From contig JALIZF010001530.1 of NCBI GenBank assembly GCA_029948255.1, positions 294,501 to 358,500 on the forward strand: a stretch of DNA of 64,000 nt, written 5' to 3'. This document shows positions 1-64,000 of this stretch, one piece after another (positions within the stretch are counted from its first letter, which is position 1; each line of letters starts with the position of its first letter). Position numbers and translations under genes: made by a program. The DNA is from Telmatactis stephensoni. Taxonomy: Eukaryota > Cnidaria > Anthozoa > Actiniaria > Isophelliidae. Under the pieces are notes generated by a model. It was not told where the DNA came from and ran no database searches. It worked only from the letters and a program-made list of their open reading frames with translations.

Positions 1-250
1 GGTTGCCATGAACAGGTCGCCTGTGTATAAACAGCAGAGGTAATGTAAGACCACAGGTATCTCAAACTCGTTTTCTGCGATCTTCAAACAATGGAGAAAT
101 AAGACTCTCAGAAACTAAATCACATCAAATTCACAGAATGATGTCCTTTTCTTCAGAGGTCTGCAACGTCTAATGATTTGATTGGATGAAGTTTGGTTAT
201 GTTTTACATGTACCACGCCAGGCTCAATTCTACCTGGGCACGAGTAAACG
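1..250. other. No recognised feature
   Basis: I see no gene, repeat or motif here. The reading frame that starts at 186 is open but does not look like reverse transcriptase until about 256, so this part is probably the sequence the LINE copy inserted into. Confidence 0.4.
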
Positions 251-251
251 C

Positions 252-1724
252 ACCACTGTGCGTCTAGTTGACTTAAAAAAGGCATTTGACACTGTTAACC
301 ATTCTATTCTATTGAAAAAGTTGAACTACTATGGAATAAGGGGTTTAACTAATGACTGGTTCGAATCATATCTCTCTGGTAGAACACAGACAACTGAAGT
401 TGGTTCTAACGTTAGCGGAAAAAAGCATTGCTTATACGGGGTCCCTCAAGGTTCAGTGCTCAGACCATTGCTCTTCTTACTCTACATAAATGATATTGTC
501 AAAGCATCCACTCTCTTTAAGTTTTTTCTCTTTGCTGACGATACTAATTTACTTTACGCAAATAAAGACTTGAAGATGCTTGAAAGAATAGTAAATAGTG
601 AACTAGTCAAACTTTGTAACTGGTTAACGGCTAATAAATTAACCTTAAATATTAAAAAATCAAATTTTGTCATTTTTAGACCGCATCAAAAGAAAATCTC
701 CACTTCTATTGTAATTAAAATCCCTGACCAAGCATTAGGTAAATATATATCGTTGGAGAATAAGGAATATGTTAAATTTCTTGGTCTTCTAATTGACAGT
801 AAGTTATCCTGGAAAAATCACATAGATTATATTAGCACAAAAATTAGTAAATCAATTGGCCTCATCGCAAAACTAAGATACTTCGTACCACAAAATACCT
901 TGATCACCTTGTACTGGTCTCTTGTTCATCCTTATCTAAACTATGGCATATCCGCTTGGGGTCAAGCGTCCAAAACATTACTGAATAAGCTTCTACTACT
1001 TCAAAAACGAGCTCTTAGATTTATATTTTTTGTAAATTCTAGAGAAAGTGCTATTCCCCTGTTCATCAAAACTGCCATTCCTCCTTTAAACACTTTATTT
1101 TTTCAATCAATAGCTAATTTAATGCATGATGTTATCAATGAGAAAGCCCCTCAAAACCTCTGTAAATTATTCACGTCGATTTTCGAAACACATTCGTACA
1201 ACACACGATCATCTGCTGCCAAATAACTTTATACCCAGGCATCAAGAATCAACATCCAGTTGAACTCTTTTTCACGAGTTGGAGTGAGACTTTGGAATTC
1301 AATTCCTCTCCTTATTAGGAATAAGTCTAAGAATCTGTTTAAAAAAGAAATCAAAGAATTACTTTTTTCTATTCTAGAAAATGAGAAGTCCTATGTTGAA
1401 ATTGAGAAAACAATACAGATTCTGCAGTCTACGTTTTCGAACAAATAAGCATTTAAGTCATATAATTAATATTTAGTTGTACCTTATATTCATCCTAATT
1501 ATTATATCTACATGTAAATATTTTGAAACATTATATATATATGTATATTTTTCTTTGTGTGTGTATGTCATGTGTATTTCACATTGTATATTAGGTCCAT
1601 TCTGTTATCCACTGACCTGCCTAGATTAGGTTTAACTATTTGCAGGTCAGTGGAGTATTGTACTTATATATAAATTATTTTGGAAATAAAGAATTGATTG
1701 ATTAAATAAAGAATTGATTGATTA
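252..1724 (+). mobile_element. 5'-truncated LINE (CR1/L2/jockey-like)
   Basis: This is the 3' part of a non-LTR retrotransposon. It starts inside the fingers/palm of the reverse transcriptase, runs through the C-terminal region and a short AT-rich 3' UTR, and ends in a double copy of the short unit AATAAAGAATTGATTGATT at about 1,687-1,724. A short repeated 3' tail of this sort is usual in the CR1/L2 group, whereas poly(A) is usual in L1. No endonuclease is left, so the copy is dead on arrival. The clade assignment rests on general RT appearance only. Confidence 0.85.
256..1448 (+). pseudogene. LINE reverse transcriptase, partial and frameshifted
   Basis: The frame 256-1226 shows RT landmarks: LKKAFDTVNHSILLKKL (motif A, catalytic Asp), GVPQGSV (motif B) and FADDTNLLYA (motif C, the catalytic Asp pair), then the long thumb/connection typical of LINEs. 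A frame change near 1,226-1,260 moves the C-terminal segment, with RVGVRLWNSIP, into another frame (1,260-1,448). In motif B the usual GSVLGP has become GSVLRP, a likely decay change. The enzyme would copy its own RNA at a nicked target. With no N-terminal RT part, no endonuclease and a frameshift it is not expected to work. Confidence 0.85.
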
Positions 1725-1764
1725 AAAACGTAGTGTACGCGAGAGCATTTGATTTTACAGGATT

Positions 1765-1932
1765 TTAACTAAAACAAATGCTAAGTTGGCTGGGTCTGGA
1801 ATGGCTCCAGATCCACCTACCAAAAAGGAAGAGCTATTGGAGGAAATTTCTGAAATCATGAAAACAGTTGAGTTTGAGCAAGCATCTGCCAAAGCTTCTA
1901 GAGGCAAAAAAAGGAAAAGGCTCTCAAAATAA
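1765..1932 (+). pseudogene. Fragment of a Myb/SANT-like transposon-associated protein
   Basis: A possible exon follows a splice-acceptor-like TTTTACAG at 1,760. It encodes a segment with KLAGSGMAPDPPTKKEELL and then a basic KKRKRLSK before a stop. The pattern 'T/A-G-G/S-G-x-A-P-x-P-P plus acidic helix' is common at the end of Myb/SANT-like DNA-binding proteins that travel with Harbinger-type transposons. The fragment is about 55 codons with no recognisable SANT helices in view. The assignment is a guess from motif appearance. Confidence 0.35.
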
Positions 1933-1993
1933 GAGACGAAGCTATGAAAACATGGCGTAAGCCAAAGAAAGAAAGCTTAGATGATCTATGTAT

Positions 1994-2094
1994 AGTATAA
2001 AGAACAAGAGAGAGTGTTTTATCGGATATAAAGATCCGAGCCGTAGGCGAGGATCTTTATACCGATAAAACATGATCTCGAGTTCTTTATACGG
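1994..2094. repeat. Long imperfect hairpin (inverted repeat)
   Basis: The arms, about 43 bases each, face one another around a loop of about 13 bases. The inner arms are TGTTTTATCGGATATAAAGA and its near complement TCTTTATACCGATAAAACA; the outer arms are AGTATAAAGAACAAGAG and CTCGAGTTCTTTATAC. This could be the end of a foldback element or a MITE. No coding potential. Confidence 0.75.
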
Positions 2095-2119
2095 CTTAAA
2101 AAACTCCAACACATATTAG

Positions 2120-2280
2120 AGTGGTTCTCTAAAAGAAATTCAAAAATATCTTCATTTATCTTGGAGAAAATCGAGGTTAAAGTTTATGTAAATTAGGCCG
2201 AATCTTTATCAGATATAAAGACACTCGTCACGGTGGCGATTTTCATTGTGTTTGCCTTATGAATTATTAATGAGTTTTTT
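2120..2280. repeat. Dispersed repeat, second copy at 41,985-42,085
   Basis: The block with GTAAATTAGG, AATCTTTATCAGATA and CCTTATGAATTAT recurs in the same order and spacing at 41,985-42,085. It directly follows the hairpin at 1,994-2,094 and may belong to the same element family. Positions 2,281-2,690 hold no further feature I can support. Confidence 0.55.
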
Positions 2281-2692
2281 AAGTAGTGATATTGGACTTG
2301 CGACGATGTTTGTTCTTGTAGTTGCTGTCAAAGTCCCAATTGTTTTCACATCCGAGAATTGAACAGCTCAACTTGGAGATGTGATGAATTCCAAGCTGCA
2401 GAGGGAGCTGAGAGTAGTTCAGTACAAAATGTGACAAGGAATAAGAAATTATCTATTCAGATTTATAGGCATTTTTGCCTATCTTCTCGGAGTGTAGACC
2501 CATGTACCTGTAGACCACGAGGTATATAAATGTCGAGGGTCGACATGTTAAATTGGCTTGTATTACCGAGCAGTTTTTACCGAGCTTAGATCGTGTGCCT
2601 AAAAATTGTTGCTTGTATACAATCTAAAACAGTTACATTATGTTCAAAGCTTCTCGAGGCTGCTTTACCAGGCTCGTATTATACATGGTATT

Positions 2693-2718
2693 CTCAAGTA
2701 TGTTAAGGCCTGGTTCAG
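2693..2718 (+). repeat. Left TIR of copy A
   Basis: Begins CTCAAGTATGTTAAGGCCTG and is the exact reverse complement of 15,439-15,464. TT at 2,691-2,692 is the left target duplication. Differs from the copy B TIR at only a few positions. Confidence 0.92.
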
Positions 2719-2847
2719 TGCCACTTTTTCCCTAAATTTGTTTTGCCAATAAAATCGCAGCCATCCCATGGAAATGGTTGAAACTTTGCAAATTGATAGT
2801 TCTAAACATTATGCATCTCCTTAATGCCTTGTTTGCAAGCACAATTG

Positions 2848-2873
2848 ATCACGTGATTTATCACGTGATCGTC
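2848..2873. promoter_or_regulatory. Paired CACGTG motifs in left subterminal region, copy A
   Basis: Two TCACGTGAT palindromes 13 bases apart, about 155-170 bp inside the left TIR. Copy B has the same arrangement at the same distance (16,633-16,660). CACGTG is the E-box core bound by bHLH-Zip factors. Whether it drives transcription or binds the transposase cannot be told here. Confidence 0.55.
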
Positions 2874-2899
2874 AAGTTGCAACATTCAGGTAAGCAGCA

Positions 2900-3158
2900 A
2901 GGGAACGAGTCTCTAAGCAGACCAAAGAAAAATCACATTCACCAAAGCAGGAAAACATTCGAGGAGATACTGAGCAGCTTTTGGATGATGTGAAAGAATG
3001 GCCACATTCACCAATCAATTGGAGTGAAATGGCTCGCAAATATCACATCTGTAAAGCAGGATCCGAAAATGTTCCACAAAATGGTGGTCAGATTTTACAA
3101 GATTTTCTAATAGCCAATGGAATTGACATAAGTCCTTATCAAAGACCCAAAAACAAAG
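2900..3158 (+). pseudogene. Copy A gene, remnant of exon 2 (C-terminal tail)
   Basis: The reading EKSHSPKQENIRGDTEQLL followed by DDVKEW and SPINWSEMARKYHI lines up with the end of exon 2 in copy B (KSHSPKSITGDLEELLIDF, TPINWTSKAKEYNI). It ends at a splice donor (ACAAAG then GTATTT) at the same place as in B. Everything upstream (about 210 codons of this exon plus exon 1) is gone. The segment looks like a small helical domain. The role is unknown; it is part of the presumed transposase polypeptide of this family. Confidence 0.7.
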
Positions 3159-3163
3159 GTATT

Positions 3164-3441
3164 TAAGGTGGCTCAATACAGTTCTTTCTTGACAATGCCT
3201 CCATTTCCCACTTCACGAATTGAGCAACTTACTCTTGATTAACCAAATCAGTTTTTACACCAGTTATTGGGTTTGAATCAAAGTTTTGATTTTTGTCTAT
3301 TTCACTTCTATTTGTGTTGCTATAGCGACGGTAAACAAAGATGGATGAAATCAATTTTTCTAAAGTATCTCTGAAGAGTAAGGTGCTCAATTTATGGAAT
3401 GAAAAATGGAAGCATAGTAAAAAACTATATCGAGCCACCTT
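3164..3441. mobile_element. MITE-like element in an intron of copy A
   Basis: Ends AAGGTGGCTCAATACAGTT and AACTATATCGAGCCACCTT are imperfect inverted repeats about 275 bp apart, flanked by T/TA. A sequence with the same end (AAGGTGACTCGATATAGTTG) starts at 28,452. There is no coding capacity, so it is non-autonomous. Confidence 0.75.
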
Positions 3442-3584
3442 AGTTCATATTTTTCATAATAATAATGGAAGTAATTAAAAGTGGGAACTAGTCAAAAAAG
3501 AGAGCATGAGTGTATGGAAAACAAGCAATAAAAATGGCATTATTCTCACTGGTATAAAACTATGTAATCTTGACTTTTAACCAC

Positions 3585-3602
3585 AGGTAAACGCATCAGA
3601 CG
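3585..3602 (+). pseudogene. Copy A gene, start of exon 3 (cut by a LINE)
   Basis: After an acceptor (TTTTAACCACAG) comes coding for roughly GKRIRR, matching GMKVRR at the start of exon 3 in copy B. The reading then passes straight into LINE sequence; the rest of this exon resumes at 5,584. Confidence 0.6.
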
Positions 3603-5583
3603 TGCTTTAATTAAACATTTCTGCTTCTAAACAACCTGGAATATTCTGGAAAAAAATGAAGCCACTTCTTCCTAACTCTGGTCAGAGGACTAAGGAGAAC
3701 ATAATTCTTATTGAGAACGATAAAGTCATAGCTGAACCCAAACCTGTTGCTGAAGTATTGAATGACTTTTTTATTAACATCGCCATGACTGATGCCTCTG
3801 ATGATACCGGTGACGATTTCCTTGAGCATCCAAGTGTTAGTTCAATAGCCCAAAGACAGCCCATCAAAAACTTCACTTTCCAACCAATCAGCACTGGATA
3901 CATACGAGGAATCCTAGATCACCTTAACCCCAGAAAAGCTGTCGGTGTAGACGGTATCACACCTGGATTGCTGCGTCTGTCTGCTCCAGTTCTTGCCAAA
4001 GAGATCATTAAGTTGATAAACTTCACCATATCAACCAGTTCCTGGCCATCAGAGTGGAAATCAAGTAACGTGACTCCAGTCTTCAAGAAGGACGACGAGA
4101 CACAGAAATCCAACTATCGGCCGATCTCCATTCTACCAGCGATATCTAAAATCTGTGAAAAAGTTTTGTACGACCAGATTTACGATGCTATACAACCTCA
4201 TCTTTCTTTGAACCTATCTGGCTTCCTTAAGACTCACTCATGCTGCACTGCCCTCTTAAAGATGACTGAGGATTGGAGAGAAAGCCTTGACGACAGAGAA
4301 GCTGTAATTGCTGTGGCTGTTGATTTAAGCAAAGCATTTGACTCTATCAACGATCGATTGTTGCTTGCAAAACTACGAGCCTACGGCTTCTCCCAACCAG
4401 CATTAGATCTAATGACATCTTATCTCCTGGAAAGGAAACAGCGAGTCAGAGTCAAGGGTGTGGTTTCTAGCTACAGCACCGTCAAAACTGGCGTGCCACA
4501 GGGTTCTTTATTGGGTCCTCTTCTGTTCAATATCTTTATCAATGATGTAAACTACAGCGTCCCAAACGTCTCACTCAGACTTTATGCTGATGATACCACA
4601 AGTTATGGTGCTGATGTCTCTCCAACTGTGCTGGAGTTTGTGGTCAACAAAGATCTGAAGACGTTATCATCCTGGTTCAGAAGTAACCACCTGAATGTCA
4701 ACAACAGCAAAACACAGGCATTCTCCGTTGGCCCATGCAAGTACGACTATGGACTTTATTTGGACAGCACTAAGATAGACATTACTAATAATGTTAAGAT
4801 CCTGGGGGTAACCCTTGATAGTAAACTTAATTTTAAGATTCACATCTCTGAGCAACTTAAGAAAGCTTATGCTAAGGCTGCTGCTTTGAGGTGAATTAGA
4901 AGATCTTTGCCCATCGATAAGATGATTATGCTATACAAGGCGTTTATTCTTCCACACCTAGAATACTGTGGTCCTTTAATGCTAGGTTTAGGTAAAGTTC
5001 AAAGCGACCGACTAGATAACGCTAATTATTATATTCTTAGATCTGTGCTAGGCTATGGTAAAACTGTTCCATATGAGCAGATATTAAGTACCGTCGAACT
5101 ATCTAATCTCAAGAAACGACGTATCTATCAGTCAATGGTATTACTTTATAAGAGTTTATATGGAGATGGTCCTCAGTATATAAAGAATCTTTTTAGCTTT
5201 AGAAAAACACATTATAATCTCAGGGGAGATGGATATAAGCTAGCTATACCTAGGTTTAACTTATTATGGAAGAAAAAATCATTTAGCTATATGGCTGCTA
5301 ACGTTTGGAATAGTCTTCCCAACAAAGTTCATAATGCAGCGAGTCTAACTGAATTCAAAAGCAACCTTAAGAAAGCCATTCTTTAGATTCTTCAGTTCAA
5401 TTTATTTTCTATAACTATTGATAATTTCATACCATTTTTTTCTATATTATGTTTCCAAGTTATAATTAATTTATGTTGTTCACACACGTTCGTATTTTGA
5501 ACAAGTTTCTAGCTCCTGGACGATACGTGTTTAAATAAAAAATAAATTGTAAATAAATAAATAAATTGTAAATTGTAAAATTG
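3603..5583 (+). mobile_element. 5'-truncated LINE inserted in an exon of copy A
   Basis: A second non-LTR element, different from the one at 252-1,724, carrying the RT C-terminal two thirds and a 3' UTR that ends in tandem AAATTGTAA-type units (about 5,535-5,583). Copy A exon 3 coding lies immediately on both sides, which fixes the borders to within a few bases. No clear target-site duplication is visible. The endonuclease domain is missing. Confidence 0.85.
3656..5386 (+). pseudogene. LINE reverse transcriptase with one in-frame stop
   Basis: Reads through N-terminal RT motifs (NPRKAVGVDGITPGLL, SNYRPISILPAISKI), VAVDLSKAFDSI (motif A Asp), TGVPQGSLLGP (motif B) and LRLYADDTT (motif C). An in-frame TGA at 4,892-4,894 interrupts the thumb region; the same frame then continues to 5,386 with HLEYCGPL and a C-terminal YMAANVWNSLP. 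The layout is CR1/L2/jockey-like. About 575 codons remain of a pol normally near 900-1,000. It would prime cDNA synthesis at the target if intact; the truncation and stop make it dead. Confidence 0.88.
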
Positions 5584-5785
5584 TAAGTGTCCATACCTGT
5601 TCCACGATCCAATTGTTTTATTAAAAGTGACATAAAATCAAGAGTGGCTTCTGGATATTACAATCTTGGAATTCCAGTCCTGTCAACTAATTATACAAAG
5701 CTGGTGTTAAAAGAAGGTGGAAAGGGTATTGAAACAAAAGAATGCCATATCACAGCAAGCAAAGCATGAAACATTCCTGAGAATT
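5584..5785 (+). pseudogene. Copy A gene, rest of exon 3 first part
   Basis: VASGYYNLGIPVLSTNYTKLV matches IESGYYNLGMPVLETECTKLV of copy B at 20,348-20,405. After a one-base frame change near 5,765 the reading continues to a donor-like GTAATA at about 5,786. In copy B there is no intron at this point, so either A gained one or B lost one. Confidence 0.65.
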
Positions 5786-5891
5786 AGGTAATATATTTAA
5801 TATTGAATTGAGTATGAAATAGATTATTAACATAAACATGCCACATTACTGTCTTGAGTCTTGATCATACTCTAAAGTTTTATGCCATCTA

Positions 5892-6198
5892 GCACATAAC
5901 TTTAATAAGTATTGTTATATAGTTTTATTAGTGATTGAATAAATAAATGAATAAATTAATGACTGAATGATTCAATGAATCAATGACTGGAAAAGTGAGA
6001 AGAGTGAGGGAAGCCATCTACACATGTAACACAGGATGGAAAGACCTTACCTGACCTATTGTAGGCCTCAAAGGGTCTTTACCCCTAGATGGCACATAAC
6101 TTTAATAAGTATTGTTATATAGTTTTATTAGTGATTGAATAAATAAATGAATAAATTAATGACTGAATGATTCAATGAATCAATGACTGGAAAAGTGA
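5892..6198 (+). repeat. Exact 107-bp direct repeat, 200 bp apart
   Basis: 5,892-5,998 and 6,092-6,198 are identical (from GCACATAACTTT to GACTGGAAAAGTGA). The 93-bp spacer carries a short hairpin-like segment (AAAGACC ... GGGTCTTT). The repeat lies in a presumed intron of the copy A gene. Perfect identity implies a recent duplication or gene conversion. Confidence 0.9.
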
Positions 6199-6322
6199 AT
6201 GGCAAAACAGTTCACTGTACCAAAGATATTCTTACTGACCCATCATGTAAAAAACTTTACATTTGAAATTATCTTTTTAACAATAAACTCAAGCTAAATT
6301 TAAAATCATTTATCAATAACAG

Positions 6323-8161
6323 GTCTGACCAAGAGTATGATGCCATGCATGATGATGATATCAAGTCTAGAATTGAAAGTCGTCAATGAGACCACTGACA
6401 CTCTCTCAGAACAACAAATGCGTACCCAGATGAAAAAGGTAGAGGGGGAGAGACACTGGCTTACATGGCATGACCACTCAGGTTTAGGTAATCAAGGAAT
6501 CTTACTTTTCCTGATGCGAGAGTTAAATGATCCTGCTGTACATCTCACAGATGAAGAATACAAAGCAAAGTTTGGAAATCCAAAGAAAGTTCAGTCTGTG
6601 ATAGAGCAGCCATGGCTCTACATGATGGGAAAGTCTGGGTCAAGTGATGCTGACCAGCTTACATTTACACCAACAAGAGAATGCCTCCGAGGCCTCAAAC
6701 AGCCTCTACAATACAATAACATTAATATACATGACGATATGAGGTTCATGAACGGCGATAATCCTAGTGTAGAATTTGAAGGTGGTACGCAGAAAGGAGG
6801 TCATCTTGGGTGTTCTGGCTGTGATGGTGATACCTGGATGGCAGATGACTACGCATATATGTCATACCGCAGGTATAAAACCCTCAAAGAGAAGAAAGAC
6901 CTGGTCCTATCTGGAGTTTTTGGGAAAAAGGGAGGGATTAAACCATTTGACAGACTAAAAGTTGATGAGCATCGAAAAGAACTTCAAGCAAGAGGTGAAG
7001 ATTTCAATGGTTTAAAACCAGATCTGCAACAACGTCTAAACGAAATTCTTGGTGGGACCACCAAACGTCCAGCTTTGATCCACACTTACAATACTGATAA
7101 AGTTGAAACTTTCTGACATCAACTTAAACAATTACGAAGTACCTTTCTTCGAACCTTTTCATTGCTGCCTGAACCACATTGAACATATCATTACCGAGCT
7201 GCCAACACAACATATCTGATGTTGAAACCTTAATTTTGCTGAGAGAGACAATATCAATTTCTTTAAACAAACAAAAATTGAGGTGTGTGGATTATAGAAG
7301 AGCTTTGTTACAAGTAACAGTTAGACTTACCATGAATGAGAACATTGATGACAATGTTAGGGACTTTTAACAACATTTTGTGAGATGATGGAAATATATT
7401 ATGCCTATGAAGATCACCGAAACCCACGTCAAATACTGAGACTTTACAATGTTACACTGAAACACTCACTAGTTGTCCGAGCAGTTTTGACATCACCACA
7501 GAAAATGACGTAGAGAAAGTTGTTTGGCCTCTACTACCACCAGATCATTGACCATGCACCATTAATATACCGTCTAATCTGTCTTAGATCCATCAACGCT
7601 GAGCTCTTTGAAAGATTTTTTGATAGAATAGAAGACATAACACGAAAAACTTGGAGCAAGAGATCAGAGGACCTTATACCAAATGCATTTCTTCACATTC
7701 AAGGGGAAGACTCCCAGGAAGAAGAACAAGAAGTAGTGGTCAACCAAGAACGAGAGCTATCAAAAATTGCAAAACATCTTCCAGAGCCTCAAAATATAAT
7801 CTTCAGTAAGGAGATCTTGGTAAAGAATTCAAGAATATGGCAAGCTCATGTGCAGAAAATTAGTGATTACTTGGCTGTTGGCAAAGTTTGGTGGAAATGG
7901 CATGACAATGGTTCCATTGAGTTTTACGATGGTAAAGATGAGCCTCAGACAAGACCCTGCGGTCCAAACCTATACCCTTTTCGATCAAACTCCATCAAGT
8001 CAGTTCAAAGGCATCTTGATGACACCTGGAAGAAGTGCATGGAAAAGCCTGAGGATCTACCAGTGTATAAATTAATAGATGACAAAGGCAAGGTTGTTTT
8101 TAACAGAAATGATGAATCTACAGAGATGGAACAAGAAATGGAACCCTGTCAATGTTACTAA
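6323..8161 (+). pseudogene. Copy A gene, catalytic-core exons (frameshifted)
   Basis: Matches copy B 20,506-22,310 along its length. The frame 6,337-7,116 has HWLTWHDHSGLGNQ (first conserved Asp), MNGDNPSVEFE (second), GGHLGCSGCDGD (CxxC zinc pair) and a SAP-like helix pair (LKVDEHRKELQARG). After frame changes near 7,100 and 7,380-7,520, the frame 7,520-8,161 has YYHQIIDHAP (HxxxxH) and CLRSINAELFERFF (candidate catalytic Glu). All candidate catalytic and metal ligands shared with copy B are kept although the frame is broken at least three times. The protein is presumed to be the transposase of the family. Copy A cannot make it whole. Confidence 0.75.
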
Positions 8162-8354
8162 AGCAAGAGCCAGTGAAAATGGTTAGTTTCACAAAGTAGT
8201 TATGTAGTATTGAATGGATGTTATTGAGATAGCCAAAACATTAGATACAGAACTGTAAACATTAAACAACTCTCAGCCAACCATTATCAACCAGGATGAA
8301 TTTCTAAATTTCCTGAATATCTTTTTGTTAGAAAGGAAGTACACATGCAACTGG
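8162..8354 (+). other. Copy A intron segment before the DIRS insertion
   Basis: No gene seen. Corresponds to the intron that follows 22,310 in copy B; the DIRS element entered at 8,355 and the intron resumes at about 13,259. Confidence 0.4.
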
Positions 8355-8376
8355 ATTCTCTTCGTATACATTCCTC

Positions 8377-8496
8377 ATTATGACCTCATTATGCGATCCT
8401 TAATCGCGCATGCGCAGCAGCCCACTATTCAAAGATCCATTGTTATGGAAATCAATTTGTATAAAAAGGTAGCAACCCGGATAACCGTCCTCTTCT
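8377..8496 (+). repeat. Left inverted terminal repeat of DIRS
   Basis: About 120 bp, the reverse complement of 13,071-13,190 with no difference that I can see. It contains ATCGCGCATGCGCAGCAGCC. Outside it, 8,355-8,376 is the unique left end that is matched in the internal complementary region. Confidence 0.92.
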
Positions 8497-8680
8497 TTTT
8501 TCATGCACTGAGCTAGTCAGGTAAGCCCACTTCTTAGCCAGTACGTCACTTGGTGACTTTGAATTCACTGGTTTTCTTCGTTTACATTTACTGTTAGCCA
8601 CAGGTTAACGTATATTATCTTTTTATTGACTCTATTGGTTTTGACAGAGAGACCGGAATTCACAAGTCTTAAAAGCAACC
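8497..8680 (+). promoter_or_regulatory. DIRS 5' untranslated leader
   Basis: Non-coding stretch between the terminal repeat and the gag ATG at 8,681; expected to hold the element's transcription start. I see no distinct promoter motif. Confidence 0.3.
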
Positions 8681-9942
8681 ATGTCCTCAAGTCCCGAACG
8701 AGACGAAACCGAGGAGAAACTTCTTGCCGAAGAACAAGAACCTTCAGTGGGGCCAGTCCCAGGACGAAAAGAAACATTTGGTCGATATGACATTGCTGAA
8801 CTTCACCACAACCTTGGTTTAGACCGTATGTCAAAGGCTATCGAAGATTTGGCTGGCCTTGTAAAGTCTCAGGCCCAAGCCACTCAACAGTCTTCAGAGA
8901 GCGGTTCGCTCCCTGTACGACAAAAGGCTAAAAAACGCCGAACCGAGCACCATGAAATCTCGGAGGAAAGCTTCCAGGCAGAGAGCGGTTCGCTCCAATC
9001 TGCTAAGAGACGTAAAACAAACGAATATTCTGCAGAAAGCGGTTCGCTTAATTCTGCAAGAGTTCACGGCACTACACAGGCTGAAGTATTTGATCCTACT
9101 TTGAGTCTAGCTTCTGGTTCAGAAGGCACGGATGCCGGTGAAAGTACTGACGAGGAGGTGGATTTGCCTCCATCAGTTTTTTGACTCAGAAGACGTCGGT
9201 CCTAAAATTAGCAACTCGCTTGCCACCAGAATCACTGATGCATTTACCAAAAAACCCATTGAAGAAAAAATGAAAGCCATTGGCGAGAAGTATAAAACAC
9301 CCGAAAATTGCCCGCTTGTTTGCATTCCTAAAGTCAACCAAGCGCTCTGGAGCGAATTGCCACGTGTGTCAAAACTACGTGATCTCGGGATGCAAGAAAT
9401 ACAGAAGTCGATTGTAAAAGCTAGTCAAGCTTTGGCACAAATGGCTGACGATATTATTCAGTCCAAAAAGAACAACACTCAGCCGAAGCCCAAGGAGCTG
9501 TTGGGTGTGTTGTCAGACTCTCTGACTTTCCTTGGTAATGCTTGCTACCAAACGTCTCTCAAGCGACGTGAAAACCTCAAACCTGAGTTGAGTAAGAGTT
9601 TTCAGGCTCTTTGCCTTCAGTCTACACCTGTAACACAATCGCTTTTTGGCGATGATCTGGCGAAACACGTTGACGAAATCGCCAAAGCCAACAAAATTAC
9701 TTCCAAGGTCTTCAAGCCTTCCAGCACTACGTCGACAAAAACGCCGAGTAAGCACTTTCGCCGCAGGAGCGATAGCTCGCATACTTTTTTTACGGGACAG
9801 ATATCAAGCTCCGCGGCAGAGAAATCCAGGATACGGCTACAAGAACTACAGTTCAAGAGACCAATCCAGGAACCAGACGTATTCCAAGAAAGGAGACCAG
9901 ACCAAGTCTCAGCAAACCAACTCCAAAACCACGACCTAAATC
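8681..9942 (+). pseudogene. DIRS gag-like ORF, two one-base frameshifts
   Basis: The first frame (8,681-9,184) starts with ATG and is acidic, with three AESGSL-type repeats and basic nuclear-signal-like clusters (KKRRTEHH, AKRRKTNEY). At a run of six T near 9,176 one base too many ends the frame; removing it in thought joins to SEDVGPKISNSLA and the KYKTPENCPLVCIPKVNQ block typical of DIRS gag. A second T-run near 9,785 shifts into the frame holding YQAPRQRNPGYGYKNYSSR, the Arg/Tyr/Gln-rich C-terminus expected for nucleic-acid binding. Gag packages element RNA. Both breaks are in T homopolymers, so sequencing error is a real alternative to decay. Confidence 0.8.
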
Positions 9943-11957
9943 ATGTGAGTTGCACCGGTAATTTAGCAAACTATGTTGATCAATGGAAACAAATCACCTC
10001 AGATCCTTGGATCATTGAAACCATCCAAGGGTATCGGCTGGAATTTGTGTCGCAGCCGAGACAGGATGTATTTCCCATCCCTCCAAGATTTGATGACGAG
10101 CAAAAAACTGCCATTTCGAGTGAAGTTTCGAAATTGCTCTCCAAAGGAGCCATTGTTGAAGTTGAGCATTGCTCTAAAGAATTTATTTCAAATATTTTTG
10201 TTGTCCCTAAGAAAACAGGTGATTTGAGACTGGTGATCAACCTTAAACCTCTTAATGAATGGGTTTGTAAGGCACGCTTTAAAATGGAAACTATAGAATT
10301 CGCGAGACAATTGATTCATCGTGACGATTTCATGGCTTCTATTGATCTGAAGGATGCTTATTTCAGCATTCCTATTCACTACGACGATCGTAAATATTTG
10401 CGATTTTTATGGCAAAATCGTCTTTATGAGTTTGTTTGTCTCCCTTTTGGATATAGTTTAGCCCCAAGGACATTTACCAAAATTTTAAAGCCTGTTTACG
10501 CCCTACTGAGAGCTCAAGGAATTCGAACTACTTATTATATAGATGATACTCTCATTGTTGCATCGTCAGCGCACCAGTGCAGTGAACACACACGCCAGGT
10601 TTCTAGTCTGCTCTCAGATCTGGGTTTTCAAATCAACTACGGTAAATCCCACCTTGACCCGTCAAGGACCATTTCTTTTCTTGGATTTCAAATTGATTCT
10701 ACAAGTTACACGTTGACATTACCGGAGGAAAAAGTTGATAAAATTGTCCGAGTCTGCAGGAGACTTCTCAATACAACTGAGCCGACCATAAGGGAGGTGG
10801 CGCAGGTGTCCGGGAATTTAGTATCTGCCTTCCCAGCTGTGAAGTATCTGCAACTTTTTTACAGATCAGTTGAAGCATGCAAGTCATCCGATATATCCCT
10901 AGGAGCGCGCTACGACGATACCGTCGTACTTTCTCCCTTAGCCCGCCAAGATTTATCCTGGGTTATCGATAATATCCGGGTTTTCAATGGTAGACCTATA
11001 AGGGATCCCCCATTTACCCATACTATTGAATCGGATGCTAGCCTGCTGGGTTGGGGTGCTAGCTACAACGGTCAGACCTCGGGTGGCCACTGGACACCTG
11101 ACGAGTGTGAATTTCATATCAACTATCTGGAGTTGTTAGCAGCTTTTTTCGCCTTAAAATGCTATGCTGACAATGATGCCAATATGTGCCTTAAGAGTGA
11201 TAATACCACAGCAGTGGGATATCTCAATAAAATGGGGGGCATGCATTCCCCACTGCTCAACAACCTAGCTCGAGAGATTTGGTCGTGGTGCATGCAGCGC
11301 CGAATTTCTTTAACTGCCCAACATATTCCTGGCGAGTGCAATAGTAGTGCGGATTTTGGTTCTCGTCATTTTAATGACAGAACAGAGTGGAGTCTGCATC
11401 CGACTGTGTTTACATGGGTCAGCCAGCGAGTTTTCTGGCCCGAGATCGACCTTTTTGCTTCTCGCCTGAATGCCAAACTTGAGCGCTATGTCTCTTGGCA
11501 CCCTGACCCAGGGGCCTGGGCAACCAATGCATTCTCTTTTTCGTGGCATAACTTAGTGTGTTACGCTTTCCCTCCATTTAGTGTGATCTCCAAAGCATTA
11601 TCAAAAGTCCAAGAAGATCAGGCTCAACTTTTGCTGATTGCACCAGTGTGGAAAACCCAAGCGTGGTATCCAGTGCTCTTAAGCCTTCTAACAGATCGTC
11701 CTGTCCTGCTCCCCCAATGGAACAACCTGCTGAGATTGAACCACAACGGCCGCCTGCACCCTCTCCGCAATCAGATGCGCCTGGCCGCTTGGCCTATATC
11801 AGGTCAGCCCTCACAAGCCAAGGCCTTTCAGCAAGGGCTGCCGAAATTATCACCAAGTCTTGGACTCATGGAACAGGCAAGCAATACAGCAAACCATGGA
11901 GCATGTGGGTCAGCTGGTGTGATCAACTCAAGGTTGATATCATTCAAGCCCCTGTAA
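9790..11957 (+). CDS. DIRS reverse transcriptase-RNase H polyprotein
   Basis: Open through the whole enzyme. RT: KTGDLRLVINLKPLNEW, DFMASIDLKDAYFSIPIH (catalytic Asp), LPFGYSLAPRTFTKIL, TYYIDDTLIVAS (catalytic Asp pair) and LGFQIN. RNase H: ESDASLLGWGA, INYLELLAAFFAL, LKSDNTTAVGYLNK and SSADFGSRH supply the D-E-D-D residues. A C-terminal block (FWPEIDLFASRLNAKLERYV, then DPGAWATNAF) is conserved in DIRS pol. The start is uncertain because the gag frame is fused to it upstream by frameshift. The 3' end overlaps the recombinase ORF by 310 bp in another frame, as usual for DIRS. It copies element RNA into single-stranded circular DNA. Confidence 0.93.
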
Positions 11958-12757
11958 CGGTGCTTATTGACTTTCTGTTGACTATTTTTGATCAAGGCAA
12001 ATCTTACAATACAGTTAATACATATAGATCAGCTATATCAGCTACTATCAAATCTATTTCTGGCCGAGATTTAGGTTCGCACCATCTAGTGTCTCGTTTC
12101 ATGAAAGGTATTTTCCAAGTGAATCCTCCTCATCCGAAATATAATGACACGTGGGACGTGAATCAGGTGACTCAATACCTTAGAGGACTGTTTCCTGTGA
12201 ATGAACTCACTCTGAAAAACCTTTCACTGAAATTAGTGACTTTATTGGCCTTAGCATCAGCCCAAAGAGGTCAAACTTTGCAGGCATTAAATGTCACCAA
12301 TATGAAAATTCAAGAAGATAAGATAATTTTTGTTGTCAGTGATAGGCTTAAAACTACTCGACCAGGCCATGAGAGTGTAAACGTCGTTTTTCCTGCACTA
12401 CGAGACAACTGCCCTCTTTGTCCTCGTTTGCATTTATTAGAATATATTAAGAGAACAGAAGCACTAAGAAATGGCTGTACTCAGTTATTTATTTCATATT
12501 GCAAGCCTCACAAGAGCGTTACGTCTAGCACTCTAGCTCGATGGATTAAACAAGTTTTGGAAACAGCTGGTATTGATGTGCAGAAATACACAGCTCACAG
12601 CACCCGTAGCGCAGCTACATCTAAAGCCTTTCTCAATGGTGCATCAATTAGCGATATCTTAAAGTTAGGCAATTGGTCCAACGAGAATACATTCTCGAAA
12701 TTCTATAAAAGGTGTCCACCTTCGAGTGTATCTATTGAGCAAATGATTTTGTCGTGA
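11648..12757 (+). CDS. DIRS tyrosine recombinase (YR)
   Basis: About 370 codons. N-terminal SAM-like core-binding region (TKSWTHGTGKQYSKPWSMW, VNTYRSAISATIKSI), then the catalytic domain with Arg in LASAQRGQTLQAL, the H-x-x-R pair in YTAHSTRSAATSKAF and the nucleophilic Tyr in NTFSKFYKR near the end. All key residues of the family are visible. It joins the circular DNA copy to the target by strand exchange, so it replaces the DDE integrase of LTR elements. It lies 3' of pol in the +2 frame and overlaps it. The true start may lie inside the overlap. Confidence 0.93.
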   Translation: MENPSVVSSALKPSNRSSCPAPPMEQPAEIEPQRPPAPSPQSDAPGRLAYIRSALTSQGLSARAAEIITKSWTHGTGKQYSKPWSMWVSWCDQLKVDIIQAPVTVLIDFLLTIFDQGKSYNTVNTYRSAISATIKSISGRDLGSHHLVSRFMKGIFQVNPPHPKYNDTWDVNQVTQYLRGLFPVNELTLKNLSLKLVTLLALASAQRGQTLQALNVTNMKIQEDKIIFVVSDRLKTTRPGHESVNVVFPALRDNCPLCPRLHLLEYIKRTEALRNGCTQLFISYCKPHKSVTSSTLARWIKQVLETAGIDVQKYTAHSTRSAATSKAFLNGASISDILKLGNWSNENTFSKFYKRCPPSSVSIEQMILS

Positions 12758-12842
12758 CTTAAGAGAAAGGTTAATAAACCCAATTAAGTGTGACAGTGTG
12801 CACACGTGTCTATTGTTTCTTTTGTCACCTCTGCTTTGAAGA
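12758..12842 (+). other. DIRS spacer after YR gene
   Basis: Short non-coding spacer between the recombinase stop and the internal complementary region. Confidence 0.4.
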
Positions 12843-12963
12843 GCGATTAATGAGGTCATATTGCGGAATGTATACGAAGAGAATTTAAAATTAAACAAGA
12901 GGTACACTTACCTTGCAGGATAATTGTAATTCTCTGAGTGTACATGGAGCAATTATGACCTCA
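12843..12963 (-). repeat. DIRS internal complementary region
   Basis: Left half (to 12,884) is the reverse complement of the element's left end (ATTCTCTTCGTATACATT...). Right half (from 12,884) is the reverse complement of the right end (TGTTTAATTTTAAAT at the border). Their direct joining at 12,884 shows the circle junction and marks the element borders at about 8,355 and 13,258. Confidence 0.92.
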
Positions 12964-13070
12964 TCTACCCTCCCCTTGGTTTTTTGCTTTTTTTCATCAA
13001 AAAAAAAAAATACATGTCCCTCCCATTCATTTAATCGTCGACAAAAGATTACCTACAGGGGGCACTCAAG

Positions 13071-13190
13071 AAGAAGAGGACGGTTATCCGGGTTGCTACC
13101 TTTTTATACAAATTGATTTCCATAACAATGGATCTTTGAATAGTGGGCTGCTGCGCATGCGCGATTAAGGATCGCATAATGAGGTCATAA
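13071..13190 (-). repeat. Right inverted terminal repeat of DIRS
   Basis: Inverted copy of 8,377-8,496. Followed by a right-end extension to about 13,258 that is matched only in the internal complementary region. Confidence 0.92.
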
Positions 13191-13319
13191 TTGCTCCATG
13201 TACACTCAGAGAATTACAATTATCCTGCAAGGTAAGTGTACCTCTTGTTTAATTTTAAATTCTATGACAATATTACATAGTAATAGCTTATCTCATTTGT
13301 GCATAATTTATGATTATAG

Positions 13320-14354
13320 ATCAAAGAGAATGCCATGGAAATCCACTTGAAGATGATAGGGAAGAAACCACTTCAGTATTGTTTGGTATGTCTTTGTTTT
13401 GTTTTGCTTTGTTTTGTTTTTTTGTTTTTGTTTTTGTTTTTGTTTTTGTTTTTGTTTTTGTTTTCACTCAGATTCTTTTTGAAGTGCTCTCTATTTGTGG
13501 TCAAATTAAATATAATTTTGTTATTACAGATCTATGTGGCTATGACATCTGTGAAGAGCACAAAAGAGAGAAGCACACCAATGATATTGTATCCTCATCT
13601 GCTCATACATGCACATCAGGCTATGAAGGTATTAAATAACACTTATTGTCAACTCAACAGAACACTTGATTCATATTTTGTTACTTAATTCATTTTCTTA
13701 TCCCTATATCTAGATCAAAGTGATCAAAGCAGTTCATCTATTATTCCTGGTGTATATTTGATGACAACTGAGAGTGATAACGGTAATTTTATTCAGCATG
13801 TGGAGTAATGCTTGTGAATCTGACAAATAATTTCAGATGCAATGATTATTTTATAGACCAAACATGTGATAAATCTGATGAAGATAATGTGATTGACATC
13901 CTATTTGAAGATGATATTGTAACAAATTATACAGATGTATCTCACAACAGAACAACAACTGCAACTGGCACCACTAATATCACACGCAAACTGTTAGAAG
14001 TGATAAAGAGTTATTTACCAAGAACTGCTAAAGCACTGAGAATAGTATTAGGTCTAACTTCTGAGCTGATAGAATTCGACAAAATTAAACATAACTTAAA
14101 CAAAAATCCAAAATCACGATATCTAATTAACAGATATGAAAGCTCTTGCCGCAAGGATTCAAGTAATATTACTAAAGGAAGTAAATATTTTACAGAATAA
14201 AATAAAGACTGGGATAAGGATTTTTTTAACACATGACAGACTTCCTTCCAACAAAGATTATGCTAATGAAAATATATCACACTATCTTAAGCAATACAAG
14301 GTTGCAAACAAATTGTTACAAGAATGGGGCATAACTATTCATCTCGTCTCATGA
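13320..14354 (+). pseudogene. Copy A gene, 3' exons (acidic linkers and C-terminal domain)
   Basis: Three short AG/GT-bounded exons (about 13,320-13,385, 13,530-13,628, 13,714-13,782) precede a last exon from 13,837. The last exon ends with KLLQEWGITIHLVS, the match to KLLQYWNITVHLKC at the end of copy B. A frame change between 14,136 and 14,200 splits it. Acidic low-complexity text (DKSDEDNVIDILFEDD) resembles the acidic linkers of copy B. A (TTTTTG)n-like tract sits in the intron at 13,395-13,465. Pseudogenised. Confidence 0.65.
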
Positions 14355-15438
14355 ACAAATTTAGTCATGATTTGACAGTCATGGGTATCAGTTCAATGCA
14401 AAAAGGCTATATACAATAACTATAGTATATACATTGATGTACTATTCCTTTCCAGTAGCTTATAGGGTATGTACTCTTTGCAACAGATATTAACCAAATT
14501 GTACATTTTGTATCAGTTCAAGTCCCAAAATATATCAAATTCTTACTGGTGTGATAAGAAATAGATCGTCTTCAGGTACATGTATAATTTTTATATTGTA
14601 GTACATGTACATGTAAAGCTGCATCATTTACTGGCTGGTAGTACCTCAAAATATTCACTATATCGGTTAAGCTCCATGTTTACAAATGAATCAAATACCA
14701 TAAACAGCCTTTTTGCAATTAACTGCAGTATATAGGGTGTAATATATATACATTAATATCAATTATGGTTGTAACATTTCAACTTACCAAAACAATGTCC
14801 AATTCAGTAGGGCAGTAAGCTTAATAATTCTTAATTTCATATGCCATGCACGTTCGATATGATCAAGAAATCCCTTGAAATTGAAAAAAAGGTTTACAAA
14901 AACCATGTAAATAGGTTGTAAAGATAACTGATAAATTCCAAGTATATGAGTTTAAGCTTATAACTTAACTTATTAAGCTTACAAAAATGCAAAAATGCTT
15001 TAAGACATATCAAATGTAAACGAGAATTTCAGAAGGAAACTATATGAAAATAGAAATCAAAACAATAGTTCTTTCAAGTGTGCAGTTTTGTACGTGTCTT
15101 ATTTATTTCAATGAATAAAACTTACCTTGTAAGACAATCCATGATGCGAAGATTAGATGCTTGAATGTCATGATGATCAGCGAAGTCCACAGCGAAGTTC
15201 GATTGAAATACATGGCTTCATATTTTCAATTGATAACCTGAGTGCAGACTAGCAAAGCTTTAAACAATATTTTAATTGATCGAAATAAAATAAGGCCAAA
15301 TGAAGCTACTTAAGCTAGAGTTTCGTGCCAAGCATGCTGTGCCGATGTCCGCCATTTTGTTTTTGGTTTCAGGACCTTTCGGGACAGTCCCGCATATCAC
15401 GACCGCCAACTTCGCGGGGGGGGGGTTTTGTCGGTGGT
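14355..15438 (+). other. 3' non-coding part of copy A
   Basis: AT-rich with no gene seen. Near the end are a CCGCCATTTTG motif (about 15,349; reverse of a YY1-like AAAATGGCGG) and the G-run just inside the right TIR. Copy B also has a CCGCCATCTTGG motif near its right end. Confidence 0.5.
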
Positions 15439-15464
15439 CTGAACCAGGCCTTAACATACTTGAG
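15439..15464 (-). repeat. Right TIR of copy A
   Basis: Exact inverted copy of 2,693-2,718, followed by TT at 15,465-15,466. Just inside lies a G-run (around 15,415-15,425, in a CGCGGGG context) similar to one at the right end of copy B, the only clear subterminal likeness on this side. Confidence 0.92.
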
Positions 15465-15466
15465 TT

Positions 15467-16474
15467 ATTTTTGTCTTGACTGTAGCAACCATTTTGTTTC
15501 GGGACGTCCAGCAAAAAAATCGGATAAGTTTAATGTTGACTGGTACACTTAATTTGGGACATTCGAAAAAAATAGAGAAAGATAATACAATAGCTGCTCA
15601 AGATCAAGCTGAGAGAGCAAAGATTAGAGGAAAGAAGAAGGCCGAACAAGAAGTTAGCTTACAACAAGAGATCGTAATGAAGAAACTCCGCTTGAATGAC
15701 TCAGTAGCTACAGTATCAAGCATAACATTTACGGACGAAAGCAATGATTTTTTTCCAACGACAGCGCAAACTAAACAAAATGAAGAGTCATTTGCTGATA
15801 ATTACAGAGAATTGGCCCAAACGAGAAAACCTGTCAGACAGAAATCAAACCGACAAGGGAAATGTGTACCCAAAAAATATGATGCCTGTTCCCAGACAGA
15901 TGATTTTGAGTATTTATTTAGCTCCAACAAGAAAGTCATTGAATTCGACAGACTATTTCAGGAACAGTGACGATACAGTGTTGTTTTATACTGGTCTGCC
16001 CTCTTACAACGTTCTGAACTTTGTGCTTGAACTTGTTTTACCGTTTGTTTCTAGTCGCTCTCAAGGACTGAGTCCTTTTCAAGAACTTGTGATGATCATG
16101 ATCAAATTGAGATTAGATGTGCCTTTTCAAGATCTGGCCTACCGCTTCAACGTCTCTGTTTCCACAGTATCCAGAATTATCCATAGTTGGTTGGAGGCTA
16201 TGTACACAAGTTTGTCTAAATTTGTCCACTGGCCTTGTCAAGATAGTTTGTTGGCAACAATGCCACAATGCTTTAGATTCAGTTTTGGAACCAAAACTAC
16301 TGTAATAATTGACTGCTTTGAAATTTTTATTGAAAAGCCTTCAAATTTACTAGCAACAGCACAGACATTTAGTTCCTACAAGCACCACAACACAATCAAG
16401 GTGCTGATTGGTATCACCCCACAATGTACCATTTCATATGTGTCTGAGGCATGGGGCGGCCGAACATCAGACAA
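15467..16474 (+). pseudogene. THAP-DDE (ISL2EU-like) transposase, 5' part
   Basis: Starts in the last third of a THAP zinc domain (SNHFVSGRPAKKSDKF, then TLNLGHSKK) after an acceptor-like GACTGTAG, with the earlier THAP part missing. A charged linker follows, then [21 protein letters not shown] (helix-turn-helix) and the first catalytic Asp in [18 protein letters not shown]. The frame breaks at about 15,545 and 15,965. Coding stops at GGRTSD where copy B of the large transposon entered; the C-terminal half is at 25,146-25,527. The protein is a cut-and-paste transposase, now dead. Confidence 0.85.
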
Positions 16475-16500
16475 CTCAAGTGAGTTAAGGCCTGGGTCAG
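16475..16500 (+). repeat. Left TIR of copy B
   Basis: Matches the complement of 25,123-25,145 over the first 23 bases (to CCTGGGT). AA precedes it as the target duplication. Confidence 0.9.
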
Positions 16501-16632
16501 CATATGCAAATTAGGAAAAAAACATTTTATTTTTTATCTCCCTTATTTCTCAATCAAATTCAATGAAATTTCACAGGTTTACAGTATTTAACAACTTCTG
16601 ACTTTTTAGTGGGTTAGGTGTACTTAAGACCA

Positions 16633-16660
16633 ATCACGTGCTTAGTCACGTGATCTTATA
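16633..16660. promoter_or_regulatory. Paired CACGTG motifs in left subterminal region, copy B
   Basis: AATCACGTGC and AGTCACGTGATCTTATA, about 160-185 bp inside the left TIR. The second 17-base string recurs exactly at 33,334-33,350, near the left end of the unrelated Kolobok-type element. Confidence 0.55.
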
Positions 16661-17129
16661 ATCGTCTATCAATCAAATAAAAATGGGGTTACAAAAACGG
16701 ACAATGTAAAAGCTTTTTAATGAAAAATTGGCACTTCAAATAAATTGTCTCAAAGTCTTGGCCCAGAATGGTTGCTTATCTAGAGGAAAAGATGACTAAA
16801 AATTTACACGAACTTCTGATTTGCAATCTATGGCTTTTGATGAGTGTACAGCATGGTCTAATTAATATGAAATCATCCATTCTAGGCCAGGATGGGTAGA
16901 TTTTATGTCGTTCTAAGGAAATGACTTAGGTTTACAGTAAAAAAATAACACTTTAGCAACCCCATTTTAGAAAGAAAACCGTTTCTTGTCCTACCATCCT
17001 ACCTAGCCATTTTGTATTTGCCAACCGAGCTTGAATGGAAGACTGGGTCCCACAGTACGTGGTAATTTGAATATTATAATAAGTTGTTTCTCCGCTATCT
17101 AGACAACACGGGCTCAAAATCTATGAGCA

Positions 17130-17182
17130 TTAACCAATCACAACTCGTATTTCTACGGCAAACAAAGATGGCGGACGAAGAG
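17130..17182 (+). promoter_or_regulatory. Likely promoter of the copy B gene (CCAAT, YY1-like)
   Basis: AACCAATCACAAC (CCAAT box) lies about 30 bases before AAAGATGGCGGACG (YY1-like). The ATG in the latter opens only a five-codon frame (MADEE). The first credible coding ATG is at 17,558. The spacing suits a TATA-less promoter with start near 17,165; this is inference from motifs. Confidence 0.45.
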
Positions 17183-17557
17183 TGAGGAAAAATAGCCATC
17201 TTTTACGTGAAAGTATAAGTAGTTCTGCGGTGGTACAGGACATGAGAAATAGATAAGATGAGTATTGAATATGTTTTCTTTTCATTTATAAAATACGGAA
17301 AGACAATTTCTTGCCTAAAACTGTCATATTTTCAGTTACAATTTGAAAAATATGTAATTGCTTCTGAAGAGAAATTTACAAATAAAGTTATCTTTCTTAA
17401 CGTGTGGCTTGTTCTTTGTATACGTCTTTACGCGCCGAACTTCAGCAGTCCCTGCAAAAAGCACATGCGTATTAAATAAGATAATTTGAGCGCGAAATTC
17501 AGAAAAAGTTTTCAGAGTTTGTGAAAGTGGAATTCATAATAAGTAAGCTTATTAGTT

Positions 17558-17744
17558 ATGACTGAAGTTGTTTCGTGTGGGTATGCTAGAGTTTTCCTTT
17601 GGAAAACCAAACATTCAGCAATAGAAAATTTAAAAAGAGAAGCAAATGAAAGTCAGACCAAGTTCAAAGTGAGAATTTTGGATGAAAGATACCGCCTCTT
17701 CATCGAGAACTTCAACCATTATGAAAGGATGCAACTTGATAAAG
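17558..17744 (+). CDS. Copy B gene, exon 1 (putative transposase N-terminus)
   Basis: ATG at 17,558 opens about 62 codons (RVFLWKTKHSAIENLKREAN, ILDERYRLFIENFNHYERM), then a donor (GATAAAG, GTGAAG). Ending after one base of a codon, it joins in phase to the acceptor at 18,808, giving DKA-HFLKHYKN. Matching phase and no nearby stop support this exon over an unspliced 73-codon frame. The product is helical and basic; I recognise no domain. Copy A lacks this exon. Confidence 0.6.
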
Positions 17745-17817
17745 GTGAAGTAGACCTCAGTTATTTATATCTTAAATAATGCTGTGCATTTTAAACAAAT
17801 AAAGTAATGAATCCAAA

Positions 17818-18605
17818 GGTATGGTAGCCTGACAAAATAGACTTGAACACTAAAATAACTTCACAAAAATGTCACAAATTAATCATTTCAGCTGGTGACT
17901 GAGTTCTGATTGTAAGTAAACTTGCTATATCTGCATGTACATAATAATATCAGATATCTGTTTTGATTCAAACAATTAAAAAGTTGACTCCAAAGGCATT
18001 GTAGAGTGCATTTCATATGTCTGTGAAATATAAATCAAGTTGTTTGTGCCTATTTAGTTGCTATTTAGTTGGTATTTAGTCACTAGCACTGAACCAGAAC
18101 TTTCTTATAATAGTAATTTGTAGAAAGTCTGTTTCAATGAAAGAAACAATGAAGGTTTATTTGAAGTAATAAAGTAATTAAAAGCTACTATGCAAAGTCA
18201 TTTGACTCAATTCTCTTGTGTATTTGATGTCCCCAGTGTATTGCTATTATATAAGAAAGTTCTGGTTCAATGCTAGTGACTAAATAGCAACTTAAAATAG
18301 GCAAAAATAACTTCAATCAATCTTATTTCACAGACATATGAAATGCACTCTAGCACATATAAAACTAAATTGAACCGTAAAATAACTTTACAAAAATGTC
18401 ACAAATTTCATTTGACATGCTGAGTTTTGATTGTAAGTAAACTTGTTACATCTGGATGTTTTTATATTCAAACATCAGAAGGTATGGTAGCCTGACATAT
18501 AAAATAGAATTGAACACTGAAATATCTTCACAAAAATGTCACAAATTGAATTTTTGGGCTGTTGACATAGTGATTTGTAAGTATAAACTTGCTATATATG
18601 TAGAT
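17818..18605. repeat. Three related ~120-bp units in intron 1 of copy B
   Basis: Units at about 17,818-17,940, 18,360-18,460 and 18,480-18,605 share AAAATGTCACAAATT and TTGTAAGTA-AACTTG. The foldback element at 18,002-18,352 separates the first from the others. Likely a tandem array later split. Confidence 0.65.
18002..18352. mobile_element. Foldback MITE in intron 1 of copy B
   Basis: Ends TAGAGTGCATTTCATATGTC and its complement GACATATGAAATGCACTCTA with arms of about 110 bp (to about 18,110 and from about 18,244) around a 130-bp core. TA at both ends may be the target duplication. Non-coding. Confidence 0.85.
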
Positions 18606-18808
18606 ATTTCAGATTCTGATTTTTATGAAAGTCACAAGCCCAAATAAATCAATGAATAATAAACTGAAAAATAAATCAACCCAACATTCTTGATTTACTT
18701 TCTTTATTTCAATAGAATCACCAACTTATTTATTTTACATATGTAAGAGTTTTATGTGGCTAAAATACAATTATAATAGTAATCTGACATATTTTTTTGT
18801 ATCATCAG

Positions 18809-19678
18809 CACATTTCCTAAAACACTACAAAAATATTGATGAGAGATTTACAAACTGGAGGTCAAAAACTGACAAAGAAAAATACATTCAAGCCTTCTCA
18901 AAAGAAGCATGGGAAAAGTGTGCAGAAGGAAGGAAACAAATGCACAGAGTGTCTAAGTGTGAATGCTGTCAAACAACTAGTACACTGAGTTTTCCTGTGA
19001 GATATGGTAAAAACCAAAAAAAACTGGCCAAAAAGAGGGAGCCATTTACAAATCTTAATCTAACTGCAAGGAAAAACATCCCTTCATACAGTACATCTAC
19101 ATCTAAGCCACTAGTGAAAGAAATAAAACAAATTGGTACGTCAATCTACCAGAACTTTAATGAAGTTTGCCAGAAGAGACTTGGCAAGCCTTTTAATGAG
19201 GTGATGTGCCTTGTTCCTGAAGCCCAGCTTCAAAAGAAAACCTCTCCTGTTGAAAGAAAGAAGGAAATAAGAAGGGTTAAAAGACAATTTAAAAAAGACA
19301 CAGAACAAGCATGGAAGGAGAATGATGTTGACTCACACTTGGCCCAAAGAACATCATTTAGATCAAGAAATGAACAAAGATTAAATCAATCTTTTGAAAC
19401 AATAGAAGATGCAAGACAAAGAGTACAAGCAACACAGAGAGGACAGAATTCACAGAAAAGTCACAGCCCTAAAAGCATCACTGGAGACCTAGAAGAACTA
19501 CTGATTGACTTCCAGCAATGGACACCAGGAACTCCAATAAACTGGACTTCCAAGGCCAAAGAATACAATATTAGAAAAAAGGGAAGTCAAGATCCACCAT
19601 CAAATGCAGGGCAGCTATTAAGGGCTTATCTAATAGCTCAAGGACTTGATGTGACTCCATTTGAAAAAGAGAAAACAG
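18809..19678 (+). CDS. Copy B gene, exon 2
   Basis: 290 codons between an acceptor (GTATCATCAG) and a donor (AAAACAG, GTATGT). N-terminal helical part (KNIDERFTNWRSKTDKEKY), a possible zinc site CECCQTT preceded by HRVSK, long basic coiled-coil-like helices (SPVERKKEIRRVKRQFKKDT), and a conserved C-terminal small domain (ELLIDFQQW, TPINWTSKAKEYNI, GQLLRAYLIAQGLDV) that also survives in copy A. That domain reads like a compact helical DNA-binding module, but I cannot name it. Phase fits exon 1 and exon 3. Part of the presumed transposase. Confidence 0.75.
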
Positions 19679-20239
19679 GTATGTTAAATGTAGCACACTA
19701 TATGACAGTCAGATGCCTAATTTTGTTTATTTTTATTATAGCTACAGTAACAATAAATATGCAAAAATGATGATAATAAGTAATTTTGAATTATGTTGCA
19801 CAGACAACTCCATTAAAGATGCACAAATCACAGTCACAAATTCACAGCTGGCATACAGTATTTTTGATCTCAAGACCTGGGATTTGAGAACTAAGGAAAA
19901 TCCAATTGTTTCTTCGTACGAGTGAAGATGTATTCAGTACTTAAATTTATAACATTAACATCAACTAACATTAAATGAATGAAAAATACTCTTCCATAAG
20001 ATTGTTACATTTTAGCAAAACATGTGATTGGGGAATAGAATACATTGCACTGCTGAGAGTCAACCAGATTGCACAATCACTAGTGACTTATTATGAAGTA
20101 TAGTGGATAAAAAAATTATCCAATCAAAATATATTTGTGCAAACATATCAAACAAACAGTATTTCCTTGTGTACTGTAAAGGAAACAAAAGACATGGAGT
20201 ACAATTTTCATATAATTATATTAATCTTACTTTTTGTAG
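19679..20239 (+). other. Intron 2 of copy B gene
   Basis: AT-rich intron between GTATGT and TTTTTGTAG. No embedded element seen. The short frames in it match nothing. Confidence 0.6.
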
Positions 20240-21333
20240 GAATGAAGGTGAGAAGAAAATTGAAACGCCAGAGGGGTGGAGAAATTTCTGTCCCATTACA
20301 GAGACATAATCTAGATATTAGAAAAGAAATTAGACAGAAAATTGAAAGTGGGTATTACAACCTTGGAATGCCAGTTCTGGAGACTGAATGTACCAAATTG
20401 GTGCTTACAAGTGAAGGAAAAATAGAAAAAAAGGCCTCTAAAATGATGGCAAGAAAATAGCCCCTATCGCTGATAAGGGAAAAGGCACTAACAAACAATA
20501 AGAATTTGATGCACTTAAGAACAGATGAAGAATATGAGGCAATGTCACCAGAGGAACTGAGGAGAAGATTCAATGACATTTATGAAAAGGTCACTGATGA
20601 ATCAACTGTGGACGAGTTGAGAGAACGACTTAAATCCTTCGAGAGAACAAGGCACTGGCTTGTCTGGCACGATCATTCAACAATCGCCAACTCAGGATTT
20701 ATGTTGTTCCTCCTCAGAGAGTTATATGATCCAGCAGTTCACCTCTCCAACAAAGAATACCTGGAAAAATATGGCACACCAGTTGATGTGCAATCAAAGA
20801 TTGAAACTCCCCATTTGTACATGTTGGGTGTAAGTGGATCCAATGATGCTGATCAATTAATGTTTGTACAAACAAGAAGAGAATGTCTGAGGGACTTGAC
20901 CCAACCTATTGCTACTGCTGAAGGAATCCAAGTCCAGGATAAGATGAGGATGATGAACAGGGATAGCCCTGCAGTAGAGTTCGAAGATGGGACTCAAAAA
21001 GGTGGACACAGGGGATGTTCAGGTTGTGATGGTGACATGAGAGAAGCTCATGATTATCAGTATATGACTTACAGGCCCTACAAATCCTTACAAGAGAAAC
21101 AAGCACTTGTTTTGAATGGCACCTATGGTAAAGATTGCACAAAAATCAAGCCTTTCAAAAATTTGAAAGTTGGAGAGATGAGGAGAGAGCTAAAAGCAAG
21201 AAAGATAAATTCTGAAGGGAAAAAGGAAGACCTAAAATCTAGACTAACAGAGTTGCTCGGAGGGACTTCTCGTCTACCTGCACTTCTGTTTGGAGAGAAT
21301 AACCTTTCATTGTCTGACTTGAACCAACTATGA
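20240..21333 (+). pseudogene. Copy B gene, exon 3: catalytic core N-half, CxxC, SAP (one in-frame stop)
   Basis: Starts in phase after TTTTTGTAG (G-MKVRRKLKRQ), runs to TAG at 20,458, and then continues in the same frame through 21,333. Counting from codon 20,506: Asp56 in WLVWHDHSTIANSG, Asp153 in MNRDSPAVEFE, CxxC at 171/174 in GGHRGCSGCDGD, and a SAP motif at 219-251 (LKVGEMRRELKARKI, then EDLKSRLTELL). Asp153 is 18 residues before the first Cys. The same residues are kept in copy A. This order resembles the RNase-H-fold start of RAG1/Transib/CMC transposases; SAP would bind AT-rich DNA. Function is inferred; the stop suggests early decay. Confidence 0.72.
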
Positions 21334-22310
21334 GGTGTTATTCTTTGAACCACTTCATGTATGCCTCAATCACATTGCAACAATACTAAAAGAGCTACCA
21401 AGACACATAACTGATCGACCAGATACATTACTGCTACTTGAAGAAACTGTGCGTCTCACTCTCAACAAAGAGAAACTAAGAGCCACAGATTATCGCAAAG
21501 CCCTTCTCAAGATCACGATACAACTTGCGGATCACTTAAATGACGATGAAAAAATGCTTCTCCTCTCTTTCTGTGAGATGCAAGGTATCTATTATGAAGC
21601 TCATGGAAAAAGAAGTCCAAGACAAGTTCTTAGACTACATAATATTTCATGGCTCCATGGAAAGAAGGTACAGAAGGTGCTGTGCCCACCTGAAACAGTG
21701 ACATTGAGGAAACTTTGTGGAATCTATTACCATGGTGCTGTCGACCATGCTCCATTTTTAAGCAGGCTTGTGTGTCTCCGCTCAATCAATGCTGAACTGT
21801 TTGAACGGTACTTTGAGCGCATTGAAGACATTACCAAGAAGACCTGGGGGAAACGACTAGAGACCTTAGTGTTAAATGCCTTCCTGCACATTCAAGCAGA
21901 AGACAAGCTTGCAAAGGATAAATCCAGCACATCACTTAAAACACAAGAAAGGGAGATCTCAAAGCTTGCTCTGATGTTGCCTTCCCTGAAGAACACCATA
22001 ATCCCCAAATCAGTGCTAATGAAGCAGTCAAGGGAATGGCAGGCTCATTGTTCAAAGATAGCTGACTACGTGAAGCCTGGAGAAGGGAAATGGTGGAAGT
22101 GGATGGAAGATGGTTCGGTTATGTTTTTTGATGCACCCGGAGAAGAAGATTCAAGGCCAGAAGGCCCAAACTTGTACAACTTCAGATCAAACTCCATCCA
22201 AGAGGTAAAGAAAGACCTCCAGAATATTTGGATTGAATGCTGTAAAACCCCCAGTAGTCTCCCCATTTACAAGCTGAGGGATGAAGATGGTAAACTGGTT
22301 TACACAAGAG
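21334..22310 (+). pseudogene. Copy B gene, exon 3 continued: HxxxxH and catalytic Glu half
   Basis: One frameshift at about 21,330 (in copy A the link reads NNYEVPFFEPFH without break) leads to a frame open for 325 codons. HxxxxH lies at 133/138 in YYHGAVDHAPFL, and Glu154 in SINAELFERYFERI follows 16 residues later. In RAG1-type enzymes a zinc HxxxxH precedes the catalytic Glu by about 20. Later come a Trp-rich segment (GKWWKWMEDGSVMFFD) and GPNLYNFRSNSI. It ends at a donor (CACAAGAG, GTAAGA). Identity between copies A and B is highest around the HxxxxH-Glu block. Confidence 0.72.
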
Positions 22311-22565
22311 GTAAGAGATAATGAAAAATGTACATTGTAATATAATTATACTTACAGTTATGTAAACTGGCACATCACATTGCAACAATATTATTTATCT
22401 TATATACACTTCTCATCACAAGATGTATCTGAAAAAGAAGTAAAACTTTGAATAAATGTTTGTAAAAAATAAAATTAGTCCTTTTTATCACAGAAGATAA
22501 AATGAAACTTGGCACCTTACAAATAATTATACAATGTAACTTCTTTTATTTGTTCTTATTTCAAG

Positions 22566-22926
22566 CTTGCACAGAAGAGATCAATGAAGGCACTATTGGT
22601 AATCATGAAAAAGATGATCCATGTAATTATGAACTATGTGATGATAGAAATGATGATCATGGTAAATTTTCTTGTCCTGATATATTAATGATGCATGTGT
22701 TAATTAATATATAATTATTGGAAAACTGACAATTAACAAACATTTTAGACAAATTGGTTGTTGAGATGAATAACTTTTGTATGACTGAATAACAGAATAA
22801 ATTTGTTTTAATGATTGTGTACAGATAATGTAAATGAAAGCACTTCTCCAAAAGCTAAATATAACCATGATGATCAAGAAATGGAAGAAGAAGAAGAAGA
22901 AGAAGAAGCTGACAATTCATGTGATG
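22566..22926 (+). CDS. Copy B gene, two short acidic exons
   Basis: Exons at about 22,566-22,661 and 22,825-22,926, each with AG before and GT after. They encode Asp/Glu-rich linkers (KDDPCNYELCDDRNDDH; EMEEEEEEEEADNS). Copy A has counterparts of similar size and place. Acidic linkers of this sort may be activation or protein-contact regions; this is a guess. Confidence 0.55.
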
Positions 22927-23140
22927 GTAAAAAGTTATTAGAAAGTCCTTTGCACATTTTAAATGAAACAGCCTTCACTTTAAATCTGTATAATATAGTA
23001 TTTTCAGCTTTGACCTGAATGCTCTTTAGAACAACACCTCTTTTTGTTACACTATAGTGTATGATATCATGCATCACACACCAAGTAAAACATAATATTA
23101 TTAAATGTCAGAAAGTACAAATTGAAATTTGAAAGTACAG

Positions 23141-23277
23141 GGCCCGGTTGTATGATCATGAAGGTTTAGAATAAGAGAATAAGAGTTATCCACTGTATAG
23201 ATTTTGTATAGATTTTATCCACTGGATAAGAATTTATCCGCTGGATAGCGCTATTCAACCTTTGTACAACCGGACCC
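23141..23277. mobile_element. Short hAT-like MITE in copy B intron
   Basis: 137 bp with imperfect inverted ends: GGGCCCGGTTGTAT...AAGGTT on the left and AACCTTTGTACAACCGGACC on the right. Inner ATCCACTGGATAAG repeats. Non-coding. Confidence 0.75.
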
Positions 23278-23494
23278 AGATCTGTATGTAGTAGACTAGC
23301 TGACTAATCATTTAAAAGTATGGTTAATTCTCTATGTCTTGGTTGTATAATATACTAAAATATATGTGCATACATGTACGCTTACTTGTACTGTTGTACA
23401 GATATTATATATCTACCATATTATGTGTAAACAAATTATAACTTAGGTTATTGTAAAAACATATTTTAATAACTGCATCACATTTTTTTGACAG

Positions 23495-24141
23495 AGGATG
23501 GAAGTAATGATCACTCTGACATTGCTCTTGCATTCGATAATGATACACTACTGGACACCACCATAATTAATTCAGCTGATCCTATGTCACATGAACAAGT
23601 TCAAGCAACAAGCTCAATGACTTCCTGTCGTACTCCTCAGAAACATCAATTACAAAAACCTGCAAATGATGACCTAGAACCACCATCAAAAAAGAAAGCC
23701 ACTGTCAACTCCACAACCTTCAAAAGTTACACTCTTACATGTGCTCCTGAAGAGGCTGCTTGTGCTGCAGCTCATAACAATTCTAAAACTGAAATAACAA
23801 CAAAACTAGGAAGGAATGTTGAAAAAGTACTAGGGAAAACAGTCAGTGTCATTAAACTAGATAAATTAAGAGCAGCCCATACTAACAACCCAGCATCAAA
23901 ATATCATGAAGGGCAGTATATTGATCACCTTGTTAAAGTTCAAGCTGAAATTGTTGCAAAGGAAAGAATGTGTGGTAAAGAGGTGGAGAAATGGGACCAG
24001 GAATTCTTAACAAAGAACCATCATGTTCCAACTATGGATGACTATGAAGCAGACATCTTGATATGTGACTTAATAAAAGTGCGAAAGCTTGCTTTGAAGT
24101 TATTGCAATACTGGAACATAACTGTGCATTTAAAATGCTAG
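23495..24141 (+). CDS. Copy B gene, last exon (C-terminal domain)
   Basis: Follows the acceptor TTTTTTTGACAG and is open for about 215 codons to TAG at 24,139-24,141. A Ser/Thr/Pro-rich linker comes first, with a basic patch (PPSKKKATVN). It is followed by a helical domain (KLGRNVEKVLGKTVSVIKLD, MDDYEADILICDLIKVRK) that ends LLQYWNITVHLKC. The same end is in copy A (14,310-14,354). I do not recognise the fold. Confidence 0.7.
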
Positions 24142-25122
24142 AATTAGATTTGAGCAGTAATCAAATGTAAACCTGATGGAACATTAAGCCTAAACGTTTA
24201 TTTATTGTGAGTGCATGAAGCTAAATCAATTCTATATTTGCATTCTTATTTAATTTGTACATATGGATGGAACTTAAATGCACAATTGTATCCAATTAGC
24301 AATTGTCAATTGTAAATAGCATGTATTTCATGAGATTTATTTATTTATTGATAATTTTTTTAAGGTCTATATAATCATACTATACACATTATTGACATTA
24401 TCATACTCAAAAGTGTTTTAACAATAAAATAAGCTTAATCGTAAAGTACGTCATGTAAATGCAAAAAGGAAATACACAATTATTAGCTTAATTGAACATT
24501 ATGCGCTCATTTTACCCCCTCTCTCCATCAGTGCTCCGTTTTAAGGGTATTTAAAGCTAATTTAAAGTAAATTAGTCTTCTATCCTTTTTTTCTTTGAAG
24601 TGCTTTATCCACTAAGTTATATTATCTGCGATACTTCTTGTATTTTTAACAACCACACGTGGGCTATATGCAGTCCCAGGAGATCATGCAATCACGCCAA
24701 ATATCGATCAATCGCTATTTTTCAAAAAGCTTTCTCGTAAAAATAAATTAAACAGCAATTCAGCTTACCTCGATGCCTCGATGAATGCTGTTTATCTCAT
24801 ATTGATATGATAATATATTAGCCTGAAAATCAAACAATTTTAAAGTTTTAACTTAAGAAAGTTTATTACGGCAAGAATCACAATTTAACAACACCAATAT
24901 AAAGCTTGAGAAGATATAAAACCAAAGAAAACGTACCTTTACAAAGTTTTCCGAATGATGATGTTCGTTTACTGTTGATTAAATGCAAAATTATATCTCT
25001 AAAACCAAGCGATTTCTCCAATTTAATACGGTCACCATTAAGTCTTATAATCCGCCATCTTGGATTTTGGAAAATAATAGCTTGACCTTGGGGATTCGCG
25101 GGGGGTCATAAAAGAAGGTCAA
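24142..25122 (+). other. 3' non-coding part of copy B
   Basis: AT-rich with no gene. Holds AATAAAAT at 24,425 as a possible poly(A) signal, one ACACGTGG motif at 24,654 and CCGCCATCTTGG at about 25,051 (a YY1-like site facing inward from the right end). Confidence 0.5.
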
Positions 25123-25145
25123 ACCCAGGCCTTAACTCACTTGAG
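25123..25145 (-). repeat. Right TIR of copy B
   Basis: Inverted copy of the left end over 23 bases, followed by AA. A CGCGGGGGG run lies about 20 bp inside, as in copy A. Confidence 0.9.
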
Positions 25146-25527
25146 AAGTTTTTGACTGAAAACTGTTATCTTGGACAAGCTGGTTCCTGGAGATATGGTA
25201 ATGGCTGATCGTGGGTTCACTATACATGAGAGTGTTGCCTTCAAGAGAGCATCTCTTGTGATCCCACCCTTTACAAAAGGAAAAGATCAACTTGATCCAG
25301 TTGATGTCGAGAAAACAAGGGGCATTGCAAGTGGTCGGATCCACGTAGAGAGAGTCATTGGTCTCTTGCGGAGTAAATACACAATACTACAGGGAACACT
25401 TCCTACAGATTTCCTGACGAGTAATTGTTATGGACCTCTTGAAGATAAAACACCAGTCATTGATAGAGTTATAAAGGTTTGTTCCGCTCTTGTAAATTTA
25501 TGTCCCCCAATTATACCATTTGACTAG
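25146..25527 (+). pseudogene. THAP-DDE (ISL2EU-like) transposase, 3' part
   Basis: Continues the gene of 15,467-16,474 after copy B. KFLTEN at the start, then after a one-base shift [20 protein letters not shown] (second catalytic Asp in ADRG) and [20 protein letters not shown] (catalytic Glu in HVER), ending PPIIPFD and stop. Both parts together give the DDE triad of the IS5-like DDE_Tnp_4 group. Several frame breaks across the two parts mean it is inactive. The rest of the element's 3' end is not clear. Confidence 0.87.
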
Positions 25528-25596
25528 GCTATTTAAGTTATTACCAAAAACTTAAAGTGTGCCACACTTCAAGCTAATTTGTACTAATTAAAAACC

Positions 25597-25840
25597 ACTA
25601 AGACTGCTTTACACAGTACTGATTGAAATTTTACCTGGTCCAAAATAAAACCGGTACATGCTGTTTACATGGAACTGTCTCTTTGTTGGACAACAGTATC
25701 TTCCATTTACACAGAAATTTGCACAGCTAGCCGTTGATTTTTTTGTACAGTTAGGCTGGTTCCATGTAAACAAAACACCAAAATGTACAAATTTTCAACT
25801 AGTAAAAATCTCAACCGGTACCGTTTAAATGCAGCCTAAT
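25597..25840. mobile_element. hAT-like MITE
   Basis: Imperfect inverted ends: ACTAAGACTGCTTTACACAG on the left and CCGGTACCGTTTAAATGCAG followed by CCTAAT on the right. Also internal GGAACTG/GGTTCC symmetry. Non-coding. Confidence 0.7.
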
Positions 25841-25921
25841 TAAACAATAGAATTAGCATATTATTAGCACTATTTACTGCACACTTTTAGTGTTTGTACT
25901 CCAGTTGATTGCATACCTTTT

Positions 25922-26150
25922 AGGGACTTATCAGAAATTAGCAGGGGGGAAGGGGTGGAAAATGGGGGAGGGTCACAACTTTTTGAGCCCCTGAAAAGTG
26001 GAGGGTCACCAAAAAATGGGCAGTAAAAATAAGAAATTTTGCTTCTTTTTTGCCCAATCCTTGGGCAGGGTCATGAAAATTTCATCCCGATTTTCAGCAC
26101 TCAATTCTAAAATCCCCCCCCCCCCCTCTGCTAATTTCTGACAAGTCCCT
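25922..26150. mobile_element. MITE with AGGGACTT ends
   Basis: AGGGACTTATCAGAAATTAG at the left and CTAATTTCTGACAAGTCCCT at the right are near-perfect inverted repeats, each continued inward by G- or C-rich runs. Flanks T/TA. Non-coding. Confidence 0.85.
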
Positions 26151-26500
26151 TAGTTAATCAGAGCTCAAACCATAACAATAATATCAATTTGCTCATCGTT
26201 TCTCAGTTGAAAGCCAAACATTTACTCATTCCAAAGCTATTGGCTTATTTTACATGTACTGTTGGGGTTGGTTATTGATAATATTTAAAATGAGTGGACT
26301 TTCCTAGGAGTAAATAATGGTAATGGATAAGTTCAAATTGTTTGAATAGTATATTTATCAGCTCTGCAAGATCTATTTAGTCCCAAACTTTGTGCCAACA
26401 AATCATTAAGAAACAAAAATGTTCAAATAAAAGTCTGGAGTGCTTTTCTTTGGTATTTAATAAACTGGGATTGCTGTTAGTGTTCTACAAGTAAAAGTGC

Positions 26501-26773
26501 CTACAATCCTTGCCAAAATTAGTTGGCACGATGTGCATTCAACGGATATTTCTACAATTGTACACTTTGTGACCGTGCCATTGGACCCCCCCCTCCCCCC
26601 TGTACAATGTTGCTGCTAGCTAAAAGGTATTTCAAACTGATTGCCGAGTCGTAGGTGTCAGGATTATCACAGCAACATTGTAAGGGGGGCACGGGGGGAG
26701 CCAATCTCATCACCATCTACTTTTCGCGCGCATCACGACAATATCGTGCCAACAATACTGGCAATGATTGTAG
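26501..26773. mobile_element. MITE with CTACAATC ends
   Basis: CTACAATCCTTGCCAAAATT and TACTGGCAATGATTGTAG pair imperfectly, continued by AGTTGGCACGAT and ATCGTGCCAAC. An inner inverted pair CAATGTTGCTG / CAGCAACATTG with C- and G-runs. Non-coding. Confidence 0.8.
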
Positions 26774-28448
26774 CTATTTTCTTTCAATAATATTAATACT
26801 TAATATTCATTCATTTTGTAGGATATTAGAATAGCTAACCAGCACCAAATTATTATGTTTGACTTTTGCATCTTAATCATTGAATAAATAGTATTCATAC
26901 ATCGAACAAAAGTGCATTGAGTACCAACTAGACGCATGACTGCGTGAACCCAGGCACTTTCAGGCTGAGCAGCTGAGAAACTAAGTGGATACGAATACCG
27001 CTGTATGTGTCGGGATCCCTGTGAACTTCAATGTTGACCTCTAAGGTCAATGATATAATTATAAATGCTTACTTGGCGTGTAATATAATCACTAAAGAGA
27101 TTGGCATCGTTTCTGGATAACAAAGGTGCTTAAGTTGAATAATGTTTTAAAATTAACTCTGGCGTTGTTGTAACACTGAATAAATCAAAGAAGAAACCAC
27201 AAAGGATAAAGTTAATTAATATATTTTTAATTCACTCCTGGGAGTTCACTATTAAACATAATTTGTAGATTAACATGAACAGAAGAATATTGAAGGTTGA
27301 ACGTTCTTTTCTTGTGTGTTCAGTTGATGTGTTTGGTAAGAATAACCCGACTGCTCAGCTAAAACATCTTGATCTAAGGCTAACTAGATGCACATGTGAG
27401 TTCACTCGTGCCCTGGGAGCCCCTTTTAGGAGAGGCTTCAATGACCGGCCCCGTTGGTACTCTTCCCCAAGCCGTTTCACGCATTCTTCACTTAACCGTA
27501 ACATAATATAGACCTTTTTTGACCTTTTTAAAGAATATCTGATTAGTCAATTTCTCTGTCAGCAGCTTAGTGTTTGCCTTTGTCCCAACATGCAAAAATA
27601 TACCAGTTTATTCAACTTTTTATTTCACTATATATCTCAATTGTTTGCTGTAAAGACTTCTACAACGACGTTTTTGACACAATAACAAATCGTGTATTTT
27701 TTCGTTCATGTTTCAGATGTTTTATCTATTACGTGACCAAATGCATCAGGTCAAATAGAGCCTTAGGTTCCATGAAAATATATAAATAAATTGTCTGGCC
27801 AGAATTGTGTTAAACTTCATTACAAAAACCTCTCAAGATCTCTTGAATGCTTGAATGAAAAATATAATTGACTTGCCTCTATATGCGTTCGTTTAGCAAC
27901 ATGTAGGGTGAGAAATTCGTAGATTTCCAGCTCAAAGGAATTGCTCCGAGTCGCGAGAGCTTCAGTTTTCAAGTACTCCATTGAGAGTTCGATATTTGGT
28001 CAAAGTATTGGAGATCAAGCTCAAAATAACAGCCCATTCTGAAGTGTCTAGGTATATCTCGAGTTAAAAGCTCCATTTTCTATTGTCTCACTGCTGGAAA
28101 AGCCTGTCTCTGAAAGCTATTTTTTGGGCTGTCTGCCATCTTGCATTCCTAAAGTTCCTGACTGGCGTTCACTTCGAAGACCTTCGAAGAGTTCGCACTC
28201 GCTCAAAGGTGATGAATGAAGGGCATTGTTTCTTGCGCTCTTAACCAATCAGGAGCTTTAACATGTGACCGATTGTGCAAGAAAGGCCTCTTCTGGCGAC
28301 AGAGGAAAAAAAACATTTATAGTTTATAACTCATTCCCGGCCTAAAGGCCTGGGCACGAGTAATAAATGCCCTCACAGATGATTATTTAGCTTTGATGTA
28401 GCATGATCCTCGATGAAAGTTTCACTCTAGTCATCAGTTCGCTCATAA
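26774..28448. other. No gene recognised
   Basis: Several short open frames (for example 27,275-27,511 and 27,574-27,789) match nothing I know and lack supporting splice or domain signals. A CCAAT box (AACCAATCAGG, 28,243) and CTGCCATCTTGC (28,133) could be promoter remnants. Confidence 0.4.
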
Positions 28449-28449
28449 G

Positions 28450-28480
28450 CTTAAGGTGACTCGATATAGTTGTTTTCAGA
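28450..28480 (+). repeat. Single end of the AAGGTGGCTC-type MITE
   Basis: AAGGTGACTCGATATAGTTG resembles the TIR of the MITE at 3,164-3,441. I found no partner end, so this is a fragment. Confidence 0.55.
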
Positions 28481-31400
28481 CCACAATGCACATTTTTATT
28501 TGGCGCAATGGACAACCTAATGCCACCAACAGAGACAATGGGAGAATAATTCCCAATAACTATAAGGCCCTATTGAAATCAATTCACAATTATCTATCTC
28601 TTATTTATTATTATTACTATTCATTTATATATTCTTTAGATACATCACTTATATAGATAGATAGATTGATTGATAATTAAGATATTGTAATTTTCCTAGG
28701 TTTTATTTGAATCAGTTTTTTTGTTTTGTTTTTGTTTCAGTTCCTTTTTGTTGCTGCTGTTGTTGTTGTAATTTCTACAGTTATTTAAGTTCTTTTGCAA
28801 TAGGCTTGTTGCTCATGCACTTAGACCGCTCGAGCATTTACTGTTAATTCTGTTGTTTTGTAACACAAATATCTCGTGCAAGTAACATCATTCCATCATT
28901 GCCCTGAAGATGGACAATTTGTCCGAAAGCTTGACATAAAATTAAAGAAAAACGTAGTTGAACTTATTTATTCCTGATAATGAATCCTACGTACATACAC
29001 ACCATTGATTATTAGATTATTAGACAATTACTTCTTCTTCATTCAACTTTTTTGTTTGAAGTTCGGTTGTTTTTATACTTTGCATAGTGAGAGAGCTTCG
29101 AAGTCCTCAAAATCGTATGTTTTTAGATTTTAGATTTTTTGAAGATAAGTATTAGAAACATTAATAAGAATATATAGCAAAATCCTCTAACGTCATAATG
29201 ACGCCACCGATAATTTGAAATATCCCTAATAAAGCTTGATGACCAAAAGTTTTAACTTAGTTACGTAGAAACACTTCATAATAGTAATACATGTTCGTTG
29301 CATCATCACTTGCCGTTTCCAATGGCTTCTAATGGCTTTTAATGGTTATTAGTGACGTCACTTTTATGTCATTGTGAAACAAAAATCCCTTATAACTCAA
29401 CAACGAAATGTCGGATCGAGATACAAATTGCACCAAATTTTAGAGAATAGCATTCTCTTTCAAATTATGTAGTTTTGAGAATCTCTTGAAGTAATCTGGA
29501 TGTTCTCGAAAAGTGTAACAATTCGCTATGACGTCAAAATCACGTCAATGGCAAACATGGCAAAATAAATCGCCACTTCTAGTTAGCCATCACTGAAAAT
29601 TGCATTGCAAATGATCAAATATTGTTGAAGATATAAAGGTTAGAGCAAAAACGGCACATTTAACATGCCGATTTTGGGGTCCTTTGTGTCCGGCGTGTCC
29701 ATATATAACTATTTTATACCCAGCTTTAATTATTTCAAATTATATTATAATTAACTGTATTTCATCTTCTTTCTTGATGTGATGAGGCCATTGTGCATGA
29801 GTCTGGGATTTTTTATCTTTTCAATAATATTAATGATACCACTCTTAAGTTTGATCATGAGTCTGTTAATTATTTATTCATCACTCTGAAATTTGAGTGT
29901 TATTTATCATTTCCTGAACAAGTTATTTATTCAAATCACCATACTTTGCCAATTAGAATAAAAGAAAATAGGTGCTTATTAAGCGCATGTGGCTACAGCC
30001 TTATCTGCTTATGGGATATAAATAAAAGCGTCAGTAAGTTAATGAGATACAGTGTTGAAATACTGGCTATTTACTGTAATTTCTTACATCAGACTACTGA
30101 GCGTTATATGACTAGTAAGGTTGCTTTTTTGTATATACATTTTTATTGTCACTTTGCTGTAACTCCAGAAACACAAAACGTGTAGCTGTCAAACACATGC
30201 CAAAAATGTTTTTTTTTTGTAGAAGAGAATTTAACAAAATGTAATTAAATATTCACAGCCACTAAGCAACTACGCGGCCGACATAAAAGTGTTCGAAACA
30301 CAATAGGTTTTAGTTACTTCTAATTTAGTAAACAAACAGACGATTGGAATATAAAGCAGGTATATACTAAGAGATATTCTTTTACATAGAAAATTTAGCC
30401 AAAACACCAGTGCTTATCTCATTTATTTAGTTAGTTTTAACGATATGCTATCACAAGGATATCTTAGGCTTGAAATAAAGCAGCATTTTCATTCACTGTC
30501 GGTCACAGGCTTTGAAGTCTCGCGAGCAAAGTTTATGCTGCATGTGGCGTAATTTACGGAAAAACGTCACATAAATTATTTCATTGACAATTTTTAATGT
30601 AACTCTGTTAAAAATGAATTTGTACTTGTTTTAATTCTTCATTTTAAGAATTTCCACAGCAAATTTTTGCCTCAAGTAATTAGTCGATTGACGGAAGAGA
30701 ATCTTCATGAACTTGTATCTCTCGGGCACATGGCATTCATTCGGTGGTAAACTCAACATATCTTTTTGTTGTTGTTTTCTTGACAGACTCAGGCGGTAGT
30801 TCGCTTTTAAAATCTTTTCGTTTCTGTTTACTTTAACACTGAATCAAAATTATTTTATTTCAAAGTGTCCTTTGTTTATCATTATCAATCATTGTCTACT
30901 CGTTTAAAGTCGATCAATGATTGGTTCCGAAATTCATTATTGGGCTTCCTGTGGAGTAACGCACACTCTTACTTACTTACTTACTTACAACCCGATGACT
31001 AAGTGGCTTCGCCTCTTCGAGGCTGTAGCCACAAAAATAGTTCAAAAGGTGATCTTTTTATTTTCTACTGATTGGGTGTAACATCCGTAACACACACAGT
31101 GTAACGTCCATAACACTTTTTTCAAAGATTTAATGAAAAGTTAGCATGTTCTTCAGTTAGCAAAAAATATAAAAAAATGTTTTTTTTAGTATTTTGGTGA
31201 TGTAATGTCCGTAACAAACCAAACTCTGCAAAAACGGATCATAATCCAGAAAATCCTTTGCCAAAAGTATTAATTTCAAAACTACTTTATATCAGTATAC
31301 AAACTTACAGTGCATTTCGTTTCCATGGTCATTTGGTTATTTTTATTGGGAACTTCCAAGTTGTTCTGTGCTATGATAATTTTTAGCAAAATGAATGTAA

Positions 31401-31984
31401 CAAGCTTTTTGCCCCAGGGGTCCCCCCTGAGTGAGGGTTCAACATGATCAATTTTTTTTTTTTTTTTTAAACTTTGAACATCATAGATTCAATTTTGCAT
31501 TATGTTCATGAAATAGATTTATTTTCTAAAAATGACTTTTTTTCACTTCTCGTGTGGAACTGTCCATTAGGCTATTAAATGCATTAGATTGTTTAACTGT
31601 GGATTACCAATTACTTTGTAGTAAATGGGAACCAAAAAAGCCTAGAGTGAACTTGCTTGTAAGCCTTTACAAGTCACACAGGTAGTGAAAAAAAAACAGA
31701 CACCCAGGAGCTCCCAGACTTCACGGTACGGGACAAAGTTTATTTCTTTAAATTATCTTTTATGCCTTGTGTTTATTAGTTTATTTCCACACATAAATGG
31801 AATGCATTTGTTTTAAGATTGTAGTCCACGACAGACAATTCATTCATACCTGCAGCAACTTGCCAGGTTTTTAACTCATCAAATTTGATAATGTGAGATA
31901 TTCCAATTTACTTTACTAATATATCTTATTCTTTGTTTTCACTGACGTCATCGAAAAATCATGAAACTTAGTCCTATACAAAAT
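28481..31984. other. No gene recognised
   Basis: AT-rich non-coding sequence. Small features: a GTTTTGTTTTTGTT tract (28,720), TTAC repeats at 30,961-30,988, three GTAAC-TCCGTAACA-like motifs between 31,079 and 31,220, and a T-run at 31,450. The 130-codon frame at 29,793-30,185 has no recognisable domain. Confidence 0.4.
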
Positions 31985-32308
31985 TCAAGTACAGTTCACG
32001 TGAAAGAGCAAGTAAAACTATGTAACTCTGCAAAATAGCTAAAACTAGTTTTTTTGTAAAAATATTAGCGATTATGTATGCCAATTTTTTAGTAAGAAAT
32101 GTATGGCAAGGTCATGTTTCTATTGTTCTACAGGACATCAACATTTCAGAGGGTTCAGAGCCATTAGTGAAATTTAAGTACTTTCATGTAAAAGACAAAT
32201 TAAATGTCTGTAACTCTGTAAAAGTTTGACCTGAACCGAGTTTTTGTTGCAAAATATAAGAGATTTTATATGCTCAATCTTTACTAAGAAATGTATGGTA
32301 GGGCGTCA
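31985..32308 (+). repeat. Diverged direct repeat, ~187-bp period
   Basis: 31,985-32,115 and 32,174-32,308 share the order TGTAACTCTG, AAAATATAAGAGAT-like and TTAGTAAGAAATGTATGG. Differences are many, so it is an old duplication. Confidence 0.6.
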
Positions 32309-32785
32309 CCATACTGGTGAACATCTCTGGTCCACCAGCATGGTGGCCAGAACATAATTTTAAACAAAAAAGTGGCAAATATAACTTATTCTAACTACAA
32401 TTAGCAATTCAAAATGTATATTAACACCAACTACTGTAGTTTGAAAGAATTTGTAGTGATTTCCACAGCTTTTCAGGCGTACGCATGACTTTGCTTTGTG
32501 TGACAACAACGGCTACAACTCTTGCCAAATAAAATGTTTTGTGCATCAAATTATTTTAATATAAGTTCAAAAATATCTCAAAACACACAGTTTCCTAGAC
32601 CATATTTTGTAATAAAATCGATTGGATCAGAAATTAAATTTTAGTTAAAATGTTTTAAACCTATGACATAATGTGCAAATGAAGAATACAGATTAAGGCG
32701 CATGCAGGTGCGTGTGGCGCTGTGGAAAGCCATACTTGAGTTTGGACTCCTAACTGATATTTTTGTTTACGCTGTTTGATTATAG

Positions 32786-32971
32786 GAGCATCCAAATGCA
32801 TCAGATCTGCACCGATGGTAAGAGGAGTACTTTCACTAATTGTTTTTATCTTTGAAATTGTAATTAGTCCTAGCTTGCCTTTTCTCTCTTTTAGAGGTGT
32901 AATAACTGAGGGAGTGACGAGATTTACTGCAAACAGCATGATTGCCCAGAATGAAGCACTTTTACAGAATG
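32786..32971 (+). other. Two possible short exons of an unknown gene
   Basis: One segment after TTGATTATAG reads GASKCIRSAPM before GTAAGA. Another after TTCTCTCTTTTAG reads GVITEGVTRFTANSMIAQNE and ALLQNG before GTAAAT. Both look protein-like and are splice-bounded, but I could not make their phases agree and do not recognise the protein. They lie just outside the Penelope-like element. Confidence 0.3.
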
Positions 32972-33020
32972 GTAAATAGATTTTGCTTTCCATTTGTGAA
33001 CCATTCCGGCAATGTGTAAA

Positions 33021-33173
33021 ATAGTTAAGAATTTCGTCAATGACCTAAAAAATAAGACTAAAATTGGACGTTTCGGTTTCAACTGAAACCTTCATCAGCA
33101 ATGTGTGAATGGAGTCCTTAATATACCGAACATAAGGCCCTATAAACATTTGGTACGTGGATATGTTCATTAA
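33021..33173 (-). mobile_element. Penelope-like element, piece 1 (outer terminal repeat)
   Basis: Matches the inverted terminal segment at 60,160-60,316, including CGGTTTCAACTGAAACCTTC and ATAAGGCCCTATAAACATTT. It ends at ATGTTCATTAA, where the Kolobok-type element entered; TGGAGTGTTTGTTTTTGGT resumes at 47,853. The unbroken version of the same text is at 60,105-60,150 in inverse. Confidence 0.85.
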
Positions 33174-33333
33174 AGGACCCGTCCCGGCAATAAACGAGAG
33201 TTTTTGAATGAAGTTGTTTAAAGCTTTTCTAAAAAATATTCAGCCTTTTTTGGCTTGTTTTTTATTTTTTCCAGTGTTTTAGGGGTAGTGAAGTCGAATT
33301 TTCCGACTTCCATTCAAAAAAGTATCGTATTTC

Positions 33334-33365
33334 AGTCACGTGATCTTATACGTCACACGTGTGTA
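33334..33365 (+). promoter_or_regulatory. Likely promoter of the ballast-like gene
   Basis: AGTCACGTGATCTTATA followed by CGTCACACGTGTG about 45-75 bases before the ATG at 33,408. It shares 17 identical bases with the subterminal region of transposon copy B. E-box and half-CRE motifs. Confidence 0.45.
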
Positions 33366-33407
33366 AGCTACAGTCAATCCTTCCTATTTACTTCAATAGA
33401 TTGTATT

Positions 33408-34124
33408 ATGTCTAGTACGGAGGAAAGTGATTCTTGTTGTGTTAGCTCTAGTACTTCCAGTTCAGATGGATCTGAAATGGTCGATGATGAAGGGGAGGGA
33501 AATGTCATTCGACCATGGCGTTTTGAACCGGTGAGTCGAAGACGACGGGAGGCTGAAGGAGAAAATAACAACAACATTGAAGACGACAATGAGCAGGAGC
33601 GACTTGAAAACAGTGAATGGTAAGAATACGTTTTGTTATAAATTTACCTACACTTTCGCTTGATTACTTCATTAAAATAGATCATATTTACTTTTTTTAT
33701 TAGGTGTAACTGCGAAAATTGTCAAATAATGGATAGAGCTGTAGAATGTAAGTGTTGTCAGGAGATTGCCCAAGTTAAAGCAAAGCTTCGTGAGGCAGTC
33801 GAAGTGGATGGCTTGGAAGAGGAGCCGGTCTGTATTACCTCCCATCCTGGCTTCCTAGCCATTTGTACGAACCGATGGGTTCTTCAAGCGGCTTGGTATC
33901 AATACAGGCAGCATTACGGTGGTAATGCAGGCGAGATTCCTCTTCATAAGCGGAATCGACATATTGCCTACCGTCAACTGGTCCGTTGTTGTTGGGGCAT
34001 ACTGGGCAAAGAAATACGAGTTGTTCTCCCTTCATGCGCTGTCATGTGTATTAGAGCGTATTTTCCTCCCCCAGGTTTGGAAGAAGACTTTGTTTTCGAG
34101 GGGTTTAAATACGCAGACGAATAA
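33408..34124 (+). CDS. P2X7 C-terminal 'ballast'-domain protein (two exons)
   Basis: Exon 1 33,408-33,619 and exon 2 33,704-34,124 (GTAAGA...TTATTAG), joining inside the Trp codon of W-CNCENC. About 210 residues: an acidic Ser-rich N-terminus, then the ballast pattern WCNCENCQIM, ECKCCQEI, CITSHPGFLAICTNRWVL, AYRQLVRCCWGILGKEIRVV and PSCAVMCIRAYFPP. In vertebrate P2X7 receptors this cysteine-rich zinc- and GDP-binding domain is the cytoplasmic tail. Here there are no membrane segments or ectodomain, so it is a free soluble domain. Both exons are intact, unlike most genes in this window. It sits 235 bp inside a Kolobok end and is presumably mobile cargo; its role in transposition is unknown. 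Confidence 0.85.
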
Positions 34125-35470
34125 TTTTTGTACAGATAAGGAGGATGTGTAGTTTTAGGGTTTGTTTAGTATCGTACGTTGCCGTCTACTACCTGGATCG
34201 ATTCATTGCAAAATTTTACTGCGTGCCTTGGATGACTGGCTACTCCATGGTTCAGTTGTCCGAAAGACGATTAGTGTCAACCTAGGATATGATAGGAAAA
34301 AGAAAAGAAAAGGAAAAAGAAAATCATTCATTTTAATCCAGGATTAGTGTTAATCGCCTTTCGAACAACGCTTCATTTTAATTAATTATTTATAATTTAT
34401 TATACATTAGCCTTAGTTTTCTTTCTAAAGCCTATACACACCTTATTTATTTTTTTGCTTACCATCTGTACAAAACTGCTGCTGGTATAAATTACATTTA
34501 TAACTAAAGTTGTTCTATTTTTCTAAATGTAGTCTTTTTCTGATAAAAAGAACAAGAGCGTTAATCATTATAGTCACGATAGGATGATTTAATTAAATAT
34601 CCAACTTTCTTCATACTGTAAGTTATTAAAACATGGTCTTTTAAATTGACAATATTTACTTTGGCCAGTTCATAATGTTTCATTAGGAGGCTCAGGCTCA
34701 AAACGGTGATTTCTAAACATGATCATTTTTTACAAGGAAAATAGAGTTAGTGAACTATTTGTCTATAGTAATATCTAGAGACATAATCCTGAATGGCTTC
34801 CTCCGTGTCAGGCCTGTCCTCTATGGAGGCTGTCAGTGGTGGTGGAGTGTTTCACTTTCAGGTTCTCCATATACATGCGCAACTCTTTTGGGCTCCTTTT
34901 ATACTGGTCAAATAGACGATTCAATGCTTTTTTGCAGTATTCTTTATTAAAAGAATAAAATCTTGAATTAGACATTTTTGTGGGTATAGAATTAGAAAAT
35001 AGAATTTTATTTATCTTTATTCATTTACCGTATGTTACTTCTTGGGTTTGATAGCATGTTTTCCCTTTTTTGCTTTGGGAAACTTTAGAGAGTAGCAAAG
35101 CTTACCATCTTTATCAACTGCTTGCATTCTATCAGCTGATTCATTGTAGTGTAAGGCTGACAAACACAGTCTTGAAATTATAAAAGGAAAAAGTTATAAC
35201 AAATGACAAAGAACACAGACTGTCTATAGAGGCAACCAGAGATAATCAGGGGTGGAGCCAGGGGAGAGTGCAGGGAGTGTACCCCCTTAAATGATCAACT
35301 AATGTTGAAGTATATCAAAAACAAATACAGGATGTTTGATTTTGGGAGAGGGGAGATGCTATGAATACATATAGTGTATGTAATTATTACACTGTATGTA
35401 TTTGATATTGCACATACCATTCTCCCCAAAAATCCTGTACTTCAACATTCATCAAACACACATTTGTCAT
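34125..35470 (+). other. Non-coding stretch inside Kolobok element
   Basis: 3' region of the ballast-like gene with an AATAAAAT near 34,960 as a possible poly(A) signal. I see no other gene. A partly symmetrical segment at 35,310-35,455 (AATGTTGAAGTA and TACTTCAACATT) may be a small MITE. Confidence 0.4.
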
Positions 35471-35522
35471 TAGATCACGCTGGGGCGCGCGGTTCATGAA
35501 AAACGGACACCAATTTCTGTCA

Positions 35523-35770
35523 CAAGATGGCGGAATTTAGGCGCGAGAAGCATGATGGGAGAAAGCGTAGCCTTGCGTTACCCGAAAGTACCCCGAATAA
35601 AACGATCGTAAAAGCCGATCAAACTACGACTGAAACTGCAGATTGGCGATTATGGTAGCTTTGACGATTGATACGTTCTGTGGAAGTGCAAAGTTCAGGA
35701 GTTGTGGAGTTTTCGCGCGGAAAAAAAGCATTTTTTGGACGTTTTACAGCCTTATTGTCATTGGAAAAGG
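35523..35770 (+). promoter_or_regulatory. CpG-rich, promoter-like segment with AAGATGGCGG
   Basis: CACAAGATGGCGGAATTT opens a 43-codon frame (MAEFRREKHDGRKRSLALPE), followed by a splice-donor-like GAAAAGGTAAGA at 35,762-35,773. It may be a first exon and promoter of a lost gene. A similar, inversely oriented segment is at 41,520-41,560. Confidence 0.35.
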
Positions 35771-38700
35771 TAAGAAAATTGGTCTTTGTGTGATTTAGAT
35801 TTATTTGGCTACTGAATGAAAATGAACAAATCCGAAACGATACGATTACTTTAACATCATTGTAGATTTCAACTAGCCATCACAAAACATCAGTGGCCGA
35901 TTTACGAATTTTTTGAACCAAGCACTTTCTTGGGGCATTTGAATGACCGTTTGGATCCGTGTGGATCTGTTTGAATTCAGCAGACTGATAAGATATGATT
36001 TTTATTGTTTTCAGAATCTTACAAAGACCTTGAAGAGGAATTTGTTGTCAGCGAAAGTGAAAGAATGTAAATGTAATAAACATCAAATGATCTTTGTCTA
36101 TTTCTTAAAGAAATAGTGTTTGTTTTTATACAAGCAGGATTATGTGAGAGCTAGAGCAGAGGTATTGTTAAAGCCCCTATCACCCATATTTTTTTATTTT
36201 CAAACTAAGTTTTTTTAGAGAGCATTGTGAAGATCTTTTAATCCTTAATATTTCCTTTTGCAGTACACTCATTTACTTTATAGTGTATGTTTTCTGTGTT
36301 TATTAGCTATTCTGTCACAGTCCATGGAAAATCATTCTAATATTTATTTGTTGCAATGTAAGCATTGGCTATTTTAACTTTATTGTAACTTTGAATTTTA
36401 CTCATAAATATCAATCCTACAAATTTGTGATAGTTATATAAGTTTCAAATATTTTGATTGGTCATAAATAACTACTGGTGTGGCCTTGCTTTGAGTAGAC
36501 TCAAAATGTTAAAATAAAATAATTTTGTCTTTTTTAATAAAAAAATTAAAAGTACCACATTTGGCTATTTTTCTAATGGGGTCCCACATGCAGTAATTAA
36601 CCCTATGAATGTTGACCAGTCCATCTGGGAGTTGAGCCCCTGACGTCACACACTGAAATTTGCCACTGAGCTGTCCAAGCAGTGGTTAAATGGAACACTT
36701 CAGTTTTCATGGAGATTACTATTCAATAATGAAATATGCACTCCTCTGTCAGGAAGGTTTACCTTACTATTCTTTGTATACCATTACCTGAATCAAAGTA
36801 CATGACTTGTAGTCTATCAGAATGGAACACTTCAAGGTATGGGAAGATAGAAGGTACACTCTTTATATGTGAAAGGGGAACTTCAACACACATGAATTCC
36901 AGCTTTTTCATTAATCAAATTAATTCAGTCTGATAAAAAGAAGAATTTATTATTAAATAATTGCCTCCTTTAATAATGTGGGGCATAGCACTAGTTCTAT
37001 TTGCATTGGTTTAGTCTTTGTCATTATGTCTCAGGGATGGCAAAGCAGTTTTTAAAGTAGAAGGCTAAAATCCTTCCCTCTATGAATTTTTTAAAGTGGG
37101 GAATGGGGGACTAAAATTCTTCTCTCTATGAATGTTTAATCTTTTCCTCCATGACTTTTTTTTTTGTAGAAAAATGAGCCTCAGCCCCCCCCCCCCCCCC
37201 CCCCCTTCAACTTCGCCATCCGTGCCTTATTGCAAATAAGCATAATTCACATGGTCATTCCCATACAAAGATAAATATAAATATCAAGTATAAATATGAG
37301 ATTCCAATAGGCAATGTGCATGAGCAAGCAAGATGGGACACTAAGCCCTGTTGTTCATTTTAGGTCCACTGAATCAATTCCAGAATCTGTTGATGTGTTT
37401 TTTTTACAGAAAATGCAAGGTTTTTTCCCCACAAAAAAGCTTTAAATGTTGCCAAATGTCAGAAATTCTTTTAAAATCAAAGTATAGGCCCATCATCATC
37501 ATCATCATCATCATCATAGTTTCCCTTTTGGCACCAGAACATCCATAAGGCAAGCTAGTTATTGGAGTTGCTTCTTTTTGTCCATCATCATCCTTCTTGC
37601 TTGTTGTTGATCCCCCCAGGATCTTTTCAATTTTTTGCCATATTATATTTGTAGATCATTTGTCAAACAGCACCCGCTTCTACAGTGCATTGTTTCCCAT
37701 ATGGCAAACATATGCTAGGTACTTTAGAAACTGTATGTGGCAAAATGTTTAGATAGGTTGTGATCTAGTAATTTCATGTAGTTGTTGGTTTGATATCTTG
37801 AAAGCCCAGTTTAGTTCACCTTCGACTTGAGTTGTTGGGTCTACACCTTTTTTTCTGTCCTTACGTTGTTTGTGCATTCAAGTGTGAGCATACCCTCCAG
37901 ATACTGTTTTCCTTACGAAGCCATTCCATATTGTCTTGTACTTGTCAGTTTTTGTATTTAATACTCAGTCTCCCATCATGCTGTGTTATGGACAATGACA
38001 TTCATGCACATTGCCTATTGCTATATAGGTAATACTCAATTTCCGTCCTTCACTATGACATCACACCAATACAATCTATTGTTTCAATGTTAAGAATCAT
38101 GGTTGTGAGAGGGGACAACTCAGTAAAAATACCAAGAAAATGTGTTTTATAGAACAAAGATAAGTGATTACTCTCATCAGGTGCATAATCACCATAATCA
38201 CCATTTGTGGAAATAGCATTTGTACCAGACAATAATTCTGTGCATTTTGTAAACACTGAACTGTGACGTCATAGTGAAATAGGGCAATTGGCTATATACA
38301 TGTTTTCCTTAATTTTACATTTATTCAATGTGATAATCTCAAGTTAATAGCAACCAAATAAAAACTTTCATGCTGTGTCAATTTCATGCATTGTATCAAA
38401 ACAATTTTTTTGATAATTCATGACAATTTTGCAATGTTAAAAATACCAAAAGATAATGGTATTAAACTTGTATGACATTTATGTGACAAATGTTAAACTT
38501 CTATTTCTTTAAATTGTCAGCAATATGTTACACATACAGGTTTAACTCTATAATGATAAAACTACAGTTTCAAATTGTTAATGTCAAATACACATGCATG
38601 TAACTTGAAAATGTAGTATTACCAGTAATACCTGTATATAATCAGTCCTCCTTCTGTGTCTTTGACTATATGACTTTATATATTTACAAATATTTTGAGC

Positions 38701-38888
38701 AGACTAATAACCCTTCACCATAAGGCTGTATTTCTCTTTTTCAGGGTCATCGAATCTAGGATTTTCTATAATGCACTAGTCAGTTGTTCCCACCATAATA
38801 TCCCACCACTGGGGCATGGAGAGGGAATGACAAATTAAGCATAGTAATCTAAGATAAATCCCCAAGCACTGGGGTAAATTATTTCCCA
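35771..38888. other. Non-coding stretch inside Kolobok element
   Basis: No gene seen. 36,166-36,250 resembles the end of the TTAA MITE at 60,406-60,864 (TTTTATTTTCAAACTAAGTT). Low-complexity tracts: T and C runs at 37,155-37,205 and (ATC)n at 37,494-37,517. Confidence 0.45.
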
Positions 38889-38889
38889 C

Positions 38890-40210
38890 TTGAATTACCC
38901 ATGGGGCACTTGGAAAGTTGATACTAAAAGGGGTAGATCCCCAAGGGAGTGCAAATCTATAGTAATTCTCCCTGTATGTATTGCAAGACTAATAATTGAT
39001 GGAGAGCTGTCTGAGCCTATCAAGTACAACAGTGGTGTAAAGCAGGGCTGCAAGCTTGCTCCCACCTTATTTGGTATATATGCAGCTGTACTGATCTTCC
39101 TTGCCTTCAAAAATATCAGCCCAACATACAGTATCAACATTCGTTTCAGATATGATGGTGATATATTCGATCTTCGACGTCTGAAAGCCAAAACCAAAGT
39201 AGTAACCAGTTATATAAGGGAAGCCCAGTATGCTGATGACATAGCTATATTTTGCAACGATGCCACCTCACTTCAACATCTCCTGTCTTCTTATAATAGC
39301 CTGGCACAAAAGATGGGTCTCCGAATTAACATCAAAAAGATGGAGACCATGAGCATTGGAGAGGGCGCTGACTTCCATGTGAATGGAGAATGGCTGACCA
39401 AGGTAGACCACTTCAAGTATCTGGGCAGCTACGTCAGTAATGACTGCAAGCTAGATAAAGAAATAACTGTACGCATCCAAGCTGCCTCAAGTGCCGTAGG
39501 CAGGCTTAGAGAAAGAGTGTTCCATTGCAGAGAAATTACAACAGAAACCAAGCTTAAAGTGTATAATCAATGCGTCATCCCAGTTATGGTGTATGGAAGT
39601 GAGACCTGGACTTTATACAGACACCAAATTAAAAAGCTGAGAACTATCCAACAGCGGCATCTTAGATCCTTTTTGAAGATCAAATGGGATGACTATATCA
39701 CAAATGATGAAGTATTAGACCGTGCTATGGCTGAAGACATTGAAAACATACTTATCAGAAACAGACTACGTTGGGTGGGACATGTTGCACGTTTACCGGA
39801 TGATAGACCAACTAAAGCACTACTGTATGGGGAATTAGCACAAGGATCGAGGAAGATTGGCCGTCCTCTCCTCCGATACAAAGATACACTCAAGGATATT
39901 TTGAAACGCGGTGGCGCGCTTCACACATGGAGGGACGCTGTTATGGAAAGGCCAGAATGGCGGAAGTGTATACACGATATAAGCAAAAAGATAGATACAG
40001 AAAGAAAAGAAGAAAATGAAAGGAAAAAAGTCAAGCGTCACGAGAAAAGAACAAAAGAATTCGAACAATCAAGGAACTGTCTGCAACTAAAGACAAAACA
40101 CACATTAACAAATATTTACTATCTCTTACAACTCTTTCTAGTAATTGTAATTACCCGCTTCGGGTCCTAGGCGTACATGTATTGCCCAGTAAAACCCCCA
40201 CATTGTGAGG
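38890..40210 (+). mobile_element. 5'-truncated LINE (RTE/L1-like)
   Basis: Insertion between the two genes of the Kolobok element. Only the reverse transcriptase palm and C-terminal region are present, followed by a short 3' tail. Borders are approximate; I see no target duplication. Confidence 0.75.
38989..40170 (+). pseudogene. LINE reverse transcriptase, partial (frame open)
   Basis: YNSGVKQGCKLAPTLFGIYA (motif B region), AQYADDIAIFCND (motif C with Asp pair), MGLRINIKKMETMSI, FKYLGSYVSNDC, VMVYGSETWTLYRHQIKKL and NRLRWVGHVARLPDDRPTKA are typical of the RTE/L1-like RTs. The frame stays open for about 390 codons to 40,170, but motif A and the endonuclease are absent, so it cannot act alone. 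The C-terminus is very basic (KKVKRHEKRTKEFEQ). Confidence 0.8.
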
Positions 40211-40259
40211 TGGGGGGGGGGGGGGGGTTTGGTGGAAACATCTGACTAGTGCACAAGAG

Positions 40260-40540
40260 AAATATTCACAAGAAAAATTCAAAATGTACAGAAACTGCTT
40301 GAAAACTGAGTGATGATAACACTCCAAAACTCTGCGAAAGCTACATTAGCAGTACCAAACATGTGCAATCTACAAAAAGGGGAATTTCTGAAATTTTTGG
40401 CATTACTAACAATTTTATGCAACAAAGTTGGCTATGGGCAATTGGAAACTAAAGCAGCAGTAAAAATCACTGCAGTAAATAAAACAACAAAGCTATAAAT
40501 ATATTTTTGACAAGATGAACCTAGATAGATGTAAAAAATA
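40260..40540 (+). repeat. Inverted partial copy of 41,000-41,390
   Basis: GAGAAATATTCACAAGAAAA, AACTCTGCGAAAGCTACAT and AACAAAGTTGGCTATGGG repeat, in inverse orientation, the segment that encodes EKYSREKLQNVQKLLESH at 41,000-41,390. More decayed than its partner. Confidence 0.7.
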
Positions 40541-40542
40541 AG

Positions 40543-40777
40543 TTGGGCTATTGCATTTTTTATCTACACTCCCCCTGTTGAGGACACATGGAATTCCAAG
40601 GGAGAAAGGGTATAAAAACCCCTCTGGACTCAACTTCCATTGAAAATCCACTGAAAAATCCTGGGGAGTAGGGTTTAAAATTCATCAAAATAAATGGAAA
40701 ATGCAAGGGAGTAGGGATTATTTTGGAAAACATGACCTTAACAAGGGGAGTGTGGATATAAAAATGCAATAGCCCAA
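40543..40777. mobile_element. MITE with TTGGGCTATTGC ends
   Basis: TTGGGCTATTGCATTTTTTA and ATAAAAATGCAATAGCCCAA, continued inward by CTACACTCCCC / GGGGAGTGTGG. About 235 bp, non-coding, between the two arms of the inverted duplication. Confidence 0.88.
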
Positions 40778-41013
40778 TTTAGAGTGATTTCAATAAACCT
40801 GGGTACATTATATAAGGAATCGAAATGAAAATAATTGTTAGACTGGCTTTGTCAGTCAATTAGTTGCCCACATTTATTGAAATCACACTAATGTTGAGGT
40901 ATATTCTCTTGTTTCAGTATCCATACGAAAAAGTGATGAAAAGTACCTCTCTGTTTTTTAGATATCTCCAGGTCATTGGTGTCTCTTCCGTTGCTATCAC
41001 TTCGCACCTTTCA

Positions 41014-41533
41014 TCATCTCCGAACATCTTCTTCAGTAGCAATTGCAATTTGGAGGCCATCTAGGTTCATCTTGTCAAAAATATATGCAGCTTTGTTGAC
41101 TTCGGTGATCTTGATTTCCACTACTGCTTTAGTTTCCTTTTGTGTGTGCCCATAACCAACTTTATTGACAATGTCATTGTTAATAATGCCAAAAATTTCA
41201 ATGGGAATATCCATCTCTACTTCCCCTCTCCATGGATTGCACATATTTGGCACTTTATGTAGCTTTCGCAGAATTTTAGAGTGCAGTTTCATAAGAGTCC
41301 TTTCCACCATCGGATGGCTTTCAAGCAGTTTCTGCACATTTTGAAGTTTTTCTCGTGAATATTTCTCTTCAAGGACATCAATACACGCATCGATCTCCCA
41401 AAAAAAACCGAGAAATATAGCCTAATTGCTGTGGGTCGTTAGTCTGCTCAAAATATTCGTGCTTCTTTCTGAGTAAAGTAGGTCTTAAAGACACAGAAGG
41501 AGGATTTTCTCTGAAGAGAGCATCCGCCATCTT
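41014..41533 (-). pseudogene. Unrecognised protein gene with one frameshift
   Basis: On the minus strand CCAAGATGGCGG supplies an ATG (41,531) that opens MADALFRENPPSVSLRPTLL; after about 45 codons a run of eight T (plus-strand A at 41,400-41,407) breaks the frame, which then continues EIDACIDVLEEKYSREKLQN to VPNMCNPWRGEVEMDIPI and stops near 41,014. The product is helical with no domain that I recognise. It may be the 3' end of a Kolobok gene or a separate insertion, because an inverted decayed copy lies at 40,260-40,540. Confidence 0.45.
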
Positions 41534-42186
41534 GGATTCCCCTCAGAGTTACCCATGATGCCGCGCGCTCCGTAAGTGGCCGAATTCCGGTAAGGACTGG
41601 CCCCAGCGTGGATTAGTTTTAGAATGTAAAACTTACCTTGTTTGCATCCCCCAGTATGAGAAAGCAGTGTGCTTTGGCACAAAATGTATATCAAGGCTAT
41701 GTTTTGCCTCCAAGGTTGACGTCTGATAAACAGGTGAAAGTCTGCTCACATCACTAAGCACTTGCTTTTTCAGGAGAAGTTCTTCTAGCTTAACTGCAGC
41801 AGGTGAACCTGTTTGTTAAATATCCCAAGCTACATCTTATTTACATCTTTAAGCATTTTGTTTTGAAAATGAGCAGCAATAATTTTTTATCAAGTATAAA
41901 AACCTGAGGCAAAGCAGTGAATGTTTCCTACTTGATAAAACAATTAAATGCTGGAAGTCATTTTTAAAAGGCTTTACAAGCTCCAAGTCAAAAATACAGG
42001 TTAAATTTCATGTAAATTAGGATTAATCTTTATCAGATAAGATACTCATCATGCATGCATTGTTATCCTTATGAATTATCAACTTAGTTTTTGAACAGTA
42101 TTCTCTAATACAGTCATCATTATTGTTTTTTTGTTTCTATTTATTGGTAGTAATTTCACATGTTTTTGTGCTTATTCAATTCTTAC

Positions 42187-43250
42187 CTTTCTCTAACCAA
42201 AGTCTATCTCTGCTCTCTCCATGAAGTATGCCATGGCCACATTCAGGGTATAAAGCATTTCCCCCTCTGTGTATATTTTGTATGTGTAATGGCAACATCT
42301 CCCATTTTGCTCTGATAAGATTGCCATTACCATCAGGAGTTGAAGCGGCGCACCAATACATATGGTTCAAGATAGACTGTTTCCATTCTCCAACATCACT
42401 GCAAACCTTCTGTTTTGCAATCTTGTCAATTTTTTTGCCAAGTCCTTAAGTGCAAATATTTGTATTAATTTCATTTTATAATACCTACCCCAGCATTTCT
42501 TTCCTAATACAAGAACAAATAAATACCTTTGGCAACATGCCATATGTCAGGTAAGTTAGTACGAACATAGTTTGACACTGATGAGCTTCTGTCAGTAATC
42601 AAAGTATCAATCGATAGGTCTGCAGTAGTAAGAAACTGCACGCTCCTCTTAAGCCCTTCCACCTCCATCCAGGAACTGTTCTTCACTTCATTGCTCTAAG
42701 ATCAGAAATGAGAATGTTTGGGGTTTTTTTTCTTTTCTTTTTTTCTATCTTTTTCTTTTCCTTCCTTCCTTCGTTCCTTCCTTCCTCCTTCCTTCCTTCC
42801 TTCCTTCCTTCCTTCCTTCCTTCCTTCCTTCCTTCCTTCCTTCCTTCCTTCCTTCCTTCCTTCCTTCCTTCCTTCCTTCCTTCCTTCCTTCCTTCCTTCC
42901 TTCCTTCTTTCTTTTTTAAAAACTTCTATTGAACCTACTTTCTTTTGTTAACACCAACATAGTTACCTGAACAAGTTGGAAATCAAGTACTCTGTTAATG
43001 CTCTGCTCAATTACAGTGTAAGACCCAAATTTTGCACAGTGTCCAGGTGAGTCACACCTGCCGTCACCAGAAAGGGTGAGGGCTTTTCCACTGTCATTCA
43101 TCTGCTGCAACAGAGTTGCTTGTTCCTCTTTCCAGCACTGTATTATGGTTGGAGTGATGTATGTGGTTGTGTGACGGTAAAATGCAGATCTTGACACACA
43201 GGCCATATTCAAAAACTGAAACATTCTGAGGGTTTTTTCTGTGGGTAGAC
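42187..43250 (-). pseudogene. Kolobok transposase catalytic exons
   Basis: Exons 5-7 of the gene above. The first acidic residue of the core lies in SGDGRCDSPG, the next in TDRSSSVSNYVRTN, followed by DIWHVAKG and a CAAST / GGNALYPECGHG zinc-like segment. A residue or two may be lost near NLPDIWHVAKG, where the family usually has a longer link. A CTTC-repeat tract (42,760-42,907) lies in the intron between exons 5 and 6. Confidence 0.7.
42760..42907. repeat. (TTCC)n microsatellite, ~150 bp
   Basis: Near-perfect tetranucleotide run in a Kolobok intron; a pyrimidine tract on the plus strand. The open frames of PSFL repeats across it are artefacts of the repeat. Confidence 0.97.
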
Positions 43251-43529
43251 CTAGAAATAACAGCAACAATGTGTAGTTCCAAAAAATGTCCATACCCCAC
43301 CAAGGAGGGAATTGTAAATGGACCCCACTAACCTCTGGAACTTCCATTTTTCTTCCATACAAACTCTGTAATTTTGTTCCTTCTCTGACCCCCCTCTCCT
43401 CCAGAATTTCTAATTCCCTCCACAGTGGGGTATGGATATTTTATGGTACTACACAATGTGTTAAAATAGATACTATACTAAACATTAAGTTCTAAAGAAT
43501 TAAATAAATGATAATCCTAACTGTGTGCA

Positions 43530-43612
43530 TAAATAATAATAATAATAATAATAATAATCATTTATATAGCGCCTATCCAAAATCTGCTCTAGGCGCTTTA
43601 CAAAAACATATA
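43530..43612. repeat. (AAT)n plus ATTTATATAGCGCC short interspersed repeat
   Basis: AATAATAATAATAAT followed by CATTTATATAGCGCCTATCC and TAGGCGCTTTACAAA. The GCGCC...AGGCGC pair forms a small hairpin. This short repeat core is common in marine invertebrate genomes. It lies in an intron of the transposase gene. Confidence 0.7.
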
Positions 43613-44096
43613 CTGAACATGCATGGTAGACTGTGAGCCTGACATTACCTGACATTACTATGGCTGCTGATAACAGAAGATTTCCCACTGGCATAAATTT
43701 CTGGTTCATCCACACCCTCTCATGCTTACAATGTTGGTCTTGACACTGTTGGGTGATTTTTATATATGTACCCTGCTTATCTGAAATAGTGCCTTCAGAT
43801 GGGCTATTGCAAACTGGGCAAAACTTGAATAGTTCTAACAAAGCACTTTCAAACACTATGTATTTCCTCTCATTAGAGCGTTTTCCCGTAACCTGCTTTT
43901 AAAATGCTAATGACTTTGTTATATGCTAATAAGCCTTGACTATGCTAATGTTGACAACGTCCGTTATGTTTTGTTGAAACATATTTTATTCAACCATAAC
44001 TTAAGTTTACATCTACGTTTGCATGCTTTGTGCAACGTTTTTGGCATAACCTACAAAATGTGTCATTGAAATCAAAGGTCTAGATACTTTTTAGTC

Positions 44097-44760
44097 TTAG
44101 AGACGTAAAAAAAGTCTGACTCTACGCTCAGCAAGAAAAGCAGTAAGCTCGACACAAATGGGCAAGAGCCACCTTGGATGTCGCCAAATTTGTCCAACAG
44201 CATTATATGTTTTTATCTCTTTAAAAACGTGTTCGATTTTTATTCGACGCCTTGCCAGGGCCCTGTTAAATCTCCTAGCCCGCCTTCTCTCTCCAGGTTG
44301 AAGAAGACGAAGAAGTGCGTTGGTTCGCACGCACTGGAGTAAGGAGTGGACCGCCGTCTGGATAGGCCCTGTCAGCTAAAAGGTTAGCTCCAGGTGGGAG
44401 GTCTAATGGACGTCCAGGTCCAATCGGTGTCATCATTCGATATGATGCCGCATTATGTGTGGCACCCAAAAATCCCGCTTGCACAAATCTTAGATGTCCT
44501 TCATTGTCTATCACGAGTTGTGTATGCATGCAGTGATAGTGGCGATGACCACTGTAGAAAAGCCTTTGAGGTTCAGTTAGAGGACGATAAATTTCATGTG
44601 GGCTGGCATCAATGGCACCAACCGAATTTGGAAATTCTGTCCAGTTTCCCATGAGGTCCCATAACACTTGTGTTGCAGAAGACCAGCTCTCTTCAGTAAA
44701 GCTTTCCAAAAATGGCACAAAAGCCAGCTTCTCCAAGTACAACAGGTATAATATTCTCCT
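44097..44760 (-). pseudogene. Harbinger DDE transposase (one frameshift)
   Basis: First frame from about 44,742: FPNSVGAIDASPHEIYRPL (catalytic Asp in AIDAS), SGHRHYHCMHTQLVID, GFLGATHNAASYRM and LLADRAYPDGG (second Asp). Near 44,285 the frame shifts to RRIKIEHVFKEIKTYNAVG (catalytic Glu) and PICVELTAFLAERR. DDE_Tnp_4 type. The N-terminal helix-turn-helix part is short, so an upstream exon may be missing. It cuts and pastes the element with the help of the partner protein. The frameshift probably inactivates it. Confidence 0.88.
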
Positions 44761-44836
44761 GATAATTCCAATGAAGTATATTAAATGCGCATACTCTTAA
44801 CATTTGTCAATATTTTTCTCTTTTTATTTCCAAAAA

Positions 44837-45397
44837 GGTGCCAGTTGTGTTAGAAAGCGAGCTACTGTTGGCGAAAAGGAGAAAATCTTCGTTATGAAAT
44901 GCTACAATGAATGTAACGGCGTTGAATGGGCTGATGTTTTAGTTCTTTGTAAGGAGAGGGTTATGAATGCAGGATTACCTGACCATGTGGTGCAACTTTA
45001 TCTAGACAGCAACATGGATTCACGACTTATTTCAAGAATAAGAAATATCATGACGAAATCTCTACGTTTGCCACAGCCTGTGCCTACTACATCCAAAGCA
45101 ATAAATACCAATATGGATCAGAGCAAGATGAAGTATGCTGAAAAGAAAACGCCCAGCGAGCGAAGACAGGAAGCAGTGAGAAACAAAATCAGCCAAAATT
45201 TTGTCACGCTTTCTGATGACAGCGACAGCGGATCTGAATCTACTGAAACCAAACTCAAAAAGAAGAGAAAAATTGATTGTCATAAAGATACTCAGGAAGC
45301 GCACAAGAAACTTTGTGAGAGAGCCATGGAAACTATGGATAAAGTCGATTGTCTTTTAGATAAGGTGCAAAAACAACTAGACAAGAACGACAAATAA
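44837..45397 (+). CDS. Harbinger second ORF (accessory protein)
   Basis: Divergent from the transposase. Reads from a possible acceptor (TTTATTTCCAAAAAG) or from the ATG at 44,895 to 45,397. N-terminal part (EKIFVMKCYNECNGVEWADV, CKERVMNAGLPDHVVQLY) is a helical domain; the C-terminal half is charged with an acidic patch (LSDDSDSGSESTE) and a nuclear-signal-like KLKKKRKID, ending in a coiled coil (MDKVDCLLDKVQKQLDKNDK). Harbinger partners usually carry a Myb/SANT domain that brings the transposase to the nucleus and DNA; I do not see clear Myb Trp spacing here. The frame is open. Confidence 0.65.
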   Translation, partial: GASCVRKRATVGEKEKIFVMKCYNECNGVEWADVLVLCKERVMNAGLPDHVVQLYLDSNMDSRLISRIRNIMTKSLRLPQPVPTTSKAINTNMDQSKMKYAEKKTPSERRQEAVRNKISQNFVTLSDDSDSGSESTETKLKKKRKIDCHKDTQEAHKKLCERAMETMDKVDCLLDKVQKQLDKNDK

Positions 45398-45580
45398 AGC
45401 TCAGTAGAATGTAAACAAGCACGCATCATGCATCATAGTAGTAGAAACTATCAGCTACCAAAAAGGTAGCTATGGCTCTTAACTTTGTTTCAGTTGTGTA
45501 TAATGCAGTTTCAGTTTTTGCATGTCTCTGTACTCATATTTCAAGATAAATAAGCATGTTATTTATTCTAGTAACCGAGA

Positions 45581-45654
45581 TAATTCAGTGTAGTAGTCCT
45601 AAAAATGTGTAGATCTAAGTTTACACATTTTTAAAACTACTACACTGAATTATT
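45581..45654. repeat. 75-bp perfect-like hairpin in the Harbinger element
   Basis: TAATTCAGTGTAGTAGT ... AAAATGTGTA and TACACATTTT ... ACTACTACACTGAATTA face each other around a loop of about 10 bases. It is near the 3' end of the accessory ORF's transcript. Confidence 0.85.
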
Positions 45655-45899
45655 AGACATTTGGTCACACCGAAAATAAAAATATTTCACCAAAAATAAA
45701 AATATTTCAACACAAGTTGCAGAAAACAGTCTACTGGTTATTCCCGTTTGATAACTTATTTCGCCGTGTTGATATTGGTCTAATTAGCATATTATAAACT
45801 CATTATCATACTAAAAGTTGGTTACAGGAAAACGTTCTATTATGATATGATGCAGATCTAGAAAGAAAGCAACAGAAAACGTTATTAGGACTAGTAATT

Positions 45900-46140
45900 A
45901 TTTATGTAGAGGGGGACAAAAAATGAGGGAGAGGGGGGAGCATGGGTATTTTAAAGTTGGTAATGGAGGGGCATAATGTTTTTTGAAAATAAGATATTGA
46001 ATAAAGATGGGAACCAGAGGCCTTGTAGCTAGGACTACTCTTGCAGAAATTTTTTAGGACCCTTAATCTATATGGACTGCTTTTGAAGCATTGCAGTGGG
46101 AGCATACATTGTGAAACACTACTTTTGAGTCCAAACTTAC
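45900..46140. other. Kolobok intron, low-complexity
   Basis: G/A-rich segment (45,908-45,945) in the intron between exons 3 and 4 of the transposase gene. No element border recognised. Confidence 0.4.
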
Positions 46141-46654
46141 CCTTTTAACTCTGATTTTTCCTCCAAAGTCATTTCTTTGTCTGACATTTCCTCTTCCATA
46201 TACAGCTCATCCTCAGAATCAGATGTCGAGGGAGAGTACATCTCATCTGAGATATTTTTATCTTCATCAGAGTCAGTTGAGCTAGATATATGTAAGTCAA
46301 GTGGGGGGAGATCAGCAAGGTTACACTGCAAGCCAATTTCTTGTTTCTCAGTTGACGTTTGTGCAGCTAAAAATGTATTTATAATAAATTTATAATTATT
46401 TGAGGCCTTTTTTGGTCTTGAAACACAGGCATGCATTCATTATTGTATTTATATACTTACCCCTACTTCTTCTTTCAGTTCTTTTAAAAGATTTTTGTGT
46501 AGCCTTGTTTGCCATTATTGGAGATAGGGTAGTGTTGGCTGAGTCTAATGGATTTGATAAATCTGGAGGATCAGCAGGTGATTGCAGCATATCAGGGCTG
46601 TCAGTTGGTGATTGACTTTTGACATTGAGAGAAAACTGAATCTCTGTCATAGTC

Positions 46655-47050
46655 TAAGAAAACATTTGAAGGGGTTAAAATTATTCTTACTACCAGTTTT
46701 GAAATGAAAGGTCAACGTTTGTTTTTTGGCTGGTCCTTTATTTTGAGCAAAGAGGAACAGGCATTTAAATATCCTTCCTATACTCAGCTTTCCATGCCAT
46801 TTTTCTCCCTCCTCCCTAATATTTCGGCCATTTCACCTTCATTACTTCTCATATTTGATTTCCTCCTCACTCCACAACCCTCCTCCCTACTTTTTCGGGG
46901 GCCATTTATCCCTCCTCCGTAAACCGCACCCCTGTGCCGACCTTTGTCCCGCTTTAACGTTCAGACACATTGAACCGAATATGCACTGTTTAACAAATGC
47001 CAGCATTCACTGTTTTTTGCAAATATTTCGATATATTCGAATTACAAAAC
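46655..47050. other. Kolobok intron 1
   Basis: Pyrimidine-rich intron between the THAP exon and exon 2. No gene or element seen. Confidence 0.5.
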
Positions 47051-47054
47051 TTAC

Positions 47055-47507
47055 CCGATGAGCGCAAAGTTTAGTGAGAGCGTTTCCTCTTCTTGGAGTT
47101 TCGTACGTATCCTTTGAACTACATGTTTTCTTTGAAGTACCTGACGTTGGCGTACCAAAAGATAGTTTATGAGCCTTCTGAAGTTGCTCAGGGTTTGGAT
47201 TTGGCTGAATCGATGGAACTGCTCCTTTTCTTAAAACGAGTTTACTAGAAAAGCCGGCCAATTTAGCCCCATAACATTCGTAATCGCTTGGCAAGAAATG
47301 GTCACTGCATATGTGACCCGTTCCTCGTGTCCAACCTTTTTTATCACGCTTCGTAAGAACAAACTTATTCCATTGCTCGCACGAGTTTGGATCCCTCGGA
47401 AACTGATGTAAACTAACACCGTCCTCATTTGTTTTGTCACAGAACATGACAACACATCGTTTGCCGGGCTTACGCTTTCGCTTTTGACCAGCAAGAGAGC
47501 TAGCCAT
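47055..47507 (-). CDS. THAP zinc-finger exon of Kolobok-type transposase
   Basis: Starts MASSLAGQKRKRKPGKR (nuclear-signal-like), then C-x4-C in KRCVVMFCDKT, LHQFPRDPNSCEQWNKFV with the fixed Pro and Trp, and C-x2-H in GHICSDHFLPSDYE: all four zinc ligands of a C2CH THAP domain are present. RKGAVPSIQP corresponds to the AVPTIF-type end. It binds the element's ends in this class. The exon ends at CATCGG before GTAAGT. Confidence 0.88.
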
Positions 47508-47544
47508 TAGCACTGAACAGACGAAGTTATGTTATGTCTTTAAA

Positions 47545-47830
47545 ATGACATACAATTTTCTACAATTTTCTACAATTTTCCATTCACTGATGCCAATAAA
47601 CGTGCCGTGAATTTCCCAGCTTTGCAATTGACTGCTCTGGATCAAATAACACACCTGTGACGTCACCGGTTGCGTGACAAATTTTCAGTTCATTTTCAGT
47701 CACGCCAAAAATATCTCCATTTCTGATTGCAAAATCGCTTTGCTAGAAAGTTTTTTAGGAATTTTTTCTGCTTCAGCATTACTATTTCTAGGACAAAGAT
47801 TCAACAGCAATTGTCCAAAATAGGTAAAAA
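47545..47830 (-). promoter_or_regulatory. Right subterminal region of Kolobok (transposase promoter side)
   Basis: Upstream of the transposase ATG on the minus strand: three tandem TACAATTTTC units (47,550-47,580) and a CRE-like TGACGTCA at 47,658. The TIR follows at 47,831-47,848. Confidence 0.45.
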
Positions 47831-47852
47831 ATTGCCGGGACGGGTCCTTTAA

Positions 47853-48226
47853 TGGAGTGTTTGTTTTTGGTAGAATGCCACGCTTCTAGAAATAAACGAC
47901 CAGACCATTGTTGGCATTGGTCAACAATTTTCGCATTGTCAATGTCAAATTCATGATTTGTTTTCTTTGCATGTTCAGCAAAGAGTGAGTTGTTATCCCC
48001 AAGGAAAACAGCTCTTTTGTGTTCTTTCATTCTGGTTTGGCCCTGCTGGTTTGGCCCACTTAAACTTTCTCACAGTCTTTGCAGTGGATTTTGTAAACAA
48101 CACCTGTGGATAACTGTTTCTCTGGTTTATCTTTCGGTTTCCGGAACATGGATCCAATCAATTTGATGGGTTTATGTGCTACCTTGACATAACACTTTTA
48201 GTCCAGGAGCAAATGTCATGAATTAA
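47853..48226 (-). pseudogene. Penelope-like element, piece 2 (GIY-YIG endonuclease)
   Basis: Minus strand. After a linker (VAHKPIKLIGSMFRKPKD) comes TGVVYKIHCKDCEKV, then VGQTSR, RMKEHKRAVFLGDNNSLFAE, TNHEFDIDNAKIVDQ and LFLEAWHSTK: the GIY-YIG-like single-strand nicking domain of Penelope elements, here with VYK..., VGQT in the usual places. Stops and frame breaks are present (near 48,045 and 48,090). It belongs after the RT at 57,982-60,058, from which it was parted by the XPG-type transposon; 47,853-47,920 is the inner half of the terminal repeat. Confidence 0.85.
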
Positions 48227-48454
48227 AGTCCCGTGGGAATTTCAGGCTGCAAGCAAATAACCTATCTAAATGTGTTAAGGGGACCTTAAATAACATAAAA
48301 AAAATTGGTGGCACTTCTGTAACTTGCACCGAGCGTTGTTAGGGGGATTTTTAAAAATCACATAAAATCCAAACATGGAAACGAGGCTGCGAATTAAAAG
48401 TGGTCATATCTTTCCACCATATCAACAATATTGCACCAAAATTACATAGATTAT
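48227..48454 (+). repeat. XPG-type element, outer part of left TIR
   Basis: Reverse complement of about 57,754-57,981. Contains CTGCAAGCAAATAACC and ACTTCTGTAACTTGCACCGA. It continues at 51,814 after the foldback insertion. Confidence 0.9.
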
Positions 48455-49639
48455 TATGGCGTTCCATCCCTGCCAAAAATCAATGTTGACATGAAACATT
48501 CAACTTCACGCGTCAACATTGTATTTGATACAATACAACATTGAAGTTCAGCTCCCAACTTTCAAAAACTCGAGATCGAACATTCAACTACATACAACAA
48601 CATTCCATTTGACTCATTCCAACAATGAAGTTCCCTGACAGCAACATCCAACTTTATCAACTTCAACCGACTTCATACATCAATATCGCAGATCACACAG
48701 CTCAACATCCAACTCCATATTTTAACATTCGATTTGGACAATTTGACCTCCAACTTTATACATCAACATCGCAGATCACTCAACTCAACATTAACCTACA
48801 TGCATCAACATCGGAGTTCAACCAACTTCACAAATCAACAACAGAGTTCACACAATTCAACATAAATAGCCGAACTTTCAAATTTGACTCTCGTAATTCG
48901 AACTTGTAGCTTATAATGTTTGGATCACTGGTGATCCTTGTTGCTTGTTGCAATGTTGAAAGTTGAGTTATCAAACACGTCCCAAGTCCGCCAAAACATA
49001 ACGAGCCTCATGCCCTTAGAAACCGCAAAATCTCCGACAGATCGGTAAAGATTCTTTACCCATCTGTTGGGGGTCTAGCTGATCAGAAGCAACAACTCAT
49101 TTATAGCTAATTTAACATGTTTTTGTTACAATTTTGCATGAAATAGTATTTTGGACTAGTGAGAAACTTGCTGACCCGAAATAAGAATATTATTCGTGTG
49201 TTTTGAGCAACTAAAGCTTTTTCAGCAGAACAGCAGGACCTCTTGTTTAGCAAACATGTCATACTTGTCAATTGACACCATCTTTTGCCAAAAACCAAGC
49301 TTTCATTCAGAAAAGATTACAACAACAAAGCTCTTCAAAACTATATAATCGCAAACTCAAAAAAAAAAAAACTTCCTAAAACTCTCGTCCAAGTTGTTCA
49401 GATAGACTTAAGTAGAAGACTGCTGAATTTCAACAACCGGCCACCGTAAGCAAAGATCTCAACAGTACAACGACTATAGAAGTACATCAATCCAAAGTCA
49501 GCGCAAATTTAGATTTTATATTATAATTCCAGTTCTGTATAAAGACTGAGGACTTTATGCTAATAAAGCTATTTTGATTACTGAAACGAGCTTCAAGCAC
49601 TGCTTTCTAACATATTATAGTCTTTTTCAAAATTCGAAT

Positions 49640-49900
49640 AGCTAGGTGGACCAGCTAGGCATAAAGAAAATATTTATTTTATACACCCGAATCAGGCAGT
49701 GCACTTTCAAATAGCCAGGACTTCATGCTGGATGGACCAGCTAGGCATAAAGAGAATTTCTTTACACCCGAAGCACTCAGGCAATGCACCTACCAATTCA
49801 AATAGCCAGGACTTCATGTTGGATGGACCAGCTAGGCATAAAGAAAATATTTCTTTACACCCGAAGCACTCAGGCAATGCACTTACCAATTCAATAGCCT
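49640..49900 (+). repeat. Three tandem ~100-bp units in the foldback centre
   Basis: Units start at GGACCAGCTAGGCATAAAG (49,653; 49,734; 49,825) and include ACACCCGAAGCACTCAGGCA and ATAGCCAGGACTTCATG. Lengths vary, so it is an imperfect array. Reading frames on either strand are by-products. Confidence 0.85.
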
Positions 49901-50319
49901 TGTCGCGTGTCGATCGAGCACATCTCAATTTGGACGCCATTGCCGTCTCGCAAGAATTGATGTGGATTTTGTAATTATATTGCAGAACATAGAAACTTTT
50001 TACCACATAAAGTACTATTCAACATGTACCAAAACATTTGAGGGTTCTTTTGCTCAACCACTCCATTCATAGTTAGGGACCGATCCTCGAACGCTGCTCA
50101 AACATGACCGAAGATGAATGGACTTATATTTCAATTTTGCGCCAAAATCCTGACGTAGCTCCCAGAAATAACACGGAAAACCTAACTGCGTTTGTATGTT
50201 GTTGACAGAATAATCCCTTGGCAAAGTCAGAACATAACCGCAATTAATCAGATTATGACGTCGCTCCGTAGCAACCAGTATCCCTGCTGTTTTAAAAATC
50301 AAGTCAGCTGCGGCTCGTT

Positions 50320-51255
50320 ATGGTATTGTGTGTCACTGTGACGAGCCCTCCCCTCCCTCCTAAAAGGAGCAAAAGAAACAACATCGTTCCCAGGGCCCTC
50401 TCTTCATTCTTTGAGATCAAAATGGCGGCTGAATTTAACAAAACTATTAAATTTGGTGACTCAAAATCAAAGAACGAGAAAAACCATCCAACTTTTGCAA
50501 AATAACTTTTCATTGATGTCAAAAGTTGCCAAAAGTCTTTGTTTATTGGTCCTGTGAGCGGCTTTGATGTAAGTTGTTCCTTTGATGAGATAATTTTGCC
50601 TCGTCAACTGTGCTTTCGTTTGAATGGTCGACCAGTTTCCACTCTTTTAGCGCTTTCAATGTTGTTTCTTGAGGAAATCGATTTATGGGATTGATCTTCT
50701 GGAATCTACACCAATTAAAAGTTATTTTGCGAAACAGTTGGAATTTTTTCTCGTTCTTTGATTTTGAGTCACCAAATTTAATAGTTTTGTTAAGTTTTTT
50801 CGGGATTTATTCAAAATCCCTCTGATAAAACTTTCTGATTTTAAGTTGGTTAACTGTGCAAGAAAGTGAAGTTTAACACCTATATAGTCATTTTTCTAGA
50901 GCTCATCTAAAACGGGAGATATTATAGGAAAACTGAATTCAATGATCTTTGGTTTTCGTTGCCATAGCAACGTGTCATGGAAAAAAAATTGGCATCAATC
51001 AAATCTTCAATCCCTCCGATCCTTAGTATCTTGTGTGAAAATCATTTTGATCAGACAAATGTAAGTTGAGCAATTTTCAAAACTAAAATTGGAAGTTTTG
51101 TCAAAATCGATCACCAAAATGCTACTGGTAAACACCTTAAATTCAGCCGCCATTTTGATCTCAAAGAATGAAGAGAAGGCCCTGGGAACGATGTTGTTTC
51201 TTTCGTTCTTTTTAGGCTGAGAGAGGGGAGGGCTCGTCACAGTGACACACGATAC
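50320..51255. repeat. Inner inverted repeat of the foldback element
   Basis: 50,330-50,445 (GTCACTGTGACGAGCCCTCC to AAAATGGCGGCTGAATTTAA) is mirrored at 51,135-51,250, and 50,430-50,512 is mirrored at 50,708-50,795. Possibly a second foldback nested in the first, rearranged. Confidence 0.75.
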
Positions 51256-51813
51256 TTTTTGGCAGACTTGGGACGTGTTTGATAACTCAACTTTCAACAT
51301 TGCAACAAGCAACAAGGATCACCAGGGATCCAAACATTATAAGCTACAAGTTCGAATTACAAGAGTCAAATTTGAAAGTTCGGCTATTTATGTTGAATTG
51401 CGTGAACTCTGTTGTTGATTTGTGAAGTTGGTGGAATTATATAAACTCCGATGTTGATGCATGAAGGTTAATGTTGAGCTGTGTGATCTGCGATGTTGAT
51501 GTATAAAGTTGGAGGTCAAATTGTCCAAATCGAATGTTAAAATATGGAGTTGGATGTTGAGCTGTGTGATCTGCGATATTGATGTATGAAGTCGGTTGAA
51601 GTTGATAAAGTTGGATGTTGCTGTCAGGGAACTTCAATGTTGGAATGAGTCAAATCGAATGTTGTTGTATGTAGTTGAATGTTCGATCTCGAGTTCTTGA
51701 AAGTTGAGAGCTGAACTTCAATGTTGTATTGTATCAAATACAATGTTGACGCGTGAAGTTGAATGTTTCATGTCATCATTGATTTTTGGCGGGGATGGAA
51801 CGCCATAGATTAT

Positions 51814-51952
51814 ATCTCTTAACTAGCTAGTTTATATTTCGGCATAAACATGTATCTACATGGTCACGTGACACGATTAGCATGAAAACGAGGCTCTCAA
51901 ATTACGATCGTAATACTCTGCCCTAGGATCGAAAAAGATTCTATAAACTTGC
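51814..51952 (+). repeat. XPG-type element, inner part of left TIR
   Basis: Continues 48,454 and matches the complement of 57,604-57,750 up to CTATAAACTTG. Holds GGTCACGTGACAC at 51,862. Confidence 0.88.
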
Positions 51953-52059
51953 ACAAGTATGACAAAGTATAATCAAGGAAGGGGAATCCTTTGTTAAAAG
52001 TTAATGAGGGGGCCTGTGCACTGTTGTGCAATACATTTAGGTCAGCAGCCTTTATCATC

Positions 52060-52122
52060 AGAATAGACGTCCGCCATCTTGACTTGCAGACCATGTAGTT
52101 CCGTAAAGATAAACGTTTTTAG
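52060..52122 (+). promoter_or_regulatory. Probable promoter of the XPG-type gene
   Basis: GTCCGCCATCTTGACTT (YY1-like in reverse, 52,069) is 50 bp upstream of the ATG at 52,123. Motif-based guess. Confidence 0.35.
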
Positions 52123-53680
52123 ATGGCAATCAGCAATGTGCCCATAAAATTTAGTCTCTGTTTAGTTTGTCCAGTTCAGAAGGAGGACAACGAACTCGTG
52201 GAAAATCCATCATCATTTGAAAATTTACTAGAATCAATCAGTACATGAGCTAAGTATGGGGACACCAAGTACGTTGAGTTATGGTCCATTCTAAAAGATA
52301 TCAACCCTGAGGAGCTTAAAGCACAAGCCGCAACATATCACCGAAAATGTTACCAAGAAGCAACCCATTCTGGAATGATGAAACGTGCAAGAGAAAGGTA
52401 TGAGCGAGAACTGGCTGGTCCGAATGAGAAAAGAAAAAAATCGATCAAGTCTCCATCGCCTCAGCTCACTCGTTCTAAAACAAGTCCATACAACAAAGAC
52501 GTGTGTTTTATCTGTGAGAAGTCAGCAGGATATCGAGAAACTCTTAGAACTGTTAGCACCAAATCTGCAGGAAAATCACTTCATGATGCCATTGAAATTT
52601 CAGGCAATGATAAACTGTGAGTTAAATTGTCTACTGCAGTGGACTTGAAAGATGCACATGCAATTGATATTAAATACCATAAAAAGTGTTGGGGAAATAA
52701 TGTTTCAACTGTTCTTCGACAGTCCTCGACTGTGTCATCATCAAGATCCATTTCCACAGCATCAGAAATTGCAGCAAAAATAGAGTTCTTAACTACCACT
52801 GAGATAGCTTTAATGAATGGTAGTGTCTTGATAATGTCAGAGCTAGAGACTGCTTTTGATAGTATCCTTAAGGAAAATGGTGTAGACAAGAAGATCTTCA
52901 GTCGTAAATCACTGAAAGACTTATTAAAAAGTGAAATTGATGGAATTGATTTCCATAAGCCCAAACGAGTAAATGAGTCTGAGAGGGTGACAATCAAGAA
53001 GACAAGAGATGTAGCCGTGCAAATATCAGAGGAGGAAAGTGATGTTAAGGATGACATGAAGACACTGTTCGATGCAGCACTGTATTTGAGAAAGGCAATC
53101 AGCAAGTCAAAGAACTGGGTCTTTAGCGGCTCACTGGAGACTCTTTCTAAGGAAAACTTTCCACAAGAACTATATTGCTATTTCAGGTGGGTGATCAGTG
53201 GCCCAAATGCTACTCCGCTTTCAACAAAGAAAAAATGCAAGGAAGAAGTTCACAAGCGTGCTATGGGTTTGGTCCAGAGTACCATGTCGATGTCTTTAAC
53301 AGAACGCCAGATTAACAACAAGAAATCAGAGGTAATAAAGACAAGTCACGAAATGCCGCAACAGTTAGCCATTGGTCTTGCTATACATCAGTCCGTGAGA
53401 AGTAAAGAGTTAGTCAACATGCTTTATGGTTTTGGGATGTCTGTAGAGTACAACAGACTTCTACGAGTTGAGTCACAAATAGAGGCCAGTGTTCTTAAGC
53501 GAATGGAGCACGAGGATGGACTTTTTCTGCCTCCTGATATAGTGAAAGGAAGACGTTTTCTTTGCCATCGATAATGTAGATTTTGCAGAAGATACCTACG
53601 ATGGGCGTAGCACATTGCATGGGACATCAATGGCAACTTATCAGAAGTACCAAGACGATGACAAGACACCAGAAATAAGG
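52123..53680 (+). pseudogene. XPG-type gene, exon 1: zinc modules and helical region
   Basis: ATG at 52,123 (MAISNVPIKFSLCLVCPVQ). Two successive C-x2-C ... H-x2/3-C modules: CLVC ... YHRKCY and CFIC ... KYHKKCW. In-frame TGA codons at about 52,246 and 52,618 break it, and a one-base shift near 53,560 leads into FAIDNVDFAEDTYDGRST and LHGTSMATYQ, ending at a donor (ATAAG, GTAAAC). The DN-D-x-T pattern is fixed in this family and is a candidate for acidic catalytic residues. The protein type is widespread in cnidarian repeats. Function unknown; nucleic-acid handling is likely. Confidence 0.7.
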
Positions 53681-54031
53681 TAAACACACAGTCAATTAAT
53701 AAACTATCTGTTTATTAATTCTAGCAATAAAATTGCAATGGATTTAATTAGAGTATACTGATATGTCTATTTTTATTGTAATGCTTTATACTGTTATTTT
53801 TATAGATTTTTTATTTTGTAACTAAGCGCGGATGAAAATAGTCCAATTGATATTTGCGCTCTAGAAGTTAATAAAAATTATTATTATTATTATTATTATT
53901 ATCATTATTGTTGCTTACACTGTTGTTCCCATAATCATTTTTATTGCGGAATAACATAAATCTGACCCTAGGCTTCAGTTAGTCTGTTTTTGGATGTTTT
54001 TATTTATATCATTTCTTTCATTCCAACATTA
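53681..54031 (+). other. Intron of the XPG-type gene
   Basis: GTAAAC to CATTCCAACATTAG. Holds an (ATT)n run at 53,878-53,903. Confidence 0.65.
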
Positions 54032-55370
54032 GTTTGAGTCCTGAGGGAGCAAATCTTGCTAGATCTGTCAAAGACTTGCCTCCATTGATATCCAATTTGC
54101 TGGAATGCCCTGATCCCCCCTCTAAGCCTTCAAGTCCAACCCATCCCAAGTTCGGCCTGTTTAACGAAGATGAGATCCCAATCACGTTGAGTTCTCAAGA
54201 TCATGCTTGGCTCCTGGCTCGAACCCTGTCCAGAAAGCAACACCCCGATGATGCACCTGTACAGCAGGAAGGGGAACTTCGTCAGAGTAAAGTTCCTGTC
54301 TGGTCAGCTTACAACTCCCTTGTCGAGACAGCTATACCGGTTACAAGAGTAGGCGCACCTCCCTTACTTGCAGCTCCAGCACACGAGTGGAATACTCTAC
54401 TCACAGTACTCAAGCAAGCTCAGGCCATCAATGTTAAAGTCGTAGGCCAGCAAAGGAAGACTGTCATATCGCTTGACCTTGGTCTGTACATGCCTGCTAA
54501 GAAGCTCCAGATGGCTCGAAATGAACTCGGGAATATCATACTTCGTCCAGGGGAACTTCACATCGTGATGGCACAGCTAAAGACCATCGGTGTTTACATT
54601 GAAAACAGTGGAATCGACATGGCATGGGTAGAATCTGATCTGTATGGCCCAGCTACTGTGAAACAGATCCTGGAAGGTAACCATGTCAAACGAGCAGAAG
54701 CAGCACACCTTGTAACTTTGCAGTCCCTCTTTAATCTTTACCAAGATGCCTTTCTTGAAAGTCAAGAAGCAGGTCAATTACAAGAGCATTTGATGCAACT
54801 AGTGAAGCAGCTGGAAAAAGCGTGTTCAAACGGAAAGAAGCAGGAGGTAATGGATGCGCACAAGCAGCATGGTAGATGGTTTAGAGTCCATGGATATCAT
54901 GAACAAGATGGCAGCTTTTGATAAGAGACACTTGAGCAATCCAATGTTCAAAGTTTTCCGTCAGTACATACGTATGGTTTTACAGATGGCGATGTTCATC
55001 CGGGCTGTTCGCACTGCGAACTGGAATCTTCATCTACAAGCCCTTGAGATATTTACAAAGTACTTCTTTGCTCACGATCAACTGAACTATGCAAGAATGA
55101 TTCCACTATATCTTGCCGAAATGAAGTCATTACAAGAGAGCGACCCTGCGATCTACAGAGAATTCCAAGATGGGAACTGGGTAGTTAACAAGAATTCCAC
55201 TGTACCATTCTGTGGCCTTGGAGCTGACAATGCGCTGGAACACATTAACCGCTCCATGAAAGTTAGTGGAGGTTTGGTTGGAATAACCCTAAATCCTAAT
55301 GCTCGTGCAAAGTTTTTATTGATAGCTCCAGAATTTGCCCAACTAACCGAGCAAGCCAAGAATATGTCAG
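54032..55370 (+). pseudogene. XPG-type gene, exon 2 (conserved core)
   Basis: LSPEGANLARSVKDLPPLI, then VISLDLGLYMPAKKLQM, IVMAQLKTIGVYIENSGIDM and WVESDLYGPATVKQILEG; after a one-base shift near 54,870, LSNPMFKVFRQYIRMVLQM, WNLHLQALEIFTKYFFAHDQ, LNYARMIPLYLAEMKSLQ and FCGLGADNALEHINRSMK. The acidic residues SLDLG, WVESD and LGADNALEH are spaced as in an RNase-H-fold core, but I cannot prove that from sequence alone. Ends at a donor (AATATGTCAG, GTATTA). Confidence 0.7.
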
Positions 55371-55414
55371 GTATTATATTATCTGTAAATATAGATTGTT
55401 ATATATTATCATTA

Positions 55415-57269
55415 GGTATGTCTACCAAGACTCAAGAGCACCACCATAACCTTACCGCCCCTGTGTTGTCTCGTGAAGAGAAGTGTGTCAGCAAGCTGAC
55501 TGCCACCATCGCAGGCTATACTAATCCCTTCACTCAGCAAGGAGAAGACCTCTTTAACCTCGTTACTAAAGTAGTGATGCCCGAAGAAGTGAAACGTGAT
55601 CTCTGTGCGCAAAGTGTTGAAGGGGACAAACTTCTCAAAAGTTTTGTTACAGAACGTATTCAGAAAGGGGACAAAAATATGTGGTCGAAAATGAAAAAGC
55701 GAAAGCTTCTAATCTGGTTACTGTGAACAACGAGGTCATTGAGCTACAAGAAGACCGATGTTTGTTCGCTCGCATGATGATGGTATGCCAGGCTCATCCA
55801 GAAATCAATATAGAAGAAGCCATAGGCAAGTATGAGTTTTCGGTGGTGCCCCGGTCCCTCTTTGCAGCAGATGGCACAATGCTTCACTGTTCCACAAAAA
55901 GTGCACTGATGACCTTAATTGAAAAAGATATATCACCCACCACTCCTAGTGATGTGCCAACAGGAGGTCCACCAATGCGTAACAAGGTAGTCATTGTAGA
56001 TGGTATGGCAGAGCTACAATCACTTCAAAAACCAGCTACCATTACAACCTGCGCCCATCTCGCTGAGAATTTCACAAACCAACTTTTCCACAAGTACAGC
56101 GACAGTGATGAAATACACCTGGTTTTCGACAGGTATGATGTTGCTCTCTCTTTGAAGACTGCTACCAGAAAACGAAGGCAAGGCAGTCAAGATCCTGTAT
56201 ACTACAGAATTACAGATTCCACCCACATTGGCAAAGTATCCATGAAGCACTTGTTATCACACGGAGCAACAAAGAAAGAGCTTACCGAGTATCTGTCAGC
56301 CAAGACACTCCAAATGGCAGAAGATAGAGGAGTGAAACTTGTGGTTGCCTGGGGAAGCAGTTGTGAGGCAACACACCGAGATGTTACACACATAAAGAGT
56401 AACCAAGAAGAAGCTGATACCAAGATTATCCTACATGCATTCAATGCTGCTACCCATGGGGCAACTGAGATCAACATCCACTCGCCAGACACTGACGTTC
56501 TTGTTCTGGCCTTGAGAAGATATCCTGAGCTCTGCAATGATGTTAATTTTATTACTGGAACTGGTCTGCGGCACCGAGTTATCAAGCTGAAGCCTATTGT
56601 GCAAGCCCTTGGGAATTTGAAGGTTGCAGCCTTACCCGGTCTTCATGCTCTTAGTGGTGCTGATATCACAGGTAGCTTTGCCGGCAAAGGAAAAGCCACA
56701 TGGTGGAAGCTATTCAAAGAAGCAGATGAGAAACCCTTAATGCTCTTGCAAACATTGGCACGAGAGACCAGCCAACAGCAAATACCTTTGCTGCCATTGA
56801 AAAGCTTGTTTGCCAGTTGTATGCACCAAATACCACCATTGTTGATGTTAGCAAGCTCAGATGGTGGCTTTTCAGAAAGAAGCAGGCCCAGTCAGAGAGA
56901 CTACCACCAACACAAGAGGCACTTCGACAAGCCATTATGAGAGCAAACTTTCAAGCACTGGTGTGGCGCTTAGACATAGTGCCAGAACAACATCTTCCCT
57001 CACCAGAAACCTTTGGCTGGAAGCTCGATGGCAACAAATGGGTTCCAGTGATGACGACACTACCTCCTGCACCAGATGATGTTGTCCAGCTTGTTAGGTG
57101 TGGGTGCACCAAAAGCAGATGTTCGTCAAATAGATGCAACTGCCGCAAAGCCAATCTCAACTGCACGGACCTGTGCAGCTGCTCTGATATTGATGGCGTG
57201 TGTGAAAATCAGCTGGAAGAGGATGAAGATGAAGATGATGACGATTTAGAGGACGAGTTACGAGAGTGA
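55415..57269 (+). pseudogene. XPG-type gene, last exon: PIN/XPG-like nuclease and CXC domain
   Basis: Starts after TATTATCATTAG (MSTKTQEHHHNL). After a one-base shift near 55,690: VVIVDGMAELQSL, DEIHLVFDRYDV, SNQEEADTKIILHAF, NIHSPDTDVLVLALRRYP and AALPGLHALSGADITGSFAG, i.e. the acidic clusters and helix-hairpin-like GxxGxD turn of XPG/FEN-type nucleases. After another shift near 56,800: LPPTQEALRQAIMRANFQAL, then a tesmin-like CXC region (CGCTKSRCSSNRCNCRKANL, CTDLCSCSD) and an acidic tail. In this family the nuclease domain may cut flaps or act as a plain acidic scaffold. Frameshifts mean the copy is broken. Confidence 0.75.
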
Positions 57270-57603
57270 TGACAGCGATAGCGATATCTAGAATGCTTAC
57301 AAAACTGCACCTGATGGCATGATCGTTACTAACATTATACTGCCTTTAGCACACGTAAAAATCAAGAAAGGAAACGAAAAGCACATAGCTATACGCATAC
57401 TTAGGTATTACGAATGTCTCGAACATGTAATGCACGTAGATGATAATATTCTGGTGACGATATTTGAATGATATAACTAACCATTACTTCAGTATTTGAA
57501 CACGCTTAAAGAAAAAATCTTGTAGCCTCGTTTCCATGCTAGCTTTTTCACGTGACCATTTTAATAACGTAAAGTGATTTGATATTATTTACAACTCCAA
57601 GGC
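57270..57603 (+). other. 3' non-coding part of the XPG-type element
   Basis: No gene. Contains an inexact copy of a TIR segment (GCCTCGTTTCCATGCTAGC, TTTCACGTGACC) at 57,525-57,560. Confidence 0.5.
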
Positions 57604-57981
57604 ACATGCTTATACCAAGTTTATAGGAATTTTCTAGAACCCAAGGCAGAGTATTATGATTGTAATTTGAGAGCCTCGTTTTCATGCTAATTGTGTCACG
57701 TGACCATGTAGATACATGTTTATGCTGAAATATAAACTAGCTAGTTAAGAGATATAATCTATGTAATTTTGGTGCAATATTGTTGATATGGTGGAAAGAT
57801 ATGACCACTTTTAATTCGTAGCCTCTTTTCCATGTTTGGATTTTATGTGATTTTTAAAAATCCCCCTAACAGCACTCGGTGCAAGTTACAGAAGTGCCAC
57901 CAAATTTTTTTATGTTATTTAAGGTCCCCTTAGCACATTTAAATAGGTTATTTGCTTGCAGCCTGAAATTTGCACGGGACT
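57604..57981 (-). repeat. XPG-type element, right TIR (unbroken)
   Basis: Uninterrupted partner of the left TIR and therefore the empty-site reference for the foldback insertion. It holds TCACGTGACC, and the string GCCTCGTTTCCATGCTA also occurs just inside at 57,525-57,545. Confidence 0.9.
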
Positions 57982-60316
57982 ACACTTGCTGCCAGACTAT
58001 TTCGTAAGATTCTAGAGATCTCAGATACTCCTTGGATATAAGGAAGAACCACTAAACCTTTGTGAATATTATTGACATTTTGCTCGTTTTGTTGTTGTTG
58101 TTGTTCTTCTTCTTCTTCTTCAGGTCTGGCTGACTTTAGTACAAAATCTGCAGGGTAACCATTATCTCGCAAGGCATCTTCAACGTATTCCTTCTCTGCC
58201 AACTGCTTCTGTTCTGTAGATGGTATGTTCTTAGCTCTGTCCAGAAGAGTTCTTGCCACAGATTGTTTGTGCTGAGTAGGGTGGTGTGACTTAAAATTTA
58301 GATACTTATCGGTGTGAGTCGCTTTGCGATAAACATCAAACTCAATAGAACCATCAGAATTCCTTGCGATTTTAGTGTCAAGGAAGGAGATAGGATCATT
58401 CTCTTCTTTCTCAACAGTAAACTGTATGTGGTTGTTGATCGAGTTAAGGTGATTGTGGAACTCTGTTAAGAATTCGCGTTTCATGCAAACGTTGCTGTCG
58501 TCTACATACCTAAACCACCACTTAGGAGGGTGTGGTAGTTCTAGCAATGTTTTCAACATGTTCCATGACCAGGTTTGCGAGGACGGCGCTAACTGGGGAA
58601 CCCATTGAACAACCAAAAATCTGATGATAATAGGTGTCCCTTAGGGTGAAGTAATTGTTATTAAGAACAAATTCCACGAGCTTGAGAATGTTGTGTATGG
58701 ACATGTCTGTTCTAGAGGCAAGGTTGCAATCTGATTGAAGACGTCGTTCTACTATCTCTAAAGCCAAATGAGTGGGAACAGATGTAAACAAAGACACAAC
58801 ATCAAATAAAGCGAAACATTCAGAATCATCGATGGTGTACGTTGAAACTTGGGCAGCAAATTCTTTACTGTTCCTCACAGAGTATCTGTTGTTGAAAAGA
58901 GGTGATATTAAATTGGCCAAATGTTTGGAGATCTGGTAAGTCGGACTATTGATAGCACTGGTAATGGGTCTTAGTGGGATAGCTGGTTTATGTATCTTTG
59001 GAAGACCATAGAACGTGGCTGGAACCACATCTGTGCTGTGTAATCTATAATACAACGAATTACTGAGTTGTGGCTTACCGTTGTCGTACGGAGATACTTG
59101 GTCTTTGATGTGTTTAAGTAGTTGATTCAGGGATTTCTCAGTATTAAAAGTGAAGTTCCTGCATTTATCGGCTATCTTTGTGTAAGTGTTAGTATCTTGT
59201 ACCAGCTTGTCAATCTTGTCGTTGTAAACATCGGTGTCCATGATTACTACGGCTCTACTTTTGTCAGCTGGGAGAACAGTTAAAGAGTGGTTGTCAGTCA
59301 GTGATTTCAAACCATTCCACATCTCTTTGGAGATATTGGAGCTACGAGGAGGCTTTGCTTGTTGAAGAGTCGTAGTAACAGATACGCGAACTATGTCTGC
59401 TGTGGCTGACGGAAGCTGTTTATTCCTGTTTTGATGGCTGCTAGAATATGGTCAGTTGGGATTTTTCTGGGAGTGATAGCAAAATTTAAACCAAGTTTCA
59501 ATGCTGACTCCTGTGAGGGGGTCAAGGTTTTTTGTGATAAATTAATGACCCATTTGTCAGTGTTGAGTTTTTGTCTTCGAGGAGGACTGCTTACGAGGCG
59601 ATCTAATTTCTTTTGATGATTTTCCATGAAGGTTTTGGTTCGGATATCAACTTTATGACCAGCGGTGTTCTTTAATATTTCAATAGACTCTTCATCAACA
59701 GAATCATGAAGACTTTCCATAGTTTTTTTGAAGTTTCTTTGAGCAATCAGAGAACTGGTTGTGACAATGTTTAATGTGAAGTCGTAGAAACGCAAAGCGA
59801 TGGCATATCCTTCTTTACATCTAACAGGGGGGGGTTAAAATGGAGACTAGTTGGAAGAATTTTATTCTCCTTCATCCTGTGATTAAAATGGAGATGACTT
59901 CTGTAAGACGATAACTTTAGGGCTTCCCGTTCGTAGCTTCTAGCCAACTTTAAGGCATTCGAGCCATTCTTGGTACGTATAGATTTAAAAATACTTGGGT
60001 TGTAGTCAGGCATGATAAGAATTAAGAATTTTGTAGTCGTCACTGACTTCATCAGCAATGTGCAAATGGAGTCAACAATGGTCTGGTCGTTTATTGCTAG
60101 AATCGTGGCATTCCACCAAAAACAAACACTCCATTAATGAACATATCCACGTACCAAATGTTTATAGGGCCTTATGTTCGGTAGATTAAGGACTAAGGAC
60201 ATTCGCACATTGCTGATGAAGGTTTCCGTTGAAACCGAAACCTCGAATTTTAGTCTTATATTTTAGGTCAGTGACGACTACAAAATTCTTAATTCTTATC
60301 ATGCCTGACTACAACC
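57982..60316 (-). mobile_element. Penelope-like element, piece 3 (RT side and inverted end)
   Basis: The largest part of the split element. It holds the N-terminal and RT coding (57,990-60,058) and, at its right end, a fold: GTAGTCAGGCATGATAAGAA at 60,003 is mirrored at 60,297-60,316. The segment 60,060-60,316 is an inverse copy of pieces 1 and 2 (33,021-33,173 joined to 47,853-47,920). Inverted terminal repeats of this kind are typical of Penelope elements. Joined without insertions the element is about 2.9 kb. Confidence 0.88.
57990..60058 (-). pseudogene. Penelope-like reverse transcriptase (frameshifted)
   Basis: Minus strand. N-terminal part SNALKLARSYEREALKL and RSHLHFNHRMKENKILP, LRFYDFTLNIVTTSSL in the next frame; then SLTVLPADKSRAVVIMD, KIHKPAIPLRPITSAINS, FALFDVVSLFTSVPTHLALE (motif A), GCSMGSPVSAVLANLVMEHV (motif B), WFRYVDDSNVCMK (motif C Asp pair) and ISFLDTKIARNSDGS. 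These are Penelope RT marks, related to telomerase RT. At least three frame breaks (about 59,800, 59,390, 58,560). The GIY-YIG end lies at 47,853-48,226 because the XPG-type transposon cut the gene after LRNSLAAS. Confidence 0.9.
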
Positions 60317-60405
60317 CAAGCATTTTTAAATGTAAAATATTTGTCTTAATCAAACTTTCAGCAAATCAAGAAAATATGGAACCCAAAGATATGCCCGACT
60401 ATTAA

Positions 60406-60772
60406 AGTCCCTATGGCTGATAATATTTTATTTTCAAACTCAGTTCTTGAAAGAAAGCATAGTAAAGATCTTTTAATCTTGTTTTTCCTCACTCCATATT
60501 TTCTGAGATATAAAGGTTTCAAATTTCAAAATGCCAATGTGATGACGTAAGAGGAGTAATCATTTATTATACAAAAACAAGAGTATTTAAATTACTTGTA
60601 TTTTTCCATTTTGTAACTCATTTCTGTTGGCAAAGCCTGTTGTTTAGTAAAAAAATTGGCTCTCGAATTGAAGACCTCTTTTTGTAAAACCCATGAGAAG
60701 TTTGCAGTGCTGCCTCCTCTTACGTCGTCAAATTTGCAAGTTTCAAATTTGAAACCTTCATATCTATATACG

Positions 60773-60805
<33 letters not shown>

Positions 60806-60864
60806 CTTCACCATGCTCTCTAAAATAACTAAGTTTGAAAATAAAAAATTATGTCATAAGGACT
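60406..60864. mobile_element. MITE with TTAA duplication (Kolobok-like)
   Basis: AGTCCCTATGGCTGATAAT and its imperfect complement ATTATGTCATAAGGACT, flanked by TTAA (60,402-60,405; 60,865-60,868). Arms extend about 75 bp (TTTTATTTTCAAACT ... AAGATCTTTT). The centre carries TACGTC motifs in inverse and a (TA)n run at 60,774-60,799. Non-coding. A fragment of the same family is at 36,166-36,250. Confidence 0.88.
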
Positions 60865-60868
60865 TTAA

Positions 60869-62860
60869 GAGCTCGCTAAAAAAGATGTATTATTTAAAAC
60901 AGCCTAATAAAGTACCTAATAAAGTACCTAATTGATCTTTCTGCTTGCCCTACCTCGAGCCTTGATCACAATGATTGTTCATAGGTTACAGACTCAGGGA
61001 AATTGAAATCTCCTTCAATCTTTATATAACAGTTTTTGTCTTGAAATAAGTAAGAACTATTAATTTCTATACTGCGTTCCTAGAGAGCTGTGTTGCTCTG
61101 AGAGTGGATTACACAATAACTAGAGGGTTTTTTTACTCACAAAACAACAAAGAACTCATAACAACGTGCAAGAAAGTATTATTGTGATTGTTAATTGAAG
61201 CGGACAACAAAGAAACGTAACTGAAATGCATAACGCATAAAAAATTATGATGAGAATTGTTTAAGAGATTTGTGACATTACTCAGTCGGTGCACAGGTTC
61301 GGCAAGCTATTTGTAGTAATGCCAATAGATCGTCTGCACCAATCTGTCTTGGTCCTTTCATGCTTCTTCATGATTCTTTTATATTTTCACTGAGGGCCCA
61401 ACTCACACAATAATTTTCTAATAACTTTAGTTTAACAGAAGATGCCTTAATTCTATTTATGTCAAAACAGTAACTTTCCTTCATGTGAGAATTTGAATAA
61501 TATTTGTCAACCAAGCCTGCAAACACAAAGTAAATACCATGACGAAATTGATCCGTATTTTCGCGCAGTATTTTTGTCTGTTAAAGATTTCTAATGACCG
61601 ATTTATTTAGCTTTGATTTTCATTGATTTGGCATAAGACGCAAAAACGTATGACCATTTCTTCAATGGTCAACATTACTAAAATACTTGACCGGCGGGCT
61701 GTTTTCCATGAAGGTAGACATTATCTATTAAAAGTTCTACACAAAGCATTACATTTACAATACAAAAAACAGTGCTTTAAATCCAAAGCGTGTCGAGTCT
61801 AGTGTTGTTGCAATGCATGTCCTAACCGACGTAAGTGCTATATACAAATCCCATAACCCTATTCACTTCAAATTTTAATTTAGTCAATAGTAACTGAGCA
61901 TTTATTAAATAGATCAACTTTGTTTGGAATTTACCAAAGTAGTTACAAATACAAGTTGACTTGCCAAATCCGTCTATTGTTCATCATGGAGTCAATAGAA
62001 CAATAGGCAATTTCTTGATACGTATTGCACTTAAATATATATGTATATGGCATCAACCATGCAGCAATTGTTACACCTTGACTGCAACCTCAATATATGC
62101 TAATATTCAATACAGTACTGTGCCTACAACTTTTATCTTGGCATTCATCAGTGGCAACAACTACACTTTCTGTTGTTCATCCATTAAAGGGCCACTTGGA
62201 CGAAAATCGGTTATATTTAAAACCGATTAAAACTGATTATTTCTATCTGAAGATGGACATAGCTGAAAAACTAGGCCATCATCGTTTGAGTTTTGCGATA
62301 AATCTAAATCTAAATTGTAAGAAGTGGGGGAGGACAGATTTGGAAATAAATAAAAAAACAAGCTTAAATCAACCTTAATTAAGACGTACTTGTTCAACTA
62401 AGCTATAAGCACAAGCTATAAGCACCACACTCAAAAATATTCTTAATTCTCACCAACAAACCTTTTTAAAAGCATTAATACAACAACATCCATAAAATAT
62501 TAATTACTTTCTTTACAAATAACACTTGAAACCCCTTCACAAACGTAGAAGGCAGCCATCTTGAAACAAAATGGACAGGAAACCCACAAAACAAAAACAC
62601 CCAATTCATCTTATTTCAATTCAGAGACCCCCCTCCAGCCGTTTTCCCTCGTCAACCATGTGGAAAGTGCACATTTTTCTCTAGAACTACTTCACGTACT
62701 GCTCTTGCAATTTCCAAATTGGACAGAAACAGTTTGTCAATCTGAGGTAAGATCGATGCAGATACTTGATTTTTATTCAAAAGAAGACAAAAGTCTTAAA
62801 AACTTCTTCTTAATTTGATAGATGTACTCTATTCAACAACTGAAAGCTGACACAAGTCTT
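60869..62860. other. No gene recognised
   Basis: AT-rich. The frames 61,961-62,230, 62,097-62,378 and 62,561-62,818 show no domain. GGCAGCCATCTTG at 62,551 is a YY1-like site that may be the old promoter of the decayed gene downstream. Confidence 0.4.
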
Positions 62861-63039
62861 GTTGACCTGATGGCCTCACCAAAAAATGCACAAAGCCACT
62901 TCGTTGTGGTATACTTACTAAGAGTGAATTAAAACCAGCAAAAGGTGGAAACACATTTTCCATCACTTTTTGTGATCAAGATCCAACAAGTACAGTAAAT
63001 ACAGTGTGTTTTGACAAAAAATTGTACGCAAGTCTTGTT

Positions 63040-63946
63040 GACCTGATGTCAGTTAGCATTGGTTCCAAGTCAGGATTCCATGGATGTTCAATTGCCACTA
63101 TGTTCAGACAACGAGGAGGCTGATACCATGTTCTTGCTTAACGTCAAACATGCTGTGACACCCACGGATTATAATACATACTGATGTGGCTGTACTTTCC
63201 ATAGCGCACTTAATTCAAAGATTTGCAAAGCTGAGAGTTATATGGTTCAAAATAGGTGCAAAAGACAGACAAAGATGTGGATCAATACAGGATATTCAGT
63301 CTTCCCTGGGTCAAATGTTTTCCAAGAGTCCACCATCGTTTCACACACCAAATTGTTGTGACTAAACGAGCCTTTTTTTCTGGTATACGAAAAACTATGA
63401 CCTGGAAAGTGCTTTTTCCTTTGAGGAAAGAAGACATGCAAAAACATATCAGCAGTCTGAAAGACAATCCTGATGTACAAGAGCTGACAGAGAATGTTGC
63501 TGAATACTTTGTCTATTCCATGTACGCTCCTATAAAGAGCTTTCCCATTGCTGATAAAGCAAGATATTTTCTGTTTTATCAACGAAGTCTTAAGAATGAG
63601 AAACTACCTCCAACTTCAGAAAGCCTTTCCCATCACAACAAGAGAGCAAAACTCCCAAGCTTTTGCATGGAAAAACGCCCTGGTCTGAATTCAAGACATT
63701 CACTCGCCAGAGTGAAATGGATGGAAGATAGATGTCAACAGGGTAGTGCCAGTATTGATGACAAAGAGCCCTGCTCCATCAAGTATCACAGAACTGATGC
63801 CTTGCCAGTGCCGATCGTCCGAGTGCAAAAATAATTGTTCCTGCAGAATGAAAAATTTTCCTTGCACTGAGGCCGGTTATTGTATGATTGTGGAAGAGAC
63901 TGAGATGCTTCCTTACAATGATTCAAGTGATTCTCTGACAGAGTGA
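63040..63946 (+). pseudogene. Second XPG/PIN-like transposon gene, decayed C-terminal part
   Basis: In shifting frames: CSDNEEADTMFLLNVKHAV, IIHTDVAVLSIAHLIQRFAK, HHRFTHQIVVTK with AFFSGIRKTMTWKVLF, LPPTSESLSHHNKRAKLPSF, then SSITELMPCQCRSSECKNNC and SCRMKNFPCTEAGYC. The order (acidic NEEAD, second acidic strand, turn, LPPT helix, Cys-rich CXC end) is that of 56,400-57,240. Divergence is large, so it is a different subfamily. The usual DTT/D turn has been lost (RFTHQ). Upstream text to about 62,860 is probably the same gene but too decayed to follow. Confidence 0.65.
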
Positions 63947-64000
63947 AAGAAAAATCATTTCAGCACCTTACATAATTATGCAACCATGACAAATTTGGCG

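Follow-up and report, generated by a model that had tools for sequence, protein, structure and literature searches.

Results

Two related elements in the window

The analysed DNA (the window) is a 64,000-nucleotide stretch of the Telmatactis stephensoni assembly (contig JALIZF010001530.1, positions 294,501 to 358,500) and contains two related transposon copies, A and B (Table 1). Both are bounded by perfect terminal inverted repeats (TIRs); the TIRs of A and B are alike (four sites in the window versus 0.08 expected). Copies of element B with approximately 99% identity were found at two other genomic places.

Element B is inserted in a DDE_Tnp_4 transposase gene. In the empty-site test, joining the flanks with one AA restored the reading (GGRTSDKFLTEN), and the rejoined DDE_Tnp_4 gave an ungapped Pfam match across the junction with 76.5 bits versus 67.5 bits for the left part alone. 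A 6-bp duplication was rejected, as it gave 70.9 bits. The split gene is of the Harbinger/ISL2EU type, with ORF pieces at 15744–16514 and 25171–25527.

Further repeats were observed in the window. A DIRS-like element is nested in copy A (8681–12757), with an RVT_1 ORF recognized by Pfam, a following ORF that appeared tyrosine-recombinase-like by eye, and split inverted repeats. ORFs resembling non-LTR-type reverse transcriptases by eye are located at 3656–5386 (inside copy A) and 186–1226. Consecutive ORFs at 54034–57269 probably represent a mobile or multigene family; two of them (54034–54918 and 55681–56937) matched no Pfam family at E ≤ 0.001. Long inverted repeats of 194–380 bp, 94–96% complementary, lie at 48214–57994, and the ORF at 47007–47513 on the reverse strand resembles a THAP zinc finger.

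Table 1. Features of elements A and B and of the host gene of B. Positions are those of the window. "Kept" gives the proteins conserving the residue among those with a letter at that position in the 182-protein alignment.
Feature	Position	Strand	Evidence or remarks
Element A, 12,772 bp including nested insertions	2693..15464	+	26-bp perfect TIR, TT duplication
Left TIR of A	2693..2718	+	
Two TCACGTGA motifs	2849..2868	+	157 and 169 bp from left end of A
Decayed catalytic domain, A	6361..8146	+	D 6472, D 6757, CxxC 6811/6820, HxxxxH 7538/7553, E 7601
Right TIR of A	15439..15464	-	
DDE_Tnp_4 transposase gene, left part, host of the B insertion	15744..16472	+	Pfam PF13359/PF13613
Target duplication AA, left of B	16473..16474	.	
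Element B, 8,671 bp, both ends present	16475..25145	+	23-bp perfect TIR, AA duplication, empty-site test
Left TIR of B, CTCAAGTGAGTTAAGGCCTGGGT	16475..16497	+	
TCACGTG and TCACGTGA	16634..16653	+	Starting 160 and 172 bp from left end of B
Exon of N-terminal region, B, ~308 aa, CxCC motif, putative start	18754..19678	+	P0036 matches from 18820, 25% identity
Intron, B, GT..AG	19679..20239	+	P0036 residues 59–300 and 319–607 match on either side
Exon of catalytic domain, B	20240..22310	+	Stop 20458, frameshift around 21334; putative 3' end at a GT donor
First catalytic Asp, B (WHDHS; D144 of P0001)	20671..20673	+	Kept 161/164; maps to RAG1 D600
Second catalytic Asp, B (MNRDSP; D241)	20962..20964	+	Kept 169/171
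CxxC of predicted zinc site, B	21016..21027 (Cys at 21016, 21025)	+	Kept 170/173, 170/172
SAP domain inside zinc insertion, B	21154..21258	+	Pfam PF02037, 1.1e-8, residues 217–251 of ORF at 20506
Conserved His H374, B, candidate third His of the group	21356..21358	+	Kept 166/171
HxxxxH of predicted zinc site, B	21731..21748 (His at 21731, 21746)	+	Kept 146/150, 145/148
Catalytic Glu, B (E519)	21794..21796	+	Kept 144/147
Conserved C-terminal region, B	23785..24132	+	tblastn with P0005, P0009, P0010, P0022
ATGGCG	25053..25058	-	88 bp from right end of B
CCCCNGCG	25097..25104	-	42 bp from right end of B
Right TIR of B	25123..25145	-	
Target duplication AA, right of B	25146..25147	.	
DDE_Tnp_4 transposase gene, right part	25148..25527	+	Own frameshift before 25171

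Catalytic layout of the transposase gene

The first-pass annotation had read a D, D, CxxC, HxxxxH, E layout in both copies despite decaying frames, and all of these residues were found at their claimed places. The frames are indeed decayed, that of B by one stop and one frameshift, that of A by stops. In copy B, the first Cys lies 18 residues past the second Asp (19 in RAG1) and the Glu 16 residues past the second His (20 in RAG1), while HxxxxH is identical, in line with the claimed match of order and spacing to RAG1. All seven layout residues agree between copies A and B despite identities of 56% and 46% over the two main reading-frame pieces. Judged from its Pfam match, the predicted zinc insertion carries a SAP domain, an unexpected feature; the domain was recognized at a loose threshold in 27 of the 58 proteins of an alignment termed A4.

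Family proteins with near-invariant layout residues

Three protein searches identified 183 different family proteins; each search scored only the roughly 8,000 candidates with the most words in common, and the family list is therefore incomplete. The few organism names comprise the cnidarians Actinostola, Exaiptasia, Nematostella, Oculina, Paramuricea, Hydra and Hydractinia, the molluscs Mytilus coruscus, M. edulis, Magallana gigas and Crassostrea virginica, and the amphioxus Branchiostoma lanceolatum. The protein names listed are of the "uncharacterized", "hypothetical", "predicted" or "unnamed" type, with one Nematostella protein also called "SAP domain-containing". The chimera P0029 was excluded from alignments A4 and A6 and from the alignment of the remaining 182 of the 183 proteins; this predicted protein fuses a DUF6589 stretch to the transposase and may be a gene-model artefact. 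A 2A-like ribosome-skipping motif was observed near the N-terminus of two of the 183 proteins, P0052 (residue 44) and P0056 (residue 112), reading DVEKNPGP and DIETNPGP; none was found in the six frames of the window.

Free variation of the layout residues in homologues had been named as evidence against a DDE transposase; instead, the residues were near-invariant across the 182 aligned proteins, with the Cys and His pairs kept in 97–99% (counts in Table 1; fragments have no letters at later alignment positions). Exceptions include a Paramuricea protein with Asn for the first Asp and a Magallana protein with Asn for the second. The His beside the first Asp varies (kept in 121/164), as expected of a non-catalytic neighbour. 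In the same alignment, E248, E371 and E522 were about as conserved as the three catalytic acids, and conservation alone can therefore not single out the catalytic three. In the 58-protein alignment A4 the spacings were nearly fixed (18 residues from the second Asp to the Cys in 55/56, five within HxxxxH in 55/55, and 16 from His to Glu in 55/55), and among columns with 50 letters or more, only the CxxC pair formed Cys columns with at least 95% conservation. Written as a loose regular expression, the layout matched 54 of 73 proteins, some of them fragments, versus 86 of 12,000 shuffles of those with at least 500 residues.

One-pattern scans of viral contigs and of prokaryote contigs yielded no relatives. 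No Pfam transposase model scored above cut-off among the families listed (25 of 38 and 25 of 57); a weak match to Transposase_21 (E = 0.085) was obtained with one of 36 family members. The NCBIfam search with five family proteins led nowhere, and PDB sequence searches with window pieces and the family profile returned SAP domains and chance matches only. An hhalign comparison of A4 with a single mouse RAG1 sequence detected no significant similarity, giving a probability of 1.6 off the catalytic motifs.

Predicted fold and register with RAG1

Structure prediction for an intact homologue, the check proposed in the first-pass annotation, gave a confident model (pLDDT 91.6) with an RNase H core and a zinc/helical insertion. 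The best fold matches were to RAG1, BbRAGL and HzTransib, and PDB structure matches at E ≤ 0.001 comprised only one RAG1 chain and one HzTransib chain. The fold comparison by VIA-align covers chains among the matches listed. A second model was that of P0032 (pLDDT 88.3), which starts M-I-W-H-D. Its residue 1 aligned to RAG1 residue 596 (15 rows) or, in the 12 RAG1 rows that follow the zebrafish numbering, to 616; it further aligned to BbRAGL 697, HzTransib 121, P element 226, Hermes 176 and residues 60–62 of retroviral integrases. Provided that residues 1 to 5 align without gaps, Asp 5 of P0032 falls on mouse RAG1 D600 (letter verified) and on the residue that serves as first catalytic Asp in HIV integrase, Hermes and the P element.

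By secondary-structure order, spacing and matching end offsets, the models suggest that D241 and E519 are the counterparts of RAG1 D708 and E962, with the superposition giving end points only. In our reading, H374 corresponds to RAG1 H795. An E-x5-F motif is common to RAG1, HzTransib and the present family. Between CxxC and the conserved His that follows it, the family has 112 residues versus 65 in RAG1, an excess of approximately the size of the SAP domain.

Genome-wide copies and target site duplications

The second coding piece matched at least 123 places in the 483.5-Mb assembly, fragments included. The end pattern CTCAAGTNNGTTAAGGCC occurred at 3,075 sites (1541 + 1534) with at most one mismatch, versus 8 (4 + 4) for the reversed control pattern. 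Among the matches listed, a number of ends were paired approximately 665–700 bp apart, representing short non-autonomous elements; ten of these aligned at 79% mean column identity and had GTCACGTGAC in common in the vicinity of both ends. L020–L030 are palindromic non-autonomous elements of approximately 680 bp with long inverted repeats.

The TIRs of the family comprise 16–26 bp of the type CTC...TTAAGG, with termini CTCAAGT.. and CTCAGGG... Of 13 coding copies inspected, eight had TIRs on both sides; in the other five (L011, L012, L013, L016 and L019) one end was present within the fetched stretch, and these were left out of the duplication count. Two copies of a deep clade, with a transposase of 36% identity and the TIR CTCAGGGCAATTAAGG, both had both ends and were flanked by duplications of AA and TT. 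Copies 99.9% identical over 8.1 kb were located at different sites, as were further sets with 99.7–100% and approximately 99% identity, indicating that the family moved recently.

For the duplication count, 23 elements were selected on their ends alone, irrespective of the flanks. A 2-bp duplication was present in 19 of them, of which L025 and L030 match at 3 bp too, and in 21/25 when the two deep-clade copies, read by eye, were included. The remaining four of the 25 were L009, with a 3-bp match only, and L010, L017 and the C112 pair, with no match. The ends of the C112 pair lie 13 kb apart and perhaps do not belong to one element. Those of L010 were set by hand, with one end differing by its first base, and its flanks contain inverted AACTCGA, possibly a rearranged insertion site. 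The duplicated sequence was not fixed (TT, AA, GA, AC, AT, TC, TG and TA), and a 5-bp duplication was found neither among the 23 elements nor in the two deep-clade copies.

Asymmetric subterminal motifs

Unexpectedly, the two ends of the elements differ. Each of the 11 left ends inspected, i.e. those of the eight two-ended elements, the single left ends of L016 and L019, and that of the deep-clade element, carries TCACGTG or TCACGTGA starting 157–160 bp from the terminus; some of the 11 are closely related, and we count seven groups. A second motif copy follows 11–13 bp further in at nine of the 11. CACGTG was absent within 400 bp of the right ends of the same eight elements, all of which carry CCCCNGCG at 42–45 bp and ATGGCG at 88–112 bp. 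ATGGCG was absent from the deep-clade right end. In the mini-elements, the left-type motif occurs near both ends: nine of 11 scanned had it at 159–160 bp from one end and 158–160 bp from the other, the exceptions being L023 (at 137 bp) and L027 (no motif).

Alternatively, the motifs could serve transcription in the coding copies, the motif types in question being an E-box and a YY1-like site. Against this, the motif distance is fixed in elements without genes, which argues for a role in transposition.

Discussion

Identity and proposed mechanism

The gene very probably codes for a DDE cut-and-paste transposase with a RAG1 fold and belongs to a cut-and-paste DNA transposon; computation established mobility, the ends, the 2-bp duplications, the predicted fold and the conserved acids. 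The first-pass annotation had argued for a divergent DDE transposase of the wider RAG1/Transib/CMC group, which fold, residue conservation, TIRs and 2-bp duplications support.

A transposase dimer would bind the TIRs, and nicking and strand transfer would be driven by metal ions that D144, D241 and E519 coordinate. RAG1, Transib and hAT make the double-strand break through a hairpin, and by analogy a hairpin is probably formed here as well. After release, the ends would be joined to the target with a stagger of 2 bp. The predicted CxxC/HxxxxH zinc site may keep the insertion in place. Recognition of the subterminal signals probably falls to the SAP-like domain, the N-terminal region or both; CACGTG approximately 158 bp inside the left end and CCCCNGCG plus ATGGCG inside the right end would thereby define end identity.

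Alternative assignments

Motif, fold and duplications agree with the CMCT group (CACTA-Mirage-Chapaev-Transib plus RAG1), the termini do not, and the duplications of Transib/RAGL, ESTA and Academ differ; the family is therefore probably a separate lineage of this group, set apart by the descriptions of the other lineages. That it is instead a divergent EnSpm/CACTA (or Mirage, Chapaev, Plavaka, ESTA or Lanisha) transposon and no separate lineage appears rather unlikely. The second-Asp motif of CACTA, D.PA....G....G...C..C, has the same spacing, and the weak Transposase_21 match points in this direction. So do the target duplications of 2–5 bp and, between the second D and the last E, the C(2)C plus H(3-4)H arrangement given for the CMCT group (there with Plavaka, ESTA, Lanisha and RAG1) in a 2025 study (PMC12730594). 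The same study gives the group 5'-CA..TG-3' termini "in most cases". Against it stand the termini CT..AG and not CAC, the mostly 2-bp duplications of any sequence, neither 3-bp nor TA only, and Pfam transposase models that all remained below cut-off among the families listed.

Membership in Transib or the RAG-like (RAGL) transposons is very improbable, even though RAG1, BbRAGL and HzTransib were the best fold matches: to our knowledge, CMCT lineages other than Transib/RAG have no solved structure, and the fold match can therefore not rank the lineages. Transib/RAGL termini are CAC heptamers, whereas the family ends in CTC, and hhalign with one mouse RAG1 sequence found no relationship. In two studies, Transib/RAGL target duplications are 5 bp (PMC4411706, PMC9435367) and one RAGL TIR element reads CACACCC... 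(PMC9435367), versus 2 bp in the family; duplication length and ends led us to reject this assignment. A host gene, domesticated or never mobile, with TIRs belonging to something else, could be argued from the at least one intron, but with at least 123 genomic matches, both TIRs around eight of 13 coding copies and both deep-clade copies, and near-identical copies in different flanks, it is scarcely conceivable, and we reject it on the near-identical copies at different sites.

Implications

Returning to the separate lineage, we lean with reservation towards a joint reading of all features: an unnamed RAG1-fold superfamily from at least three animal phyla, whose zinc insertion has acquired a DNA-binding SAP domain, whose integration is staggered by 2 bp and whose ends carry an asymmetric signal of two parts. 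On the left, this signal would combine the TIR with CACGTG at a constant spacing of ~158 bp (~15 helical turns); on the right, it would involve other motifs. If true, such elements would have solved the end-pairing problem independently of RAG, which relies on its 12/23 signals. No published description of the family was found among the open-licence PMC papers searched; Repbase may well contain it under a different name.

The antibody-gene recombinase RAG1 evolved from a transposase, and a large family with a RAG1 fold, partly intact and to all appearances active until recently, widens the set for understanding RAG architecture. Its different ends, stagger and accessory domain make it testable which features, such as the zinc insertion and asymmetric ends, are ancestral. 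Many "uncharacterized" proteins of cnidarians, molluscs and amphioxus can thereby be given an identity, as can approximately 3,000 repeat ends in the genome of the window.

Comparison with known systems

The family works like the CMCT group, yet it is neither Transib nor a typical CACTA. With the group as described (PMC12730594), it shares CxxC plus HxxxxH between the second Asp and the Glu and short duplications (mostly 2 bp), and in the predicted models the RAG1-type RNase H fold with zinc insertion. RAG1/RAGL (ProtoRAG) have 5-bp duplications and the CAC heptamer, whereas the family has 2 bp, CTC ends and the SAP domain in the insertion. It differs from Transib (HzTransib) in the ends, the duplication length, the SAP domain and, on either side of the modelled core, the N- and C-terminal regions. 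EnSpm/CACTA elements combine CAC..GTG termini with 3-bp duplications; the family has CT..AG and a 3-bp match in three of 23 elements, two of which also match at 2 bp. The target duplication of Mirage is TA. The same holds for ESTA (PMC12730594). In contrast to this TA-only duplication of Mirage/ESTA, the family shows other dinucleotides besides TA. Academ is likewise a eukaryotic TIR transposon. Its duplications of 3–4 or 9–10 bp, as given in PMC10045372, differ from the mostly 2 bp of the family, and Academ was rejected on duplication length. Compared with the description of CMCT/EnSpm/CACTA as a whole, the family is distinguished by CT..AG rather than CA..TG termini and by its SAP domain.
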